Shown: positions 1 to 64,000 of the stretch, piece after piece
Numbering within the stretch: position 1 is the first letter of the stretch
How the letters are laid out: every line of letters begins with the position of its first letter
Source: Isoetes taiwanensis
Taxonomy: Eukaryota > Streptophyta > Lycopodiopsida > Isoetales > Isoetaceae
Length of the DNA: 64,000 bases
Direction of reading: 5' to 3'
Assembly: GCA_021234155.1 (NCBI GenBank)
Contig: JAJEKV010000018.1
Coordinates: 14,330,925-14,394,924, forward strand
Notes under the pieces: generated by a model
The model's database searches: none
The model's input: the letters and a program-made list of their open reading frames with translations, nothing else
What the model was told of the DNA's origin: nothing
Made by a program: the position numbers and the translations under genes

Positions 1-1429
1 ACTTCATATGACATTTGTTTTGCAAATTTCCCTAGCCAAGACCCTTTTGCAAGTCCTTACCATTATGCCATGCCACTTGTATACTTTATGGAATATTCTT
101 GACCATTATGCCCAAGGACTTAGCATATTCCCAAAGAAAAATTAGGGTTGCCATTGCTAAAGTGATCCACCTCTTCAATTTTCTATAAGTGACCTTTTAA
201 AACCATGGCCTAGCTTTGCAAAAATAAAAAATACAAAGATATTCCATGGATATACGGGCAAAAATACGAAATCGTGATCGCTATTTTCGAGAAAATACAG
301 CCAAGAACCCTAAATTTCTGCTTCCACCTCGAATCTCGGCCGGATTTGGCACCAGAGCCCTCGGAATCTACCTATTTTGACCTTCCCACTCTTTATGAAC
401 CGAATAAACCCATCAATCAAGGCTAAGATTAAGCAAACATTTGAAAACTAAGATAAAACATGGGATTCGACAAAAGGATTTTCTTGAAGGCCCGAAGCGT
501 TTAAAACCTTACTGTGATCATTGCTGAGCATGACTGGAAGGATTTTGGAAGTCTCTGAGTAATCCCCGATCAAGTCACAAGAGATTTGGTTGGAAATTAT
601 CTATTGAAACTTTTTATTGACCTGAAGTTGATTTTGAAGTACTGAATTATTATTATCCAACATTATTATGATTGATTTACATTCCTATCAATGAAATTTG
701 ATGCCTATCTGAAGAAATTATCTCTGTTATGATCCTTTACAATTTTTCCTCTGTTCAAAATTTTATAGAAAATCCCTGAGTACTTTTGATTACCTTTGAT
801 CCATTTGCCATCAATCCTTGAAGCATCTGGAACCTATATGCCTTGAAAAATCCAAAAAATCCCACTCACAACTTGAGTTAGAAATTTTTGCACTCTGTTT
901 TGACTATTCTTGACTGTATTTTGCCAAATCCAGTCACAAAAATTACTTTTGCTTATCCAGATGACAATCTGACCATTTGCCTAGATTCCTTATCACCATT
1001 AAAGCACATTTGCTTTGGAGATTCTCAACAACTCGTCTGGCAACTCCAAAATTCCAATCTCTAATCACTGTTTTCAGATTTTGACTGCTATTGACCAAAT
1101 TTTGACTGCACTTTGAGCTCGAATAACTCACAAACTATATTTCTGACTTGGTCAGAAGCTTTACCATTGAGTACCTACATCTTTTCTGACTAAGTCTACA
1201 GTGGTTGACTCAAAAAATCGATTTGCATATCAATACCACAACTGTTTTGACAAAGGTGTCAATTTCTGGAAATGGGAAAGGTACAAAACTTCAAGTTTTT
1301 GGACTTATCATTGAAATTTGCTTGCATAGATTGATCACCTTAAGTGATCTGGAGGTTCTAACCCCAATTTGAGTGAAAGCTCAAGTTGGTTCCTTGTGGT
1401 TGATCCTTAAGCCAGGTTTAGGGTCAACA
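1..1429 (+). repeat. Element 1 5' LTR (5' end cut by window edge)
   Basis: This is the 3' three quarters of a long terminal repeat. It matches about 8,257-9,686, the 3' LTR of the same element, almost base for base. It ends in GGGTCAACA at 1,421-1,429, the CA end expected of an LTR, and a primer-binding site follows after a 3-base spacer. Near the end it carries a hairpin GATCAC/GTGATC (1,333-1,338 and 1,344-1,349) and a second inverted repeat at 1,364-1,373 and 1,380-1,389. The many short open frames in it are not genes. Differences from the 3' copy are mostly small indels and changes at CTG, so they may overstate its age. Confidence 0.93.
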
Positions 1430-1432
1430 TTT

Positions 1433-1450
1433 TGGAGGTTCTACCGAGAT
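1433..1450 (+). other. Element 1 primer-binding site (tRNA-Gln type)
   Basis: TGGAGGTTCTACCGAGAT lies three bases after the LTR end. It begins with TGG, the complement of a tRNA CCA tail. From memory, the rest complements the acceptor and T-arm 3' half of a eukaryotic tRNA-Gln. The same site follows the 5' LTR of elements 2, 3, 6 and 7 and, as a variant, element 4. Confidence 0.8.
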
Positions 1451-1910
1451 ATCTACCTGGATTTTCGAACTCATGGCTCCAAAACAAAAGTTTCCAGAGA
1501 GAAGGGAACCAATGGAAGATCGGGGAGACTTACGGAACCCTTTAGAGATAGACCTCTTCCCCTAATTTTGCAAGTGGATTACTTCAAAGCTTGCCTTATC
1601 AGTTTGAGTTGAATATGCCTATCCCATTGCCTACTTTTGATTCCAGCATGAGTGCTAATACCTTTCTAAAAGCCTTTGAAGACTATTACAGGGATTTTGG
1701 CTTCAAAAAAGGATGCAAGCTATCACAATTCGAAAAGTGTTTTAAAGAGGAAAGTGAAGCTGGTGCTTGGCTGACTTATGAGAAGCTTATGGGAACCACT
1801 TCTTGGGATGATCTTGTCACCAAGTTTTTGGACGAGGTTTGGAAAAGCGTCTTTGCTCCTAAAGACCTTGTTAATGAGTTGCAAAATTTCTCTATTTATG
1901 CGGTGAAAGT

Positions 1911-3410
1911 GTGAGCCATTATAAGGAGAGATTTAGTACCTTCATGAATAGATGCCAAAAGTTCAAGTCCTTTGTTCCCACACTCTTTTTGGTATCCTCC
2001 TTCATTAAAGGCTTATCTTCCAGACCAGAAATTCACAGGAAGCTTATCAAGATTCAAGCTGCAGAAGGTTTTGATTCCATCTACAAAGTTTTTGCCAAGA
2101 CCACTGAATTGACCAAAATGTTTTCTATTCTACCAGAAAAACACCATAGCTTTCATCATGATCCTTTTTACCCTGATGCCTTGATGGTCATTATGAATCT
2201 CACCATTGGTCCCTATTTATCTGTGCATAAAGAAAGAAAAAAAGAAGAAGCTGATTCTCAGATTTTTAGAAGTCAAGGCGGACTGACAAAGGTGATCGAG
2301 GCTTTAGCAGAGGTGACCAAACAACTTGTGGAGCTCAAGGCAAGCAGGGCAGGTAGAACTTACCCTGAATGTATTCATTGCAATAGAACTTCACATCCAG
2401 CTGACATTTGTTATTGGCAAATATGTCCTAAATGTAAAAAGAAAGGTCACTTTGGTAGAGAATGTCCAGTCTGTGCTTTTTGCAATGAAATTGGCCATAC
2501 TGACCTCAGATGCACTGTTAAAGAATATTTTGCCAAGCAAGAGAGGGAAAAGAAGTCTGAGGCAACTCCCCATGTAAGATTTGCAGAGCCTACTAGCTCT
2601 ATAAGGTTTGTACAAGCCACAGAGATGCCAAAGACTGAAGAAGTGATGGTGGTACAAACCAGAAGTATGGGAGATTCCCATAAACCTGCTGAGCCTACCA
2701 AGTTTGTTCCAGAGCATTTTAGGAGATCAGCACTGCCACCACCACCTGTTATAGAGGCCCCTCCTCAAGAAATAGCTCCACCTCCCCAACAAAAATATGG
2801 TAAGAAAGATCATGACCTTGATGAGTTGGATGTTTTACTAAAAAATTCTAAAGTAAGTGTGGACTTATTTACATTGTTAAAAATTGCACCTGGTTATAGG
2901 AAAAAGTTACTACAACAAACTACTTTTAGTGAAGCAGTAGCTTGTGTAGGTGTTGCTAATGCCACTAATCTTATTCTGGCCCAAAATGAAGAGGATCCAG
3001 GTGCCTTTATGTGCTCAGCAACTCTAGGAGGTTATTCTTTTTCCAATGTGTTGTTAGATGGAGGCTCACCTTTGAATATCATGCCATATCATGTTATGAA
3101 AAAATGTGGACTCGAGATAGATAAAAGGTCATCTGTCTTGTTAAAATCTTTTTCTAATGCTAAGATAGCACCAGTTGGAATTGTGACCAAGGTCCCTGTT
3201 AACACTGAAGGTATTGTTGTAGCTGCCAATTTTGTTGTTGTTGCTTTTGAAGATCTAGGAGAAGATACAGACATATATGATCTCTTGCTGGGAAGGAGGT
3301 GGATGGCTACAGTTGATGCTAGGCCAATCTGGTCTGAAGGGAGATGCACCATTTCAAATGGCACTCAAGTGGCCACAATCTACAATCAAGATGGTTCTTA
3401 TGGCTTTTAA
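1911..3410 (+). pseudogene. Element 1 Gag C-half, zinc knuckles and protease
   Basis: This is the longest open part of the element 1 Gag-protease region. It carries the Gag capsid segment (RKLIKIQAAEGFDSIYKVF), then three zinc knuckles of the form C-x2-C-x4-H-x4-C beginning CIHCNRTSHPADIC, CPKCKKKGHFGREC and CAFCNEIGHTDLRC. A charged, proline-rich linker follows, then an aspartic protease whose active loop reads LLDGGSPLNIMP. The frame stops just after SYGF, where intact relatives continue into the upstream RNase H. Its first ATG is internal, because a frameshift separates it from the true start at 1,473. Confidence 0.88.
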
Positions 3411-3698
3411 TGACGAGGTACATTTTATCAAAGAAATGCTTATAGAAGAACCACTAGGATCATATAGTCTAGCAACTCCTAGCACCAGGAAAATTGAGTT
3501 GATCCCTTTAATTAGAGAGTGTGCACTACCCTCTGAAGATGGCAGAAGAGGTTGTTTATGGTTTGATGGAGGAATATCAAAGAAATTGAATGTAGCTTCA
3601 TCTGCAGGCTATATTAAAAGATACCGCCAATAAACTTTTGGCCAAGGTAGGAAGAATTTTTCCCCAAATAACTTCTAATGCAGTGAGAATACAAGGCT

Positions 3699-4460
3699 TT
3701 GATTGCAGGTCTCCAAGAAGCTAGAGCTATGGATATTTCAATTATACATATCTATGGGGATTCACAATTAGTTTGCAGACAGGTAAATGGTGAATATCAA
3801 GCCAAGAATGCTGATATGGAGCTCCAGAGAAACCAGGTAATGGGAATGCTTGCTCATTTTACCTCTTGGGAAATTACTCATATCCCAAGGGAGCAGAATT
3901 GGGAAGCTGATGCTTTGTGCAGAGATACTCTGATGACTTATTTATCTGAGGGAGCTATACCAGAGGAAGATTTCGATGAGGATGAGGCTAAGGAGCTCTG
4001 TCCCATCCTAGTTATAAATGCATCCCAGGAAAAGGCAATCAATGAAGTTATAATCAACAAGCATGGCCAGGAAAGAACTCTGTTTGTGGGAGATCTTTTT
4101 GACACACAAAATAAGGAAGAGATCAATAAATTCTTTGAAGAGAGAAGTGATGTGTTTGCTTGGGATTATTCTGAGCTTATTGGTATCAAAGAGGAGGTAT
4201 GTCAATTTGAAATTAAAATTAAGGAGGGCTGTAAGCCTGTTTTCCAGAAGTTAAGAAGAATAAATGCTTCACTTTTAGATCTAATCAAAGATGAATTGCA
4301 TAAGATGTTGGATGCAGGTGTCATTGTAGAGATCATCAACCCCGAATGGGTATCCCGCATTGTTCAAAGTGGAAAAAAGAATGGAACTTTGAGAATTTGC
4401 ATAGATTATCGAGATTTGAACAAAGCCACTATAAAAGATTGTTATCCCTTGCCTTTTTGG
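3699..4460 (+). pseudogene. Element 1 upstream RNase H (C-half) and start of RT
   Basis: This open segment carries the second half of an RVT_3-type RNase H: GDSQLVCRQVNGEYQ with the third catalytic Asp, and the fourth Asp in EADALCR. A linker with TLFVGDL follows, then the RT fingers (GCKPVFQKLRRINASL and RICIDYRDLNKATIKDCYPLPF). The first half of the RNase H, with WFDGG, lies in another frame at about 3,555-3,610. RNase H therefore sits in front of RT in the polyprotein. The frame changes near 4,460, and the rest of RT is read in the next frame. Confidence 0.85.
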
Positions 4461-4593
4461 AAGAAATCCTATATGTCTTTGCAGGAAAAGACATGTACTC
4501 ATTTTTGGATGGTTTTTCGGGGTTTAACCAGATTAGTATCAAAGAGGAAGACCAGCCAAAGACTTCATTTATCACTCCTGGGGTACTTATGCT

Positions 4594-5121
4594 ATGAAAA
4601 GAATGCCATTTGGCCTAATGAATGCTCCAGCTACCTTCCAAAGAGCAATGGATGTCATTTTCAAAACCATGGCTGCTGAAGAATTTAGAGTGTATCCGGA
4701 TGACCTTTGCTTGGGTTCTCATGCTAATAATCATGTGGAATTGCTTGCAAAAAATCTGTTCTCTATGCGGGACTTCAGAGTCAATCTAAATCCAAAAAAA
4801 AATGCATCTTTTTTGCATCCAAAGGACAACTCTTGGGACATGAAGTATCCAGCCAAGGTATTCAAGTTGCTCAAGATAAAGTTGAAGCTCTCAAAAACTG
4901 GTACCTCCCAAGAATTTGAAGGGGTTAAGAGTTTCATTGGTATGACAAGTTTCCTTAGGATGTATATCCCAAATTTTGCTCATATCTTAAGTCCTATCTC
5001 TAAGTTGACCAGGATAGGGAAGTTTTCTAAATCTGAAAGCAAGCACATACCTATCACATGGACCCCAGAGTGCCAAGAAGCTTTTGACTTTCTTATTTTA
5101 TCCATATGTGAAGCTACTCTT
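4594..5121 (+). pseudogene. Element 1 RT palm and thumb
   Basis: The segment reads MKRMPFGLMNAPATFQRAMD, the usual RT motif before the catalytic box. The box itself is VYPDDL, where intact relatives have VYLDDL. It continues through a degraded LNPKK stretch to SFIGMTSFLRMYIPNFAH, the end of the Ty3-type RT. A stop at 5,122-5,124 separates it from the RNase H and integrase frame that starts a few codons later in the same frame. Confidence 0.85.
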
Positions 5122-5136
5122 TAAAAAAAACCAGAT

Positions 5137-6867
5137 TTGAGCCTGCCATTTGAGGTTTATATCACTGTTACTAAAAAGGCTATAGGTTTAGCCATTTTGC
5201 AGGATAAGCACACCATAGTTTTTGCAAGCAAGCAATGGTCTGCTCTTGAAGAAAGATATACTAGAATAGAAAAAAGTGCTGCTGCTCTCATGTTCCTCAT
5301 CAATAGGCAGGGGCATCTACTTCTGAAAAGCCAAGTTCAAGTTCATATGAAGCAAAATCCAATGGGATTGCTATTTGGTAAAGCAACTAATAAACCAAAG
5401 ATCCAGAGGTGGGCTTGTAAGTTGCAAAGTTATGATATTTCTGTAAAAGAGTTGCACTTGACACGAAATCCTAGCCTCTACTTGCCTTATATATTTTTTG
5501 ATCATGAGGATGAAATGAATATTACTGACACTTCGTTTGCAGTAGCACATTTGGAAGTAACTCAGGGAGGTCAAGCCCAAGGAGGATGGCAGCAACCTAT
5601 TAGGGATTTTTTGCAATATGGATTCACTTCTCCAAACCTCACTCCAAGTCAGAAAAGAAGACTTAAAGACAAGTGCAGACAATTCAAGCTAATAGAAAAT
5701 ATCCTATGCAAAGTCAACAGGGATGGAATCTTGCTGAGGTGTGTAAGTGAAGAAGAATCTGCCTTGATAATTAAAGAGATGCACAAAGGAATCTGTGGGG
5801 GACATTTTGCTGGGGATACCACTGCAAAAAAGATTCTCAGGTCTGGATATTATTGGCCTACTGTTTTTAGAGATTGCTATGAGGTTATAAAAACTTGCCA
5901 TCAATGTCAAATTTTTAGTAAAAGAATTTTATTGCCAGCTGCCTTAAATCCTATCATATCTCCAGGACCTTTTCAAATCTGGGGGCTAGATTATATTGGT
6001 CCTATTAATCCTTCCTCTGCAGGTCAACATCAACATATTATTGTGGCTACAGATTATTTCACTAAGTGGGCAGAGGCTATACCTTTGAGACAAGCTAATG
6101 CCCTCACAACTGCAAGGTTTTTACATGAATTTATTTGCTCCAGGTTTGGTATTCCCTTCCAGATACATTCTGATAGAGGTACCCCCTTTGTTAATGAAGT
6201 CATTGCTAATTTGTTGAGCATTTTGAAGGTCAAGCACACCAAAAGTTCTTCATATTATCCTCAGGGTAATGGACAAGCTGAAGCTACTAACAAAGTATTG
6301 AAAAATATCTTGCAGAAAACAGTGGAGATCAACAAAAAGGATTGGCATATCAAAATAGTGGACGCCCTTTGGGCTTATAGAGTCACTATCAAAACAGCTA
6401 CAAATCACACACCTTTCAATTTGGTTTATGGCATAGAGGCAGTTCTACCAGTAGAACTCGAATTACCTTCTTTGAGATTAGCTCACAAATTGTGTTTACC
6501 TTTTGAACATGCTCTACAGGAAAGACTGGATGCCCTGCTACATTTGGATGAGTACAGAATGGAAGCTGAGAACACAAACTTGTTGAAAAAGGCTAAAGAT
6601 CTGGCTGCATTCAAGGCTGCACACAAAATACAAGGCACTTTTAAAAAAGGGGAGCTTGTTCTCAAATGGAACAAGTCAAAGGAGGATTCAGCTGGCAAAT
6701 TTGACAACATTTGGGAAGGGCCCTTTGTAGTGTTGGATCCTGCAGGTACTAATTCTTATTGGTTACAGGAAGTTGCTTCAGGGATGCCATTGCCAAATCC
6801 TATCAACATCTTGCACCTGAAAAGGTATTGGGACCAGCATGCTTGCTTGTCCCTCTTCTTTTATTAA
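5137..6867 (+). CDS. Element 1 degenerate RNase H plus integrase, open frame
   Basis: This open frame of about 576 codons is the best preserved part of element 1. Its first 130 residues are the Ty3-type RNase H fold (LPFEVYITVTKKAIGLAILQ, then FASKQW and EKSAAALMFLI). The first catalytic Asp is replaced by Thr in ITVT and the third is missing in HMKQNPMG. Integrase follows, with HKGICGGHFAGDTTAKK and CHQCQ for the HHCC finger. The catalytic triad is in GLDYIGP, SDRGTPF and NGQAEATNK. The C-terminal GPF-like module is KFDNIWEGPFVV, and no chromodomain follows. It is the remnant of a polyprotein, not a free-standing gene. Confidence 0.9.
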   Translation: MSLPFEVYITVTKKAIGLAILQDKHTIVFASKQWSALEERYTRIEKSAAALMFLINRQGHLLLKSQVQVHMKQNPMGLLFGKATNKPKIQRWACKLQSYDISVKELHLTRNPSLYLPYIFFDHEDEMNITDTSFAVAHLEVTQGGQAQGGWQQPIRDFLQYGFTSPNLTPSQKRRLKDKCRQFKLIENILCKVNRDGILLRCVSEEESALIIKEMHKGICGGHFAGDTTAKKILRSGYYWPTVFRDCYEVIKTCHQCQIFSKRILLPAALNPIISPGPFQIWGLDYIGPINPSSAGQHQHIIVATDYFTKWAEAIPLRQANALTTARFLHEFICSRFGIPFQIHSDRGTPFVNEVIANLLSILKVKHTKSSSYYPQGNGQAEATNKVLKNILQKTVEINKKDWHIKIVDALWAYRVTIKTATNHTPFNLVYGIEAVLPVELELPSLRLAHKLCLPFEHALQERLDALLHLDEYRMEAENTNLLKKAKDLAAFKAAHKIQGTFKKGELVLKWNKSKEDSAGKFDNIWEGPFVVLDPAGTNSYWLQEVASGMPLPNPINILHLKRYWDQHACLSLFFY

Positions 6868-7772
6868 AAGGTTTAGAGATTTATAGTAGGTTTAAAGTAG
6901 TTAAATCAGTTGATTTTTAAGCACATTATTTCAGTAGATAGAACAGTTTGACTTTGAGCACATTACTCTAATAGAATTTGGTTCATGTTCCTAGGTTGAT
7001 CTGATCAGGTAATAGTGCAAATGATCTCAAGAACAGGGTTGATACTAATAATTACCAAGTGTCATATGCAGGAGCATCCTTCCTCCATCTTTATTCACCT
7101 GTCCTTAAGCATTCCTACCATCCATCCAGCCTCTTATTCTTGTTTTTCCATACCTTAACAAGCACTCTGCAAAATCACCTTCACCATCATAGCAGAGTTG
7201 CAAGGGTTTGAGACTAATTGGTTTATGTGTTTCCATGACAGGTGCACTCTTCTTCCATATTTTTTCATCTGTCTTAAGTAGCCCTACCTCCCATTTGAAC
7301 TCCTTATTCTTATTCTCATTCCCTAAAGAAGAAAAGCACTCTGCAATTCATCTTTACCATCACAGCAGAGTTGCACTTGTTGAAGATTAGGAGGAAGACA
7401 TATTTTCTTGTTTTGGCGAAGTTTCAAACACTTGCACACTCACTCCATTTCCATTTTACCACCACCTCACCATATACACACTCATTTTCTTTTCACTACG
7501 TATTCCATTCACAATCATTCCACCACCCTTCTTATGCCTTTTTATCCATATTATTCCCTCACCACATCCATACTTCCATACTCACACTCACTTCCACCTT
7601 TTTCTATCTATATTATTTCATCACCACATTCATACTCACTTCACCTCCACTTACATCTCACACTCTCATATCTCCACTTGGATACATTGGCACAAAGTTG
7701 AAGACCCCCCTAGTTATCCATTTCTGACATCACATGGCTGAGGGGACCAGCCTTTTTCTTGTTTTGGCGAGA
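6868..7772 (+). other. Element 1 3' UTR with repeated hairpin modules and CA/CT tract
   Basis: This stretch has no gene. Two copies of a module of about 170 bp contain the hairpin ACTCTGC/GCAGAGT, at 7,164-7,170 with 7,192-7,198 and at 7,338-7,344 with 7,365-7,371. A very G-poor C/A/T tract runs from about 7,430 to 7,690; open frames there are composition artefacts. The motif TTCTTGTTTTGGCGA occurs at about 7,407 and again just before the 3' LTR. Confidence 0.8.
7736..7752 (+). other. Polypurine-tract hairpin of element 1
   Basis: GGCTG and CAGCC flank the purine-rich loop AGGGGAC, about 20 bases before the 3' LTR. The same structure precedes every LTR start in the window. Taking AGGGGA as the plus-strand primer is inference: retroviral polypurine tracts normally touch the LTR, whereas TTTTGGCGAGA does so here. 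Confidence 0.55.
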
Positions 7773-9686
7773 TGTTGCCCCCAAAGGGCAACATGCTAAT
7801 TGTGGTCTATGCATTCAAACTAGGTCAATTTACTTTAGAAGACTAGGTCAAAGTTTGAAAGACCCTTGGCATTTAACATTGATATGGAGGTCAAAGGATG
7901 TTCCTTCTTCAGGTCAACAAGTGCTCGAGGTTCAAATTTACATGAGGTACTTTATTTGAGGTCAAAATGCTTAGTCAAAAAGTATGCTCTAGAAGATTCT
8001 GGGTTATGAAGTTTGGAAGACATTTTTTGAAGATTGGAAGTCAAAGAGTTTGGAAGACCCCATGGTGCTTGATTTTATCCCTTAGCCATTCTCATCCAAT
8101 CATTGTTCATATTCTATCTCTATCCATTGAGATTTTCTAGCCATTTCTTCCCACACCCATACCCTCCTTTTTGTTTACCCTTGCCTACCTTATTTTGCCT
8201 TACCCAAATTTTCCTTTCTCCATTACATCCACATTCCCCCATTGCCTCTATACTTTCTCACTTCATATGACATTTGTTTTTGCAAATTTCCCTAGCCAAG
8301 ACCCTTTTGCAAGTCCTTACCATTATGCCATGCCACTTGTATACTTTATGGAATATTCTTGACCATTATGCCCAAGGACTTAGCATATTCCCAAAGAAAA
8401 ATTAGGGTTGCCATTGCTAAAGTGATCCACCTCTTCAATTTTCTATAAGTGACCTTTTTAAAACCATGGCCTAGCTTTGCAAAAATAAAAATACAAGATA
8501 TTCCATGGATATACGGGCAAAAAATACGAAATCAGATCGCTATTTCGAGAAAATACAGACCAAGAACCCTAAATTTCTGCTTCCACCTCGAATCTCGCCC
8601 GGATTTGGCACGAGCCCTCGGAATCTACCTATTTTGACCTTCCCACTCTTTATGAACCAAATAAACCCATCAATCAAGGCTAAGATTAAGCAAACATTTG
8701 AAAACTAAGATAAAAACATGGGATTCGACAAAAGGATTTTCTTGAAGGCCCGTAAGCGCACAAACCTTCTTGTGATCATTCTTTGAGCATGACCGAAGGA
8801 TTTTGGAAGTCTCGAGTAATCCCCGATCAAGTCACAAGAGATTTGGTTGGAAATTATCTATTGAAACTTTTATTGACACGAAGTTGATTTTGAAGTCTTG
8901 AATTATTATTATCCAACATTATTATGATTGATTTACATTCCTATCAATGAAATTTGATGCCTATCTGAAGAAATTATCTCTGTTATGATCCTTTACAATT
9001 TTTCCTCTGTTCAAAATTTTATAGAAAATCCCTGAGTACTTTTGATTACCTTTGATCCATTTGCCATCAATCCTTGAAGCATCTGGAACCTATATGCCTT
9101 GAAAAATCCAAAAAATCCCACTCACAACTTGAGTTAGAAATTTTTGCACTCTCTGTTTTGACTATTCTTGATCAGTATTTTGCCAAATCCGGTCCACAAA
9201 AATTTTTGCTTATCCAGATGACAATCTGACCATTTGCCTAGATTCCTTATCACCATTAAAGCACATTTGCTTTGGAGATTCTCAACAACTCGTCTGGCAA
9301 CTCCAAAATTCCAATCTCTGATCACTGTTTTCAGATTTTGACTGCTATTGACCAAATTTTGACTGCACTTTGAGCTCGAATAACTCACAAACTATATTTC
9401 TGACTTGGTCAGAAGCTTTACCATTGAGTACCTACATCTTTTCTGACTAAGTCTACAGTGGTTGACTCAAAAAATCGATTTGCATATCAATACCACAACT
9501 GTTTTGACAAAGGTGTCAATTTCTGGAAATGGGAAAGGTACAAAACTTCAAGTTTTTGGACTTATCATTGAAATTTGCTTGCATAGATTGATCACCTTAA
9601 GTGATCTGGAGGTTCTAATCCCAATTTGAGTGAAAGCTCAAGTTGGTTCCTTGTGGTTGATCCTTAAGCCAGGTTTAGGGTCAACA
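7773..9686 (+). repeat. Element 1 3' LTR (1,914 bp)
   Basis: The LTR runs from TGTTGCCC to GGGTCAACA. Its first 21 bases form a hairpin (TGTTGCCC 7,773-7,780 with GGGCAACA 7,786-7,793), and its last 30 form another. The part from about 8,257 matches 1-1,429. Around 8,740-9,190 several CTG or CAG trinucleotides of the 5' copy are replaced by shorter or altered strings, which looks like consensus error. The target duplication cannot be checked, because the left end lies outside the window; the right flank begins ATGAT. Confidence 0.93.
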
Positions 9687-10373
9687 ATGATGTAATCTAG
9701 TCTACAATGTGCTTTTGATAAACAAGTTACCTTCAAATTTCGTTTTCACATTTTTGTTTTACCTTGCTTTGAAAGTTGAGTGCAAATTGAACTCGGATAT
9801 AACACCAAGGGTTGGATTTTCATTCATCTCAATATCACACAGTCATAAAATAGATTCCCAAGCTCTATAGTCTTGGGTACAGGATCAAAATAATCTTATA
9901 GCAAATAAGTTGGTAGCGTCCGGTAATCCACGGATTCTGAAGCTTGGAAGGCAGATTCAAGCAAGACTCATTCAAAACCGGTCTCAAAATGAGTGATCTT
10001 GATTAATTCATGCTCCCAAAGCCCTCGAAATTTCTCTATGAATAATTCCTCTTTTCATAATGCTCTGTTTCGGTCAGTTCTTGGCAAAATCGGCTGAATT
10101 CTTTGTCTTTTTTCTTAATTTGAGTGTTCTTGGCATGTATTAGATCTATTCGGGAGTATTTGGCTATGATTAGGTAGCTAATTCATTGACAAAATCCGGA
10201 TCTTGGCCTGACAAACTTTTAGGGTTCTTGAAATCTCGAAACCAAATATCCCACAGGCATTTTCTTCTCTGGCAGGTTGGGTATAAGTAGATAACTCTGA
10301 CGTGTTATATTAATAATTATGTGCTGTCTATACGTGATGTCTGGCCCATTGCCAGCTCACATGCCCGAAGGCA

Positions 10374-10381
10374 CCACGTGG
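10374..10381. promoter_or_regulatory. G-box-like CCACGTGG in family-3 LTR
   Basis: CCACGTGG is a palindromic G-box core followed by CAGGGGGAGA. The element 8 LTR has CCACGCGG followed by the same purine block at 57,125-57,142. G-boxes bind plant bZIP and bHLH factors. Placement in the U3 enhancer is inferred. Confidence 0.4.
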
Positions 10382-10559
10382 CAGGGGGAGACTGAATGGG
10401 ATGAGTGACTAGGCCGGGGGGTAGGTAGGATTTTTTTTTAACCTCGACACGATTCCCGAGAACTCAAAAATGAAGGTCAAAACAAGATCTTTTTTTAAAC
10501 TTCTTTTTTTGCACGGAATCTTTTTTGATGCCCTATGACATGGAAGAATCTTTTTTGCA

Positions 10560-10930
10560 AAAGGAATAGTTGGCTTTTTTAACTCAAAATGGGGCAAAAT
10601 ATGATGATGTGGCAAGTTGGTATGGTGAGTTGGCAAATGGAGGATGACATGGCAATATGAGATGATGATGTATCAAACAAGTTGGCAAAATGTCTTTTTC
10701 TAGTCAAAACTTTTTTGTGAGGTGGAAATGATGTGTGTTGGATGATGTAGAGGCATTAATGATGATGTGGCACAATGTAACGGTGACATGTCCTCCTAAG
10801 TGTCAAAATGACTTAGATCAAATTTTGAAAGAACGAATTTTTATGTAGGGTGACATGTATGTGATGACATGACAAGCTTGGTGGTAATGTGGATGGTGAT
10901 TTGGCAATTATGGTTGGTGACATGGATCAA
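10560..10930. repeat. Degenerate GATGATGTGGCA / GATGACATGGCA repeats in U3
   Basis: Short, spaced and imperfect copies of GATGA(T/C)(A/G)TGGCA recur through this stretch. A comparable set lies in the element 8 LTR at about 57,360-57,680, where some copies contain TGACGTG. These may be enhancer repeats; no gene is seen. Confidence 0.5.
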
Positions 10931-11574
10931 TTTGGCACTAGTGCACATAAGCTTGCAACTTTTGTGCAACAACTTGATTATTTCCCTTTTTTATGCTCAT
11001 TTTGGGAATTTGTGCACTTTCTCTCTCTAATTTGACTCTTAGAGAGAGAATATGATCTTAGATCATGGGAGAGGCCAAATTGAGTGGAGTTTATTGCTTT
11101 TTCAAGATGGTGGTGACATAATGAATGTGTGATGTAAGAATGGTACATGAATGATATGTTTTGACTAGAGAAAAGGCTATTTGCCAAATTTGCTAAGGGA
11201 TATGAAGGTGAGACATGGAATATGAGGCAAGTAGGGTATTTGAATAGGAATAAGGGGATGAACTCTAGAGGTGAACCATGTGAAATAGTGCTCATGCCAA
11301 GAACTAAAAAATTAGCCACATACCAAGTCAACTTGAGGGGTCTTCCAATCTTCAAATTCTAGCTTATTTTGCTTGAATCTTACTTCCTTGCTTTGCTTGT
11401 GTGATTTTCAATGAAAGTCCTCTCCTTGGCTCTTCAAGCAAGTGTCTACTTGTGATCTTCAGGGATGAGAGTCTTCAAATCTGTAGTACTTGTATTCCAA
11501 TGCTCAAGTCAATATGCAAGCATAGACATATCATTGTGTGCAATGCTCTTCTATGCTGCCAAAGTGTGGCAGCA

Positions 11575-11705
11575 TCATGCCAAACAAAAAGGATAGGCTG
11601 GTCTCCCAACCTCTGAATTTTGCAGATGAATCATCTAAAGTTCCTGCTAGTTGCCAATATGGAGATATGGTTGGCAACTTGTGATCCTGCAATGGATGAG
11701 AGCAA
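11575..11705 (-). other. Family-3 3' UTR remnant with polypurine-tract hairpin
   Basis: Read on the minus strand just before the LTR start is GTTTGGCATGA, the counterpart of TTTTGGCGAGA in family 1. A worn form of the GGCTG hairpin lies at 11,596-11,612. A 3' UTR hairpin, GTTGCCAA/TTGGCAAC, flanks a loop containing ATATGG at about 11,650-11,672. The segment then breaks into an unrelated LTR end near 11,705. Confidence 0.6.
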
Positions 11706-12359
11706 AGAATGGTAATGAGAGCACTTTTGGCCCACTTGCCATCTATTCTTAGGGCCTGTGTGAGCTACAGGCTTTGAAATCATCCAAAAATACCACACCT
11801 AGCTCAAGTTATAAAAATTAGCACTCTGTTTTGACCAGTTTTGACTGTATTTTGTCAAATCCAACCACAAAAATACTTTTACAGGTCCAAATGGAAATCT
11901 GACTGCATGTCTCTCTTCCTTATCACCATTGCAGTACATTTGCTTTGGAAATTCCCAAAAAAACACGCTTGGCAACTCTAAATCTCATTTTCTGATCACT
12001 GTTTTCCATATTTGACTTCTATTGACCAAATTTTGACCCCACTTTGAGATCGAATAACTCTCAAATTTAGTCTCTGACTTGGTCAGGGACTTTATCACTG
12101 GAGACCTACAACTTTTTTGAGCAAGTCTACAGCAGTTGACTCGAGAAATCAATCCACCTTTCATCACCACATCTGTTTTAGTCAAGGTACCATTTTTTGG
12201 AAATGGGAAAGGTATAAAACTCCAAGTTTTTGAACTTCTCTCTAAATTCATCTTGCATAGACTGATCACCTTAAGTGATCTGGAGGTTCTAACCCCAATT
12301 TGGGTGTAAACTCAAATTGGTTCCTTGTGGTTGTTCTTTAAGCCAGGTTTAGGGTCAAC
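11706..12359 (+). repeat. Orphan LTR 3' end of family 1
   Basis: These 650 bases align with the last part of the element 1 LTR (about 790-1,429). They include the GATCACCTTAAGTGATC hairpin, TGGAGGTTCTAACC and the terminal GGGTCAAC. The final A and any primer-binding site are missing, and at 12,360 the sequence jumps to the middle of another LTR. It is a recombination or deletion remnant. Confidence 0.8.
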
Positions 12360-12360
12360 G

Positions 12361-14007
12361 GATGCTTCTTGAAGATTGGAAGACAAAGTTTGGAAGACCC
12401 CAGGGTATTTGATTCCACCTCCTAGCCATATTTTATCCATATTCTTACCCCCATTTTGAAATTTTCCTAGTCATAATTCCCTTATACCTATACCCCCCCT
12501 TGCTCACCTTTTTGCCAATCACACCATGCTTTGCCTAAATCCTTTTTTCTTAATGCCTTTTGCCTCTCCCAAAAGATGATCTTCCCATTTCATATTCTTT
12601 TTCTCATTTTTATTCCCCATGTCACACCCTTGCAAATGCCCCTAGTTTAATTCTTGTTTGTAATTTCTTATACCCCTTTTGCTTCACCCACCATTGTGCC
12701 TTAAGTATCCATGTTACCCATATACCCCATGGAATATTCCAAGCATGGTATCTAGACCTAGCATATTCCCAAGAAATTAGGGTTGCCATTGCCTCAAATG
12801 ATCTAAACTTCTCAACTATTTTATGGGGCACCTTTTAAACCATAGCCTAGCTTTTCAAAATTTCGAAATACAGCATATTCCGAGTTTATACTCCAAAAAA
12901 TACGGCTACCGTATCGCGAGATTCCTGGAAAAATACAGTTGAACAACCCTAAACCTGGAAACTTGCTCGAATCACGCCGGAATTCTATAAAAACTACCTA
13001 TTCTTGGATTCCCGCTCATAAGCATCTCATTAAGCCTAAAATTAAGTCCTAAGATGTCGGAATCATCAAATCTAAACCTATATACCGGGGAAACAATGAC
13101 AGAAGTTTTTTGAACCAGACGCATCAAACCTCAACATGCTGAGCATGATCTGAAGACGTTTATGAAGTATCTGAGCATTCCACAGTTCGATTTGAGAAAA
13201 TTGGACTGATTATCCTACTATGATATTATTACATGACCTTTTGAGATCTTCTGATGATTGATTTCTGTTCTTATGACCTACATCTATCTTGTATTACTTT
13301 CATATCAATGGAAATTGCCTGCCAAGTGCCAAAAAGTTTGACTGTCATATTCTTTTAGCATTCTAGCCATGAAAACATTTTTACAGTAAGATATTCTACA
13401 ATCTTTTCTTGCATATGACCATTTGCCCCTCATTTCCAATCATATTTGCACCTTTGTGCACAAAAAGTTCGAAAAAAAAACCATTCCAAACTCAAGTTAT
13501 CATTTTTTGCATTTGCCAAAAAAATAGTTTTAGTGATTCAAAATAAGATTTGAGTGCATGCCCCACACCTTTGGGATCCATACTTCATCTCAGTTTTGGA
13601 ATTTCTCAAAAATTCCCTCTGCAACTCAAGTTACAAAATTCTGAGATATGTCTGTGGCTTTGACTGGTATTGACCAAAATTGACTCAACTTTGAGATCGA
13701 ATATCTTGCAGACTAGAACTCGGACTTGGTCAAGATCTTTTCCCTTTCATGCCTATAACTCTTCTACACTAGTCACAATCATTTGACCTTGAAAATCAAT
13801 CCACCTATGAGAATTACATCGATTTGAGTGAAGGCTCCTTATTCTTGAATTGGGAAACGTATGAGTACTTGATATTTGAGCTTTTTCTTTAAAAAATTCT
13901 TGTGTAGACTGATCACGTTAAGTGATCTGGAGGTTCCAACCCCAACTTGAGCCTAAATTCAAGTTGGATTCTTGTGTTTGACTCTCTAGCCAGGTTGAGG
14001 GTCAACA
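12361..14007 (+). repeat. Element 2 5' LTR, 5'-truncated
   Basis: The sequence enters the LTR at the GATTGGAAGACAAAGTTTGGAAGACCCC-like block that lies about 230 bases into the intact LTR of element 3, and runs to GGGTCAACA. The U5 hairpin GATCAC/GTGATC here has loop GTTAA. The motif TGGAGGTTCCAACC in U5 matches the first bases of the primer-binding site that follows. Confidence 0.85.
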
Positions 14008-14010
14008 TCT

Positions 14011-14028
14011 TGGAGGTTCCACCGAGAT
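14011..14028 (+). other. Element 2 primer-binding site
   Basis: TGGAGGTTCCACCGAGAT starts three bases after the LTR end. It is the closest of the set to the 3' end of tRNA-Gln as I remember it (CGGTGGAACCU plus CCA). It differs at two positions from the sites of elements 6 and 7 and at one from those of elements 1 and 3. Confidence 0.8.
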
Positions 14029-14048
14029 CTTCCTGGATCTCAGAACTC

Positions 14049-15639
14049 ATGGGTCCAAAGCAAAAATTTCCAGCAGAGCAAGAACCATTAGAAGATGTTG
14101 ATGCACCAGATCATTGCAGAGAAAGGCCATTGCCTTCAAGTTTCTCAACTAGCCTGCTTCAAAACATGCCATATCAATTTGAGTTGAATGTCCCTGTTCC
14201 CTTGCCTACTTTTGATTCCAGTATGAGTGCTAACAACTTTTTGAGAATATTTGAAGATTATTACAGGGATTTTGGTTTCAAAAAAGGGTGCAAGCTTTCA
14301 GAATTTGAAAAATGTTTCAAAGAAGAGAGTCAAGCTGGTGCTTGGTTAACTTATGAGAAGTTAATGGGTACCACCTCATGGGATGAGCTCGTCAAGAAGT
14401 TCTTGGACAGGTTTGGTAAGTTAGCTGCTCCAAAAGATTTGGTTAATGAGTTGCAAAGTTTTTCTATACATGCAGGAGAAAGTGTGAATCAGTACAAAGA
14501 AAGGTTTAGTACATTTATGAGTAGGTATCAAAGGGCACAGGTCACAATTCCAACCCTTTTTTTAGTTACTACTTTTATCAATGGCTTGGAAAGAAGACCA
14601 GATATCCAAAGGAAGTTGCTCAAGATCCAAGCTGCTGAAGGTTTTGATTCCATATACAAAGTTTTTACCAAAACCACTGACCTGACTCAGATGCTCTCTA
14701 CCTTACCTGACAAACATCACATTTCCCACCATAATCATGACCCTTTTTACCCTGATGCTACTGATGCACAGTATGACCATCACTCTTCCATCCCAGTTTA
14801 CGCCATACAGAAGGAAAAGAAAAAATCTAAAGAGGAGGAAGCTAATTCCCAGGTTGCAGAGGTTAAGGCAGACCTATCTAAAGTTACTGAGGCTTTAGCA
14901 GAATTAACCAAACAATTGGTTGAACTCAAGGCTACAAGAACAGGTAGAACTTATCCTGAATGTATTCATTGCAATAGGAACTCTCATCCATCAGAAATTT
15001 GCTATTGGCAAGTGTGTCCTAAATGCAATAGGAAAGGTCACTTTGGAAAGGAATGTCCTGTTTGTTCTTTTTGTAAAGAAATTGGCCATACTGACATCAA
15101 GTGTGTTGTTAAGGAATACTTTGCTAAGTAGGAAAAGGAGAAGAGACCAGAATCCAAACCTCCTGTGAGATTTGCTGAACAAAGTACTTCTATAAGGTTT
15201 ATTCAAGCTACAGAAGTTCCCAAAGCTGAAGAAGTTATGGTAGTGCAAACTAGAAGTATGAATGAAGCCAATGTACATGCTGAATCAAGTAGACACCCCA
15301 CTGCCAGGTCTTCACCACCTATAATGGAATCACCTGCTCAAATGATAGCTCCTCCCCCACAACAAAAATATGGTAAGAAAGGCCAAGACATTGATGAAGT
15401 TGATGTTTTGCTCAAAAACTCCAAACTAAGTGTGGATCTCTTCACCTTGCTAAAGAATGCACCTAGCTATAGAAAAAGGGTACTTCAGCAAACTGGTGGT
15501 GAGGCATTGAATGCTTGTGTAAATTTCACTGTTGCCACTAATCTTGTTCTAGCACAGAATGAAGAAGACCCTGGAGCATTCACATGTTCAGCTGCTTTAG
15601 GGGGTTATACTTTCTCAAATGTGTTGCTTGATGGGGGAT
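14049..15639 (+). pseudogene. Element 2 gag and protease N-half (one nonsense codon, then interrupted)
   Basis: Gag starts at the ATG 42 bases after the LTR (MGPKQKFPAEQEPLEDVD). It continues through the capsid segment and three CCHC knuckles (CIHCNRNSHPSEIC, CPKCNRKGHFGKEC, CSFCKEIGHTDIKC). A TAG at 15,129-15,131 replaces a glutamine codon kept in elements 3 and 6. The same frame reopens and runs through the linker to the protease motif VLLDGG. There the LTR of element 3 interrupts it at 15,640. The protease resumes at 25,733 after the GGGAT target duplication. Confidence 0.9.
15635..15639 (+). other. Target site duplication GGGAT, left copy (element 3)
   Basis: GGGAT directly precedes TGTTGCCC of element 3, and GGGAT directly follows its last CAACA at 25,728-25,732. 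Removing the insertion and one copy restores the protease reading LLDGGSP. Confidence 0.95.
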
Positions 15640-17480
15640 TGTTGCCCCCAAAGGGCAACATACTAACTGTTAGCTCATGTGTTGAAGTAGGTCAAGTTAT
15701 TGTGGAAGAATTAAATCAAAAGGAGCTTGGTAGTCAACATTGATATGAAGGTCAAACAATATCAATCTTCAAAGGTCAACTCCCATGAAAAATGCTCTAT
15801 CAGAAGTCAAAGGTTTTCAAAAGATGCTCTATACTATTCTGGGTTGTGAAGATTGGAAAATGCTTTTTGAAGTTTGGAAGACAAAGTTTGGAAGACCCCA
15901 TGGTATTAGATTCCACCCCCTAGTCATTTTTATCCATTTTCTTACCCCCATTTTCCTAGTCATATTCCCCTTATGCTTATATTCTCCCTTGCTCACCTTT
16001 TTGCCAAATCACACCTTGTTTGCCTAATTCCTTTTCTCTAATGCCTTTTGCCTTTCCAATTCATATCCCTTTTCCCATTCTTATCACACCTTTATAAATA
16101 CCTCTAGTCCATTTCTTGTTTGGAATTTTATGATCATTTTGCTTTGCCCACCATTGTGCCTTAAATATTCATGTTACCCATGGAATATCCCAATGCATGG
16201 TATCTAGACCTAGCATATTCCCCAAAAAAATTAGGGTTGCCATCTCCTCAAATGATCAAATTACCTAACTATTTTATAAGGCACCCTTTGAAACCATGGC
16301 CTAGCTTTTCTAAATGGCTGAATACAGCATATTCTTGGTTTATACTTCCAAAAATACGGCCACCGTATCGCGCAAACTCTGGAAAAATACAGTGAAGAAC
16401 CCTAAACTTAGAAACTTGCTCGAATCACGCCGGAATTGGGATCTTAAGCTACAAAAATTACCTATTCTTGGATTCCCGCTCATCAGCATCCCATTAAGCC
16501 TATAATCAAGCCCTAAGATGTCGGAATCATTAAATCTAAATCTATACACCGGGGAAAACAATGACAGAGTTTTTTGAAGGCCCAGACGCATCAAACCTCG
16601 ACATTGATACATGCTGAGCATGATCTGATGACGTTCATGAAGTATCTGAGTGTTCCACAGTTCGATTTGAGAAAATTGGACTGATATTTTTGATTTGATA
16701 TTATTTGTTGACCTTCTAAGCCATGTTGATGATTGATCTATGATCCTAAGACTCTTATTTACCTTGTACTACCTTCAGATCAATGGAAATTGCCTGCCAA
16801 GTATTTAAAAAGTTGACTGTCATGATCCTTTAGTATTTTTGCATCACAAACATTTTTACAGTAGAGTATTCCTTCATTTTTCCCTGCATATGACCATTTG
16901 CACTTCCTTCTCCATCATATTTGCACCTGTGTGCACAAAAATTCCGCAAAAAATCCATCCCAAACTCAAGTTACCATTTTTTTGCATTCTGTCTGATACA
17001 AGTTTAGACTGATATTCACAAAACAGTGCCAAAAAAATAGTTTTAGTGATCTAAATTATGATTTGAATGCATGCCCCTCACCTTTGGGATCTACATTGCA
17101 CCTCAGCTTTGGAATTCCTTCAAAATTCAACCTACAACTCAAGTTACAAAAGTCTGAGCTCTGTTTGTAGTTTTGACTGATATTGACCAAAATTTGACCC
17201 AACTTAGAGATCGAATATCTTGCAAATTAAAACTCAGACTTGGTCAAGTCACAGTCATTTGACCTTGGAAATCAATCCTTCTGTGAGATCTGCATTGATT
17301 TGAGTAAGAGGTCCATATTCTAGAATTGGGAAAGGTATGAGAACTCTGTAACTGAGCTTTTTCTTTGAGAAATTCTTGTGTAGATTGATCACCTCAAGTG
17401 ATCTGGAGGTTCTAACCCCAACTTGAGTGGAAACTCAAGTTGGCTCCTTGTGTTTGACTCTCTAGCCAGGTTGGGGTCCA
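15640..17480 (+). repeat. Element 3 5' LTR
   Basis: It starts with the TGTTGCCC/GGGCAACA hairpin (15,640-15,660). The end is slightly damaged, reading GGGGTCCA where the 3' copy has GGGGGTCAACA. Compared with the 3' LTR it lacks about 40 bp near 17,246, between two short CAAG repeats, and it lacks the (CTAT)n-tailed insertion. Confidence 0.92.
16093..16100 (+). promoter_or_regulatory. Candidate TATA box of element 3 LTR
   Basis: TATAAATA lies about 450 bases into the LTR in the context CCTTTATAAATACC, a strong plant TATA match. It recurs at 24,301-24,308 in the 3' LTR. Transcript start about 30 bases downstream is inferred. Confidence 0.6.
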
Positions 17481-17483
17481 TCT

Positions 17484-17501
17484 TGGAGGTTCTACCGAGA
17501 T
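17484..17501 (+). other. Element 3 primer-binding site
   Basis: TGGAGGTTCTACCGAGAT follows the LTR after TCT. It is identical to the site of element 1, and its first eleven bases are repeated in U5 at about 17,404. Confidence 0.8.
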
Positions 17502-17521
17502 CTTCCTGGATCTCAAAACTC

Positions 17522-19351
17522 ATGGCTCCTAAACAAAAATTTCCAGCAGAACAAGAGCCATTAGAAGATATTGATGCATCAGATCGTTGCAGAGAAAGGC
17601 CATTGAATTCAAGTTTTTCAACTAGCCTGCTTCAAAACATGCCATATCAATTTGAATTGAATGTCCCTGTTCCTTTGCCTACTTTTGATTCCAGTATGAG
17701 TGCTAATAACTTCTTGAGAATATTTGAGGATTATTACAGAGATTATGGCTTCAAGAACGGTTGCAAGCTCTCAGAGTTCGAAAAATGTTTCAAAGAAGAA
17801 AGTGAAGCTGGTGCTTGGTTAACTTATGAAAAGTTAATGGGTACCACTTCATGGGATGAACTTGTCAAGAAGTTCCTGGATAGATTTGGTAAGCTAGCTG
17901 CTCCAAAAGATTTGGTTAATGAATTGCAAGGTTTCTCTATACATGCAGGAGAGAGTGTGAATCGGTACAAGGAGAGGTTTAGTACATTTATGAGCAGGTG
18001 TCAAAGAGCACAAGTCACCATCCCAACTCTGTTTTTAGTCACTGCTTTTATTAATGGTCTGGAAGGAAGACCATATATCCAAAGGAAGTTGCTCAAGATC
18101 CAAGCTGCTGAAGGGTTTGATTCTATATACAAAGTCTTTGCCAAAACCACTGATTTAACTCAGATGCTCTCTACCTTGCCTGACAAGCACTATGTTCCTC
18201 ACCATAACCATGACCCGTTTTACCCTGATGCTACTGATGCACATTATGATCACCACCCTTCTATTCCAGTTTATGCCATACAGAAAGAAAAGAAGAAATC
18301 TAAAGATGAGGAAGCAAGTTCTCAGGTTGCAGAGGTGAAGTCAGATCTATCTAAGGTTACTGAAGCCCTAGCAGAAATAACCAAACAATTGGTTGAACTC
18401 AAGGCTGCAAGAACAGGTAAAACTTACCCTGAATGTATTCATTGCAATAGAAATTCTCACCCATCAGAAATTTGTTATTGGCAAGTGTGCCCCAAATGTA
18501 ATAGAAAAGGCCACTTTGGAAAGGAATGTCATGTTTGTTCTTTTTGTAAAGAGGTCGGCCATACTAATGCTAGGTGTGCTGTTAAGGAATATTTTGCTAA
18601 GCAGGAAAAAGAGAAGAGACCAGAGCCTAAACCTCCTGTGAGATTCGCTGAACCAAGCACCTCTATAAGATTTATTCAAGCTACAGAAGCTCCTAAATCT
18701 GAAGAAGTTATGGTGGTACAAACTAGAAGCATGAATGAAGCTCAAGTACATGCTGAACCAAGTAGGCATTCTACTGCCAGGTCTTCACCACCTGTAGTGG
18801 AATCATCTGCTCAAATCATAGCCCCACCCCCTCAGCAAAGATATGGTAAGAAAGATCAAGACTTTGATGAGGTTGATGTTTTGCTTAAAAATTCCAAGGT
18901 GAGTGTGGATCTTCTTACCTTGTTAAAGATTGCACCTAGTTACAGAAAAAGGGTACTTCAGCAAACTAATGGTGAGGTATTAAATGCTTGTGTGAATTTT
19001 ACTGATGCCACTAACCTTGTTCTAGCCCAGAATGAAGAAGACCCTGGTGCATTTACATGTTCAGCTACTTTAGGAGGATATACCTTCTCAAATGTGTTAC
19101 TTGATGGTGGATCTCCCCTAAATATTATGCCATATCACATTATGAAAAAATGTGGTTTCGAGGTGGACAAGAAAGCTTCTATACTATTGAGATCTTTTTA
19201 TAATGCTAAGATCACCCCTATTGGTGTGGTAACTAAAGTGCCTGTTAATACAAAGGGCATAACTGTAGCTGCTAACTTTATTGTGGTAGCTTTTGAAGAC
19301 ATAAGGGATGAGTCTGATATCTATGATTTACTTTTAGGAAGGAGGTGGTGA
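17522..19351 (+). pseudogene. Element 3 Gag and protease, open segment to a premature TGA
   Basis: The frame starts at MAPKQKFPAEQEPLEDID and includes a Gag capsid of about 250 residues, a Lys/Glu-rich segment, three zinc knuckles, a basic and proline-rich linker, and the aspartic protease. The protease carries LLDGGSPLNIMPYHIMKKCG and, near its end, DIYDLLLGRRW. A TGA replaces the Leu codon after GRRW that elements 2 and 6 keep. Downstream residues continue in the same frame, so this is a single substitution. The triple knuckle is more than the one or two usual in Ty3-type Gag. Confidence 0.92.
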
Positions 19352-19357
19352 GCTACT

Positions 19358-20278
19358 GTGGATGCTAGACCAGTCTGGTCTCAAGGGAGATGTACCATCT
19401 CCAATGGCTCTCAGACTGCTACAATCTATAATCAAGATGGCTCCTATGGTTCCAGTGAGGAGGTAAACTTTATTAAGGAAATGCTAATTGAAGAACCTTT
19501 GGGATTTTACAGAGTAAAAAATACAAGACCAAGGAAATATGAAATGGTTCCTCTCATCATGGAATGTGCACTCCCCAACAAACAAGGACCATCAGGATTC
19601 TTATGGTTTGATGGAGGTATTTCTAAAAAACTAAATATTGCATCATCTGCTGCTATTTTGAAAGATTCCTCTCATAAACTTTTAGCTAAAGTAGGGAGAA
19701 TCTTCCCCCAAATTACATCTAATGTAGCAGAATATAAGGCTTTGATTGCAGGTCTTCAGGAAGCCAAAGCTATGGATATTGCCAACATCCACATTTTTGG
19801 TGACTCACAATTAATTTGTAGACAAGTTTCAGGAGATTACCAAACAAAAAATGCAGATATGGAGCTCCTAAAAAACCAAGTAATGGGAGTGCTTTCGAGT
19901 TTTGCTTCATGGGAGATTACTCACATACCAAGAGAGGAAAATGTGGAAGCTGATACCCTATGCAGGGAAACTCTCATGACACACCTAACTGAGGGAGCTA
20001 TTCCAGAGGAAGACCTTGATGCTAGTGAGGTAAAAGCTCTTTGTCCTATTCTAACCATTAATGCATCAGAAGAAAAGGATACTGAAGAGATTACCATTAC
20101 AAAAAATGGTAAAACTAGAACCCTGTTTGTTGGAGATCTCATTGAATACCAAAATAGGGAGAATATACAAATGTTCTTTGAAGAAAGGAAGGAAGTGTTT
20201 GCTTGGAATTATTCTGAGCTTACTGGTATTAAAGCTGAGGTATGCCAATTTGAAATCAAGATTAAGGAAGGGTGTAAA
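19358..20278 (+). pseudogene. Element 3 upstream RNase H (RVT_3 / aRNH type)
   Basis: This segment holds a complete type-I RNase H placed between protease and RT. First Asp is in LWFDGG, Glu in SNVAEYKALIAGLQEA, second Asp in GDSQLICRQVSGDYQ, and last Asp in HIPREENVEADTLCR. The form matches the extra RNase H of plant Tat elements, which normally follows RT. A linker with TLFVGDLIEYQNRE and a Trp-rich EVFAWNYSEL leads into RT. The frame is lost near 20,279 by a short deletion. I infer that this domain supplies the RNase H activity of the element. Confidence 0.9.
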
Positions 20279-20279
20279 C

Positions 20280-22901
20280 CAACTGAGAAGAATTAATGCT
20301 TCATTGATGGGATTGATTAAAGATGAGTTGGATAAAATGCTAGATGCAGGTGTTATTATTGAAATTATTAATCCAGAATGGGTGTCTTGCATTGTACCTG
20401 TAGAGCAAAAAAGTGGTGCCTTAAGGATATGTATTGATTATCGAGACCTCAACAAAGCCACCATCAAGGACTGCTATCCCTTGCCTTTTTTAGAAGAAAT
20501 CTTATATGCTGTAGCAGGGAAAGAGGTGTACTCATTTCTAGATGGATTTTCAGGGTTTAATCAAATTGGCATTAAGGAAGAAGACCAACCCAAGACCTCT
20601 TTTATTACCCCTTGGGGAACTTATGCAATGAAAAGAATGCCTTTTGGACTAATGAATGCACCTGCTACTTTCCAGAGGGCTATGGATGTTATTTTTAGGC
20701 CTATGTCTCCTCAAGAATTCAGAGTTTATTTGGATGACCTTTGTTTAGGATCTCACCCTACTAATCATTTAGAATTGCTGGCAAAAATATGTTCTTTTTG
20801 CAGGGAATCTGGATTCAACCTTAACCCAAAGAAATGTATTTTTTTTGCATCCAAAAGGCAACTTTTGGGACACGAGGTATCCAACAATGGCATACAAGTG
20901 GCACAAGAAAAAGTTGAAGCCCTCAAAAAACTGGTGCCCCCCAAAAATTTGAAGCAGGTCAAAAGTTTTATTGGCATGACTAGTTTTCTTGGGATGTATA
21001 TTCCTAATTTTGCTCACATTATAAGTCCTATTTCTAAGCTGACAAGAATAGGCAGGATCTCCAAATCTGAGAGCAAGTATGTTCCTGTCACATGGTCATC
21101 AGATTGCCAAGAGTCTTTTGAGTTGCTTATAAAGTCCATTTGTGAAGCAACTCTTCTAAAAAAACCTGATTTGGACAAGCCATTTGAGGTCTACATTACT
21201 ATTACTAAAAAGGCCATAGGCCTAGCTATTCTGCAGGACAAGCACACCATAGCTTTTGCCAGCAAACAGTGGAGTTCAACTGAAGAAAAATACACCAGAA
21301 TGGAGAAGAGTGCTGCTGCTCTCATGTTCCTCATTGACAGACAAGGTCATTTATTATTGAAGAGTTCCGTTCAAGTTTATATGAAACAAAATCCAATAGG
21401 TTTGTTATTTGGTAAGGCTACCTCTAAACCAAAAATTCAAAGGTGGGCTTGCAAGCTACAAACCTTTCATATTTCCATAAAAGAGTTACATCATGTGAAG
21501 AGTCCCAGTCTTTATTTACCTTACATTTTCTTTGATCATGAGGATGTAGTAGAAGTTGTTGACTTTGTGGATGCCTTAACTTATTTACAGGCATGTGATG
21601 AAGAGCAGAACCAACAGGATTGGCAGCTACCTATAAAGAATTTTCTACAATTCAAGGAAATGCCCTCAGGACTGACCTCGAGCCAGCAAAGGAGATTTAA
21701 AGAAAAGTGCAGGCAATTCAAAATGATTAATGATGTTTTATGTAAAGTTAACAGGGATGGATTATTACTGAGGTGTGTCAATGAAGAGGAATCTGCTTTG
21801 ATCATTAGAGAAATGCATGAAGGAGTATGTGGAGGCCATTTTGCTGGAGATACTACTGCCAAGAAAATTCTCAGGTCAGGTTATTATTGGCCTACAATAT
21901 TTAAAGATTGTTATACTGCTATAAAATCTTGCCACAAGTGCCAAATATTTGGTAAAAGGATCCTTCTCCCAGCTGCACTAAACCCCATCATTTCTCCAGG
22001 ACCTTTCCAAATGTGGGGATTAGATTATATTGGTCCTATTAACCCCCCTTCTGCAGGACAACACCAGCATATTATTGTAGCTACAGATTACTTTACCAAG
22101 TGGGCAGAGGCAATTCCTTTAAGACAAGCTAATGCCATCACAACAGCAAAGTTCTTACATGAGTATATTTGTGCACGGTTTGGTATCCCCCTACAATTAC
22201 ATTCTGATAGAGGTACTCCTTTTGTGAATGAAGTCATTTCTAATTTATTGACCATTCTTAAAGTCAAGCATACCAAGAGTTCCTCTTACTACCCCCAAGG
22301 TAATGGTCAAGCAGAAGCTACTAATAAAGTTTTGAAAAGCATTTTGCAGAAAACAGTGGATGATAATCAAAAGGACTGGCATGTCAAACTGGTGAATGCT
22401 CTATGGGCTTATAGAGTCACCATTAAAACAGCAACCACCCATACACCCTTTAACTTAGTATATGGCATTGAAGCTGTGCTTCCAGTAGAACTTGAGCTGC
22501 CATCTCTGAGGTTGGCCCATAAGTTGTGTTTGCCTTTTGAGTATGCTTTGCAGGAAAGATTGGATACCCTTCTGCATTTAGAAGAATATAGAATGGAAGC
22601 TGAGAATGCTAATTTGCTAAAAAAAGCCAAGGATTTGGCTGCTTTCAAAGCTGCTCATAAAATACAAGGGACTTTCAAGACTGGAGAGTTAGTCCTAAAA
22701 TGGAATAAATCAAGGGAAGACTTGGCTGGTAAGTTTGAAAACCTTTGGGAGGGCCCCTATGAGGTGTTGGAACCTGCAGGTACCAATTCCTATTGGTTAA
22801 AGGAACTAACTTCAGGGATGCCACTTCCAAATCCTATCAACACTATTCACCTGAAAAGGTACTGGGATCAGCATATATGTTTGTCTCTTTTTATGTTCTA
22901 G
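20280..22901 (+). CDS. Element 3 RT, degenerate RNase H and integrase, open frame
   Basis: The frame is open from the RT start (QLRRINASLMGLIKDEL) to TAG at 22,901. RT shows RICIDYRDLNKATIKDCYPLPF, FLDGFSGFNQI, FGLMNAPATFQRAMD and the catalytic VYLDDL. The RNase H that follows has FEVYITITKKAIGLAILQ and VYMKQNPIGLLFG, with Thr and Lys where catalytic Asp residues are expected, so it is probably a structural connection. Integrase has HEGVCGGHF and CHKCQ (HHCC finger), LDYIGP, SDRGTPF and NGQAEATNK. Its C-terminal module ends NTIHLKRYW. It is expressed, if at all, as part of the gag-pol polyprotein. Confidence 0.92.
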   Translation, partial: QLRRINASLMGLIKDELDKMLDAGVIIEIINPEWVSCIVPVEQKSGALRICIDYRDLNKATIKDCYPLPFLEEILYAVAGKEVYSFLDGFSGFNQIGIKEEDQPKTSFITPWGTYAMKRMPFGLMNAPATFQRAMDVIFRPMSPQEFRVYLDDLCLGSHPTNHLELLAKICSFCRESGFNLNPKKCIFFASKRQLLGHEVSNNGIQVAQEKVEALKKLVPPKNLKQVKSFIGMTSFLGMYIPNFAHIISPISKLTRIGRISKSESKYVPVTWSSDCQESFELLIKSICEATLLKKPDLDKPFEVYITITKKAIGLAILQDKHTIAFASKQWSSTEEKYTRMEKSAAALMFLIDRQGHLLLKSSVQVYMKQNPIGLLFGKATSKPKIQRWACKLQTFHISIKELHHVKSPSLYLPYIFFDHEDVVEVVDFVDALTYLQACDEEQNQQDWQLPIKNFLQFKEMPSGLTSSQQRRFKEKCRQFKMINDVLCKVNRDGLLLRCVNEEESALIIREMHEGVCGGHFAGDTTAKKILRSGYYWPTIFKDCYTAIKSCHKCQIFGKRILLPAALNPIISPGPFQMWGLDYIGPINPPSAGQHQHIIVATDYFTKWAEAIPLRQANAITTAKFLHEYICARFGIPLQLHSDRGTPFVNEVISNLLTILKVKHTKSSSYYPQGNGQAEATNKVLKSILQKTVDDNQKDWHVKLVNALWAYRVTIKTATTHTPFNLVYGIEAVLPVELELPSLRLAHKLCLPFEYALQERLDTLLHLEEYRMEAENANLLKKAKDLAAFKAAHKIQGTFKTGELVLKWNKSREDLAGKFENLWEGPYEVLEPAGTNSYWLKELTSGMPLPNPINTIHLKRYWDQHICLSLFMF

Positions 22902-23769
22902 AACTTAGACAAGTTAGAATTAAAGTTAAAAATTAGAATAGGTTGGATTAGATTTCACTTTGTCTTAAATTTAGAACTAATGTCTTCATTGAGTTTATAT
23001 TTGCAGATTAGCCAGTATGAAGGATGAGCTATCAAACAGCTTCAGAACAGGGATTTTTATTAATTGCCAAGTGTCATTTGCAGGAGCACCCTTTTTCCAT
23101 CTTCATTCATCTGTCTCATTATGGTCCTGCCCTCCATTCAGCCATGTACTCTCATTTTATCTCCCTAAATGTGCACTCTGCAAATTCAGCTTCACCATCA
23201 TAGCAGAGTTGCAAGGATCAAGATTAACTTGTTTGTATGTTTCCATGACAGGTGCATCCTTTCTCCATCTTTATTCATCTGCCATAAGTGGTCCTGCTAT
23301 CCATTTAAACTCCTTATTCTTGTTCTCATTCCCAAAAGAAAGCACTCTGCAATTCAGCTTCACCATCATAGCAGAGTTGCATTTTTAAGGATCAGGGAGG
23401 CACACATTTTCTTGTTTTGGCGACATCTCAACTTTTGCACATCCACTCCACCCTTTTACACTCTATTTCCATCACCACCTGACCATATTCACACTCATTC
23501 TTACCTTTTTTTCACACATTTTTCTTGTTTTGGCGAAATTCCAATATTTGCACACTCATCTCATCTCATACACTACATTTCCATCACTACCTTGTCATAT
23601 TCACACTCATTCTCACCTTTTTTTTTTACTACCAATGCACTCACTTTTATCCCACCAACACTTACACTTTACACCCTCTTTTTACCATAATCCTCATTCA
23701 TACACTTTGGAGCAGATATGAAGACCCTTTATGGCTGAGGGGACCAGCCATTTTCTTGTTTTGGCGAGA
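22902..23769 (+). other. Element 3 3' UTR: hairpin modules, CA/CT tract, polypurine-tract hairpin
   Basis: This region has no gene. Two hairpins ACTCTGC/GCAGAGT (23,175-23,181 with 23,203-23,209, and 23,344-23,350 with 23,371-23,377) lie in tandem modules. The motif TTCTTGTTTTGGCGA occurs at about 23,409, 23,521 and 23,754, each followed by similar G-poor sequence. The last one abuts the LTR. The GGCTG/CAGCC hairpin lies at 23,733-23,749. Confidence 0.8.
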
Positions 23770-25727
23770 TGTTGCCCCCAAAGGGCAACATACTAACTGT
23801 TAGCTCATGTGTTGAAGTAGGTCAAGTTATTGTGGAAGAATTAAATCAAAAGGAGCTTGGTAGTCAACATTGATATGAAGGTCAAACAATATCAATCTTC
23901 AAAGGTCAACTCCCATGAAAAATGCTATATCAGAAGTCAAAGGTTTTCAAAAGATGCTCTATACTATTCTGGGTTGTGAAGATTGGAAAATGCTTTTTGA
24001 AGTTTGGAAGACAAAGTTTGGAAGACCCCATGGTATTAGATTCCACCCCCTAGTCATTTTTATCCATTTTCTTACCCCCATTTTCCTAGTCATATTCCCC
24101 TTATGCTTATATTCTCCCTTGCTCACCTTTTTGCCAAATCACACCTTGTTTGCCTAATTCCTTTTCAAGTCTCTGGGGGTCCGTCATATGTCCTCATGGA
24201 CGGTGCCAATGCGGCATGACGTAAAAATACTATCTATCTATCTATCTAATGCCTTTTGCCTTTCCAATTCATATCCCTTTTCCCATTCTTATCACACCTT
24301 TATAAATACCCCTAGTCCATTTCTTGTTTGGAATTTTATGATCATTTTGCTTTGCCCACCATTGTGCCTTAAATATTCATGTTACCCATGGAATATCCCA
24401 ATGCATGGTATCTAGACCTAGCATATTCCCCAAAAAAATTAGGGTTGCCATCTCCTCAAATGATCAAATTACCTAACTATTTTATAAGGCACCCTTTGAA
24501 ACCATGGCCTAGCTTTTCTAAATGGCTGAATACAGCATATTCTTGGTTTATACTTCCAAAAATACGGCCACCGTATCGCGCAAACTCTGGAAAAATACAG
24601 TGAAGAACCCTAAACTTAGAAACTTGCTCGAATCACGCCGGAATTGGGATCTTAAGCTACAAAAATTACCTATTCTTGGATTCCCGCTCATCAGCATCCC
24701 ATTAAGCCTATAATCAAGCCAAGATGTTGGAATCATTAAATCTAAATCTATATACCGGGGAAAACAATGACAGAGTTTTTTGAAGGCCCAGAAGCATCAA
24801 ACCTCGACATTGATACATGCTGAGCATGATCTGAAGACGTTCATGAAGTATCTGAGTGTTCCACAGTTCGATTTGAGAAAATTGGACTGATATTTTTGAT
24901 TTGATATTATTTGTTGACCTTCTAAGCCATCTTGATGATTGATCTATGATCCTAAGACTCTTATTTACCTTGTACTACCATCAGATCAATGGAAATTGCC
25001 TGCCAAGTATTTAAAAAGTTGACTGTCATGATCCTTTAGTATTTTTGCATCACAAACATTTTTACAGTAGAGTATTCCTTCATTTTTCTCTGCATATGAC
25101 CATTTGCACTTCCTTCTCCATCATATTTGCACCTGTGTGCACAAAAATTCCGCAAAAAATCCATCCCAAACTCAAGTTACCATTTTTGCATTCTCGTCTA
25201 CGATACAAGTTTAGGGGATATTCACAAAACAGTGCCAAAAAAATAGTTTTAGTGATCTAAATTATGATTTGAATGCATGCCCCTCACCTTTGGGATCTAC
25301 ATTGCACCTCAGCTTTGGAATTCCTTCAAAATTCAACCTACAACTCAAGTTACAAAAGTCTGAGCTCTGTTTGTAGTTTTGACTGATATTGACCAAAATT
25401 TGACCCAACTTAGAGATCGAATATCTTGCAAATTAAAACTCAGACTTGGTCAAGGTTTTCACCCTCGCTTGCCTACCACTTTTCTGAACAAGTCACAGTC
25501 ATTTGACCTTGGAAATCAAACCGCCTGTGAGATCTGCATTGATTTGAGTAAGAGGTCCATATTCTAGAATTGGGAAAGGTATGAGAACTTTGTAACTGAG
25601 CTTTTTCTTTGAGAAATTCTTGTGTAGATTGATCACCTCAAGTGATCTGGAGGTTCTAACCCCAACTTGAGTGGAAACTCAAGTTGGCTCTTTGTGTTTG
25701 ACTCTCTAGCCAGGTTGGGGGTCAACA
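23770..25727 (+). repeat. Element 3 3' LTR
   Basis: It runs from TGTTGCCC to GGGGGTCAACA and is followed by target duplication GGGAT. It contains an 80-bp insertion at about 24,167-24,246 that the 5' LTR lacks. The TATA box is at 24,301. Near 25,190-25,215 two CTG sites look miscalled relative to the 5' LTR. Confidence 0.93.
24167..24246 (+). mobile_element. Short insertion with (CTAT)n tail, possible LINE 3' end or SINE
   Basis: About 80 bp with GC-richer composition interrupt the 3' LTR of element 3 and are absent from its 5' LTR (junction near 16,035). It ends ACGTAAAAATA followed by five CTAT units, the kind of short microsatellite tail seen on some non-LTR retroposons. The target duplication is too short to define. 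The copy at 37,227-37,318 carries it too. Confidence 0.55.
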
Positions 25728-25834
25728 GGGATCCCCCCTAAATATCATGCCATATCACATTATGAAGAAGTGTGGTTTCGAGGTGGACAAGAAAGCTTCT
25801 ATATTATTAAGGTCTTTTTATAATGCTAAGATTA
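25728..25834 (+). pseudogene. Element 2 protease fragment between elements 3 and 4
   Basis: After the GGGAT duplication the frame resumes as SPLNIMPYHIMKKCGFEVDKKASILLRSFYNAKI, the piece of element 2 protease that directly follows LLDGG at 15,634. It is cut again at 25,835 by the LTR of element 4, leaving GATTA (25,830-25,834) as that element's left target duplication. Confidence 0.93.
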
Positions 25835-26526
25835 TGTTGACCGGGTTTTTGGCACCCGGTCAACATGAAAAAAGAGAGCCATTGGAAGGGGGGGGGGTCG
25901 ATTATAAAGCCCAAATGTTGTAAAGGTCTAAGGCACCAAAAAATAAAAAAGGGCCTAGATCTAGTTGTTTAAATTTAAGGGCTTCTAAGATTTTTTAAAT
26001 GGTTGAAGAGGGGTACATTATCTAAGGCTAAGATGAAGAGGCAAGATCAAAGGTGGAGATTAAAAAAGACAAAAATTAAAGGTTGAGATAAAGAGGCAAG
26101 ATCAAGGGTGGAGATGAAGGGGTCAAAATTAAAGGTTAAGATGAAGAGGCAAGATCAAAGGTGGAGATTAAGAGGCAAAAAAATCAAAGGTCAAGATAAG
26201 AAGTAATGTTTATAAAAAGATTCTTGAGGAGCACGAGCTCCTCCTCTTGCCTTGCTCCAAGTTCTTGGGATGGTGGCAGCTCCTCCTTGAATTGATCAAT
26301 GGCCCCTCCATGGTTCAGAGACATGGAGGGACCCTTTTGTATTTGAAGTTTTGTGCTTATATGAATTTTCTTTTGGGCCCAAAGTTATTCCATTCCAAGT
26401 TTTTCTTCAAATCTCTCATTCTACACTGATTTCATATTGCAAGCCTTTGATTTCATATTACAAAGATCGGTGATCCCGATGTTCCTTTGAGGCCACATTG
26501 GGGGGTTGTGGGAAAATCCGCCAATG
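25835..26526 (+). repeat. Element 4 5' LTR
   Basis: It starts with a 12-bp perfect stem, TGTTGACCGGGT with ACCCGGTCAACA (25,835-25,865). The end reads CCGCCAATG where the 3' LTR has CCGCCAACA. Purine-rich tandem repeats built on AGATGAAGAGGCAAGATCAA run from about 26,025 to 26,200. TATAAAA at 26,211-26,217 is a candidate promoter. A hairpin GAGGAGC/GCTCCTC lies 15 bases further (26,226-26,243). Confidence 0.88.
26211..26243 (+). promoter_or_regulatory. Element 4 TATA box and adjacent hairpin
   Basis: TATAAAA is followed by GAGGAGC-ACGA-GCTCCTC, a 7-bp stem with a 4-base loop. The hairpin would lie at or just before the expected transcript start. The same pair is in the 3' LTR at 28,651 and in the solo LTR at about 39,266. 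Confidence 0.5.
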
Positions 26527-28269
26527 TAATGGAGGTCCCACCGAGATCCAAACTTCCCCGGGGATCATATTTTGATGTCAGCCAGATTTTTCCATCATCC
26601 ATTTTTTTTCTATGTTTTGAAAGTGCAGATCAAGAAGTGGATATTAAGGATATCGCTAGATTATTTCTCGGGAGAGCCAAAGAAGCCACCCTCCAATATC
26701 TACCCAATGCTCCCATTCTTTATTTTCCTTGCCTTTTTTTCCACTTGCTACCTGATTCCATCCTACCAAGGAAAGAATTTATTTGCATCTCTCATATGCC
26801 TTGATCTTTGCTTATATCTACCCTTACTATGGTCTGCCCGGTTGCCTTCTGAAAACTCCGTGAAATCTCTGTTCTTTCCATCTGCAAAAAAAAAAAGGGA
26901 GAAGGTTTTGGGATCTAATCCAACACATTCTGTTGAGATTGAGCTTCAAGGTGCAGGCCACTACTCCATACCTGCAGAGCAAAGAAAAAAGAAAGGGAAT
27001 AGAAGAGGATGCTGTGCAGCCGCCATACCTGCCCTTTATTCTGTCAATAGAAAAATTAAAAGAATGAAAGAATGCCTTTTCCGTGCTCCATTCTGCCATA
27101 TCCATCACTTTCTTTGCCGTTATGCCTCTACCATCTGCAAAAACTGAAGCCCTTTTCATTCAGAGGAAGATTTATAGAAGGACATTCATAGATTAAGCTG
27201 GACCTGAAGAAAAGGTTTGTGCACGCTGTAAGCTTTGTTCTCTGTTTGCCATGGCCGTGTTCTGAAGAAGAAGAAAAAAAATAATAATCAGGGAAAGCTT
27301 GTTGCTCCTGGACCTGTAGAAGAAAGAAAAAGAGTTAAAAAGTAGGAAGCAGGTCGCTGGTCCACCACTTTGCCGGCCACTTACCCGCCTTCTCACCGAA
27401 AGCACTTCCGATCTGGCTTATACGCCCATCACGATTTTTTATCCTTTGCAAGTTTTTTTTTATTTTTCTCCTTCTAACCTTTGCTTTTAACCTTTGCTTT
27501 TCTTGTTTTCTATTCTTTCCTTTCATCTCATGTTCTAACCTTTGCTTTTCATATTTTTATTTCGCCTTTCATCACACATTTCTAACCTTTGCTTTCCATG
27601 TTTTTTTCTCTTTCATTCATTTTCTAAACATTTGCTTCCAAATTCCAATATTTTCTCACTCTTTTCTAGTTCTTAACCATTGCTTTCATTTTGCAACAAT
27701 GTTTCTTTACCATTTTTTCCTTGTCTAAAACTATGGTCCATCCTTATTGCCTCAAACATCATTATATTTGCCCTCATTGTTACACCATTGCCACAATTTT
27801 TTGTTTGGGCGCCCCTCCTTTCTTATACCATTTTTCCAAAAATATAGCCATCTTGCCCCAAGCATTACATGTGTCTTTCCCTAAAGCCCGAAATTACCAT
27901 TGATTTTCTATTATCATGGCACTCATTATTATTATCATCATTCTATCAAGTTCAAGTCTCGGTTATTATCACCAAATTATTATCATTATTATATGGTGTT
28001 GGAGTACACCCCTAAAACCTCCAAATATTATTATTATCCTATGGTGTTGAGTACAACCCTAAAACCTCCAAATATTATTATTATCCTATGGTGTTGAGTA
28101 CACCCTAAAACCTCCAAATTATTATCATCATTTCGAAGTTCAAGTCTCGGATATCAAAACTTTGGTTGTGTGTTCCTTATTGAGTCTAAGGCACCAACTA
28201 TTGTACTAAATATATGGAAAACTTTGAAGTAAGAGGGCCGAGGGGACCGCCCATTTTTGTTTATGTAGA
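26527..28269 (+). other. Element 4 internal region, non-coding or captured sequence
   Basis: No retroviral domain is seen. Open frames at 26,487-26,804 and 26,572-27,147 overlap in different frames. One contains the stretch DIKDIARLFLGRAKEATLQY, which I do not recognise and which could be a fragment captured from a host gene. From 27,450 to 27,700 the strand is T- and C-rich. A unit of about 48 bp (TGGTGTTGAGTACACCC, then CTAAAACCTCCAAATATTAT) is repeated three times at about 27,993-28,120. Confidence 0.6.
27993..28120 (+). repeat. Three tandem 48-bp units in element 4
   Basis: Units begin at about 27,993, 28,041 and 28,088. Each carries CCTAAAACCTCCAAAT followed by an ATT/TTA run. The array is flanked by GTTCAAGTCTCGG on both sides (about 27,949 and 28,138). 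Confidence 0.75.
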
Positions 28270-28971
28270 TGTTGACCGGTTTTTGGAACCCGGTCAACAT
28301 GAAAAAGAAAAGAAAGAGAACCATTGGAAGGGGGTCGATTATAAAGCCCAAATGTTGTAAAGGTCTAAGGGACCAAAAAATAAAAAGGGCCTAGATCTAG
28401 TTGTTTTTAAATTTAAGGGCTTCTAAGATTTTTTTAAATGGTTGAAGAGGGGTACATTATCTAAGGCTAAGATGAAGAGGCAAGATCAAAGGTGGAGATT
28501 AAAAAAAGACAAAAATTAAAGGTTGAGATAAAGAGGCAAGATCAAGGGTGGAGATGAAGGGGTCGAAATTAAAGGTTAAGATGAAGAGGCAAGATCAAAG
28601 GTGGAGATTAAGAGGCAAAAAAATCAAAGGTCAAGATAAGAAGTAATGTTTATAAAAGATTCTTGAGGAGCACGAGCTCCTCCTCTTGCCTTGCTCCAAG
28701 TTCTTGGGATGGTGGCAGCTCCTCCTTGAATTGGATCAATGGCCCCTCCATGGTTCAGAGACATGGAGGGACCCTTTTGTATTTGAAGTTTTGTGCTTAT
28801 ATGAATTTTCTTTTGGGCCCAAAGTTATTCCATTCCAAGTTTTTCTTCAAATCTCTCATTCTACACTGATTTCATATTGCAAGCCTTTGATTTCATATTA
28901 CAGCATCGAAGTGATCCTGATGTCTGCCTTTGAGGCCACCTGTTGGGGGTTGTGGGAAAAATCCGCCAACA
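28270..28971 (+). repeat. Element 4 3' LTR
   Basis: It starts TGTTGACCGG and ends CCGCCAACA, followed by target duplication GATTA. The last 31 bases can pair as TGTTGG/CCAACA. It differs from the 5' LTR by scattered substitutions and homopolymer lengths. Confidence 0.9.
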
Positions 28972-29690
28972 GATTACTCCTATTGGTGTGGTGACTAAAG
29001 TGCCTGTTAATACAGAAGGCATAACTGTAGCTGCTAACTTTATTGTAGTGGCTTTTGAAGATATAGGGGATGAATCTGACATCTATGATCTACTTTTAGG
29101 AAGGAGATGGTTAGCCACTTTGGAATACTAGGGGCCACGGTCTCAAGGAGATGTACCATCTATAATGGCGGGGACCGCCTTCTACGGAGTTTACAACCAA
29201 GATGGCTCCTATGGTTCCAAAGAAGAGGTAAATTTTATTAAAGAAATGTTGATTGAAGAACCTTTGGGATCTTACTGTAATAAAAATACAAGATCAAGAA
29301 AATATGAAATGGTTCCTCTTATTATGGAATGTGCACTCCCTGTGAGGACAAGGACCATCAGATTCTTATGGTTCGATGGAGGTATTTCGAGAGAAAATTA
29401 AATATTGCATCATCTCTGCTATTTTAAAAGATTCTTCTCACAAACTATTAGCTAAAGTAGGAAGAATCTTCCCCCAAGTCACATCTAATGTAGCAGAATA
29501 TAAAGCTCTGATTGCAGGTCTTCAGGAGGCCAAAGCTATGGATATTGCTAACATCCACATTTATGGTGACTCACAATTAATTTGTAGGCAAGTTTCAGGA
29601 AACTACCAAACAAAAAATGCAGATATGGAGCTCTTGAAAAATCAAGTAATGGGAGTACTCTCGAGTTTTGCTTCATGGGAGATCACTCAC
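28972..29690 (+). pseudogene. Element 2 protease end and upstream RNase H, duplicate with many errors
   Basis: Element 2 resumes after element 4 with protease residues ITPIGVVTKVPVNTEGI, then GRRW and the RNase H start. It is a near copy of 39,587-40,301. From about 29,110 it is garbled at several CAG/CTG positions, for example a scrambled stretch at 29,115-29,185 where the other copy reads normally. The RNase H piece with NVAEYKALIAGLQEAKAMD and GDSQLICRQVSGNYQ is readable up to 29,690, where the minus-strand LTR of element 5 begins. Confidence 0.85.
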
Positions 29691-29845
29691 TGTTGACCCC
29701 CAACCTGGCTAGAGAGTCAAACACAAGAAGCCAACTTGAATTTATGCTCAAGTTGGGGTTAGAACCTCCAGATCACTTTAGGTGATCAGTCTACACAAGA
29801 ATTTTTCAAAGAAAAAGCTCAAATATCAAGTATTCATACCTTTCC
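29691..29845 (-). repeat. Element 5 3' LTR end, duplicate copy
   Basis: It is equivalent to 40,302-40,456. It begins (plus strand) TGTTGACCCCCAACC and is cut at TTTCC (29,841-29,845) by the LTR of element 6. Confidence 0.85.
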
Positions 29846-31580
29846 TGTTGACCCTAAACGTGGTTTATAGGTCAACACAAGAATCCAATTCAAGTTTTCA
29901 CCAAATTGGGGTTAGGGACCTCCAGATCACTTAAGGTGATCAGTCTATGCAAGAAAATTCCAAAGATAAGTTCAAAAAGTTTGAGTTCTATACCTTTCCC
30001 ATTTTCAAAAAATGGTACCTTTGCCAAAACAATTGTGGTGTTGGGATGCAGATCGATTTTTTGAGTCAGATGCTGTAGACTTGATCAAAAAAGTTGTAGG
30101 TAACCAACAATAAAAGCCTCCGACCAAGTCGGAGATTTAACTGTGAGTTATTCGAGCTCAAACTGAGGTCAAATTTTGGTCAATAGAGGTCAAATGTAGA
30201 AAATAAAGGATCAGGAATTGAGATTTGAGTTGCCAATCACTTTTTTGAGAATTTCCAAAGCAGATAGGTTGCAATGGTGTTGGGGAGGAGAGGCAAGCGG
30301 TCAAATCCTAGTTTGGAGGTGTATAGGTATTTTTTAACTGGATTTGGCAAAATACAGTCAAAACTATTTCAAACCCGAGACCAACTTTTTTGAATTTGAG
30401 CAACTTGATACCAATTTGGATTGATATGAAGGTAAATATATCAAGATAACAACAGATTCATAGCTTCAAGTACAAGAAAATAATCATCAAAAAGTCATAA
30501 GGTAATTTCTGAAAGTAATGTCAACTAAATCTTGTAGATCCAGCTTGAGGAGGAGAGCTCAAGAACTTCAAGGATCGCCCAGATCTTGCTCAAGAATGAT
30601 CAATGTATGATCTGAATATTCCGGGCCTTCAAAAACTTCTGTTGTTGATTCCCCGGTATATAAGTTTGAATTTTATGATTTAGGCATCTTAGGGCTTAGA
30701 TTTAGGCTTAATTTGATGCTTAAGAGCGGGGGATCCAGGTTTAGGTAGGTCTTAAGGTTTAAAAACTCGGTTCGTGATTCGAGCTTGTTTCAGTTTTAGG
30801 TCCGCCATTTTGTATTTTCAAGATCCGCATACGATATGGTCACCGTATTTTTTCGAAGTATAAACCATGAATATTCCGTATTTTGAGTTTTGAAAAGCTA
30901 GACTATGGTTTGGAAGGGTTACCCATAAAAACATTGAAGGAGTGAGCCATTGGAGCAAGGGCAACCCTAATTTTGGGGAATATACCGATTTTAAGCATTA
31001 TGAGGGAGAATATTCCACATAACATGGCCCTTTATAGCACAATGGTGAATAGGCATGGGGAGGCATAGGAAACAAAAAGGCAAAAAGCCATGGGGAAATG
31101 GTGGGAATAAATTATGGAGGAATAAGGATGTATGGGGAAGAAAAATTAGGCAAGATATGATAGGATATGCAAGAGTGAACAAAGGGAGTATAAACATAGG
31201 AAAAAAAGGCTAGGAAATTTTAAAAAGGGCAAGAATAAAATGAGTGAGAATGGCTAGGGGGGAATGGAACCTAGGAATGGAAAATACCATAGGGTCTTCC
31301 AAACTTTGAACTTCCAATCTTCAAAAAAATGCCTTCCAAACTTCTTACCCCAGAATCTCTTAGAGCATATTCTTGACTAAGCACTTTGACCTTAAATAAA
31401 ATACCTCATGTGAGTTTTTGATCCTTGAGCACTTGTTGACTTGAAGAATGAACACCCTTTGACCTCCATATCAAATGTTGAATGCCAAGAATCTTCCAAA
31501 CTTTGACCTAGTCTTCTAAAGTAAATTGACCTAGTTTGAACATATAGAGATCTCATTAGCATGTTGCCCTTGGGGCAACA
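29846..31580 (-). repeat. Element 6 3' LTR, duplicate error-rich copy
   Basis: It matches 40,457-42,185 along its whole length but differs by dozens of one-base indels and by changes at CAG/CTG. The tip hairpin is shortened (TGTTGCCCTTGGGGCAACA). It should not be used for dating. Confidence 0.85.
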
Positions 31581-32345
31581 TCTCACAAAACAAAAGAATG
31601 GCTGGTCCCCCAGCCATAAAGGGTCTTCAATCTTGTACCAAGGTGCTTGAGTGAGAATCATGGTAGAGAGAGAATGTAATGTGCAAGTGTATGGAATAGA
31701 AATGAAGGTGGGGGAGGGGGAATGTGAATGGAATATGATAAGTGAAAAAGAGTGAGAATGAGTGTGAATATGATAGGATAGTGATGGAAATGGAGTGTAT
31801 GGGGGGGAGGAAAAATGTGAAAATGTTGAGGTCTCGCCAAAACAAAAGAATGTGTGTCTCCTTAATATCTTCAAGAGCAACTCTGCTAGGATGGTGAAGC
31901 TGAATTGCAGAATGCTTTCTTCCTGGGGAAATGAACAACAAGAATAAGAAGTTTAAATGGATGGCGGGACTACTTATGGCAGATGAATAAAATGGGAAAA
32001 GGGTGCACATGTCATGGAAACACACAAACTAGTTAATCTTTAATACCTTGCAACTCGCTATGGTGGTGAAGCTGATTTGGCAGAGTGCCCTTATGGGAAT
32101 GAGAATAGGAGTAAGAAGTCTAGATGAATAACAGGACCACTTATGGCGTGTGGATGAAGATGGAAAAAGGGTGCTCCCTCAGATATGGCACTTGGTAAAG
32201 CATTAGTAATCACTATTTTCTTGAGATCATTCATATCTTTGTCCTCAAGTCAGCCCAACCTACAATCATAAAATTAACCCATTAAAATAACATGCTCAAA
32301 GAATTAAATAAATCTAACTATGCTAATTCTACCATAGATTTTTTT
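31581..32345 (-). other. Element 6 3' UTR, duplicate error-rich copy
   Basis: It corresponds to 42,186-42,960, with both hairpin modules recognisable. The polypurine-tract hairpin is damaged at about 31,601-31,616. No gene is seen; the frames at 31,392-32,025 are composition artefacts. Confidence 0.75.
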
Positions 32346-32960
32346 TTTTTCTCTAATGCAAAAAGAGGGACAAGCATGCATGTTGGTCCCAATACCTCTT
32401 CAGATGCAAGACATTAATAGATTTGGTAACAGCATTTCTGAGGCAACCTTTGTAGCCAATATGAGTTGGTACCGCAACTTTCGCACCACAAAAAGGTCCC
32501 TCCCAAATATTATCAAATTTGCCTTTGAGTCTTTTTGACTTATTCCATTTGAGGACAAGTTTTCCCCTTCTCTAAAAGTGCCTTGTATCCTATGTGCACT
32601 TTAAAAGCGCCGGATCTTTGGCCTTTTTTCAAGCAAATTAGTATTCTCATTTCTCCATCCTATATTCATCTAGGTGTAGCAAGGCATCCAATCTTTCCCG
32701 AAGGTATACCCAAAAGGTAAACATAGTTTATAAGCTAACCTCGTGGAAGGCAACTCAAGTTCCAATAGTAAGACCGCCTCTATGCTAAAACCAAATTGAA
32801 GGGTGTATGATTTGTAGTTGCTTTTGATAGTGACTCAGTTCCAAAGTGCATCCACTATTTTGACATGCCAATCTCTCTTTATCGATCTCAATCACCGTAA
32901 GGTACTTTTTCAACACTTTGTTAGTGGCTTCAATTTCGTCCATTACCTTGGGATACAGGA
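32346..32960 (-). pseudogene. Element 6 integrase C-terminus, duplicate, broken off
   Basis: Minus-strand integrase C-terminal sequence matches 42,961-43,575 with many indels. At about 32,960 it stops in the NGQAEATNK region and joins plus-strand element 3 sequence. Confidence 0.8.
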
Positions 32961-32978
32961 GAGCTTCCTTTTGTTTCA
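32955..32978. other. Junction: minus element 6 integrase to plus element 3 RNase H
   Basis: Left of the junction the sequence equals about 43,575; right of it, about 19,905. About ten bases between are unclear. This is the seam of the 13 kb / 10.6 kb duplication. Confidence 0.8.
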
Positions 32979-35965
32979 TGGGAGATTACCACATACCAAG
33001 AGAGGAAAAATGTGGAAGCTGATACCCTATGCAGGGAAACTCTCATGACACACCTAACCGAGGGAGCTATTCCAGAGGAAGACCTTGATGCTAGTGAGGT
33101 AAAAGCTCTTTGTCCTATTCTAACCATTAATGCATCAGAAGAAAAGGATATCGAAGAGATTACCATTACAAAAATGGTAAAACTAGAACCCTGCTTGTTG
33201 AGATCTCATTGAATACCAAAATAGGGAGAATATACAAATGTTCTTTGAAGAAAGGAAGGAAGTGTTTGCTTGGAATTATTCTGAGCTTACTGGTATTAAA
33301 GCCGGTATGCCAATTTGAAATCAAGATTAAGAAGGGTGTAAACCAACCGAAGAAGAATTAATGCTTCATTGATGGGATTGATTAAAGATGAGTTGGATAA
33401 AATGCTAGATGCAGTGTTATTATTGAAATTATTAATCCGTAATGGGTGTCTTGCATTGTACCTCAGAGAGCAAAAAAGTGGTGCCTTTTAAGGATATGTA
33501 TTGGATTATCGGTGACCTCAACAAAGCCAATTATCAAGGACTGCTATCCCTTGCCTTTTTAGAAGAAATCTTATATGCTGAAGCAGGAAAGAGGTGTACT
33601 CATTTCTAGATGGTGGATTTTCAGGTTTAATCAAATTGGCATTAAGAAGAAGACCAACCCAAGACCTCTTTATTACCCCTTGGGAACTTATGCAATGAAA
33701 AGAATGCCTTTGACCAATGAATGCACCTGCTACTTTCCCCCAGAGGGCTATGGATGTTATTTTTAGCCTATGTCTCCCTCAAGAATTCAGAGTTTATTTG
33801 GATGACCTTGTTTAGGATCTCACCCTACTAATCATTTAGAATTGCCGGCAAAAATATGTTCTTTTGCGGTGGAACTGATTCAACCTAACCCAAAAGAAAT
33901 GTATTTTTTGCATCCAAAAGGCAAATTCTTTGGGACACGAGGTATCCAACAATGGCATACAAGTGGCACAAGAAAAGTTAGCCCTCAAAACTCCGGGTGC
34001 CCCCCAAAAATTTGAAGCGTGTCAAAAGTTTTATTGGCATGACTAGTTTTCTTGGGATGTATATTCCTAATTTTGCTCACATTATAAGTCCTATTTCTAA
34101 GCTGACAAGAATAGGCAGGATCTCCAAATCGAGAGCAAGTATGTTCCTCGTCACATGGTCATCAGATTGCCAAGAGTCTTTGAGTTGCTTATAAAGTCCA
34201 TTTGTGAAGCAACTCTTCTAAAACCTGATTTGGACAAGCCATTTGAGGTCTACATTACTATTACTAAAAGGCTATAGGCCTAGCTATTCTCTTGCAGGAC
34301 AAGCACACCATAGCTTTTGCCAAAGAAACGGGAGTTCAAATCAAGAAAAATATACACCGAATGGAGAAGAGTGTCATTGCTCTCATGTTCCTCGATTGAT
34401 GCATACAGGTCATTTATTATTGAAGAGTTCCGCTCAAGTTTATATGAAACAAAATCCAATAGGTTTGTTATTTGGTAAGGCTACCTCTAAACCAAAAAAT
34501 TCAAAGGTGGGCTTGCAAGCTACAAACCTTTCATATTTCCATAAAAGAGTTACATCATGTGAAGAGTCCCAGGCTTTTATTTACCTTACATTTTCTTTGA
34601 TCATGAGGATGTGTAGTAGAAGTTGTTGACTTTGTGGATGCCTTTAACTTATTTGCTGTGCATGTGATGAAGAGCGTAACCAACAGATTGGCAGCCTACC
34701 TATAAAGAATTTTCTACAATTCAAGGAAATGCCCTCGGGGATCGACCTCGAGCCACAAAGGAGATTTAAAGAAAAAGTGCAGGCAATTCAAAAATGATTA
34801 ATGATGTTTTATGTAAAGTTAACGGGATGGATTATTACCAGGTGTGTCAATGAAGAGGAATCGCTTTGATCATTAGAGAAATGCATGAAGGAGTATGTGG
34901 AGGCCATTTTGCTGGAGATACTATCGCCAAGAAAATTCTCGTGTCGTTATTATTATTGGCCTACAATATTTAAAGATTGTTATATCAAGTATAAAAATCT
35001 TGCCACAAGTGCCAAATATTTGGTAAAAGGATCCTTCTCCTCACTTGCACTAAACCCCATCATTTCTCGGGACCTTTCCAAATGTGGGATTAGATTATAT
35101 TGGTCCTATTAACCCCCCCTTCACAGGACAACACCAGCATATTATTGTAGCTACAGTTACTTTTTACCAAGTGGGCAGAGGCAATTCCTTTAAGACAAGC
35201 TAATGCCATCACAACAGCAAAAGTTCTTACATGAGTATATTTGTGCACCTGGTTTGGTATCCCCCTACAATTACATTCCGATAGAGGTACTCCTTTTGTG
35301 AATGAAGTCATTTCTAATTTATTGACCATTCTAAAGTCAAGCATACCAAGAGTTCCTCTTACTACCCCCAAGGTAATGGTCAAGCAAGCTACTAATAAAG
35401 TTTTGAAAAGCATTTTGCGAAAAACAAAGGGATGATAATCAAAAGGGATCTGGTATGTCAAACGGTGAATGCTCTATGGGCTTATAGAGTCACCATTAAA
35501 ACAGCAAACCACCCATACACCCTTTAACTTAGTATATGGCATTGAAGTCAGGTTTTCCAAAGAACTTGAGCCGCCATCTCCAGGTTGGCCCATAAGTTGT
35601 GTTTGCCTTTTGAGTATGCTTTTGCGGAAAGATTGATACCATTCCCGCATTTAGAAGAATATAGAATGGAAGTTGAGAATGCTAATTTGCTAAAAGCCAA
35701 GGATTTGGCTTTTCAAAGCCGCTCATAAAATACAAGGGACTTTCAAGATCGAGAGTTAGTCCTAAAATGGAATAAATCAAGGGAAGACTTGGCTGGTAAG
35801 TTTGAAAACCTTTGGGAGGGCCCCCTATGAGGTGTTGGAACCTGCAGGTACCAATTCCTATTGGTTAAAGGAACTAACTTCGTGGATGCCACTTCAAATC
35901 CTATCAACACTATTCACCGAAAAGGTACCGGATCAGCATATATGTTTGTCTCTTTTATGTTCTAG
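32973..35965 (+). pseudogene. Element 3 pol duplicate (RNase H end to integrase), error-rich
   Basis: It is collinear with about 19,905-22,901, including upstream RNase H C-terminus (ADTLCRETLMTHLTEGA), RT, degenerate RNase H and integrase. Small indels occur every few dozen bases, often at CTG/CAG or in homopolymers, so no frame longer than about 130 codons survives. RT motifs are still visible (FIGMTSFLGMYIPNFAH near 34,030, LHSDRGTPFVNEV near 35,275). I judge it a low-quality consensus of an element 3 copy, not a naturally decayed relic. Confidence 0.88.
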
Positions 35966-36837
35966 AACTTCTACAAGTTAGAATTAAAGTTAAAAATTAG
36001 AATAGGTTGGATTAGATTTCACTTTGTCTTAAATTTAGAACTAATGTCTTCATTGAGTTTATATTTGCAAGATTAGCGATTATGAAGGATGAGCTATCAA
36101 AAAGCAAATTGACGTAATGGATTTTTATTAATTGCCAAGTGTCATTTGGGGAGCACCCTTTTTCCATCTTCATTCATCTGTCTCATTATGGTCCCGCCTC
36201 CATTCAGCCATGTACTCTCATTTTATCTCCCTAAATGTGCACTCTGCAAAATTCACCTTTCACCATCATAGCAGAAGTTGCAAGGATCAAGATTAACTTG
36301 TTTGTATGTTTCCATGACAAAATCCTTTTCTCCATCTTATTCATCTGCCATAAGTGGTCCCGCTATCCATTTAAACTCCTTATTCTTGTTCTCATTCCCA
36401 AAAGAAAGCACTCTGCAATTCAGCTTCACCATCATAGCAGAGTTGCATTTTTAAGGACTGTGGAGGCACACATTTTCTTGTTTTGGCGACATCTCAACTT
36501 TTGCACATCCACTCCACCCTTTTTACACTCTATTTCCATCACCACCTGACCATATTCACACTCATTCTACCTTTTTTTTTCACATTTTTCTTGTTTTGGC
36601 GAAATTCCAATATTTGCACACTCATCTCATCTCATACACTACATTTCCATCACTACCTTTGTCATATTCACACTCATTCTCACCTTTTTTTTTACTACCA
36701 ATGCACTCACTTTTATCCCACCAACACTTACACTTTTACACCCTCTTTTACCATAATCCTCATTCATACACTTTGGAGCAGATATGAAGACCCTTTATGG
36801 GCGAGGGGGACCAGCCATTTTCTTTTGTTTTATGAGA
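35966..36837 (+). other. Element 3 3' UTR duplicate
   Basis: It matches 22,902-23,769 with frequent indels. Hairpin modules, G-poor tract and TTTTGGCGA repeats are recognisable. No gene is seen. Confidence 0.75.
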
Positions 36838-38785
36838 TGTTGCCCCAAAGGGCAACATACTAACTGCTAGCTCATGTGTTGAAGTAGGTCAAGTTATTGT
36901 GGAAGAATTAAATCAAAAGGAGCTTGGTAGTCAACATTGATATGAAGGTCAAAACAATATCAATCTTCAAAGGTCAACTCCCATGAAAAATGCTATATCG
37001 TCGAAGTCAAAGGTTTTCAAAAGATGCTCTATACTATTCGGGTTGTGAAGATTGGAAAATGCTTTTTGAAGTTTGGAAGACAAAGTTTGGAAGACCCCAT
37101 GGTATTAGATTCCACCCCTAGTCATTTTTATCCATTTTTCTTACCCCATTTTCCTAGTCATATTCCCCTTATGCTTATATTCTCCCTTGCTCACCTTTTG
37201 CCAAATCACACCTTGTTTGCCTAATTCCTTTTCAAGTCTCACAGGGGTCCGTCCTATGTCCTCATGGATTCGGTGCCAATCTTGACATGACGTAAAAATA
37301 CTATCTATCTATCTATCTAATGCCTTTTGCCTTTCCATTCATATCCCTTTTCCCATTCTTATCACACCTTTTATAAATACCCTAGTCCATTTCTTGTTTG
37401 GAATTTTATGATCATTTTGCTTTGCCCACCATTGTGCCTTTAAATATTCATGTTACCCATGGAATATCCCAATGCATGGTATCTAGACCTAGCATATTCC
37501 CAAAAAATTAGGGTTGCCATCTCCTCAAAATGATCAAATTACCTAACTATTTTATAAGGCACCCTTTGAAACCATGGCCTAGCTTTTCTAAATGGTGAAT
37601 ACAACATATTCTTGGTTTATACTTCCCAAAAATACGGCCCGCGATCGCCAAGCAAACTTCTGGAAAAATACGCTGAAGAACCCTAAACTTAGAAACTTGC
37701 TTTCGAATCACTTGAATTGGGATCTTAAGCTACAAAAATTACCTATTCTTGGATTCCCCGCCATCAGCATCCCATTAAGCCTATAATCAAGCCAAGATGT
37801 TTGAATCATTAAATCTAAATCTATATCACGGGAAAACAATGACAGAGTTTTTGAAGGCCGAAGCATCAAACCTCGACATTGATACATACGCGAGCATGAT
37901 CCAAGACGTTCATGAAGTATCCGAGTGTTCCCGCCCGACGATTTGAGAAAATTGGACCGGATATTTTGATTTGATATTATTTGTTGACCTTCTAAGCCAT
38001 CTTGATGATTGATCTATGATCCTAAGACTCTTATTTACCTTGTACTACCATCAGATCAATGGAAATTGCCTGCCAAGTATTTAAAAAGTTGACTGTCATG
38101 ATCCTTTAGTATTTTTGCATCACAAACATTTTCTGATGTAGAGTATTCCTTCATTTTTTCTGCATATGACCATTTGCACTTCCTTCTCCATCATATTTGC
38201 ACCGTGTGCACAAAAATCACAAAAAATCCATCCCAAACTCAAGTTACCATTTTTGCATTAAACATGCGTCTGAAGTTTAGTGATATTCACAAAAGCAAGC
38301 CAAAAATAGTTTTAGTGATCTAAATTATGATTTGAATGCATGCCCCTCACCTTTGGGATCTACATTGCACCACCGACTTTGAATTCCTTCAAAATTCAAC
38401 CTACAACTCAAGTTACAAAAGTCCGAGCTCGTTTGTAGTTTTGACTGATATTGACCAAAATTTGACCCAACTTAGAGATCGAATATCTTGCAAATTAAAA
38501 CTTCGGACTTGGTCAAGGTTTTCACCCTCGCTTGCCTACCACTTTTAAACAAGTCCAAAATATTTGACCTTGGAAATCAAACCTTTGTGAGATCTGCATT
38601 GATTTGAGTAAGAGGTCCATATTCTAGAATTGGGAAAGGTATGAGAACTTTGTAACTGAGCTTTTTCTTTGAGAAATTCTTGTGTAGATTGATCACCTCA
38701 AGTGATCTGGAGGTTCTAACCCCAACTTGAGTGGAAACTCAAGTTGGCTCTTTGTGTTTGACTCTAGCCAGGTTGGGGGTCAACA
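36838..38785 (+). repeat. Element 3 3' LTR duplicate
   Basis: It matches 23,770-25,727, including the (CTAT)n-tailed insertion (about 37,227-37,318), and is followed by GGGAT at 38,786-38,790. Sharing that insertion and the same flank shows that it is the same insertion event duplicated, not a second transposition. Confidence 0.88.
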
Positions 38786-38892
38786 GGGATCCCCCCTAAA
38801 TATCATGCCATATCACATTATGAAGAAGTGTGGTTTCGAGGTGGACAAGAAAGCTTCTATATTATTAAGGTCTTTTTATAATGCTAAGATTA
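38786..38892 (+). pseudogene. Element 2 protease fragment, duplicate
   Basis: It repeats 25,728-25,834: SPLNIMPYHIMKKCGFEVDKKASILLRSFYNAKI, ending in GATTA (38,888-38,892). Confidence 0.88.
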
Positions 38893-39586
38893 TGTTGACC
38901 GGGTTTTTGGCACCCGGTATAACATGAAAAAGAGAGCCATTGGAAGGGGGGGGCGATTATAAAGCCCAAATGTTGTAAAGGTCTAAGGCACCAAAAAATA
39001 AAAAAGGGCCTAGATCTAGTTGTTTAAATTTAAGGGCTTCTAAGATTTTTTAAATGGTTGAAGAGGGGTACATTATCTAAGGCTAAGATGAAGAGGCAAG
39101 ATCAAAGGTGGAGATTAAAAAAGACAAAAATTAAAGGTTGAGATAAAGAGGCAAGATCAAGGGTGGAGATGAAGGGGTCAAAATTAAAGGTTAAGATGAA
39201 GAGGCAAGATCAAAGGTGGAGATTAAGAGGCAAAAAAATCAAAGGTCAAGATAAGAAGTAATGTTTATAAAAGATTCTTGAGGAGCACGAGCTCCTCCTC
39301 TTGCCTTGCTCCAAGTTCTTGGGATGGTGGCAGCTCCTCCTTGAATTGGATCAATGGCCCCTCCATGGTTCAGAGACATGGAGGGACCCTTTTGTATTTG
39401 AAGTTTTGTGCTTATATGAATTTTCTTTTGGGCCCAAAGTTATTCCATTCCAAGTTTTTCTTCAAATCTCTCATTCTACACTGATTTCATATTGCAAGCC
39501 TTTGATTTCATATTACAGCATCGAAGTGATCCTGATGTCTGCCTTTGAGGCCACCTGTTGGGGGTTGTGGGAAAAATCCGCCAACA
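38893..39586 (+). repeat. Solo LTR of element 4, flanked by GATTA
   Basis: A single LTR lies between GATTA at 38,888-38,892 and GATTA at 39,587-39,591, at the exact site where the other copy has the full element 4. Its first half follows the 5' LTR at diagnostic sites (GGCACC near 38,987, GTCAAAATT near 39,178). Its second half follows the 3' LTR (TATAAAAGATT near 39,267, GAATTGGATC near 39,343). This is the pattern of LTR-LTR recombination, although some right-hand differences could be consensus errors. Confidence 0.88.
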
Positions 39587-40301
39587 GATTACTCCTATTG
39601 GTGTGGTGACTAAAGTGCCTGTTAATACAGAAGGCATAACTGTAGCTGCTAACTTTATTGTAGTGGCTTTTGAAGATATAGGGGATGAATCTGACATCTA
39701 TGATCTACTTTTAGGAAGGAGATGGTTAGCCACTGTGAATACTAGGCCAGTCTGGTCTCAAGGGAGATGTACCATCTATAATGGCTCTCAGACTGCTACA
39801 GTTTACAACCAAGATGGCTCCTATGGTTCCAAAGAAGAGGTAAATTTTATTAAAGAAATGTTGATTGAAGAACCTTTGGGATCTTACAGAATAAAAAATA
39901 CAAGATCAAGAAAATATGAAATGGTTCCTCTTATTATGGAATGTGCACTCCCCAGCAGACAAGGACCATCAGGATTCTTATGGTTCGATGGAGGTATTTC
40001 CAGAAAATTAAATATTGCATCATCTGCTGCTATTTTAAAAGATTCTTCTCACAAACTATTAGCTAAAGTAGGAAGAATCTTCCCCCAAGTCACATCTAAT
40101 GTAGCAGAATATAAAGCTCTGATTGCAGGTCTTCAGGAGGCCAAAGCTATGGATATTGCTAACATCCACATTTATGGTGACTCACAATTAATTTGTAGGC
40201 AAGTTTCAGGAAACTACCAAACAAAAAATGCAGATATGGAGCTCTTGAAAAATCAAGTAATGGGAGTACTCTCGAGTTTTGCTTCATGGGAGATCACTCA
40301 C
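39587..40301 (+). pseudogene. Element 2 protease end and upstream RNase H (clean copy)
   Basis: The frame runs from ITPIGVVTKVPVNTEGI through DIYDLLLGRRWLATV to the RNase H. It shows WFDGG, SNVAEYKALIAGLQEA and GDSQLICRQVSGNYQ, and breaks at WEITH, before the fourth catalytic Asp. Element 5 interrupts it at 40,302; the RNase H end is found at 53,480. There is no stop in this piece. CTCAC at 40,297-40,301 is the left target duplication of element 5. Confidence 0.92.
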
Positions 40302-40456
40302 TGTTGACCCCCAACCTGGCTAGAGAGTCAAACACAAGAAGCCAACTTGAATTTATGCTCAAGTTGGGGTTAGAACCTCCAGATCACTTTAGGTGATCAG
40401 TCTACACAAGAATTTTTCAAAGAAAAAGCTCAAATATCAAGTATTCATACCTTTCC
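40302..40456 (-). repeat. Element 5 3' LTR, terminal part
   Basis: It holds the last 155 bases of the LTR (minus strand), with U5 hairpin GATCAC/GTGATC, TGGAGGTTCTAACC and terminal GGGGGTCAACA. It ends at TTTCC (40,452-40,456), the left target duplication of element 6. The LTR resumes at 50,319. Confidence 0.9.
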
Positions 40457-42185
40457 TGTTGACCCTAAACGTGGTTTATAGGTCAACCACAAGAATCCAA
40501 TTCAAGTTTTCACTCAAATTGGGGTTAGGACCTCCAGATCACTTAAGGTGATCAGTCTATGCAAGAAAATTCCAAAGATAAGTTCAAAAAGTTTGAGTTC
40601 TATACCTTTCCCATTTTCAAAAAATGGTACCTTTGCCAAAACAATTGTGGTGTTGGGATGCAGATCGATTTTTTGAGTCAGATGCTGTAGACTTGATCAA
40701 AAAAGTTGTAGGTAACCAACAATAAAGCCTCTGACCAAGTCAGAGATTTAATCTGTGAGTTATTCGAGCTCAAACTGAGGTCAAATTTTGGTCAATAGAG
40801 GTCAAATGTAGAAAACAAAGGATCGAAATTGAGATTTGGAGTTGCCAATCACTTTTTTGAGAATTTCCAAAGCAGATAGGTTGCAATGGTGTTGGGGAGG
40901 AGAGGCAAGCAGTCAAATCCTAGTTTGGAGGTGTATAGGTATTTTTTGTAACTGGATTTGGCAAAATACAGTCAAAACTGTTCAAACCCGAGACCAACTT
41001 TTTTGAATTTGAGCAACTTGACAGTCAATTTGGATTGATATGAAGGTAAATATATCAAGATAACAACAGATTCATAGCTTCAAGTACAAGAAAATAATCA
41101 TCAAAAGTCATAAGGTAATTTCTGAAAGTAATGTCAACTAAATCTTGTAGATCCAGTTGAGGAGAGCTCAAGAACTTCAAGGATCGTCCAGATCTTGCTC
41201 AGCAATGATCAATGTATGATCTGAATACTTCTGGGCCTTCGAAAAACTTCTGTTGTTGATTCCCTGGTATATAAGTTTGAATTTTATGATTCCGGCATCT
41301 TAGGGCTTAGATTTAGGCTTAATTTGATGCTTAAGAGCAGGGATCCAGGTTTAGGTAGGTCTTAAGGTTTAAAAACTCGGTTCCGGCGTGATTCGAGCTT
41401 GTTTCCAGTTTTAGGTCTGCTCAGCTGTATTTTCGAAGATCTGCGCGATATGGTCACCGTATTTTTCGAAGTATAAACCATGAATATTCCGTATTTTGAG
41501 TTTTTGAAAAGCTAGACTATGGTTTGGAAGGGTTACCCATAAAAACATTGAAGGAGTGAGCCATTGGAGCAAGGGCAACCCTAATTTTGGGGGAATATAC
41601 CCGATTTTAAGCATTATGAGGGAGAATATTCCACATAACATGGCCCTTTTATAGCACAATGGTGAATAGGTATGGGGAGGCATAGGAAACAAAAAGGCAA
41701 AAGCCATGGGGGAAATGGTGGGAATAAATTATGGAGGAATAAGGATGTATGGGGGAAGAAAAATTAGGCAAGATATGATAGGATATGCAAGAGTGAACAA
41801 AGGGAGTATAAACATAGGAAAAAAAAGGCTAGGAAATTTTAAAAGGGCAAGAATAAAAATGAGTGAGAATGGCTAGGGAATGGAACCAAATACCATAGGG
41901 TCTTCCAAACTTTGAACTTCCAATCTTCAAAAAATGCCTTCCAAACTTCTTAACCCAGAATCTTCTAGAGCATATTCTTGACTAAGCACTTTGACCTTAA
42001 ATAAAATACCTCATGTGAGTTTTTGATCCTTGAGCACTTGTTGACTTGAAGAATGAACACCCTTTGACCTCCATATCAATGTTGAATGCCAAGAATCTTC
42101 CAAACTTTGACCTAGTCTTCTAAAGTAAATTGACCTAGTTTGAACATATAGATCTCCATTAGCATGTTGCCCTTTGGGGGCAACA
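40457..42185 (-). repeat. Element 6 3' LTR
   Basis: Minus-strand LTR from the TGTTGCCC hairpin (42,165-42,185) to CAACA at 40,457. It lacks about 160 bp present in the 5' LTR at 48,925-49,085 and two shorter stretches near 49,757 and 49,970. Candidate TATA box (TATAAAA on the minus strand) is at 41,647-41,653. Confidence 0.92.
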
Positions 42186-42960
42186 TCTCGCCAAAACAAA
42201 AGAATGGCTGGTCCCCTCAGCCATAAAGGGTCTTCAATCTTGTACCAAGGTGCTTGAGTGAGAATCATGGTAGAGAGAGAATGTAATGTGCAAGTGTTAA
42301 TGGAATAGAAATGAAGGTGGGGGAGGGGGGATGTGAATGGAATATGATAAGTGAAAAAGAGTGAGAATGAGTGTGAATATGATAGGATAGTGATGGAAAT
42401 GGAGTGTATGGGGGGGAGAAAAAATGTGAAAATGTTGAGGTCTCGCCAAAACAAAAGAATGTGTGTCTCCTTAATATCTTCAAGAGCAACTCTGCTAGGA
42501 TGGTGAAGCTGAATTGCAGAGTGCTTTCTTCCTGGGGAAATGAACAACAAGAATAAGAAGTTTAAATGGATGGCAGGACTACTTATGGCAGATGAATAAA
42601 AATGGGAAAAGGGTGCACATGTCATGGAAACACACAAACTAGTTAATCTTAATACCTTGCAACTCTGCTATGGTGGTGAAGCTGATTTGCAGAGTGCCTT
42701 TATGGGAATGAGAATAGGAGTAAGAAGTCTAGATGAATAACAGGACCACTTATGGCAGGTGGATGAAGATGGAAAAAAGGGTGCTCCTGCATATGGCACT
42801 TGGTAAAGCATTAGTAATCACTATTTTTCTTGAGATCATTCATACTGTCCTCAAGTCAGCCCAACCTACAATCATAAAATTAACCCATTAAAATAACATG
42901 CTCAAAGAATTAAATAAATCTAACTATGCTAATTCTACCATAGATTTTTTTTTTTTTTCT
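42186..42960 (-). other. Element 6 3' UTR
   Basis: No gene is seen. On the plus strand, hairpins ACTCTGC/GCAGAGT lie at 42,489-42,495 with 42,516-42,522 and at 42,662-42,668 with 42,689-42,695. The polypurine-tract hairpin is at 42,206-42,222. A purine-rich, C-poor plus strand (about 42,240-42,440) gives spurious long minus-strand frames such as 42,011-42,637. Confidence 0.8.
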
Positions 42961-43039
42961 CTAATGCAAAAAGAGGGACAAGCATGCATGCTGGTCCCAA
43001 TACCTCTTCAGATGCAAGACATTAATAGGATTTGGTAAC

Positions 43040-43664
43040 AGCATTCCTGAGGCAACCTTTGTAGCCAATATGAGTTGGTACCTGCAACTTTCTGCACCAC
43101 AAAAGGTCCCTCCCAAATATTATCAAATTTGCCTGCTGAGTCTTCTTTTGACTTATTCCACTTGAGGACAAGTTTTCCTTCTCTAAAAGTGCCTTGTATC
43201 CTATGTGCAGCTTTAAAAGCAGCCAGATCTTTGGCCTTTTTCAGCAAATTAGTATTCTCAGCCTCCATCCTATATTCATCTAGGTGTAGCAAGGCATCCA
43301 ATCTTTCCTGCAAGGCATGTTCAAAAGGTAAACATAGTTTATAAGCTAACCTCAGGGAAGGCAACTCAAGTTCCACTGGTAAGACTGCCTCTATGCCATA
43401 AACCAAATTGAAGGGTGTATGATTTGTAGCTGTTTTGATAGTGACTCTATAAGCCCAAAGTGCATCCACTATTTTGACATGCCAATCTCTCTTATTGATC
43501 TCAACTGTCTTCTGCAAGGTACTTTTCAACACTTTGTTAGTGGCTTCAGCTTGTCCATTACCTTGGGGATAATATGAGGAGCTCTTGGTATGCTTGACCT
43601 TTAAGATGTCCAACAAGTTAGCAATAACTTCATTAACAAAAGGTGTGCCCCTATCAGAATGCAA
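43040..43664 (-). pseudogene. Element 6 integrase C-half
   Basis: It opens with HSDRGTPFVNEV (second catalytic Asp) and continues through YYPQGNGQAEATNKVLK (catalytic Glu). The C-terminal module follows (LVLKWNKSKEDSAGKFDNIWEGPFVV). The final PINxxHLKRYW is shifted out of frame near 43,040. Confidence 0.88.
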
Positions 43665-44132
43665 CTAAAAAGGAATACCAAACCTAGAACAAACATACTC
43701 ATGTAAAAATCTGGCAGTTGTAGCAGCATTAGCCTGCCTCAAAGGTATAGCTTCTGCCCATTTAGTGAAATAATCTGTGGCCACAATGATATGCTGATGT
43801 TGACCTGCAGAAGAAGGATTAATAGGGCCAATATAATCTAACCCCCGAATTTGAAAGGGCCCTGGAGATATGATAGGATTAAGGGCAGCTGGAAGTAAAA
43901 TTCTTTTGCTAAAGATTTGGCATTGATGGCAAGTCTTTATAATATCATAACAATCTTTAAAAACAGTAGGCCAATAATATCCAGACCTGAGAATCTTTTT
44001 TGCTGTAGTATCACCAGCAAAATGCCCTCCACAAATACCTTTGTGCATTTCCTTGATGATTAGAGCAGACTCACTTTCATTCACACACTGACTTTGCACA
44101 AAACATTGTCTATCATCTTGAATTGCCTGCAT
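43665..44132 (-). pseudogene. Element 6 integrase N-half
   Basis: It contains HKGICGGHFAGDTTAKK and CHQCQ (HHCC finger), GLDYIGP with the first catalytic Asp, and ATDYFTKWAEAIPLRQ. It stops after SRFGIPF at a TAG in place of a Gln codon and continues in the same frame at 43,664. Confidence 0.88.
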
Positions 44133-45800
44133 TTATACTTGAGTCTCCTTTTTTTGATTTGAAGTGTAACTTGAGGAGATGATTCCATGCTGTAAGAAGC
44201 CTCTAATAGGTTGTTGCCAACCACCATCAACCTGATCTTCTGGAGTTACCTCTACATGAGCTACTGCAAGTGAAATGTCAGCAGTATCCAACTCATCCTC
44301 ATGGTCAAAAAATATATAAGGCAAATAAAGGCTAGGACTTCGTACCAAATGTAATTCTTTTACAGAAATATCATAGCTTTGCAACTTACAAGCCCATCTT
44401 TGGATTTTTGGTTTGCTGGTTGCTTTACCAAACAGTAGACCCATTGGATTTTGCTTCATGTAGACTTGGACTTGACTCTTCAGAAGCAAGTGTCCTTGCC
44501 TATTGATAAGAAACATGAGGGCAGCAGCACTTTTTTCTATTCTGGTATATCTCTCCTCTAGAGCAGACCATTGTTTACTTGCAAATACTATGGTATGCTT
44601 ATCCTGCAAAATGGCTAATCCTATAGCTTTTTTAGTAACAGTAATATAAACTTCAAATGGCATATTCAAATCTGGTTTTCTCAAGAGTGTGGCTTCACAT
44701 ATGGATAGAATAAGAAAGTCAAAAGCCTCTTGGCATTCTGAAGTCCATGTGATAGTTATATGCTTACTTTCAGACTTAGAGAACTTACCTACCCTTGTCA
44801 ATCTAGAGATGGGGCTTAAAATATGGGCAAAATTAGGAATATACATCCTAAGAAAACTCGTCATACCAACAAAACTTTTGACCTGTTTTAGATTCTTGGG
44901 AGGTGCTAATTTTTTGAGAGCTTCAATCTTGTCTTGAGCAACTTGAATGCCTTGGCTGGATACTTCATGCCCTAAGAGTTGTCCTTTTGATGCAAAAAAA
45001 ATGCATTTCTTTGGATTTAGATTGACTCCTGAACTCCTGCACAAAGAACAAATTTTTGCAAGTAACTCCACATGATTAGATGGATGAGAGCCTAAGCAAA
45101 GGTCATCTAAGTACACCCTAAACTCATCAGCAGACATGGATTTGAAAATAACATCCATTGCTCTTTGGAAGGTGGCTGGAGCATTCATCAAATCAAAAGG
45201 CATTCTTTTCATAGCATATGCACCCCAGGGAGTGATAAAAGAAGTTTTTGGTTGGTCTTCTTCTTTGATGCTGATCTGGTTGAATCCTGAGAATCCATCC
45301 AAAAATGAATACACTTCCTTACCTGCTACAGCATATAAGATCTCTTCTAAAAAAGGCAAAGGGTAACAATCCTTGATGGTGGCTTTGTTGAGATCTCGAT
45401 AATCAATGCAAATTCTTAAAGCACCACTTTTCTTCTCTACAGGAACAATGCAAGATACCCATTCTGGATTAATGATTTCAATAATCACACCTGCATCTAA
45501 CATCTTGTTCAATTCATCCTTTATTAGCCCCATAAGGGAAGCATTAATCCTCCTTAATTTTTGAAAAACAGGTTTACAACCTTCCTTAATTTTAATTTCA
45601 AATTGGCATACCTCAGTTTTGATACCTGATAGTTCTGAATAGTCCCAAGCAAATACATCTTTTCTTTCTTCAAAAAACGTTTGTATGCTCTCCCTGTTTT
45701 GATATTCAATCAAATCTCCAACAAACAGAGTTCTAGGTGTACCATTTTTTGCGATCACAATCTCTTGATCTCCTTCTTTTCTCGATGCATCAATGGTCAA
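44133..45800 (-). CDS. Element 6 RT and degenerate RNase H, open frame
   Basis: The frame begins in the linker (TLFVGDLIEYQNRE). It then carries full RT motifs: RRINASLMGLIKDEL, RICIDYRDLNKATIKDCYPL, FLDGFSGFNQI, VYLDDL and FVGMTSFLRMYIPNFAH. One change, FDLMNAP for FGLMNAP, may hurt RT. The following RNase H has FEVYITVTKKAIGLAIL and VYMKQNPMGLLFG, lacking catalytic Asp residues. It ends in KKETQV at a damaged spot just before integrase. Confidence 0.9.
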   Translation of the reverse strand: MTIDASRKEGDQEIVIAKNGTPRTLFVGDLIEYQNRESIQTFFEERKDVFAWDYSELSGIKTEVCQFEIKIKEGCKPVFQKLRRINASLMGLIKDELNKMLDAGVIIEIINPEWVSCIVPVEKKSGALRICIDYRDLNKATIKDCYPLPFLEEILYAVAGKEVYSFLDGFSGFNQISIKEEDQPKTSFITPWGAYAMKRMPFDLMNAPATFQRAMDVIFKSMSADEFRVYLDDLCLGSHPSNHVELLAKICSLCRSSGVNLNPKKCIFFASKGQLLGHEVSSQGIQVAQDKIEALKKLAPPKNLKQVKSFVGMTSFLRMYIPNFAHILSPISRLTRVGKFSKSESKHITITWTSECQEAFDFLILSICEATLLRKPDLNMPFEVYITVTKKAIGLAILQDKHTIVFASKQWSALEERYTRIEKSAAALMFLINRQGHLLLKSQVQVYMKQNPMGLLFGKATSKPKIQRWACKLQSYDISVKELHLVRSPSLYLPYIFFDHEDELDTADISLAVAHVEVTPEDQVDGGWQQPIRGFLQHGIISSSYTSNQKKETQV

Positions 45801-45978
45801 AATAGGACAGAGTGCTTTTACTTCATTGTCATCAAGGTCATCTTCAGAATAGCTCCCTCACTCAAATGTGACATGAGAGTTTCCCTACACAGGGCATCAG
45901 CCTCAAAATTCTTTTCTCTTGGGATATGAGTGATCCTCCATGAAGCAAAACTTGAGAGCACTCCCATTGCCCGATTCT

Positions 45979-48327
45979 TCAAAAGCTCCATATCTGCATT
46001 TTTGTTTGATAATCTCCCAAACTTGTCTCAAAAATTAATTGTGAATCACCATAAATATGGATATTGGCAATATCCATAGCTTTGGCTTCTTGAAGACCTG
46101 CAATCAAAGCTTTATATTCTGCCACATTAGAAGTGACTTGAGGAAAAATTCTCCCTACCTTAGCTAAGAGTTTATGAGAAGAATCTTTCAAAATAGCAGC
46201 AGATGATGCAACATTTAGTTTTTTAGACATACCTCCATCAAACCATAGAAAACATGTTGGTCCTTGTTTGCTGGGAAGTGCACACTCCATAATAAGGGGA
46301 ACCATTTCATATTTTCTTGGTTTGGTGTTTTTTAACCTGTAAGATCCCAAAGGCTCCTCAATTAGCATTTCTTTAATAAAGTTTACCTCTTCTTTGGAGT
46401 CATAGGAGCCTTCTTGGTTGTAAATAGTAGCAGTTTGGGAGCCATTGGAGATGGTACATCTCCCTTGAGACCAGACTGGCCTAGCATCCACAGTAGCTAG
46501 CCATCTCCTCCCTAAAAGTAGGTCATAGATATCAGATTCATCTCCTATATCTTCAAAAGCCACCACAATAAAGTTAGCAGCTACAGTTATGCCTTCTGTA
46601 TTAACAGGCACTTTAGTCACCACACCAATAGGAGAAATTTTAGCATTATAAAAAGATCTTAGTAATATGGAAGCTCTCTTGTCCACCTCGAAACCACACT
46701 TCTTCATAATGTGATATGGCATGATGTTTAGGGGAGATCCCCCATCAAGTAATACATTGGAAAAGGTAAAACCTCCTAGAGCAGCTGAACATGTAAATGC
46801 TCCAGGGTCTTCTTCATTCTGTGCTAGAATAAGATCAGTGGCATCAGTGAAGTTTATACAAGCATTTAATTGTTCACCACTAGTTTGCTGAAGCACTCTT
46901 TTTCTGTAGCTGGGTGCAATCTTTAACAATGTGAAAAGATCCACACTCACCTTAGAGTTTTTGAGCAAGATATCCACTTCATCAAGGTCTTGGTCTTTCT
47001 TACCAAATTTTTGCTGTGGAGGTGGAGCTATCACTTGAGCAGGTATTTCCATTGTAGGTGAGGGAGACCTAGTTGTGGGATGCCTACTCGATTCAGCATG
47101 TGTATTGACTTCATTCATTCTTCTGGTTTGCACTACCATAACTTCTTCAGTCTTGGGAGCTTCTGTAGCCTGAATAAACCTTATTGAAGTACTTGGTTCA
47201 GTAAACCTCACAGAAGGTTTAGGTTCTGACCTTTTTTCTTGTTCCTGCTTGGCAAAGTATTCTTTAACAGCACATTTAACATCAGTATGACCAACCTCTT
47301 TGCAGAAAGAACAAACAGGACATTCTTTTCCAAAGTGGCCTTTCCTATTACATTTAGGACACACTTGCCAATGGCAAATTTCTGATGGATGAGTATTCCT
47401 ATTGCAATGAACACATTCAGGGTAAGTTTTACCTGTTCTTGCAGTTTTGAGCTCAACTAGTTGTTTGGTTAACTCTGCTAAAGCCTCAGTAACCTTAGAT
47501 AGGTCTGATTTAACCCCTGCAACTTGAGAGCTAGCTTCCTCCTCTTTAGATTTCTTCTTTTCTTTCTGTATGGCATACACTGGAATGGAAGGGTGATGGT
47601 CATAATGTGCATCAGTAGCATCAGGATAAAAATGGTCATGGCCATGGTGGGAGATATGGTGCTTATCAGGCAAGGTAGAGAGCATTTGAGTCAGATCAGT
47701 AGTTTTGGCAAAGACTTTGTATATGGAATCAAATCCTTCAGCAGCTTGGATCTTAAGCAATTTTCTTTGGATATCTGGTCTTCTTTCCAGACCATTGATG
47801 AAAGCAGTTACTAAAAAAAGCGTGGGAATTGTGACCTGTGCTCTTTGACACCTGCTCATAAATGTGCTAAATCTTTCTTTGTACTGATTCACACTCTCCC
47901 CTGCATGTATAGAAAAGCTTTGCAATTCATTAACCAAATCTTTGGGAGCAGCTAACTTACCAAACTTGTCCAGAAATTTCTTAACGAGTTCATCCCATGA
48001 GGTGGTACCCATTAACTTCTCATAAGTTAACCAAGCACCAGCTTCACTCTCATCTTTGAAACATTTTTCAAATTCTGAAAGCTTGCACCCTTTCTTGAAA
48101 CCATAATCCCTGTAATAATCTTCAAATATTCTCAAAAAATGGTTCGCACTCATGCTGGAATCAAAGGTAGGCAAAGGAACAGGGACATTCAACTCAAACT
48201 GGTATGGCATGTTCTGGAGTAAGCTAGTTGAGAAACTTGAAGGCAATGGCCTTTCTCTGCAATGATCTGATACATCAACATCTTCCAATGGTTCTGATTC
48301 TGCTGGAAATTTTTGCTTTGGAGCCAT
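45979..48327 (-). CDS. Element 6 Gag, protease and most of the upstream RNase H, open frame
   Basis: This is the longest open Gag-protease frame in the window (about 780 codons). It has a Gag capsid, His-rich turn (HHISHHGHDHFYP), three CCHC knuckles (CVHCNRNTHPSEIC, CPKCNRKGHFGKEC, CSFCKEVGHTDVKC) and the protease with LLDGGSPLNIMP and DIYDLLLGRRWLATV. The RNase H follows with WFDGG, SNVAEYKALIAGLQEA and GDSQLI. The frame is lost just after GDSQLI near 46,010, before the fourth Asp. The product would be a Gag-protease-RNase H fusion without RT. Confidence 0.92.
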   Translation of the reverse strand: MAPKQKFPAESEPLEDVDVSDHCRERPLPSSFSTSLLQNMPYQFELNVPVPLPTFDSSMSANHFLRIFEDYYRDYGFKKGCKLSEFEKCFKDESEAGAWLTYEKLMGTTSWDELVKKFLDKFGKLAAPKDLVNELQSFSIHAGESVNQYKERFSTFMSRCQRAQVTIPTLFLVTAFINGLERRPDIQRKLLKIQAAEGFDSIYKVFAKTTDLTQMLSTLPDKHHISHHGHDHFYPDATDAHYDHHPSIPVYAIQKEKKKSKEEEASSQVAGVKSDLSKVTEALAELTKQLVELKTARTGKTYPECVHCNRNTHPSEICHWQVCPKCNRKGHFGKECPVCSFCKEVGHTDVKCAVKEYFAKQEQEKRSEPKPSVRFTEPSTSIRFIQATEAPKTEEVMVVQTRRMNEVNTHAESSRHPTTRSPSPTMEIPAQVIAPPPQQKFGKKDQDLDEVDILLKNSKVSVDLFTLLKIAPSYRKRVLQQTSGEQLNACINFTDATDLILAQNEEDPGAFTCSAALGGFTFSNVLLDGGSPLNIMPYHIMKKCGFEVDKRASILLRSFYNAKISPIGVVTKVPVNTEGITVAANFIVVAFEDIGDESDIYDLLLGRRWLATVDARPVWSQGRCTISNGSQTATIYNQEGSYDSKEEVNFIKEMLIEEPLGSYRLKNTKPRKYEMVPLIMECALPSKQGPTCFLWFDGGMSKKLNVASSAAILKDSSHKLLAKVGRIFPQVTSNVAEYKALIAGLQEAKAMDIANIHIYGDSQLIFETSLGDYQTKMQIWSF

Positions 48328-48334
48328 GAGTTCT

Positions 48335-48365
48335 GAGATCCAGGAAGATCTCGGTAGGACCTCCA
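48335..48365 (-). other. Element 6 primer-binding site
   Basis: Read on the minus strand, TGGAGGTCCTACCGAGAT begins three or four bases after the LTR end at 48,369. The U5 copy of its start (TGGAGGTCCTAACC, about 48,437-48,450) shows the same TCCTA variant. Confidence 0.75.
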
Positions 48366-48368
48366 AAA

Positions 48369-50318
48369 TGTTGACCCTAAACCTGGCTTATAGGTCAACC
48401 ACAAGAATCCAATTCAAGTTTTCACTCAAATTGGGGTTAGGACCTCCAGATCACTTAAGGTGATCAGTCTATGCAAGAAAATTCCAAAGATAAGTTCAAA
48501 AAGTTTGAGTTCTATACCTTTCCCATTTTCAAAAAATGGTACCTTTGCCAAAACAATTGTGGTGTTGGGATGCAGATCGATTTTTTGAGTCAGACGTTGT
48601 AGACTTGATCAAAAAAGTTGTAGGTAACCAACAGTTAGCCTCTGACCAAGTCAGAGATTTAATCTGTGAGTTATTCGAGCTCAAAGTGAGGTCAAATTTT
48701 GGTCAATAGAGGTCAAATGTAGAAAACAGTGATAAGGAATTGAGATTTGGAGTTGCCAATCACTTTTTTGAGAATTTCCAAAGCAGATAGGTTGCAATGG
48801 TGTTGGGGAGGAGAGACAAGCAGTCAAATCCTAGTTTGGAGGTGTATAGGTATTTTTTGTAACTGGATTTGGCAAAATACAGTCAAAACTGTTCAAACCC
48901 GAGAGCAATTTTTTTGAATTTGAGCTACACTTGGTATTTTTGAATGATTCCAACTCCTTTGGCTTTCTTAACACCCAAGATAGGTGGCAGACAGGCCAAG
49001 GGCGCTCAAAACACTCAGGGATTTTTCTATAGAATTTTTTGTGGCAAGAATTGCTAAGGAAAATATCAGAGACAAATTCAACAACTTGACAGTCAATTTG
49101 GATTGATATGAAGGTAAATATATCAAGATAACAACAGATAAAGATGCTTCATAGCTTCAAGTACAAGAAAATAATCATCAAAAGTCATAAGGTAATTTCT
49201 GAAAGTAATGTCAACTAAATCTTGTAGATCCAGTTGAGGAGAGCTCAAGAACTTCAAGGATCGTCCAGATCTTGCTCAGCAATGATCAATGTATGATCTG
49301 AATACTTCTGGGCCTTCGAAAAACTTCTGTTGTTGATTCCCTGGTATATAAGTTTGAATTTTATGATTCCGGCATCTTAGGGCTTAGATTTAGGCTTAAT
49401 TTGATGCTTAAGAGCAGGGATCCAGGTTTAGGTAGGTCTTAAGGTTTAAAAACTCGGTTCCGGCGTGATTCGAGCTTGTTTCCAGTTTTAGGTCTGCTCA
49501 GCTGTATTTTCGAAGATCTGCGCGATACGGTCACCATATTTTTCAAAGTATAAAACATGAATATTCCGTATTTTGAGTTTTTGAAAAGCTAGACTATGGT
49601 TTGGAAGGGTTACCCATAAAAACATTGAAGGAGTGAGCCATTGGAGCAAGGGCAACCCTAATTTTGGGGGAATATACCCGATTTTAAGCATTATGAGGGA
49701 GAATATTCCACATAACATGGCCCTTTTATAGCACAATGGTGAATAGGTATGGGGAGGAATTTGCAAGAACATGGCATAGGGGAAAAAAAGGCAAAAGCCA
49801 TGGGGGAAATGGTGGGAATAAATTATGGAGGAATAAGGATGTATGGGGGAAGAAAAATTAGGCAAGATATGATAGGGTATGCAAGAGTGAACAAAGGGAG
49901 TATAAACATAGGAAAAAAAAGGCTAGGAAATTTTAAAAGGGCAAGAATAAAAATGAGTGAGAATGGCTAGGGAATTTCAAAGGGGCAAAAAATGAGTGAG
50001 AATGGCTAGGGAATGGAACCAAATACCATAGGGTCTTCCAAACTTTGAACTTCCAATCTTCAAAAAATGCCTTCCAAACTTCTTAACCCAGAATCTTCTA
50101 GAGCATATTCTTGACTAAGCACTTTGACCTTAAATAAAATACCTCATGTGAGTTTTTGATCCTTGAGCACTTGTTGACTTGAAGAATGAACACCCTTTGA
50201 CCTCCATATCAATGTTGAATGCCAAGAATCTTCCAAACTTTGACCTAGTCTTCTAAAGTAAATTGACCTAGTTTGAACATATAGATCTCCATTAGCATGT
50301 TGCCCTTTGGGGGCAACA
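48369..50318 (-). repeat. Element 6 5' LTR
   Basis: Minus strand from TGTTGCCC (50,298-50,318) to CAACA at 48,369, 1,950 bp. Its end hairpin pairs 48,369-48,376 with 48,393-48,399 around a GCCAGG loop (minus strand). The candidate TATA box is at 49,724-49,730. It has extra blocks at 48,925-49,085 and about 49,970-50,010 relative to the 3' LTR. Confidence 0.93.
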
Positions 50319-52111
50319 TTTCCCAATTCAAGAATATGGAACCTTCACTCAAATTGATGTAGTTCTCATAAGTGGATTGATTTTCAAGGTCAAATGATTG
50401 TGACTTGTGTAGAAAAGTTATAGGCATGCAAGGGAAAAGATCTTGACCGTCTGAGTTCTAGTTTGCAAGATATTCGATCTCAAAGTTGAGTCAATTTTTG
50501 GTCAATACTAGTCAAAGCCACAGACAGATCTCAAAATTTTGTAACTTGAGTTGCAGAGGGAATTTTTGAGAAATTCCAAAACTGAGATGAAGTATAGGTC
50601 CCAAAGGTGTGGGGTATGCAATCAAATCCTATTTTGGATCACTAAAACTATTTTTTTGGCACTGTTTTGTGGATAACAGTCTAAAATTGTATAAGACAGA
50701 ATGCAAAAAATGATAACTTGAGTTTGGAATGGTTTTTTCTCGAACTTTGTGTGCACACAGGTGCAAATATGATGGGAAATGAGGGGCAAATGGTCATATG
50801 TGAGAAAAGATGGTGGAATATCTTACTGTAAAAATGTTTATTTGGCAAAAATACTAAAAGATCATGACAGTCAATTTTTTAAGCACTTGGCAGGCAATTT
50901 TCATTGATATGAAGGTAAGACAAGATGAATATGGGTCTCAGGATCATAAATCAATCATCAAAATATCTCAGAAGGTCATATAATAAAATCATAACAGGAA
51001 TATCAGTCCAATTTTCTCAAATCGAACTGTGGAATGCTCAGATACTTCATAAACGTCTTCAGATCATGCTCAGCATGTATCAATGTTGAGGTTTGATGCG
51101 TCTGGGCCTTCAAAAAACTTCTGTCATTGTTTCCCCGGTATATAGATTTAGATTTAATGATTCCGGCATCTTAGGACTTAATTTTAGGCTTAATGAGATG
51201 CTAATGAGCGGGAATCCAAGAATAGGTAGTTTTTATGGCTTAAGAACCCAATTCCGGCATGATTCGAGCAAGTTTCCAAGTTTAGGGTTCTTCAACTGTA
51301 TTTTTCTAGAAATTTCGCAATACGGTGGCCGTATTTTTTGGGGTATAAACTAGGAATATGTTGTATTTAGCACTTTCGAGAAGCTAGGCCATGGTTCAGA
51401 AGATACCCAAAAAAACAATTATGAAGCTTTGATCACTTGGGTCTATGGCAACCCTAATATTTTGAGGAATATACTAGGTAGATACCATGACTGGAATATT
51501 CCATGGGGGATATTTGTGTGGCATGGATACTTAGGGCACATTTGGTAAATGAAGTAAGGGGGCATAAGAAATTGCAAATGAGGGTTAGGCTAGGGGCATT
51601 TGCAAGGGTGTTAATATGGGGAAAAATGAGAAAAAGGATATGGAATGGGAAGATCATTCTTTGAGAGGGGCAAAAGGCATTTAGGAAAAAAAGGACTTAG
51701 GCAAGCATGGTGTGATTGGCAAAAAGGTGAGCATGGGGGGATATAGGTATAAGAGAAATATGACTAGGAAAATTTCAAAATGGGGGTAGGAATATGGATA
51801 AAAAATGGCTAGGAGGTGGAATCAAATACCATGGGGTCTTCCAAACTTTGTCTTCCAATCTTCAAAAAGCATCTTCCAATCTTCTCAACCCAGAATCTCA
51901 TAAAGCATCCTTTGACTACCTTTGACCTCAAATAGAGTATCTTCCATGGGAGTTGACCATGAATATTTGTGTTGACCTTTGAAGATTGATTTTGTTTGAC
52001 CTTCACATCAATGTTGACTACCAAGCTCTTTTTATTTAATTTTTCCAAAATGACTTGACCTAACTTCAATACATGAACCAACAGTTAGTATGTTGCCCTT
52101 TGGGGGCAACA
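50319..52111 (-). repeat. Element 5 3' LTR, main part
   Basis: It continues the LTR broken at 40,456 and starts (minus strand) with the TGTTGCCC hairpin at 52,091-52,111. Joining the two parts across element 6 and removing one TTTCC gives a normal LTR. Short frames inside are not genes. Confidence 0.9.
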
Positions 52112-52562
52112 TCTCGCCAAAACAAGAAAATGGCTGGTCCCCTCAGCCATAAAGGGTCTTCATCTTTGTACCAAAGTGTCTAAGTGAGAATTATGGTAGA
52201 GAGAGGGTGTAAAGTGCAAGTGTTGATGGAATAGAGGTGAATATGGTGGTGTGAGGATGTGAGTGGGATATGATGAGTGAAAAGAGGTGAGTATGAGTGT
52301 GAATATGATAAGGTGGTGATGGGAATGGAGTGTATGAGGGTGAGGTGAATGTGCAAGTGTTGAGATCTCGCCAAAACAAGAAAATGTATGCCTCCCTGAT
52401 CCTTTTAAAAATGCAACTCTGCTATGATGGTGAAGCTGAATTGCAGAGTGCTTTCTTTTGGGAATGAAAACAAGAATAAGGAGTTTAAATGGATAGCATG
52501 ACCACTTATGACAGATGAATAAAGATGGAGAAAGGATGCACCTGTCATGGAAACATACAAAA
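52112..52562 (-). other. Element 5 3' UTR remnant
   Basis: It holds the polypurine-tract hairpin (52,132-52,148), a purine-rich tract and one ACTCTGC/GCAGAGT hairpin module (52,416-52,422 with 52,443-52,449). It is then fused at about 52,562 to the 5' LTR body, through repeated TTTTAGGCTTAA. Confidence 0.8.
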
Positions 52563-53479
52563 TTTTAGGCTTAATTTTAGGCTTAATGAGATGCTAATGA
52601 GGGGGAATCCAAGAATAGGTAGTTTTTATGGCTTAAGAACCCAATTCCGGCGTGATTCGAGCAAGTTTCCAAGTTTAGGGTTCTTCAACTGTATTTTTCC
52701 AGAAATTTCGCGATACGGTGGCCGTATTTTTTGGGGTATAAGCTAGGAATATGCTATATTTAGCAATTTCGAGAAGCTAGGGTACCCAAAAAACAATTAT
52801 GAAGCTTTGATCACTTGGGTCTATGGCAACCCTAATATTTTGGGGAATATACTAGGTAGATACCATGACTGGAATATTCCATGGGGGATATTTGTGTGGC
52901 ATGGATACTTAGGGCACATTTGGTAAATGAAGTAAGGGGGCATAAGAAATTGCAAATGAGGGTTAGGCTAGGGGCATTTGCAAGGGTGTAATATGGGGAA
53001 AAATGAGAAAAAGGATATGGAATGGGAAGATCATCCTTGAGAGGGGCAAAAGGCATTTAGGAAAAAAAGGACTTAGGCAAGCATGGTGTGATTGGCAAAA
53101 AGGTGAGCATGGGGGATATAGGTATAAGACTAGGAAAATTTCAAAATGGGGGTAGGAATATGGATAAAAAATGGCTAGGAGGTGGAATCAAATACCATGG
53201 GGTCTTCCAAACTTTGTCTTCCAATCTTCAAAAAGCATCTTCCAATCTTCTCAACCCAGAATCTCATAAAGCATCCTTTGACTACCTTTGACCTCAAAAA
53301 GAGTATCTTCCATGGGAGTTGACCTTGAATATTTGTGTTGACCTTTGAAGATTGATTTTGTTTGACCTTCACATCAATGTTGACTACCAAACTCTTTTTT
53401 TATTTAATTCTTCCAAAATGACTTGACCTAACTTCAATACATGAACCAACAGTTAGTATGTTGCCCTTTGGGGGCAACA
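52563..53479 (-). repeat. Element 5 5' LTR, first 920 bp
   Basis: The LTR start is at 53,479 (hairpin 53,459-53,479), followed on the plus strand by target duplication CTCAC. The LTR end, primer-binding site and gag-pol are all deleted. Confidence 0.88.
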
Positions 53480-54724
53480 CTCACATACCAAGAGAGAAAA
53501 ATGTGGAAGCTGATGCCTTATGTAGAGAAACTCTCATGTCACATTTAACTGAAGGAGCTATTCCAGAGCAAGATCTTGATGCTAGTGAGGTAAAAGCACT
53601 TTGCCCCATTCTAACCATTAATGCATCAGAGGAAAAGGACACTGAGGAGATTACAATCACAAAAAATGGTAAGACTAGAACCCTGTTTGTTGGAGATTTG
53701 ATTGAATACCAAAATAGGGAGAACATACAAATGTTTTTTGAAGAAAGGAAGGATGTGTTTGCCTGGGATTATTCTGAGCTCATTGGTATTAAAGCTGAGG
53801 TATGCCAATTTTAAATCAAGATTAAAGAAGGATGTAAGCCCGTTTTTCAAAAACTGAGAAGAATTAATGCTTCATTGATGGGATTAATCAAGGATGAGTT
53901 GGATAAAATGTTAGATGCAGGTGTTATTATTGAAATCATTAATCCAGAATGGGTATCTTGCATTGTACCTGTAGAAAAAAAGAGTGGTGCCTTAAGAATT
54001 TGCATTGATTATCGAGATCTCAACAAAGCCACCATCAAGGACTGCTATCCCTTGCCTTTTTTAGAAGAAATCTTATATGATGTAGCAGGAAAAGAGGTGT
54101 ACTCATTCTTAGATGGATTTTCAGGATTTAATCAAATTGGCATTAAGGAAGAAGATCAACCAAAGACCTCTTTTATTACTCCTTGGGGAACTTATGCAAT
54201 AAAAAGAATGCCTTTTGGATTGATGAATGCACCTGCCACTTTCCAGAGAGCTATGGATGTTATTTTTAGACCTATGTCTCCTCAAGAATTCAAAGTTTAC
54301 TTGGATGACCTTTGCTTAGGATCTCACCCTACTAATCATTTGGAATTGCTTGCAAAAATATGCTCTTTGTGCAGGGACTCTGGAGTCAACCTTAACTCAA
54401 ATAAATGTATTTTTTTTGCATCCAAAGGGCAACTTTTGGGGCATGAGGTGTCCAACAATGGTATACAAGTGGCACAAGAAAAGGTTGAAGCTCTCAAAAA
54501 ACTGGTACCCCCCAAGAATTTGAAGCAGGTCAAAAGTTTTATTGGCATGACTAGTTTTCTTAGGATGTATATTCCTAACTTTGCTCACATTATAAGTCCT
54601 ATTTCCAAACTGACAAGAATAGGCAGGATCTCTAAATCTGAGAGCAAGTATGTCCCTGTCACATGGTCATCAGATTGTCAAGAGTCTTTTGAGTTACTTA
54701 TAAAGTCCATTTGTGAGGCTACAA
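53480..54724 (+). pseudogene. Element 2 RNase H end and RT, truncated
   Basis: Element 2 resumes with HIPREKNVEADALCR, the fourth catalytic Asp of the upstream RNase H. The TLFVGDLIEYQNRE linker and RT follow (RRINASMMGL..., RICIDYRDLNKATIKDCYPL, FLDGFSGFNQI, FGLMNAPATFQRAMD, VYLDDL). A GAA to TAA change makes a stop at about 53,812. The frame is otherwise open to the end of RT (FIGMTSFLRMYIPNFAH). At about 54,724, within SICEAT, it runs directly into LTR sequence of element 7. RNase H, integrase and 3' LTR of element 2 are absent from the window. Confidence 0.9.
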
Positions 54725-55148
54725 ACGTTGGCTTTGGAAATTCCCAAAAAAGTGATCATAAACTCTAGTTCCATTTTCCTGATCACTGTTTTACAGTTTG
54801 ACTGCCATTGACCAATTTTTGACTCCACTTTAAGCTTGAATATCTCTCAGGATAATGATCTGACTTGGTCAGAGACTACACCTTTATTCTCTTACACCTT
54901 TTTTGTGCCAGTCTAAATCATTTGACCCAAAGATTCAACTCATTCTCGGCTGCTACATCAATTTGAGTCAAGGTTCCATTTTCTAGAAATGGGAAAGGTA
55001 TGAAAACTTTGAGTTTCTGGTTATTCCAATATATTTATCTTCCATAGACTGATCACCTTAAGTGATCTGGAGGTCCTAACCCCAATTTGGGTTTATACTC
55101 AAGTTGGCTTATTGTGGTTGACCTTTGAAGCCAGGTTGAGGGTCAACA
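54725..55148 (+). repeat. Element 7 5' LTR, last 420 bp
   Basis: It carries the LTR 3' portion with the GATCAC/GTGATC hairpin, TGGAGGTCCTAACC and terminal hairpin GTTGACC/GGTCAAC around GCCAGG. The left edge is a recombination junction with element 2 RT. A primer-binding site TGGAGGTCCTATCGAGAT follows at 55,152-55,169. Confidence 0.88.
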
Positions 55149-55191
55149 TTTTGGAGGTCCTATCGAGATCCTACCTGGATCTTGAGAACTC

Positions 55192-55737
55192 ATGGCTCCA
55201 AAACAGAAATTTCCAGCAGAGCAAGAACCAATGGAAGACCAGGAGACTTCAGAACCTTGCAGAGATAGATCTCTTCCTCCAAGTTTTTCAACTGGATTAC
55301 TTCAAAGTTTGCCTTACCAGTTTGAATTGAATGTGCCTACTCCATTGCCTACCTTTGATTCCAGCATGAGTGCTAATACTTTTATGAGAATTTTTGAAGA
55401 TTACTAAAGAGATTATGGCTTTAAGAAAGGATGCAAGTTCTCACAATTTGAAAAGTGTTTTAAAGAGGAGAGTGAAGCTGGTGCTTGGCTGACTTATGAG
55501 AAGCTTATGGGAACCACTTCTTGGGATGACCTTGTCACCAAGTTTTTAGACAGGTTTGGAAAACTTGCTGCTCCTAAGGACCTTGTTAATGAATTGCAAA
55601 ATTTCTCCATTTATGCAGATGAAAGTGTTAGTCAGTACAAGGAAAGGTTCAGCACCTTCATGAATAGATGTCAGAAAGGTCAAGTTACCATCTCCACGCT
55701 CTTTTTGGTGTCTTCCTTCATTAAAGGCCTATCTTCT
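55192..55737 (+). pseudogene. Element 7 gag N-terminus, interrupted
   Basis: Gag begins MAPKQKFPAEQEPMEDQE and reads through the conserved FDSSMSANTFMRIFEDY. A TAA at about 55,405 replaces a Tyr codon. The same frame continues with AGAWLTYEKLMGTTSWDDLVTKFLDRFGKLAAPKDL to FIKGLSS, where the LTR of element 8 interrupts it at 55,738. The rest is not in the window. Sequence is closer to element 1 than to elements 2, 3 and 6. Confidence 0.88.
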
Positions 55738-58266
55738 TGTTGAAGGTGTTCCTGGCAAAACCTTCAACCTCAGTGGTTTAGAACCTCCAGGTTGCTTAAG
55801 GCAACCACTCTGAGTGCAAAGATTCCAGAAAAAAAATGCACAAAAGTGCACTAGGAGTGTGTTTCCCTGAAGGCAAAAAAGTCTGCTTCACAAAATAACT
55901 TGCAGAATGTGATCTATGAAGCTATGGGTGTGGGTATCTCTCCTCAAGATGCTCAACACTTGACACTAACAGACTGCAAAAACTCAGCGAGGTCAGAGCA
56001 GGCTAGATAGGCCAAGATCAGATCACTGACCCAGTCAATTTTTGGTCAATATCCCCAGCAGTAAGCTGAAATTTGGAACTCGATATTGGCAATGAATTTT
56101 CTGGAGTTACCAGCGCTATTCTTCTCAGATTTGTCTGCACACCAGGGGCCAACTTTTCTTCTTGACCAAAAAGGACCTAATTTTTGCTTTTGATAATTTT
56201 TAGCCTAAGACTATAAGAAGAGAATGGTCTTGAAAGAAAATATTTTCTAAAGGTAAACTGCACGCGTATCTGGTATTGCCTAGTTTCACACATTTAGTTT
56301 GGCAGGATTGATACTCAAGCAATTGCTCTCCTATACTCCATGCTTGTTGTGCAATACCTCATGATCTGGAAATGCTGGCTTGTATTGGTATTGCAATTTT
56401 GTTTTAACAGGAATTTGGTTTTTGCACTCTCTAAAGATTGGCTACACAGGCAGACAATGCACAGCTGATAGTTTGTACAGGTACTAGACACCTAGCCTCT
56501 AACAATTATTTGCTTTTGGGAAAGAGTCACAATGCAACTCAAACAAATTGCTACAAAGGTCGGATTTTCAATTTAATCAGCCACTCAAAAGATACAATGT
56601 AATATCCCAAGCTCGGGGTCTTGGGCACAGGATCAAATAGGTACACATAAAAATCCAGAGAATTGAGTCAATAATCTGAATCAAAGGTAAAGATAGGAGG
56701 TCAGAATCAAGCTCAAGATTGTCAAGCCGGTCCTTCTTCAAAGCCAAAAAGTCCTTCTTTGCCTCAAAGCCCTCGAGAATCTTCTGTGGAGAAAAGCCCC
56801 TTTTGTAGAATGCTCTGTTCCGTTGAGATCTTCATTATTCCCTCCAATCTTCTGTCTTCTAGCTCACACTAGGCATTTATGGCATTAAACATGATGATTC
56901 GGCCAGTTTAGGTGGTGATTTAATGGTTCGCTTTGGCGGATTGAACAGATCTTGGCGCGTTTCCAGATTTAGGTTTTTGGTAGTTCAAGCTCAATATCCC
57001 ACAGTGCCCGATCGAATTTGGGAGACAAGGTATATAAGGGTTAAAAAATCCATTCTTTTCGATTATTAAGTGCAATGTCCACGGGGGATCCGGTACCTCA
57101 ACCGCCCCCACACTTCCGGATGTTCCACGCGGCAGGGGGAGATTGGCTAGAAAGAGAAATTAGGCTAAGGGGGGGGTAGATAGGAAAATTTTTTGCACCC
57201 CCTAAGCTCTATGGCACGATTCCCTAGGAAATATCTATAATGCCTAAAATAAGGCCTTTTCTCAAAAAAAACTTTTTTTTCCTAGGGGAATCTTTTTTTT
57301 GTACCCTATAATATTCTCGATCTCTTTTCACAATAGAGCTCTTTGGAATTTAGACAAAAATGAGCTTAAGGAATGGATGAAGTGGCATTTGAAAGTGATG
57401 ACAAGGCTAGGTGGTGTGACGTGGCCAATGGGAATGATGACGTGTTAGCCCACTTGAATTTGAAAATTCTCTCTAGTCAAAATTTTGAATGATGTGGAGA
57501 TGATGTGTGTGAGTGATGGGGTGTCAAATGTGATGTGGCAACAATGATGCTAGTTCAATGCTTTGACATGAATTTTGATTTGAATGAGAGAGTTTGACAT
57601 GAAATGGCTAGAATGGTGATGGGTATGATGACTTGGCATGTGAAGTGAGGTGTAGAATGACTTGGCACATCAATTGCTCATATAGGAGCCAAAAATTTTA
57701 TGGGGCAACTTTAAGGCCTCTCCTTGGGCACATTTGAATTTTGAGCATTTCCCTTAGGAATCTTTTGCAACCTTCTTTTCACTTTGCTCAAGTTGAATGA
57801 GATGTTGACTTCATGAGCAAAATTATGACCAAGTCAAGTCGCTTTTGAACTAGTGGATGATGAGGCAAGTGGGTGTTTCATGAAGGTGTATTTTGACTAG
57901 AGAGAACTTTCAAGGTCAAGTTTGACTTTGGGAGGTATATGAGCAAGGAGTCAAGGTTCAATGGTATTTAGGATGGTGGAATAAATGGGGAAGGGAATCA
58001 AAATGCCAAAGATGCCAAGATCACAAATAGTTACATACCATGGAATGCTCTTCTAGGGGTCTTCTTTCTCCTCTTCTCTTCACTTCCTTTGCTTGTTTGA
58101 CCTCTTGTGTCTCTTGAGTGACTTGAGTCAATTGTCCTTCCTTTGCTCTTCAAACTTTGATGTATGCTAGTGAAGCATTTCCTTAATGTCTTGCAAACTG
58201 GATCAAACTGAGAGGATTAGTGTAAATATGTGCTTGGCTCTTCCATGCTGCCATGGCATGGCAGCA
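55738..58266 (-). repeat. Element 8 3' LTR (2.5 kb), diverged family
   Basis: Read on the minus strand it starts with TGCTGCCA/TGGCAGCA (58,246-58,266) and ends CCTTCAACA at 55,738. Overall it resembles family 1 LTRs little, but the structural landmarks persist. These are a U5 hairpin GGTTGC/GCAACC with the same CTTAA loop (55,790-55,806) next to TGGAGGTTCTAA, and an end hairpin TTGAAGG/CCTTCAA around GCCAGG (55,738-55,768). Open frames within (for example 56,920-57,111) match nothing I know. Confidence 0.88.
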
Positions 58267-59000
58267 TTATGCCAAACTAAAAGAGAAGGCTGGTCTACCA
58301 GCCCCTTTGACTAGCTGTTTGGTAATTCTTGACATAGCTCCAGCCAGTTGCCAATGTGAGAATATGGTTGGCAACTCAATGATCTGCATATGGATTTGAA
58401 AGTGATAGATTTGGCATAATGAATGTATATATGAATGATGTTTCTTTCAGATGAACCTGCATGGAAAATAAATCTCTTTAGTTATGAGAAGCTGCAGGAT
58501 GGTAGTATGACAGCAGCTTGGGAAATTTATGAAGATGTAGGGGGTTTTCAGATGTAATGAGGTCAACTCTTGATCAGATGACAAATGGACGTAAATATGA
58601 GGATGCACCTGCATGTGAAGATAAAGCTTGTTAGCTTAAATGAGTTGCTGGTGTGGAGGTGATGGCAGCAACTCCAGATGATGAGGAATAATGTAATGTA
58701 GTGGAAGAGATGTGTGAATGACATGTTCAGATGCACCCATGGAACTATGATCGAGATTAATTCACTCCCTCGCTTGATCACAACCTCGCACAGCCCTTTT
58801 AGTACTTGCAACACTTAGAAACTCATAAGTACACGGATAATAACTTCAAAGCAGAACTAGACTTACTAAGATAGGCTTAATTGATTTTTGCTTTTACCCT
58901 ACTGAAGCTTTTTTCTTATATTTTGCTTTTTTCTGTTTTTTTCTTATTTTTCTTTCAGCAATGCACTAACTAAACCTAGCTACATCTTACCATAAAGATT
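58267..59000 (-). other. Element 8 3' UTR with three hairpin modules
   Basis: No gene is seen. A polypurine-tract hairpin GGCTGGT/ACCAGCC is at 58,288-58,303. Three further hairpins lie at 58,346-58,354 with 58,368-58,376, 58,489-58,495 with 58,513-58,519, and 58,642-58,650 with 58,666-58,674. Each has a different stem and a purine-rich loop containing ATGG on the plus strand. Confidence 0.75.
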
Positions 59001-60671
59001 TCAGTTGAACAAAGCAAGGGCAACATGTTGTTGCCAATACCTTTTTAGGTGCACAATGTTGATGGGATTCATCAATTCTCTGCCATCAGTAATATCTTTC
59101 AGCCAATATGAATCTTTGCCAGCTGTCCCTATCACTTCAAATGGTCCCTCCCAAAGATTCTCAAATTTGGATGCTGTGTCTTCCCTTGCCTTGTTCCACT
59201 TCAACACTAACTCTCCTGTTTTCAAGACTCCCTGCAATTTGTGTGCTGCTTTGAAGGCTGCAATATCTTTAGCCTTTTTTCTCATCACTGCATTCTCAGC
59301 CTCATATCTATGCTCCTCAAGCTGCATCAATCTCACAAATCTGTCTTTTAGAGCCTCATCCATTTCCAAATTAATCTGATAAGACAGTCTGAGTGATGGA
59401 AGCTCTAATTCTATAGGCAGTACTGACTCTATCCCATATACCAAACTGAAAGGAGTGTGCTTTGTAGCCACTTTGATGATGGTAGTTCTGTATGCCCAAA
59501 GTGCATCATGGAGTTTTAGGTGCCAATCCTTTTTTGAAACACTGATGGTCTTTTTGAGGATGGATTTGAGAGTCTTGTTAGTTGATTCTGCTTGGCCATT
59601 TCCCTGAGGGTAATAGGATGAACTTTTGGTATGTTTGAATTTCAAGGTGGCTAGTAGTAATGCAATTGTATGGTTGATGAACTGGCTGCCTCTATCAGAA
59701 ACTATTTTGAAAGGAATGCCAAATCTGGCACAAATATTTTCATGCAGAAATCTTGCAGTGGCTTGAGCATTGGCTTCTCTCAAAGGAATTGCCTCTGCCC
59801 ATTTGGTAAAGTAATCAGTGGCAACTAATATAAACTGGTGTTGAGCTGAAGAAGGTGGATCTATGGGGCCCATAAAATCCAGCCCCCACATTTGGAAAGG
59901 TCCAGGGGAAGTTATGGCAGTCAAGGCAGCTGGCTGCAAAGTCTTTTTGCCAAAGATCTGACATTTATGGCAGCATTTTATAGTCTCATAACAATCCTTA
60001 AAAAGAGTGGGCCAAAAGTAACCTGACCTTAGGATCTTTTTTGCAGTTGTATCTGCTGCAAAGTGTCCTCCACAAACTCCCTCGTGACATGCTTCAATTA
60101 TCATTCTGGCCTCTTCTTCATCCACACATCTCAACAGGACTCCTTCCTTGTCAACTTTGCATAGGATCCCTTCAATTAGCCTGAACTTTTTGCACTTGTC
60201 CTTGAATCTTCTTTCTTGACTGCCACTCAAATTCTTGGGCAACTCATTGCTCTTAAGATAGTTTCTGATGTCAAATTGCCAGTCAATATTTTCTGCATCA
60301 AAAGAAATCAAGTTTGTTAGATTGTCATCACTACATAAATCATCTTGATCTTCATGCTCAAACAACACATGTGGAAGATAGGAGCTGGGATTCTCGATCA
60401 ATTTTACCACCTTTACAGTAATATCATAAGCTTGGATTTTACAGCCCACCTGCACAATTTGGGCCTTTGGTTGCTTTTTTGCAAAGAGGAGTGAGAAAGG
60501 ATTTTGTCTCATGAATACTTGCACCTGATTGTTCTGGAGAAGATGTCCTTGTCTCTCTATCAAGAACATCAAGGCTGCTGCACTTTTCTCCAACCTGGGA
60601 TATCTCAATTCAAGATCGGACCACATCTTGCTTGCAAAAGCAATTACATGGTCCTCTTGCAAAGAAGCCAA
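59001..60671 (-). CDS. Element 8 degenerate RNase H (C-part) and integrase, open frame
   Basis: The open frame of 556 codons starts in the RNase H (VIAFASKMWSDLELRYPRLE) and ends at the natural stop after the C-terminal module (INIVHLKRYWQQHVALALFN). The RNase H lacks its third Asp (VFMRQNPFSLLFA). Integrase shows HEGVCGGHFAADTTAKK and CHKCQ, GLDFMGP, SDRGSQF and NGQAESTNK, with D-D-35-E residues intact, then LVLKWNKAREDTASKFENLW. The start lies inside the ancestral polyprotein, just after a frameshift near 60,680. Confidence 0.9.
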   Translation of the reverse strand: MASLQEDHVIAFASKMWSDLELRYPRLEKSAAALMFLIERQGHLLQNNQVQVFMRQNPFSLLFAKKQPKAQIVQVGCKIQAYDITVKVVKLIENPSSYLPHVLFEHEDQDDLCSDDNLTNLISFDAENIDWQFDIRNYLKSNELPKNLSGSQERRFKDKCKKFRLIEGILCKVDKEGVLLRCVDEEEARMIIEACHEGVCGGHFAADTTAKKILRSGYFWPTLFKDCYETIKCCHKCQIFGKKTLQPAALTAITSPGPFQMWGLDFMGPIDPPSSAQHQFILVATDYFTKWAEAIPLREANAQATARFLHENICARFGIPFKIVSDRGSQFINHTIALLLATLKFKHTKSSSYYPQGNGQAESTNKTLKSILKKTISVSKKDWHLKLHDALWAYRTTIIKVATKHTPFSLVYGIESVLPIELELPSLRLSYQINLEMDEALKDRFVRLMQLEEHRYEAENAVMRKKAKDIAAFKAAHKLQGVLKTGELVLKWNKAREDTASKFENLWEGPFEVIGTAGKDSYWLKDITDGRELMNPINIVHLKRYWQQHVALALFN

Positions 60672-61264
60672 ACCAATTGCCTTTTTGTAACACTGATATA
60701 AGCTTTGAAGGGCTTCTCTAGATCAGGAGGTTTAAGTAGGATAGACTTGCAAATGGCATCAATGATCTTGTCAAAAGAGTCTTGGCATTGCTCATCCCAA
60801 TCTACTAGGATATGTTTGCTTTCACTTCTGGAGAATTTCCCAACCTTTGTGAGGTTAGAAATTGGGCTCATAGTGTGGGAAAAATGAGGGACATACATTC
60901 TCAAGAAGCTGGTCATCCCCATGAAGCTTTTAACCTGCTTGAGAGTTTTTGGAGGTGCTAATTTCCTTAGAGCTTCAACCTTACTTTCAGATATTTGAAT
61001 TCCTGCTGTAGACACTACATGCCCAAGTAATTCTCCCTTAGAGGATAAAAAAATACACTTTTGGGGGTTCAAACTTACTCCTCCTTTTCTACACAAATCA
61101 AACAGCAAGGTTAGCATATCAAAATGTTTTTCCAGAGAAGTTCCCAAACAAAGGTCATCTAAAAATACACGAAAAGTATTTACAGGCATTTCTCTAAAGA
61201 TTGTATCCATGGCTCTTTGGAATGTTGCAGATGCATTCATCAATCCAAATGGCATTCTTTTCAT
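60644..61264 (-). pseudogene. Element 8 RT palm/thumb and start of degenerate RNase H
   Basis: It contains MKRMPFGLMNASATFQRAMD, the RT box FLDDL (Phe for Tyr), CRKGGVSLNPQKC and FMGMTSFLRMYVPHFSH. The start of the RNase H follows (FKAYISVTKRQLVWLL), where Asp is replaced as in the other families. The frame changes near 60,690 into the integrase frame. Confidence 0.87.
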
Positions 61265-62111
61265 GGCAAATGTTCCCCAAGGTGTGATAAATGAAGTTTT
61301 TGGCTGATCACTTTCCTTGATGCTTATTTGATTAAAAATCTAAGAATGAGTAAATTTCTTTCCCTGCCACAGCATGCAGCACTTCTTCCAGAAATGGCAA
61401 TGGATAGCAATCTTTGATAGTGGCTTTGTTTAGATCTCTATAATCTATGCAAATTCTGATAGTCTTGTTTTTCTTTTCAACAGGAACAATGCAAGATAGC
61501 CACTCAGGATTCACAATTTCTGCAATCACACCTGCATCTTTCATTTTGTATAACTCTTCCTTGATTAAACCTAGTAAAGAAGCATTAATTCTTCTTAGCT
61601 TTTGTATAACAGGTTTCATACCTTCCTTGATCTTGATTTCAAACTCACAAATCTTTTTGTTAACACCAACCAACTCATCATAATCCCAAGAAAAGATATC
61701 CTTCCAATCATCAAAGAATTTAGTAACAAAGGCATTGTCTTCTTCTTTAAACAAATCACCAACATACAATACCCTATCTAGACCCTTTTTGTTTACCTTG
61801 ATTTCCTTTACCTGTTTGTCTTCACTTGCATTGATTACCAGGATAGGGTACAGCTGTTGCAGATCCTTCTTCTCAAGCTCATCTTCTTGAATTGCTCCCT
61901 CAGCTAAGTGTTCCAATAGCACACTTCTGCATAGCGAATCTGCTTCACAATTTTGCTCCCTTGGCACATGGCAAAGCTCCCAGGTTTTAAAATTTCTAAG
62001 CTCCAGCATAGCTTGATCTCTAAGCTGCATCATGTCTTCACTCTTGGCCTGATATTCTCCTGATATTTGCCCCCGGACAAAGCCGAGAGTCTCCAAAGAT
62101 GATAACATCAC
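61265..62111 (-). pseudogene. Element 8 upstream RNase H (C-half) and RT fingers
   Basis: It reads GQISGEYQAKSEDMMQLRDQ, then HVPREQNCEADSLCR with the fourth RNase H Asp. A linker (RVLYVGDLFKEEDN) leads to RT: RRINASLLGLIKEELYKMKDAGVIAEI, RICIDYRDLNKATIKDCYPL. It stops after YSFLDF near 61,332, where a frameshift separates it from GFSGFNQI-type sequence. Confidence 0.87.
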
Positions 62112-62300
62112 TGATGTTTAGATTTCTTGCTTCTTGAAGGCCTGCAATTAATGCCTTGTACTCTGCCATATTAGAAGTGACGTTTGGATAAATTCTTCCT
62201 ACTTTAGCCAGCAACCTATTAGAGGCATCCTTAAGAATAGCAGCAGAAGATGCCACATTAAGTCTTTTGGAGACACCACCATCAAACCATAAATAAGCAA
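62038..62300 (-). pseudogene. Element 8 upstream RNase H, N-half
   Basis: WFDGG-type sequence at about 62,270-62,300 is followed by ASSAAILKDASNRLLAKVGR, then SNMAEYKALIAGLQEARNLN with the catalytic Glu. IIFGDSRL follows with the third catalytic residue. The frame changes near 62,085. Confidence 0.85.
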
Positions 62301-62637
62301 AATTACCTATTTTAGTGAAGCCAATTCTTTTGGAATTTTCATGTTAGACTCCAACTCTATCGATTCAGCTCAAATTCTCCACACGGATGTGATAACAAAC
62401 ATTTCTTCTTCAATGAAATTCATGTTTTCAAACTCTCCTAACTTATTGTACAATGTTACCTTTTTCTTGCCATTTGAAATAGTACATTCCCTTTTGACCA
62501 CACAGGCCTAGCATCAACTGTAAAAGCCATTTTCTGCCCAAAAGTAGGTCATATATGTCCGACTTGTCCCTATTCCTTCAAAAGCAACCACAACAAAGTT
62601 AGCTGCAACCATTATTCCTTCAACATCAATAGGCACG
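62301..62637 (-). pseudogene. Element 8 protease-to-RNase H linker, heavily decayed
   Basis: Relics of the protease end and linker can be followed in pieces across frames, including the equivalents of GRRW and VWSQGRCTISNG. No open frame remains. Several short deletions relative to elements 2 and 6 are likely. Confidence 0.6.
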
Positions 62638-63291
62638 CTAAACTATTCCAACTGGATTGATTTTTGTGTTAGAGAAAGATTTTAAGATCATTGGAGCTTT
62701 CTTGTCTATTTCTAGACCACATAGCCTCATAACATGATGTGGCATTACATTCAGGGGTGATCCTCCATCTAGCAGAACCTTGGTTAAGATTTTTCCTTCC
62801 ATTTTGGCAACACAAGTGAAAGCTCCAGGATCATAATCATCCTGGGTGAGCATGTGCTCCTCAATGTGGTTTGTTAGGGCAAACTCATCTTCCTTAGTCA
62901 GATTGAGAACCTTTTTTCTGTAAGAAGGGGCTATCTTGAGCAAGGTCAGCAAATCTACACAGATTTTCGAATTCTTCAGCAAATATTCAAAGTCCTCACA
63001 CTCTTTTTCTTTCTTGACAAATTTCTGAGCAGGAGGAGGAGGCACAGCCACAGCTTGCTCAGCATCCCTATGTTTCAAGATGTCAGCTTCCTCATGTGTT
63101 GCTTCTTTTTCTTTGGCATTATTCATTCTTCTGGTGTGGACAGCCATTATCTCCTCTTGTTCCTCAATTTCCTGCACAAACCTTATAGATGCATTTGGCT
63201 CATTAACTTTAGACTTTTCTTGTCTGGCAAAATACTCTTTAACACTGCACCTATCCTCATAATGTCCTACAGCCTTGCAAAATTCACACAC
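62638..63291 (-). pseudogene. Element 8 Gag third knuckle, linker and protease
   Basis: It starts at the third zinc knuckle (CEFCKAVGHYEDRC). The linker (VKEYFARQEKSKVNEP, then VAVPPPPAQKF) leads into the protease with VLLDGGSPLNVMPHHVMRLCG. The end (INPVGIV) falls at a frameshift. The first two knuckles lie upstream at about 63,300-63,390 in a neighbouring frame. Confidence 0.87.
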
Positions 63292-64000
63292 TCATTCTTT
63301 ACCAAAATGACCTCTCTTTCCACACTTAGGGCATGGCCTATACCAGCAATAGTCAGAAGAATGAGTATCTCTAAAGCAATGCACACATGGAGGGTAAGTT
63401 TTCTTTTCAAACTTTGAGCTTTTCAGCTCTTGAAGTTGTTTGTTACCTCAACCAAAGCCTCGCATTAACACTTTGGTAATCTCTGCTCTTACATCCGGCT
63501 TAGGGAGCATCATCATCTTCCATCTTAACCTTTTTCTTCTCTTTTTGGACAGCATAAACAGGTACAGGTTCTGCTCCCATATACTCTTGCTCATAATCTG
63601 GAAAAAAAGGATCACTTGGTAAGTGCACATCATCTGGCAAGTAAGATATCATATCTGCAATTTCAGTAGCCTTGGTGAAAGCCTTGTGTATTGTATCAAA
63701 TCCCTCTTGCTTTTGGATCTTCAAAAGCTTTCTGTGTATCCTCGGTCTGCTGCTTAATCCCCTGATAAAAGAAGCCACTAGATGCAGGGTATGGTTAGGA
63801 ACATGATTGACTTGGCACTTGACAAGATAGTGATTGAATCTCTCAACATATTGGTGCACACTCTCACCATGTTTGATGCGAAAAGTTTGCAACTCAAAGA
63901 TTAAATCTTGGGGGTCCAAGACTCTTCCAAACCGTGCTAAAAACTTTTTAACCAGTTCTTCCCAAGAATTGGTGCCTAAACTTACAACATACTCTAACCA
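63292..64000 (-). pseudogene. Element 8 gag, partial, runs off the window
   Basis: From the right edge it reads as WLEYVV, then TNSWEELVKKFLARFGRVLDPQDLIFELQTFRIKHGESVHQYVERF, the Gag capsid core (RKLLKIQKQEGFDTIHKAF) and VYAVQKEKKKVKMEDD. Two zinc knuckles follow in another frame. The Gag start and 5' LTR are outside the window. Confidence 0.87.

Follow-up and report, generated by a model that had tools for sequence, protein, structure and literature searches.

Ty3/gypsy elements of Isoetes taiwanensis with an archaeal-type RNase H ahead of the reverse transcriptase: very probable further members of a described Tat arrangement

The retrotransposons clustered in the window, the 64-kb stretch of Isoetes taiwanensis DNA analyzed here, raise the question of whether a complete RNase H truly lies ahead of the reverse transcriptase (RT) in these Ty3/gypsy elements and, if so, whether that order is new and whether the domain was acquired independently of other plant lineages. 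In all five window elements having an RT, an additional RVT_3-type, archaeal-type RNase H (aRH) with an intact D-E-D-D site was found upstream of RT, between the protease (PR or PROT) and RT within pol, which is the characteristic position in TatI/TatII (structure #2). For element 3, the identity of this domain is supported by profile score (RVT_3, 81.9 bits), fold and alignment (Table 1). The catalytic residues of the native RNase H (RH) are gone wherever that domain is readable, giving the order PR-RNH-RT-dRNH-INT. Since aRH also precedes RT in the diverged element 8, this order antedates the local copies. The original prediction had claimed a complete additional RNase H ahead of RT, a degenerate native domain behind it and an order predating the local copies, and it was upheld on all three counts.

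The novelty of the order did not hold, since PROT-aRH-RT is already in print. In the available portion of Neumann 2019 (PMC6317226), aRH between PROT and RT characterizes TatI (club-mosses) and TatII (gymnosperms), and Biryukov and Ustyantsev 2023 (PMC10508981) place aRH upstream of RT within pol in their structure #2, which ranks second in frequency among five Tat structures, belongs to clusters E, F, G and J of Tat, and was present in every gymnosperm genome studied and in three species of club-moss. Additionally, the available part of the DARTS paper (PMC8775202) reports the domain (aRNH) as fixed at several positions across different Tat lineages. The original prediction considered only the position seen in angiosperm Ogre/Retand elements and left room for an earlier report of the order, and such reports do exist; a published Tat clade with the same order and close RT identity, named there as evidence against the prediction, exists as far as the order is concerned. 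The aRH-before-RT arrangement is therefore real, ordinary and previously described.

Element 3 is an LTR element with both ends defined (15640-25727); it starts with TGTTG, ends with CAACA and is flanked on both sides by GGGAT, a 5-bp target site duplication (TSD). The PR-RT-RH-INT domains, two LTRs and short TSD of a Ty3/gypsy LTR retrotransposon were all found, the LTRs and TSD having been read for this element. Aligned blocks of its LTR pair are 99.7% (397 nt), 98.5% (1215 columns) and 97.8% (232 nt) identical, and because they are only 97.8-99.7% alike we infer that element 3 is not a fresh insertion. The probable primer binding site, which we take to resemble the 3' end of tRNA-Gln, has a motif that recurs after the element 1 LTR; the host element and the minus-strand element each carry a version differing by a single change. 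In a published list, the main non-chromovirus primers are Ala, Arg, Asp, Lys and Trp, with tRNA-Gln absent. The element 3 gag contains three CCHC-type motifs (residues 338, 356 and 372), followed by the protease DGG at residue 561; the protease part gave blastp matches to 12 of the 120 listed match proteins (best 6.7e-14). Further downstream, the modelled portion of the linker (up to residue 312) has a pLDDT mostly below 60. Between the integrase and the 3' LTR, a 173-codon ORF (23169-23690) has tblastn matches in several copies and in many frames, and is probably a conserved non-coding stretch rather than a gene; no tRNA and no Rfam family at gathering score was found within the 64-kb window. 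Two related insertions interrupt the host element: element 3 itself, at 15640 (TSD GGGAT), lies immediately after the protease DGG codons (residues 561-563) of this older relative, and the other, at 40302 (TSD CTCAC), lies inside its aRH.

Table 1. Coordinates of element 3 features and of the aRH-RT regions of the other window elements.
Feature	Position	Strand	Remarks
Element 3 5' LTR	15640..17480	+	TGTTG...CA; 3' end read by eye
Element 3 3' LTR	23770..25727	+	TGTTG...CAACA; pairs with 5' LTR
TSD GGGAT	left 15635..15639, right 25728-25732	+	letters read directly
Probable primer binding site TGGAGGTTCTACCGAGAT	17484..17501	+	3 nt beyond 5' LTR
Element 3 gag-protease ORF	17423..19351	+	stop at 19349-19351
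Retrotrans_gag, element 3	~17831-18064	+	Pfam PF03732, 40 bits
aRH, element 3	19607..19969	+	RVT_3 81.9 bits; fold; alignment; D-E-D-D complete
Linker and pre-RT region, element 3	19970..20408	+	~146 residues; frame change near 20250-20296
RT, element 3	20409..20879	+	RVT_1 99.3 bits
Native Ty3/gypsy RNase H, element 3	21168..21467	+	RT_RNaseH 65.5 bits; degenerate, tether-like
Integrase (H2C2 and rve core), element 3	21780..22295	+	PF17921 42.6 bits, PF00665 44.3 bits
Element 1, aRH then RT	3409..4538	+	aRH N-part in other frames
Host element (element 2 of the original prediction), aRH N-part	39735..40301	+	interrupted by nested element, TSD CTCAC
Host element, remaining part: C-part of aRH, linker with one stop, RT	53479..54723	+	copy ends before native RNase H
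Minus-strand element (element 6 of the original prediction)	45570..46491	-	aRH in two frames, then linker in RT frame
Element 8 (diverged), aRH and RT start	61332..62313	-	aRH N-part in another frame

The placement of these elements was assessed from RT and integrase (INT) trees, in which the labels Athila and Ogre/Retand are our presumptive assignments based on names, motifs and domain content. With the RT-INT query, 7991 candidates were scored, yielding 482 proteins, of which 120 were listed. The RT tree held 98 rows, five from the window (two of them partial) and 93 from the 120 proteins listed, namely those with one RT stretch of 150 residues or more, and its bootstraps had not settled; the INT tree comprised 36 hand-chosen proteins of the 120 listed matches plus three window rows. 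Both trees place the window elements beside Tat and outside Athila, with an INT support of 98/94 and a moderate RT support of 89/81. Within the RT tree, the window rows fall together on a long stem (0.62), beside the Tat rows and the Pinus taeda protein P0046 and separate from the Athila-like rows (100/100), the Tat grouping lying below the star threshold. Within the INT tree, the window joins P0046 (97/85), with the aRH-bearing Tat rows beside them (97/90) in the clade supported at 98/94. The position of P0046 is in conflict between the two, as it groups with angiosperm Tat rows by RT (98/94) and with the window by INT. Three further proteins (P0002, P0006 and P0040), which retain the native RH residues and in which no aRH was found, group on their own next to the Tat and Athila-like rows in both trees and are possibly of the aRH-less Tat Z type.

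Among the matches listed, the five best database proteins are 36-40% identical across 43-92% of the query, and P0046, the one Pinus taeda protein, is 38% identical; because the five best are only this similar, the sequence comparison suggests that such lineages are poorly represented in the database. No protein bearing a TatI or TatII label was found there. An aRH before RT was found in 0 of the 120 listed proteins of the 482 RT-INT matches, and none was apparent among the 8 matches to a junction query (precomputed domains and four sequences). Of these eight, three resemble cellular RNase HI, P0242 has RT only, P0247 has aRH after RT, and P0248 reads by sequence as a Tat fragment; P0246 and P0249 carry both aRH and native RH domains, the order being seen in P0246 only, with native RH first. 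Since the literature calls the order frequent, its absence from these listed matches is read as sparse coverage of gymnosperm and club-moss repeats in the protein collection.

The catalytic state of the two RNase H domains agrees with Tat. In an alignment of the native RNase H of window elements with 17 database proteins, the first D, the E and the second D are replaced by T, S and K in elements 1 and 3 and the minus-strand element; in element 8, the E and second D are S and R, the first D lying outside the coverage. The aRH-bearing Tat rows and P0046 have likewise lost these residues, whereas the Athila-like and outgroup rows retain D, E and D where covered. All four D-E-D-D residues are present in the window aRH, and both hallmarks of Tat, an extra archaeal-type RNase H with this site and catalytic decay of the native one, were thus found. 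Such native-RH decay is reported for every aRH structure (PMC10508981).

The source of the domain is where the alternatives fare best. It is unlikely, in our estimate, that the window lineage took its RNase H independently of angiosperm Tat, from a host or microbial RNase HI and straight into the protease-RT junction, as the original prediction had proposed in part. The best tree in two of three samplings does join the window aRH to prokaryotic RNase HI, away from Tat aRH. These are the 26-row tree, whose prokaryotic rows came from searches using window aRH queries and which alone includes the element 8 aRH fragment, and a thinned 50-row tree, made by dropping L083, L084, L085 and WIN1b and then every third remaining bacterial locus (17 of 49). 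However, a single clade of window and Tat aRH was not rejected in either set (26 rows, p-AU 0.284 with a log-likelihood difference of 0.86; 50 rows, p-AU 0.42), and the 71-row tree with the widest prokaryotic set (80 of 85 loci with a usable segment, 54 kept after thinning at 60% identity) recovered exactly that clade (96/84). The bootstraps of the 71-row and 50-row trees had not settled, and plant host RNase HI was in none of the aRH trees. From the plasmid searches came 6 and 14 records, all prokaryotic, and the annotated ones among the listed rows were RNase HI or hypothetical. Biryukov and Ustyantsev (PMC10508981) call their own aRH tree unresolved and prefer one acquisition. Independent acquisition is one reading of sampling-dependent trees with which a single clade stays compatible; the sequences compared neither reject nor prove a common origin with the aRH of other Tat elements. 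Somewhat less likely again, the window elements would form a deep Tat sister lineage that obtained its pre-RT RNase H from a source other than that of angiosperm Tat, with native decay occurring at least twice within Tat.

The reading frames offer a further alternative, resting on frame separation between aRH and RT, which is improbable and disfavored. In element 3, a stop lies between protease and aRH, and the aRH ORF ends at 20296 in a frame other than that of RT; the minus-strand element likewise switches frame just after aRH. Against this, the end of aRH and RT share one frame in three of the five elements, as single open frames spanning the junction in element 1 (3687-4538) and element 8 (62069-61332) and, in the host copy, interrupted by one stop, and the two shifts occur at different places, as separate lesions would give. 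In elements 1 and 8, the N-part of aRH is read in frames different from the rest, and most copies are therefore damaged. Because three of five elements keep the aRH end and RT in one frame, a fused aRH-RT was probably ancestral and the frame shifts are probably lesions. Tat structure #3, with aRH in a separate ORF, was also considered; it does not describe elements 1 and 8, which are open from the aRH end through RT in one frame.

The window also contains a tandem segmental duplication (19900-43571), in which 19900-26524 matches 32969-39584 at 94.3% and 28269-32955 matches 38892-43571 at 95.3%, the spacing being 13.07 kb in one half and ~10.6 kb in the other. At its junction near 32955-32969, an integrase fragment of the minus-strand element is joined to the middle of an aRH gene, and a sixth apparent aRH copy is a product of this duplication. 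The heavy nesting and the duplication breakpoints within aRH and integrase notwithstanding, there is next to no chance that nested insertion, tandem duplication or assembly produced the order as a local artefact, a reading refuted for the order itself by its presence in five elements whose aRH pieces are up to ~50% different in protein sequence and one of which (element 3) has clean LTRs and TSD.

Combined, the order, the intact aRH site, the degenerate native RH, the LTRs and the 5-bp TSD indicate that the window elements are very probably copies of a single Ty3/gypsy family within the plant Tat lineage, arranged as in the published structure #2, gag-PR-aRH-RT-(dead RH)-INT. Going by its published distribution, this order would probably mark a gymnosperm or club-moss host. 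Reverse transcription needs some RNase H to remove the genomic RNA and to make the plus-strand primer. In this Tat-lineage family, aRH would perform both tasks, either joined to the RT N-terminus by the long flexible linker of ~146 residues or after release by the protease, and the native RH may be kept as a structural tether on RT. Biryukov and Ustyantsev (PMC10508981) have suggested that the aRH of structure #2 can contribute actively to the reverse transcription complex. The locus provides a worked example of the retrotransposon RNase H swap, in which the captured domain assumes the function and the original one degenerates, as in retroviruses; the pattern holds even with the new domain on the other side of RT, a point already made in print, and the window contributes further members of a known arrangement.

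Among known systems, the Athila-like rows have a related RT and INT and a protease and pre-RT region similar to those of the window elements; they differ in that no aRH was found, the native RH residues are retained, and they are separate on the RT and INT trees. Tat structure #1 proteins (Trifolium, Medicago and Coffea), which we take to be of the Ogre/Retand type, share the archaeal-type RVT_3 RNase H, the degenerate native RH and a related RT and INT, but their aRH lies between RH and INT (RT-RH-aRH-INT). Parallels in oomycetes are described in the available part of Ustyantsev 2017 (PMC5348765), where Archon and Chronos likewise gained an archaeal-type RNase H while the native one decayed; their aRH, however, adjoins the native RH, and by that description their RT is only distantly related. 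TatI and TatII, as far as the available portion of PMC6317226 describes them, are alike in having aRH between PROT and RT, in belonging to the OTA superclade and in the aRH that distinguishes Tat, the match being one of described order rather than of sequence. Tat structure #2 (PMC10508981) shares the aRH upstream of RT inside pol, the degenerate native RH and the occurrence in club-mosses and gymnosperms.
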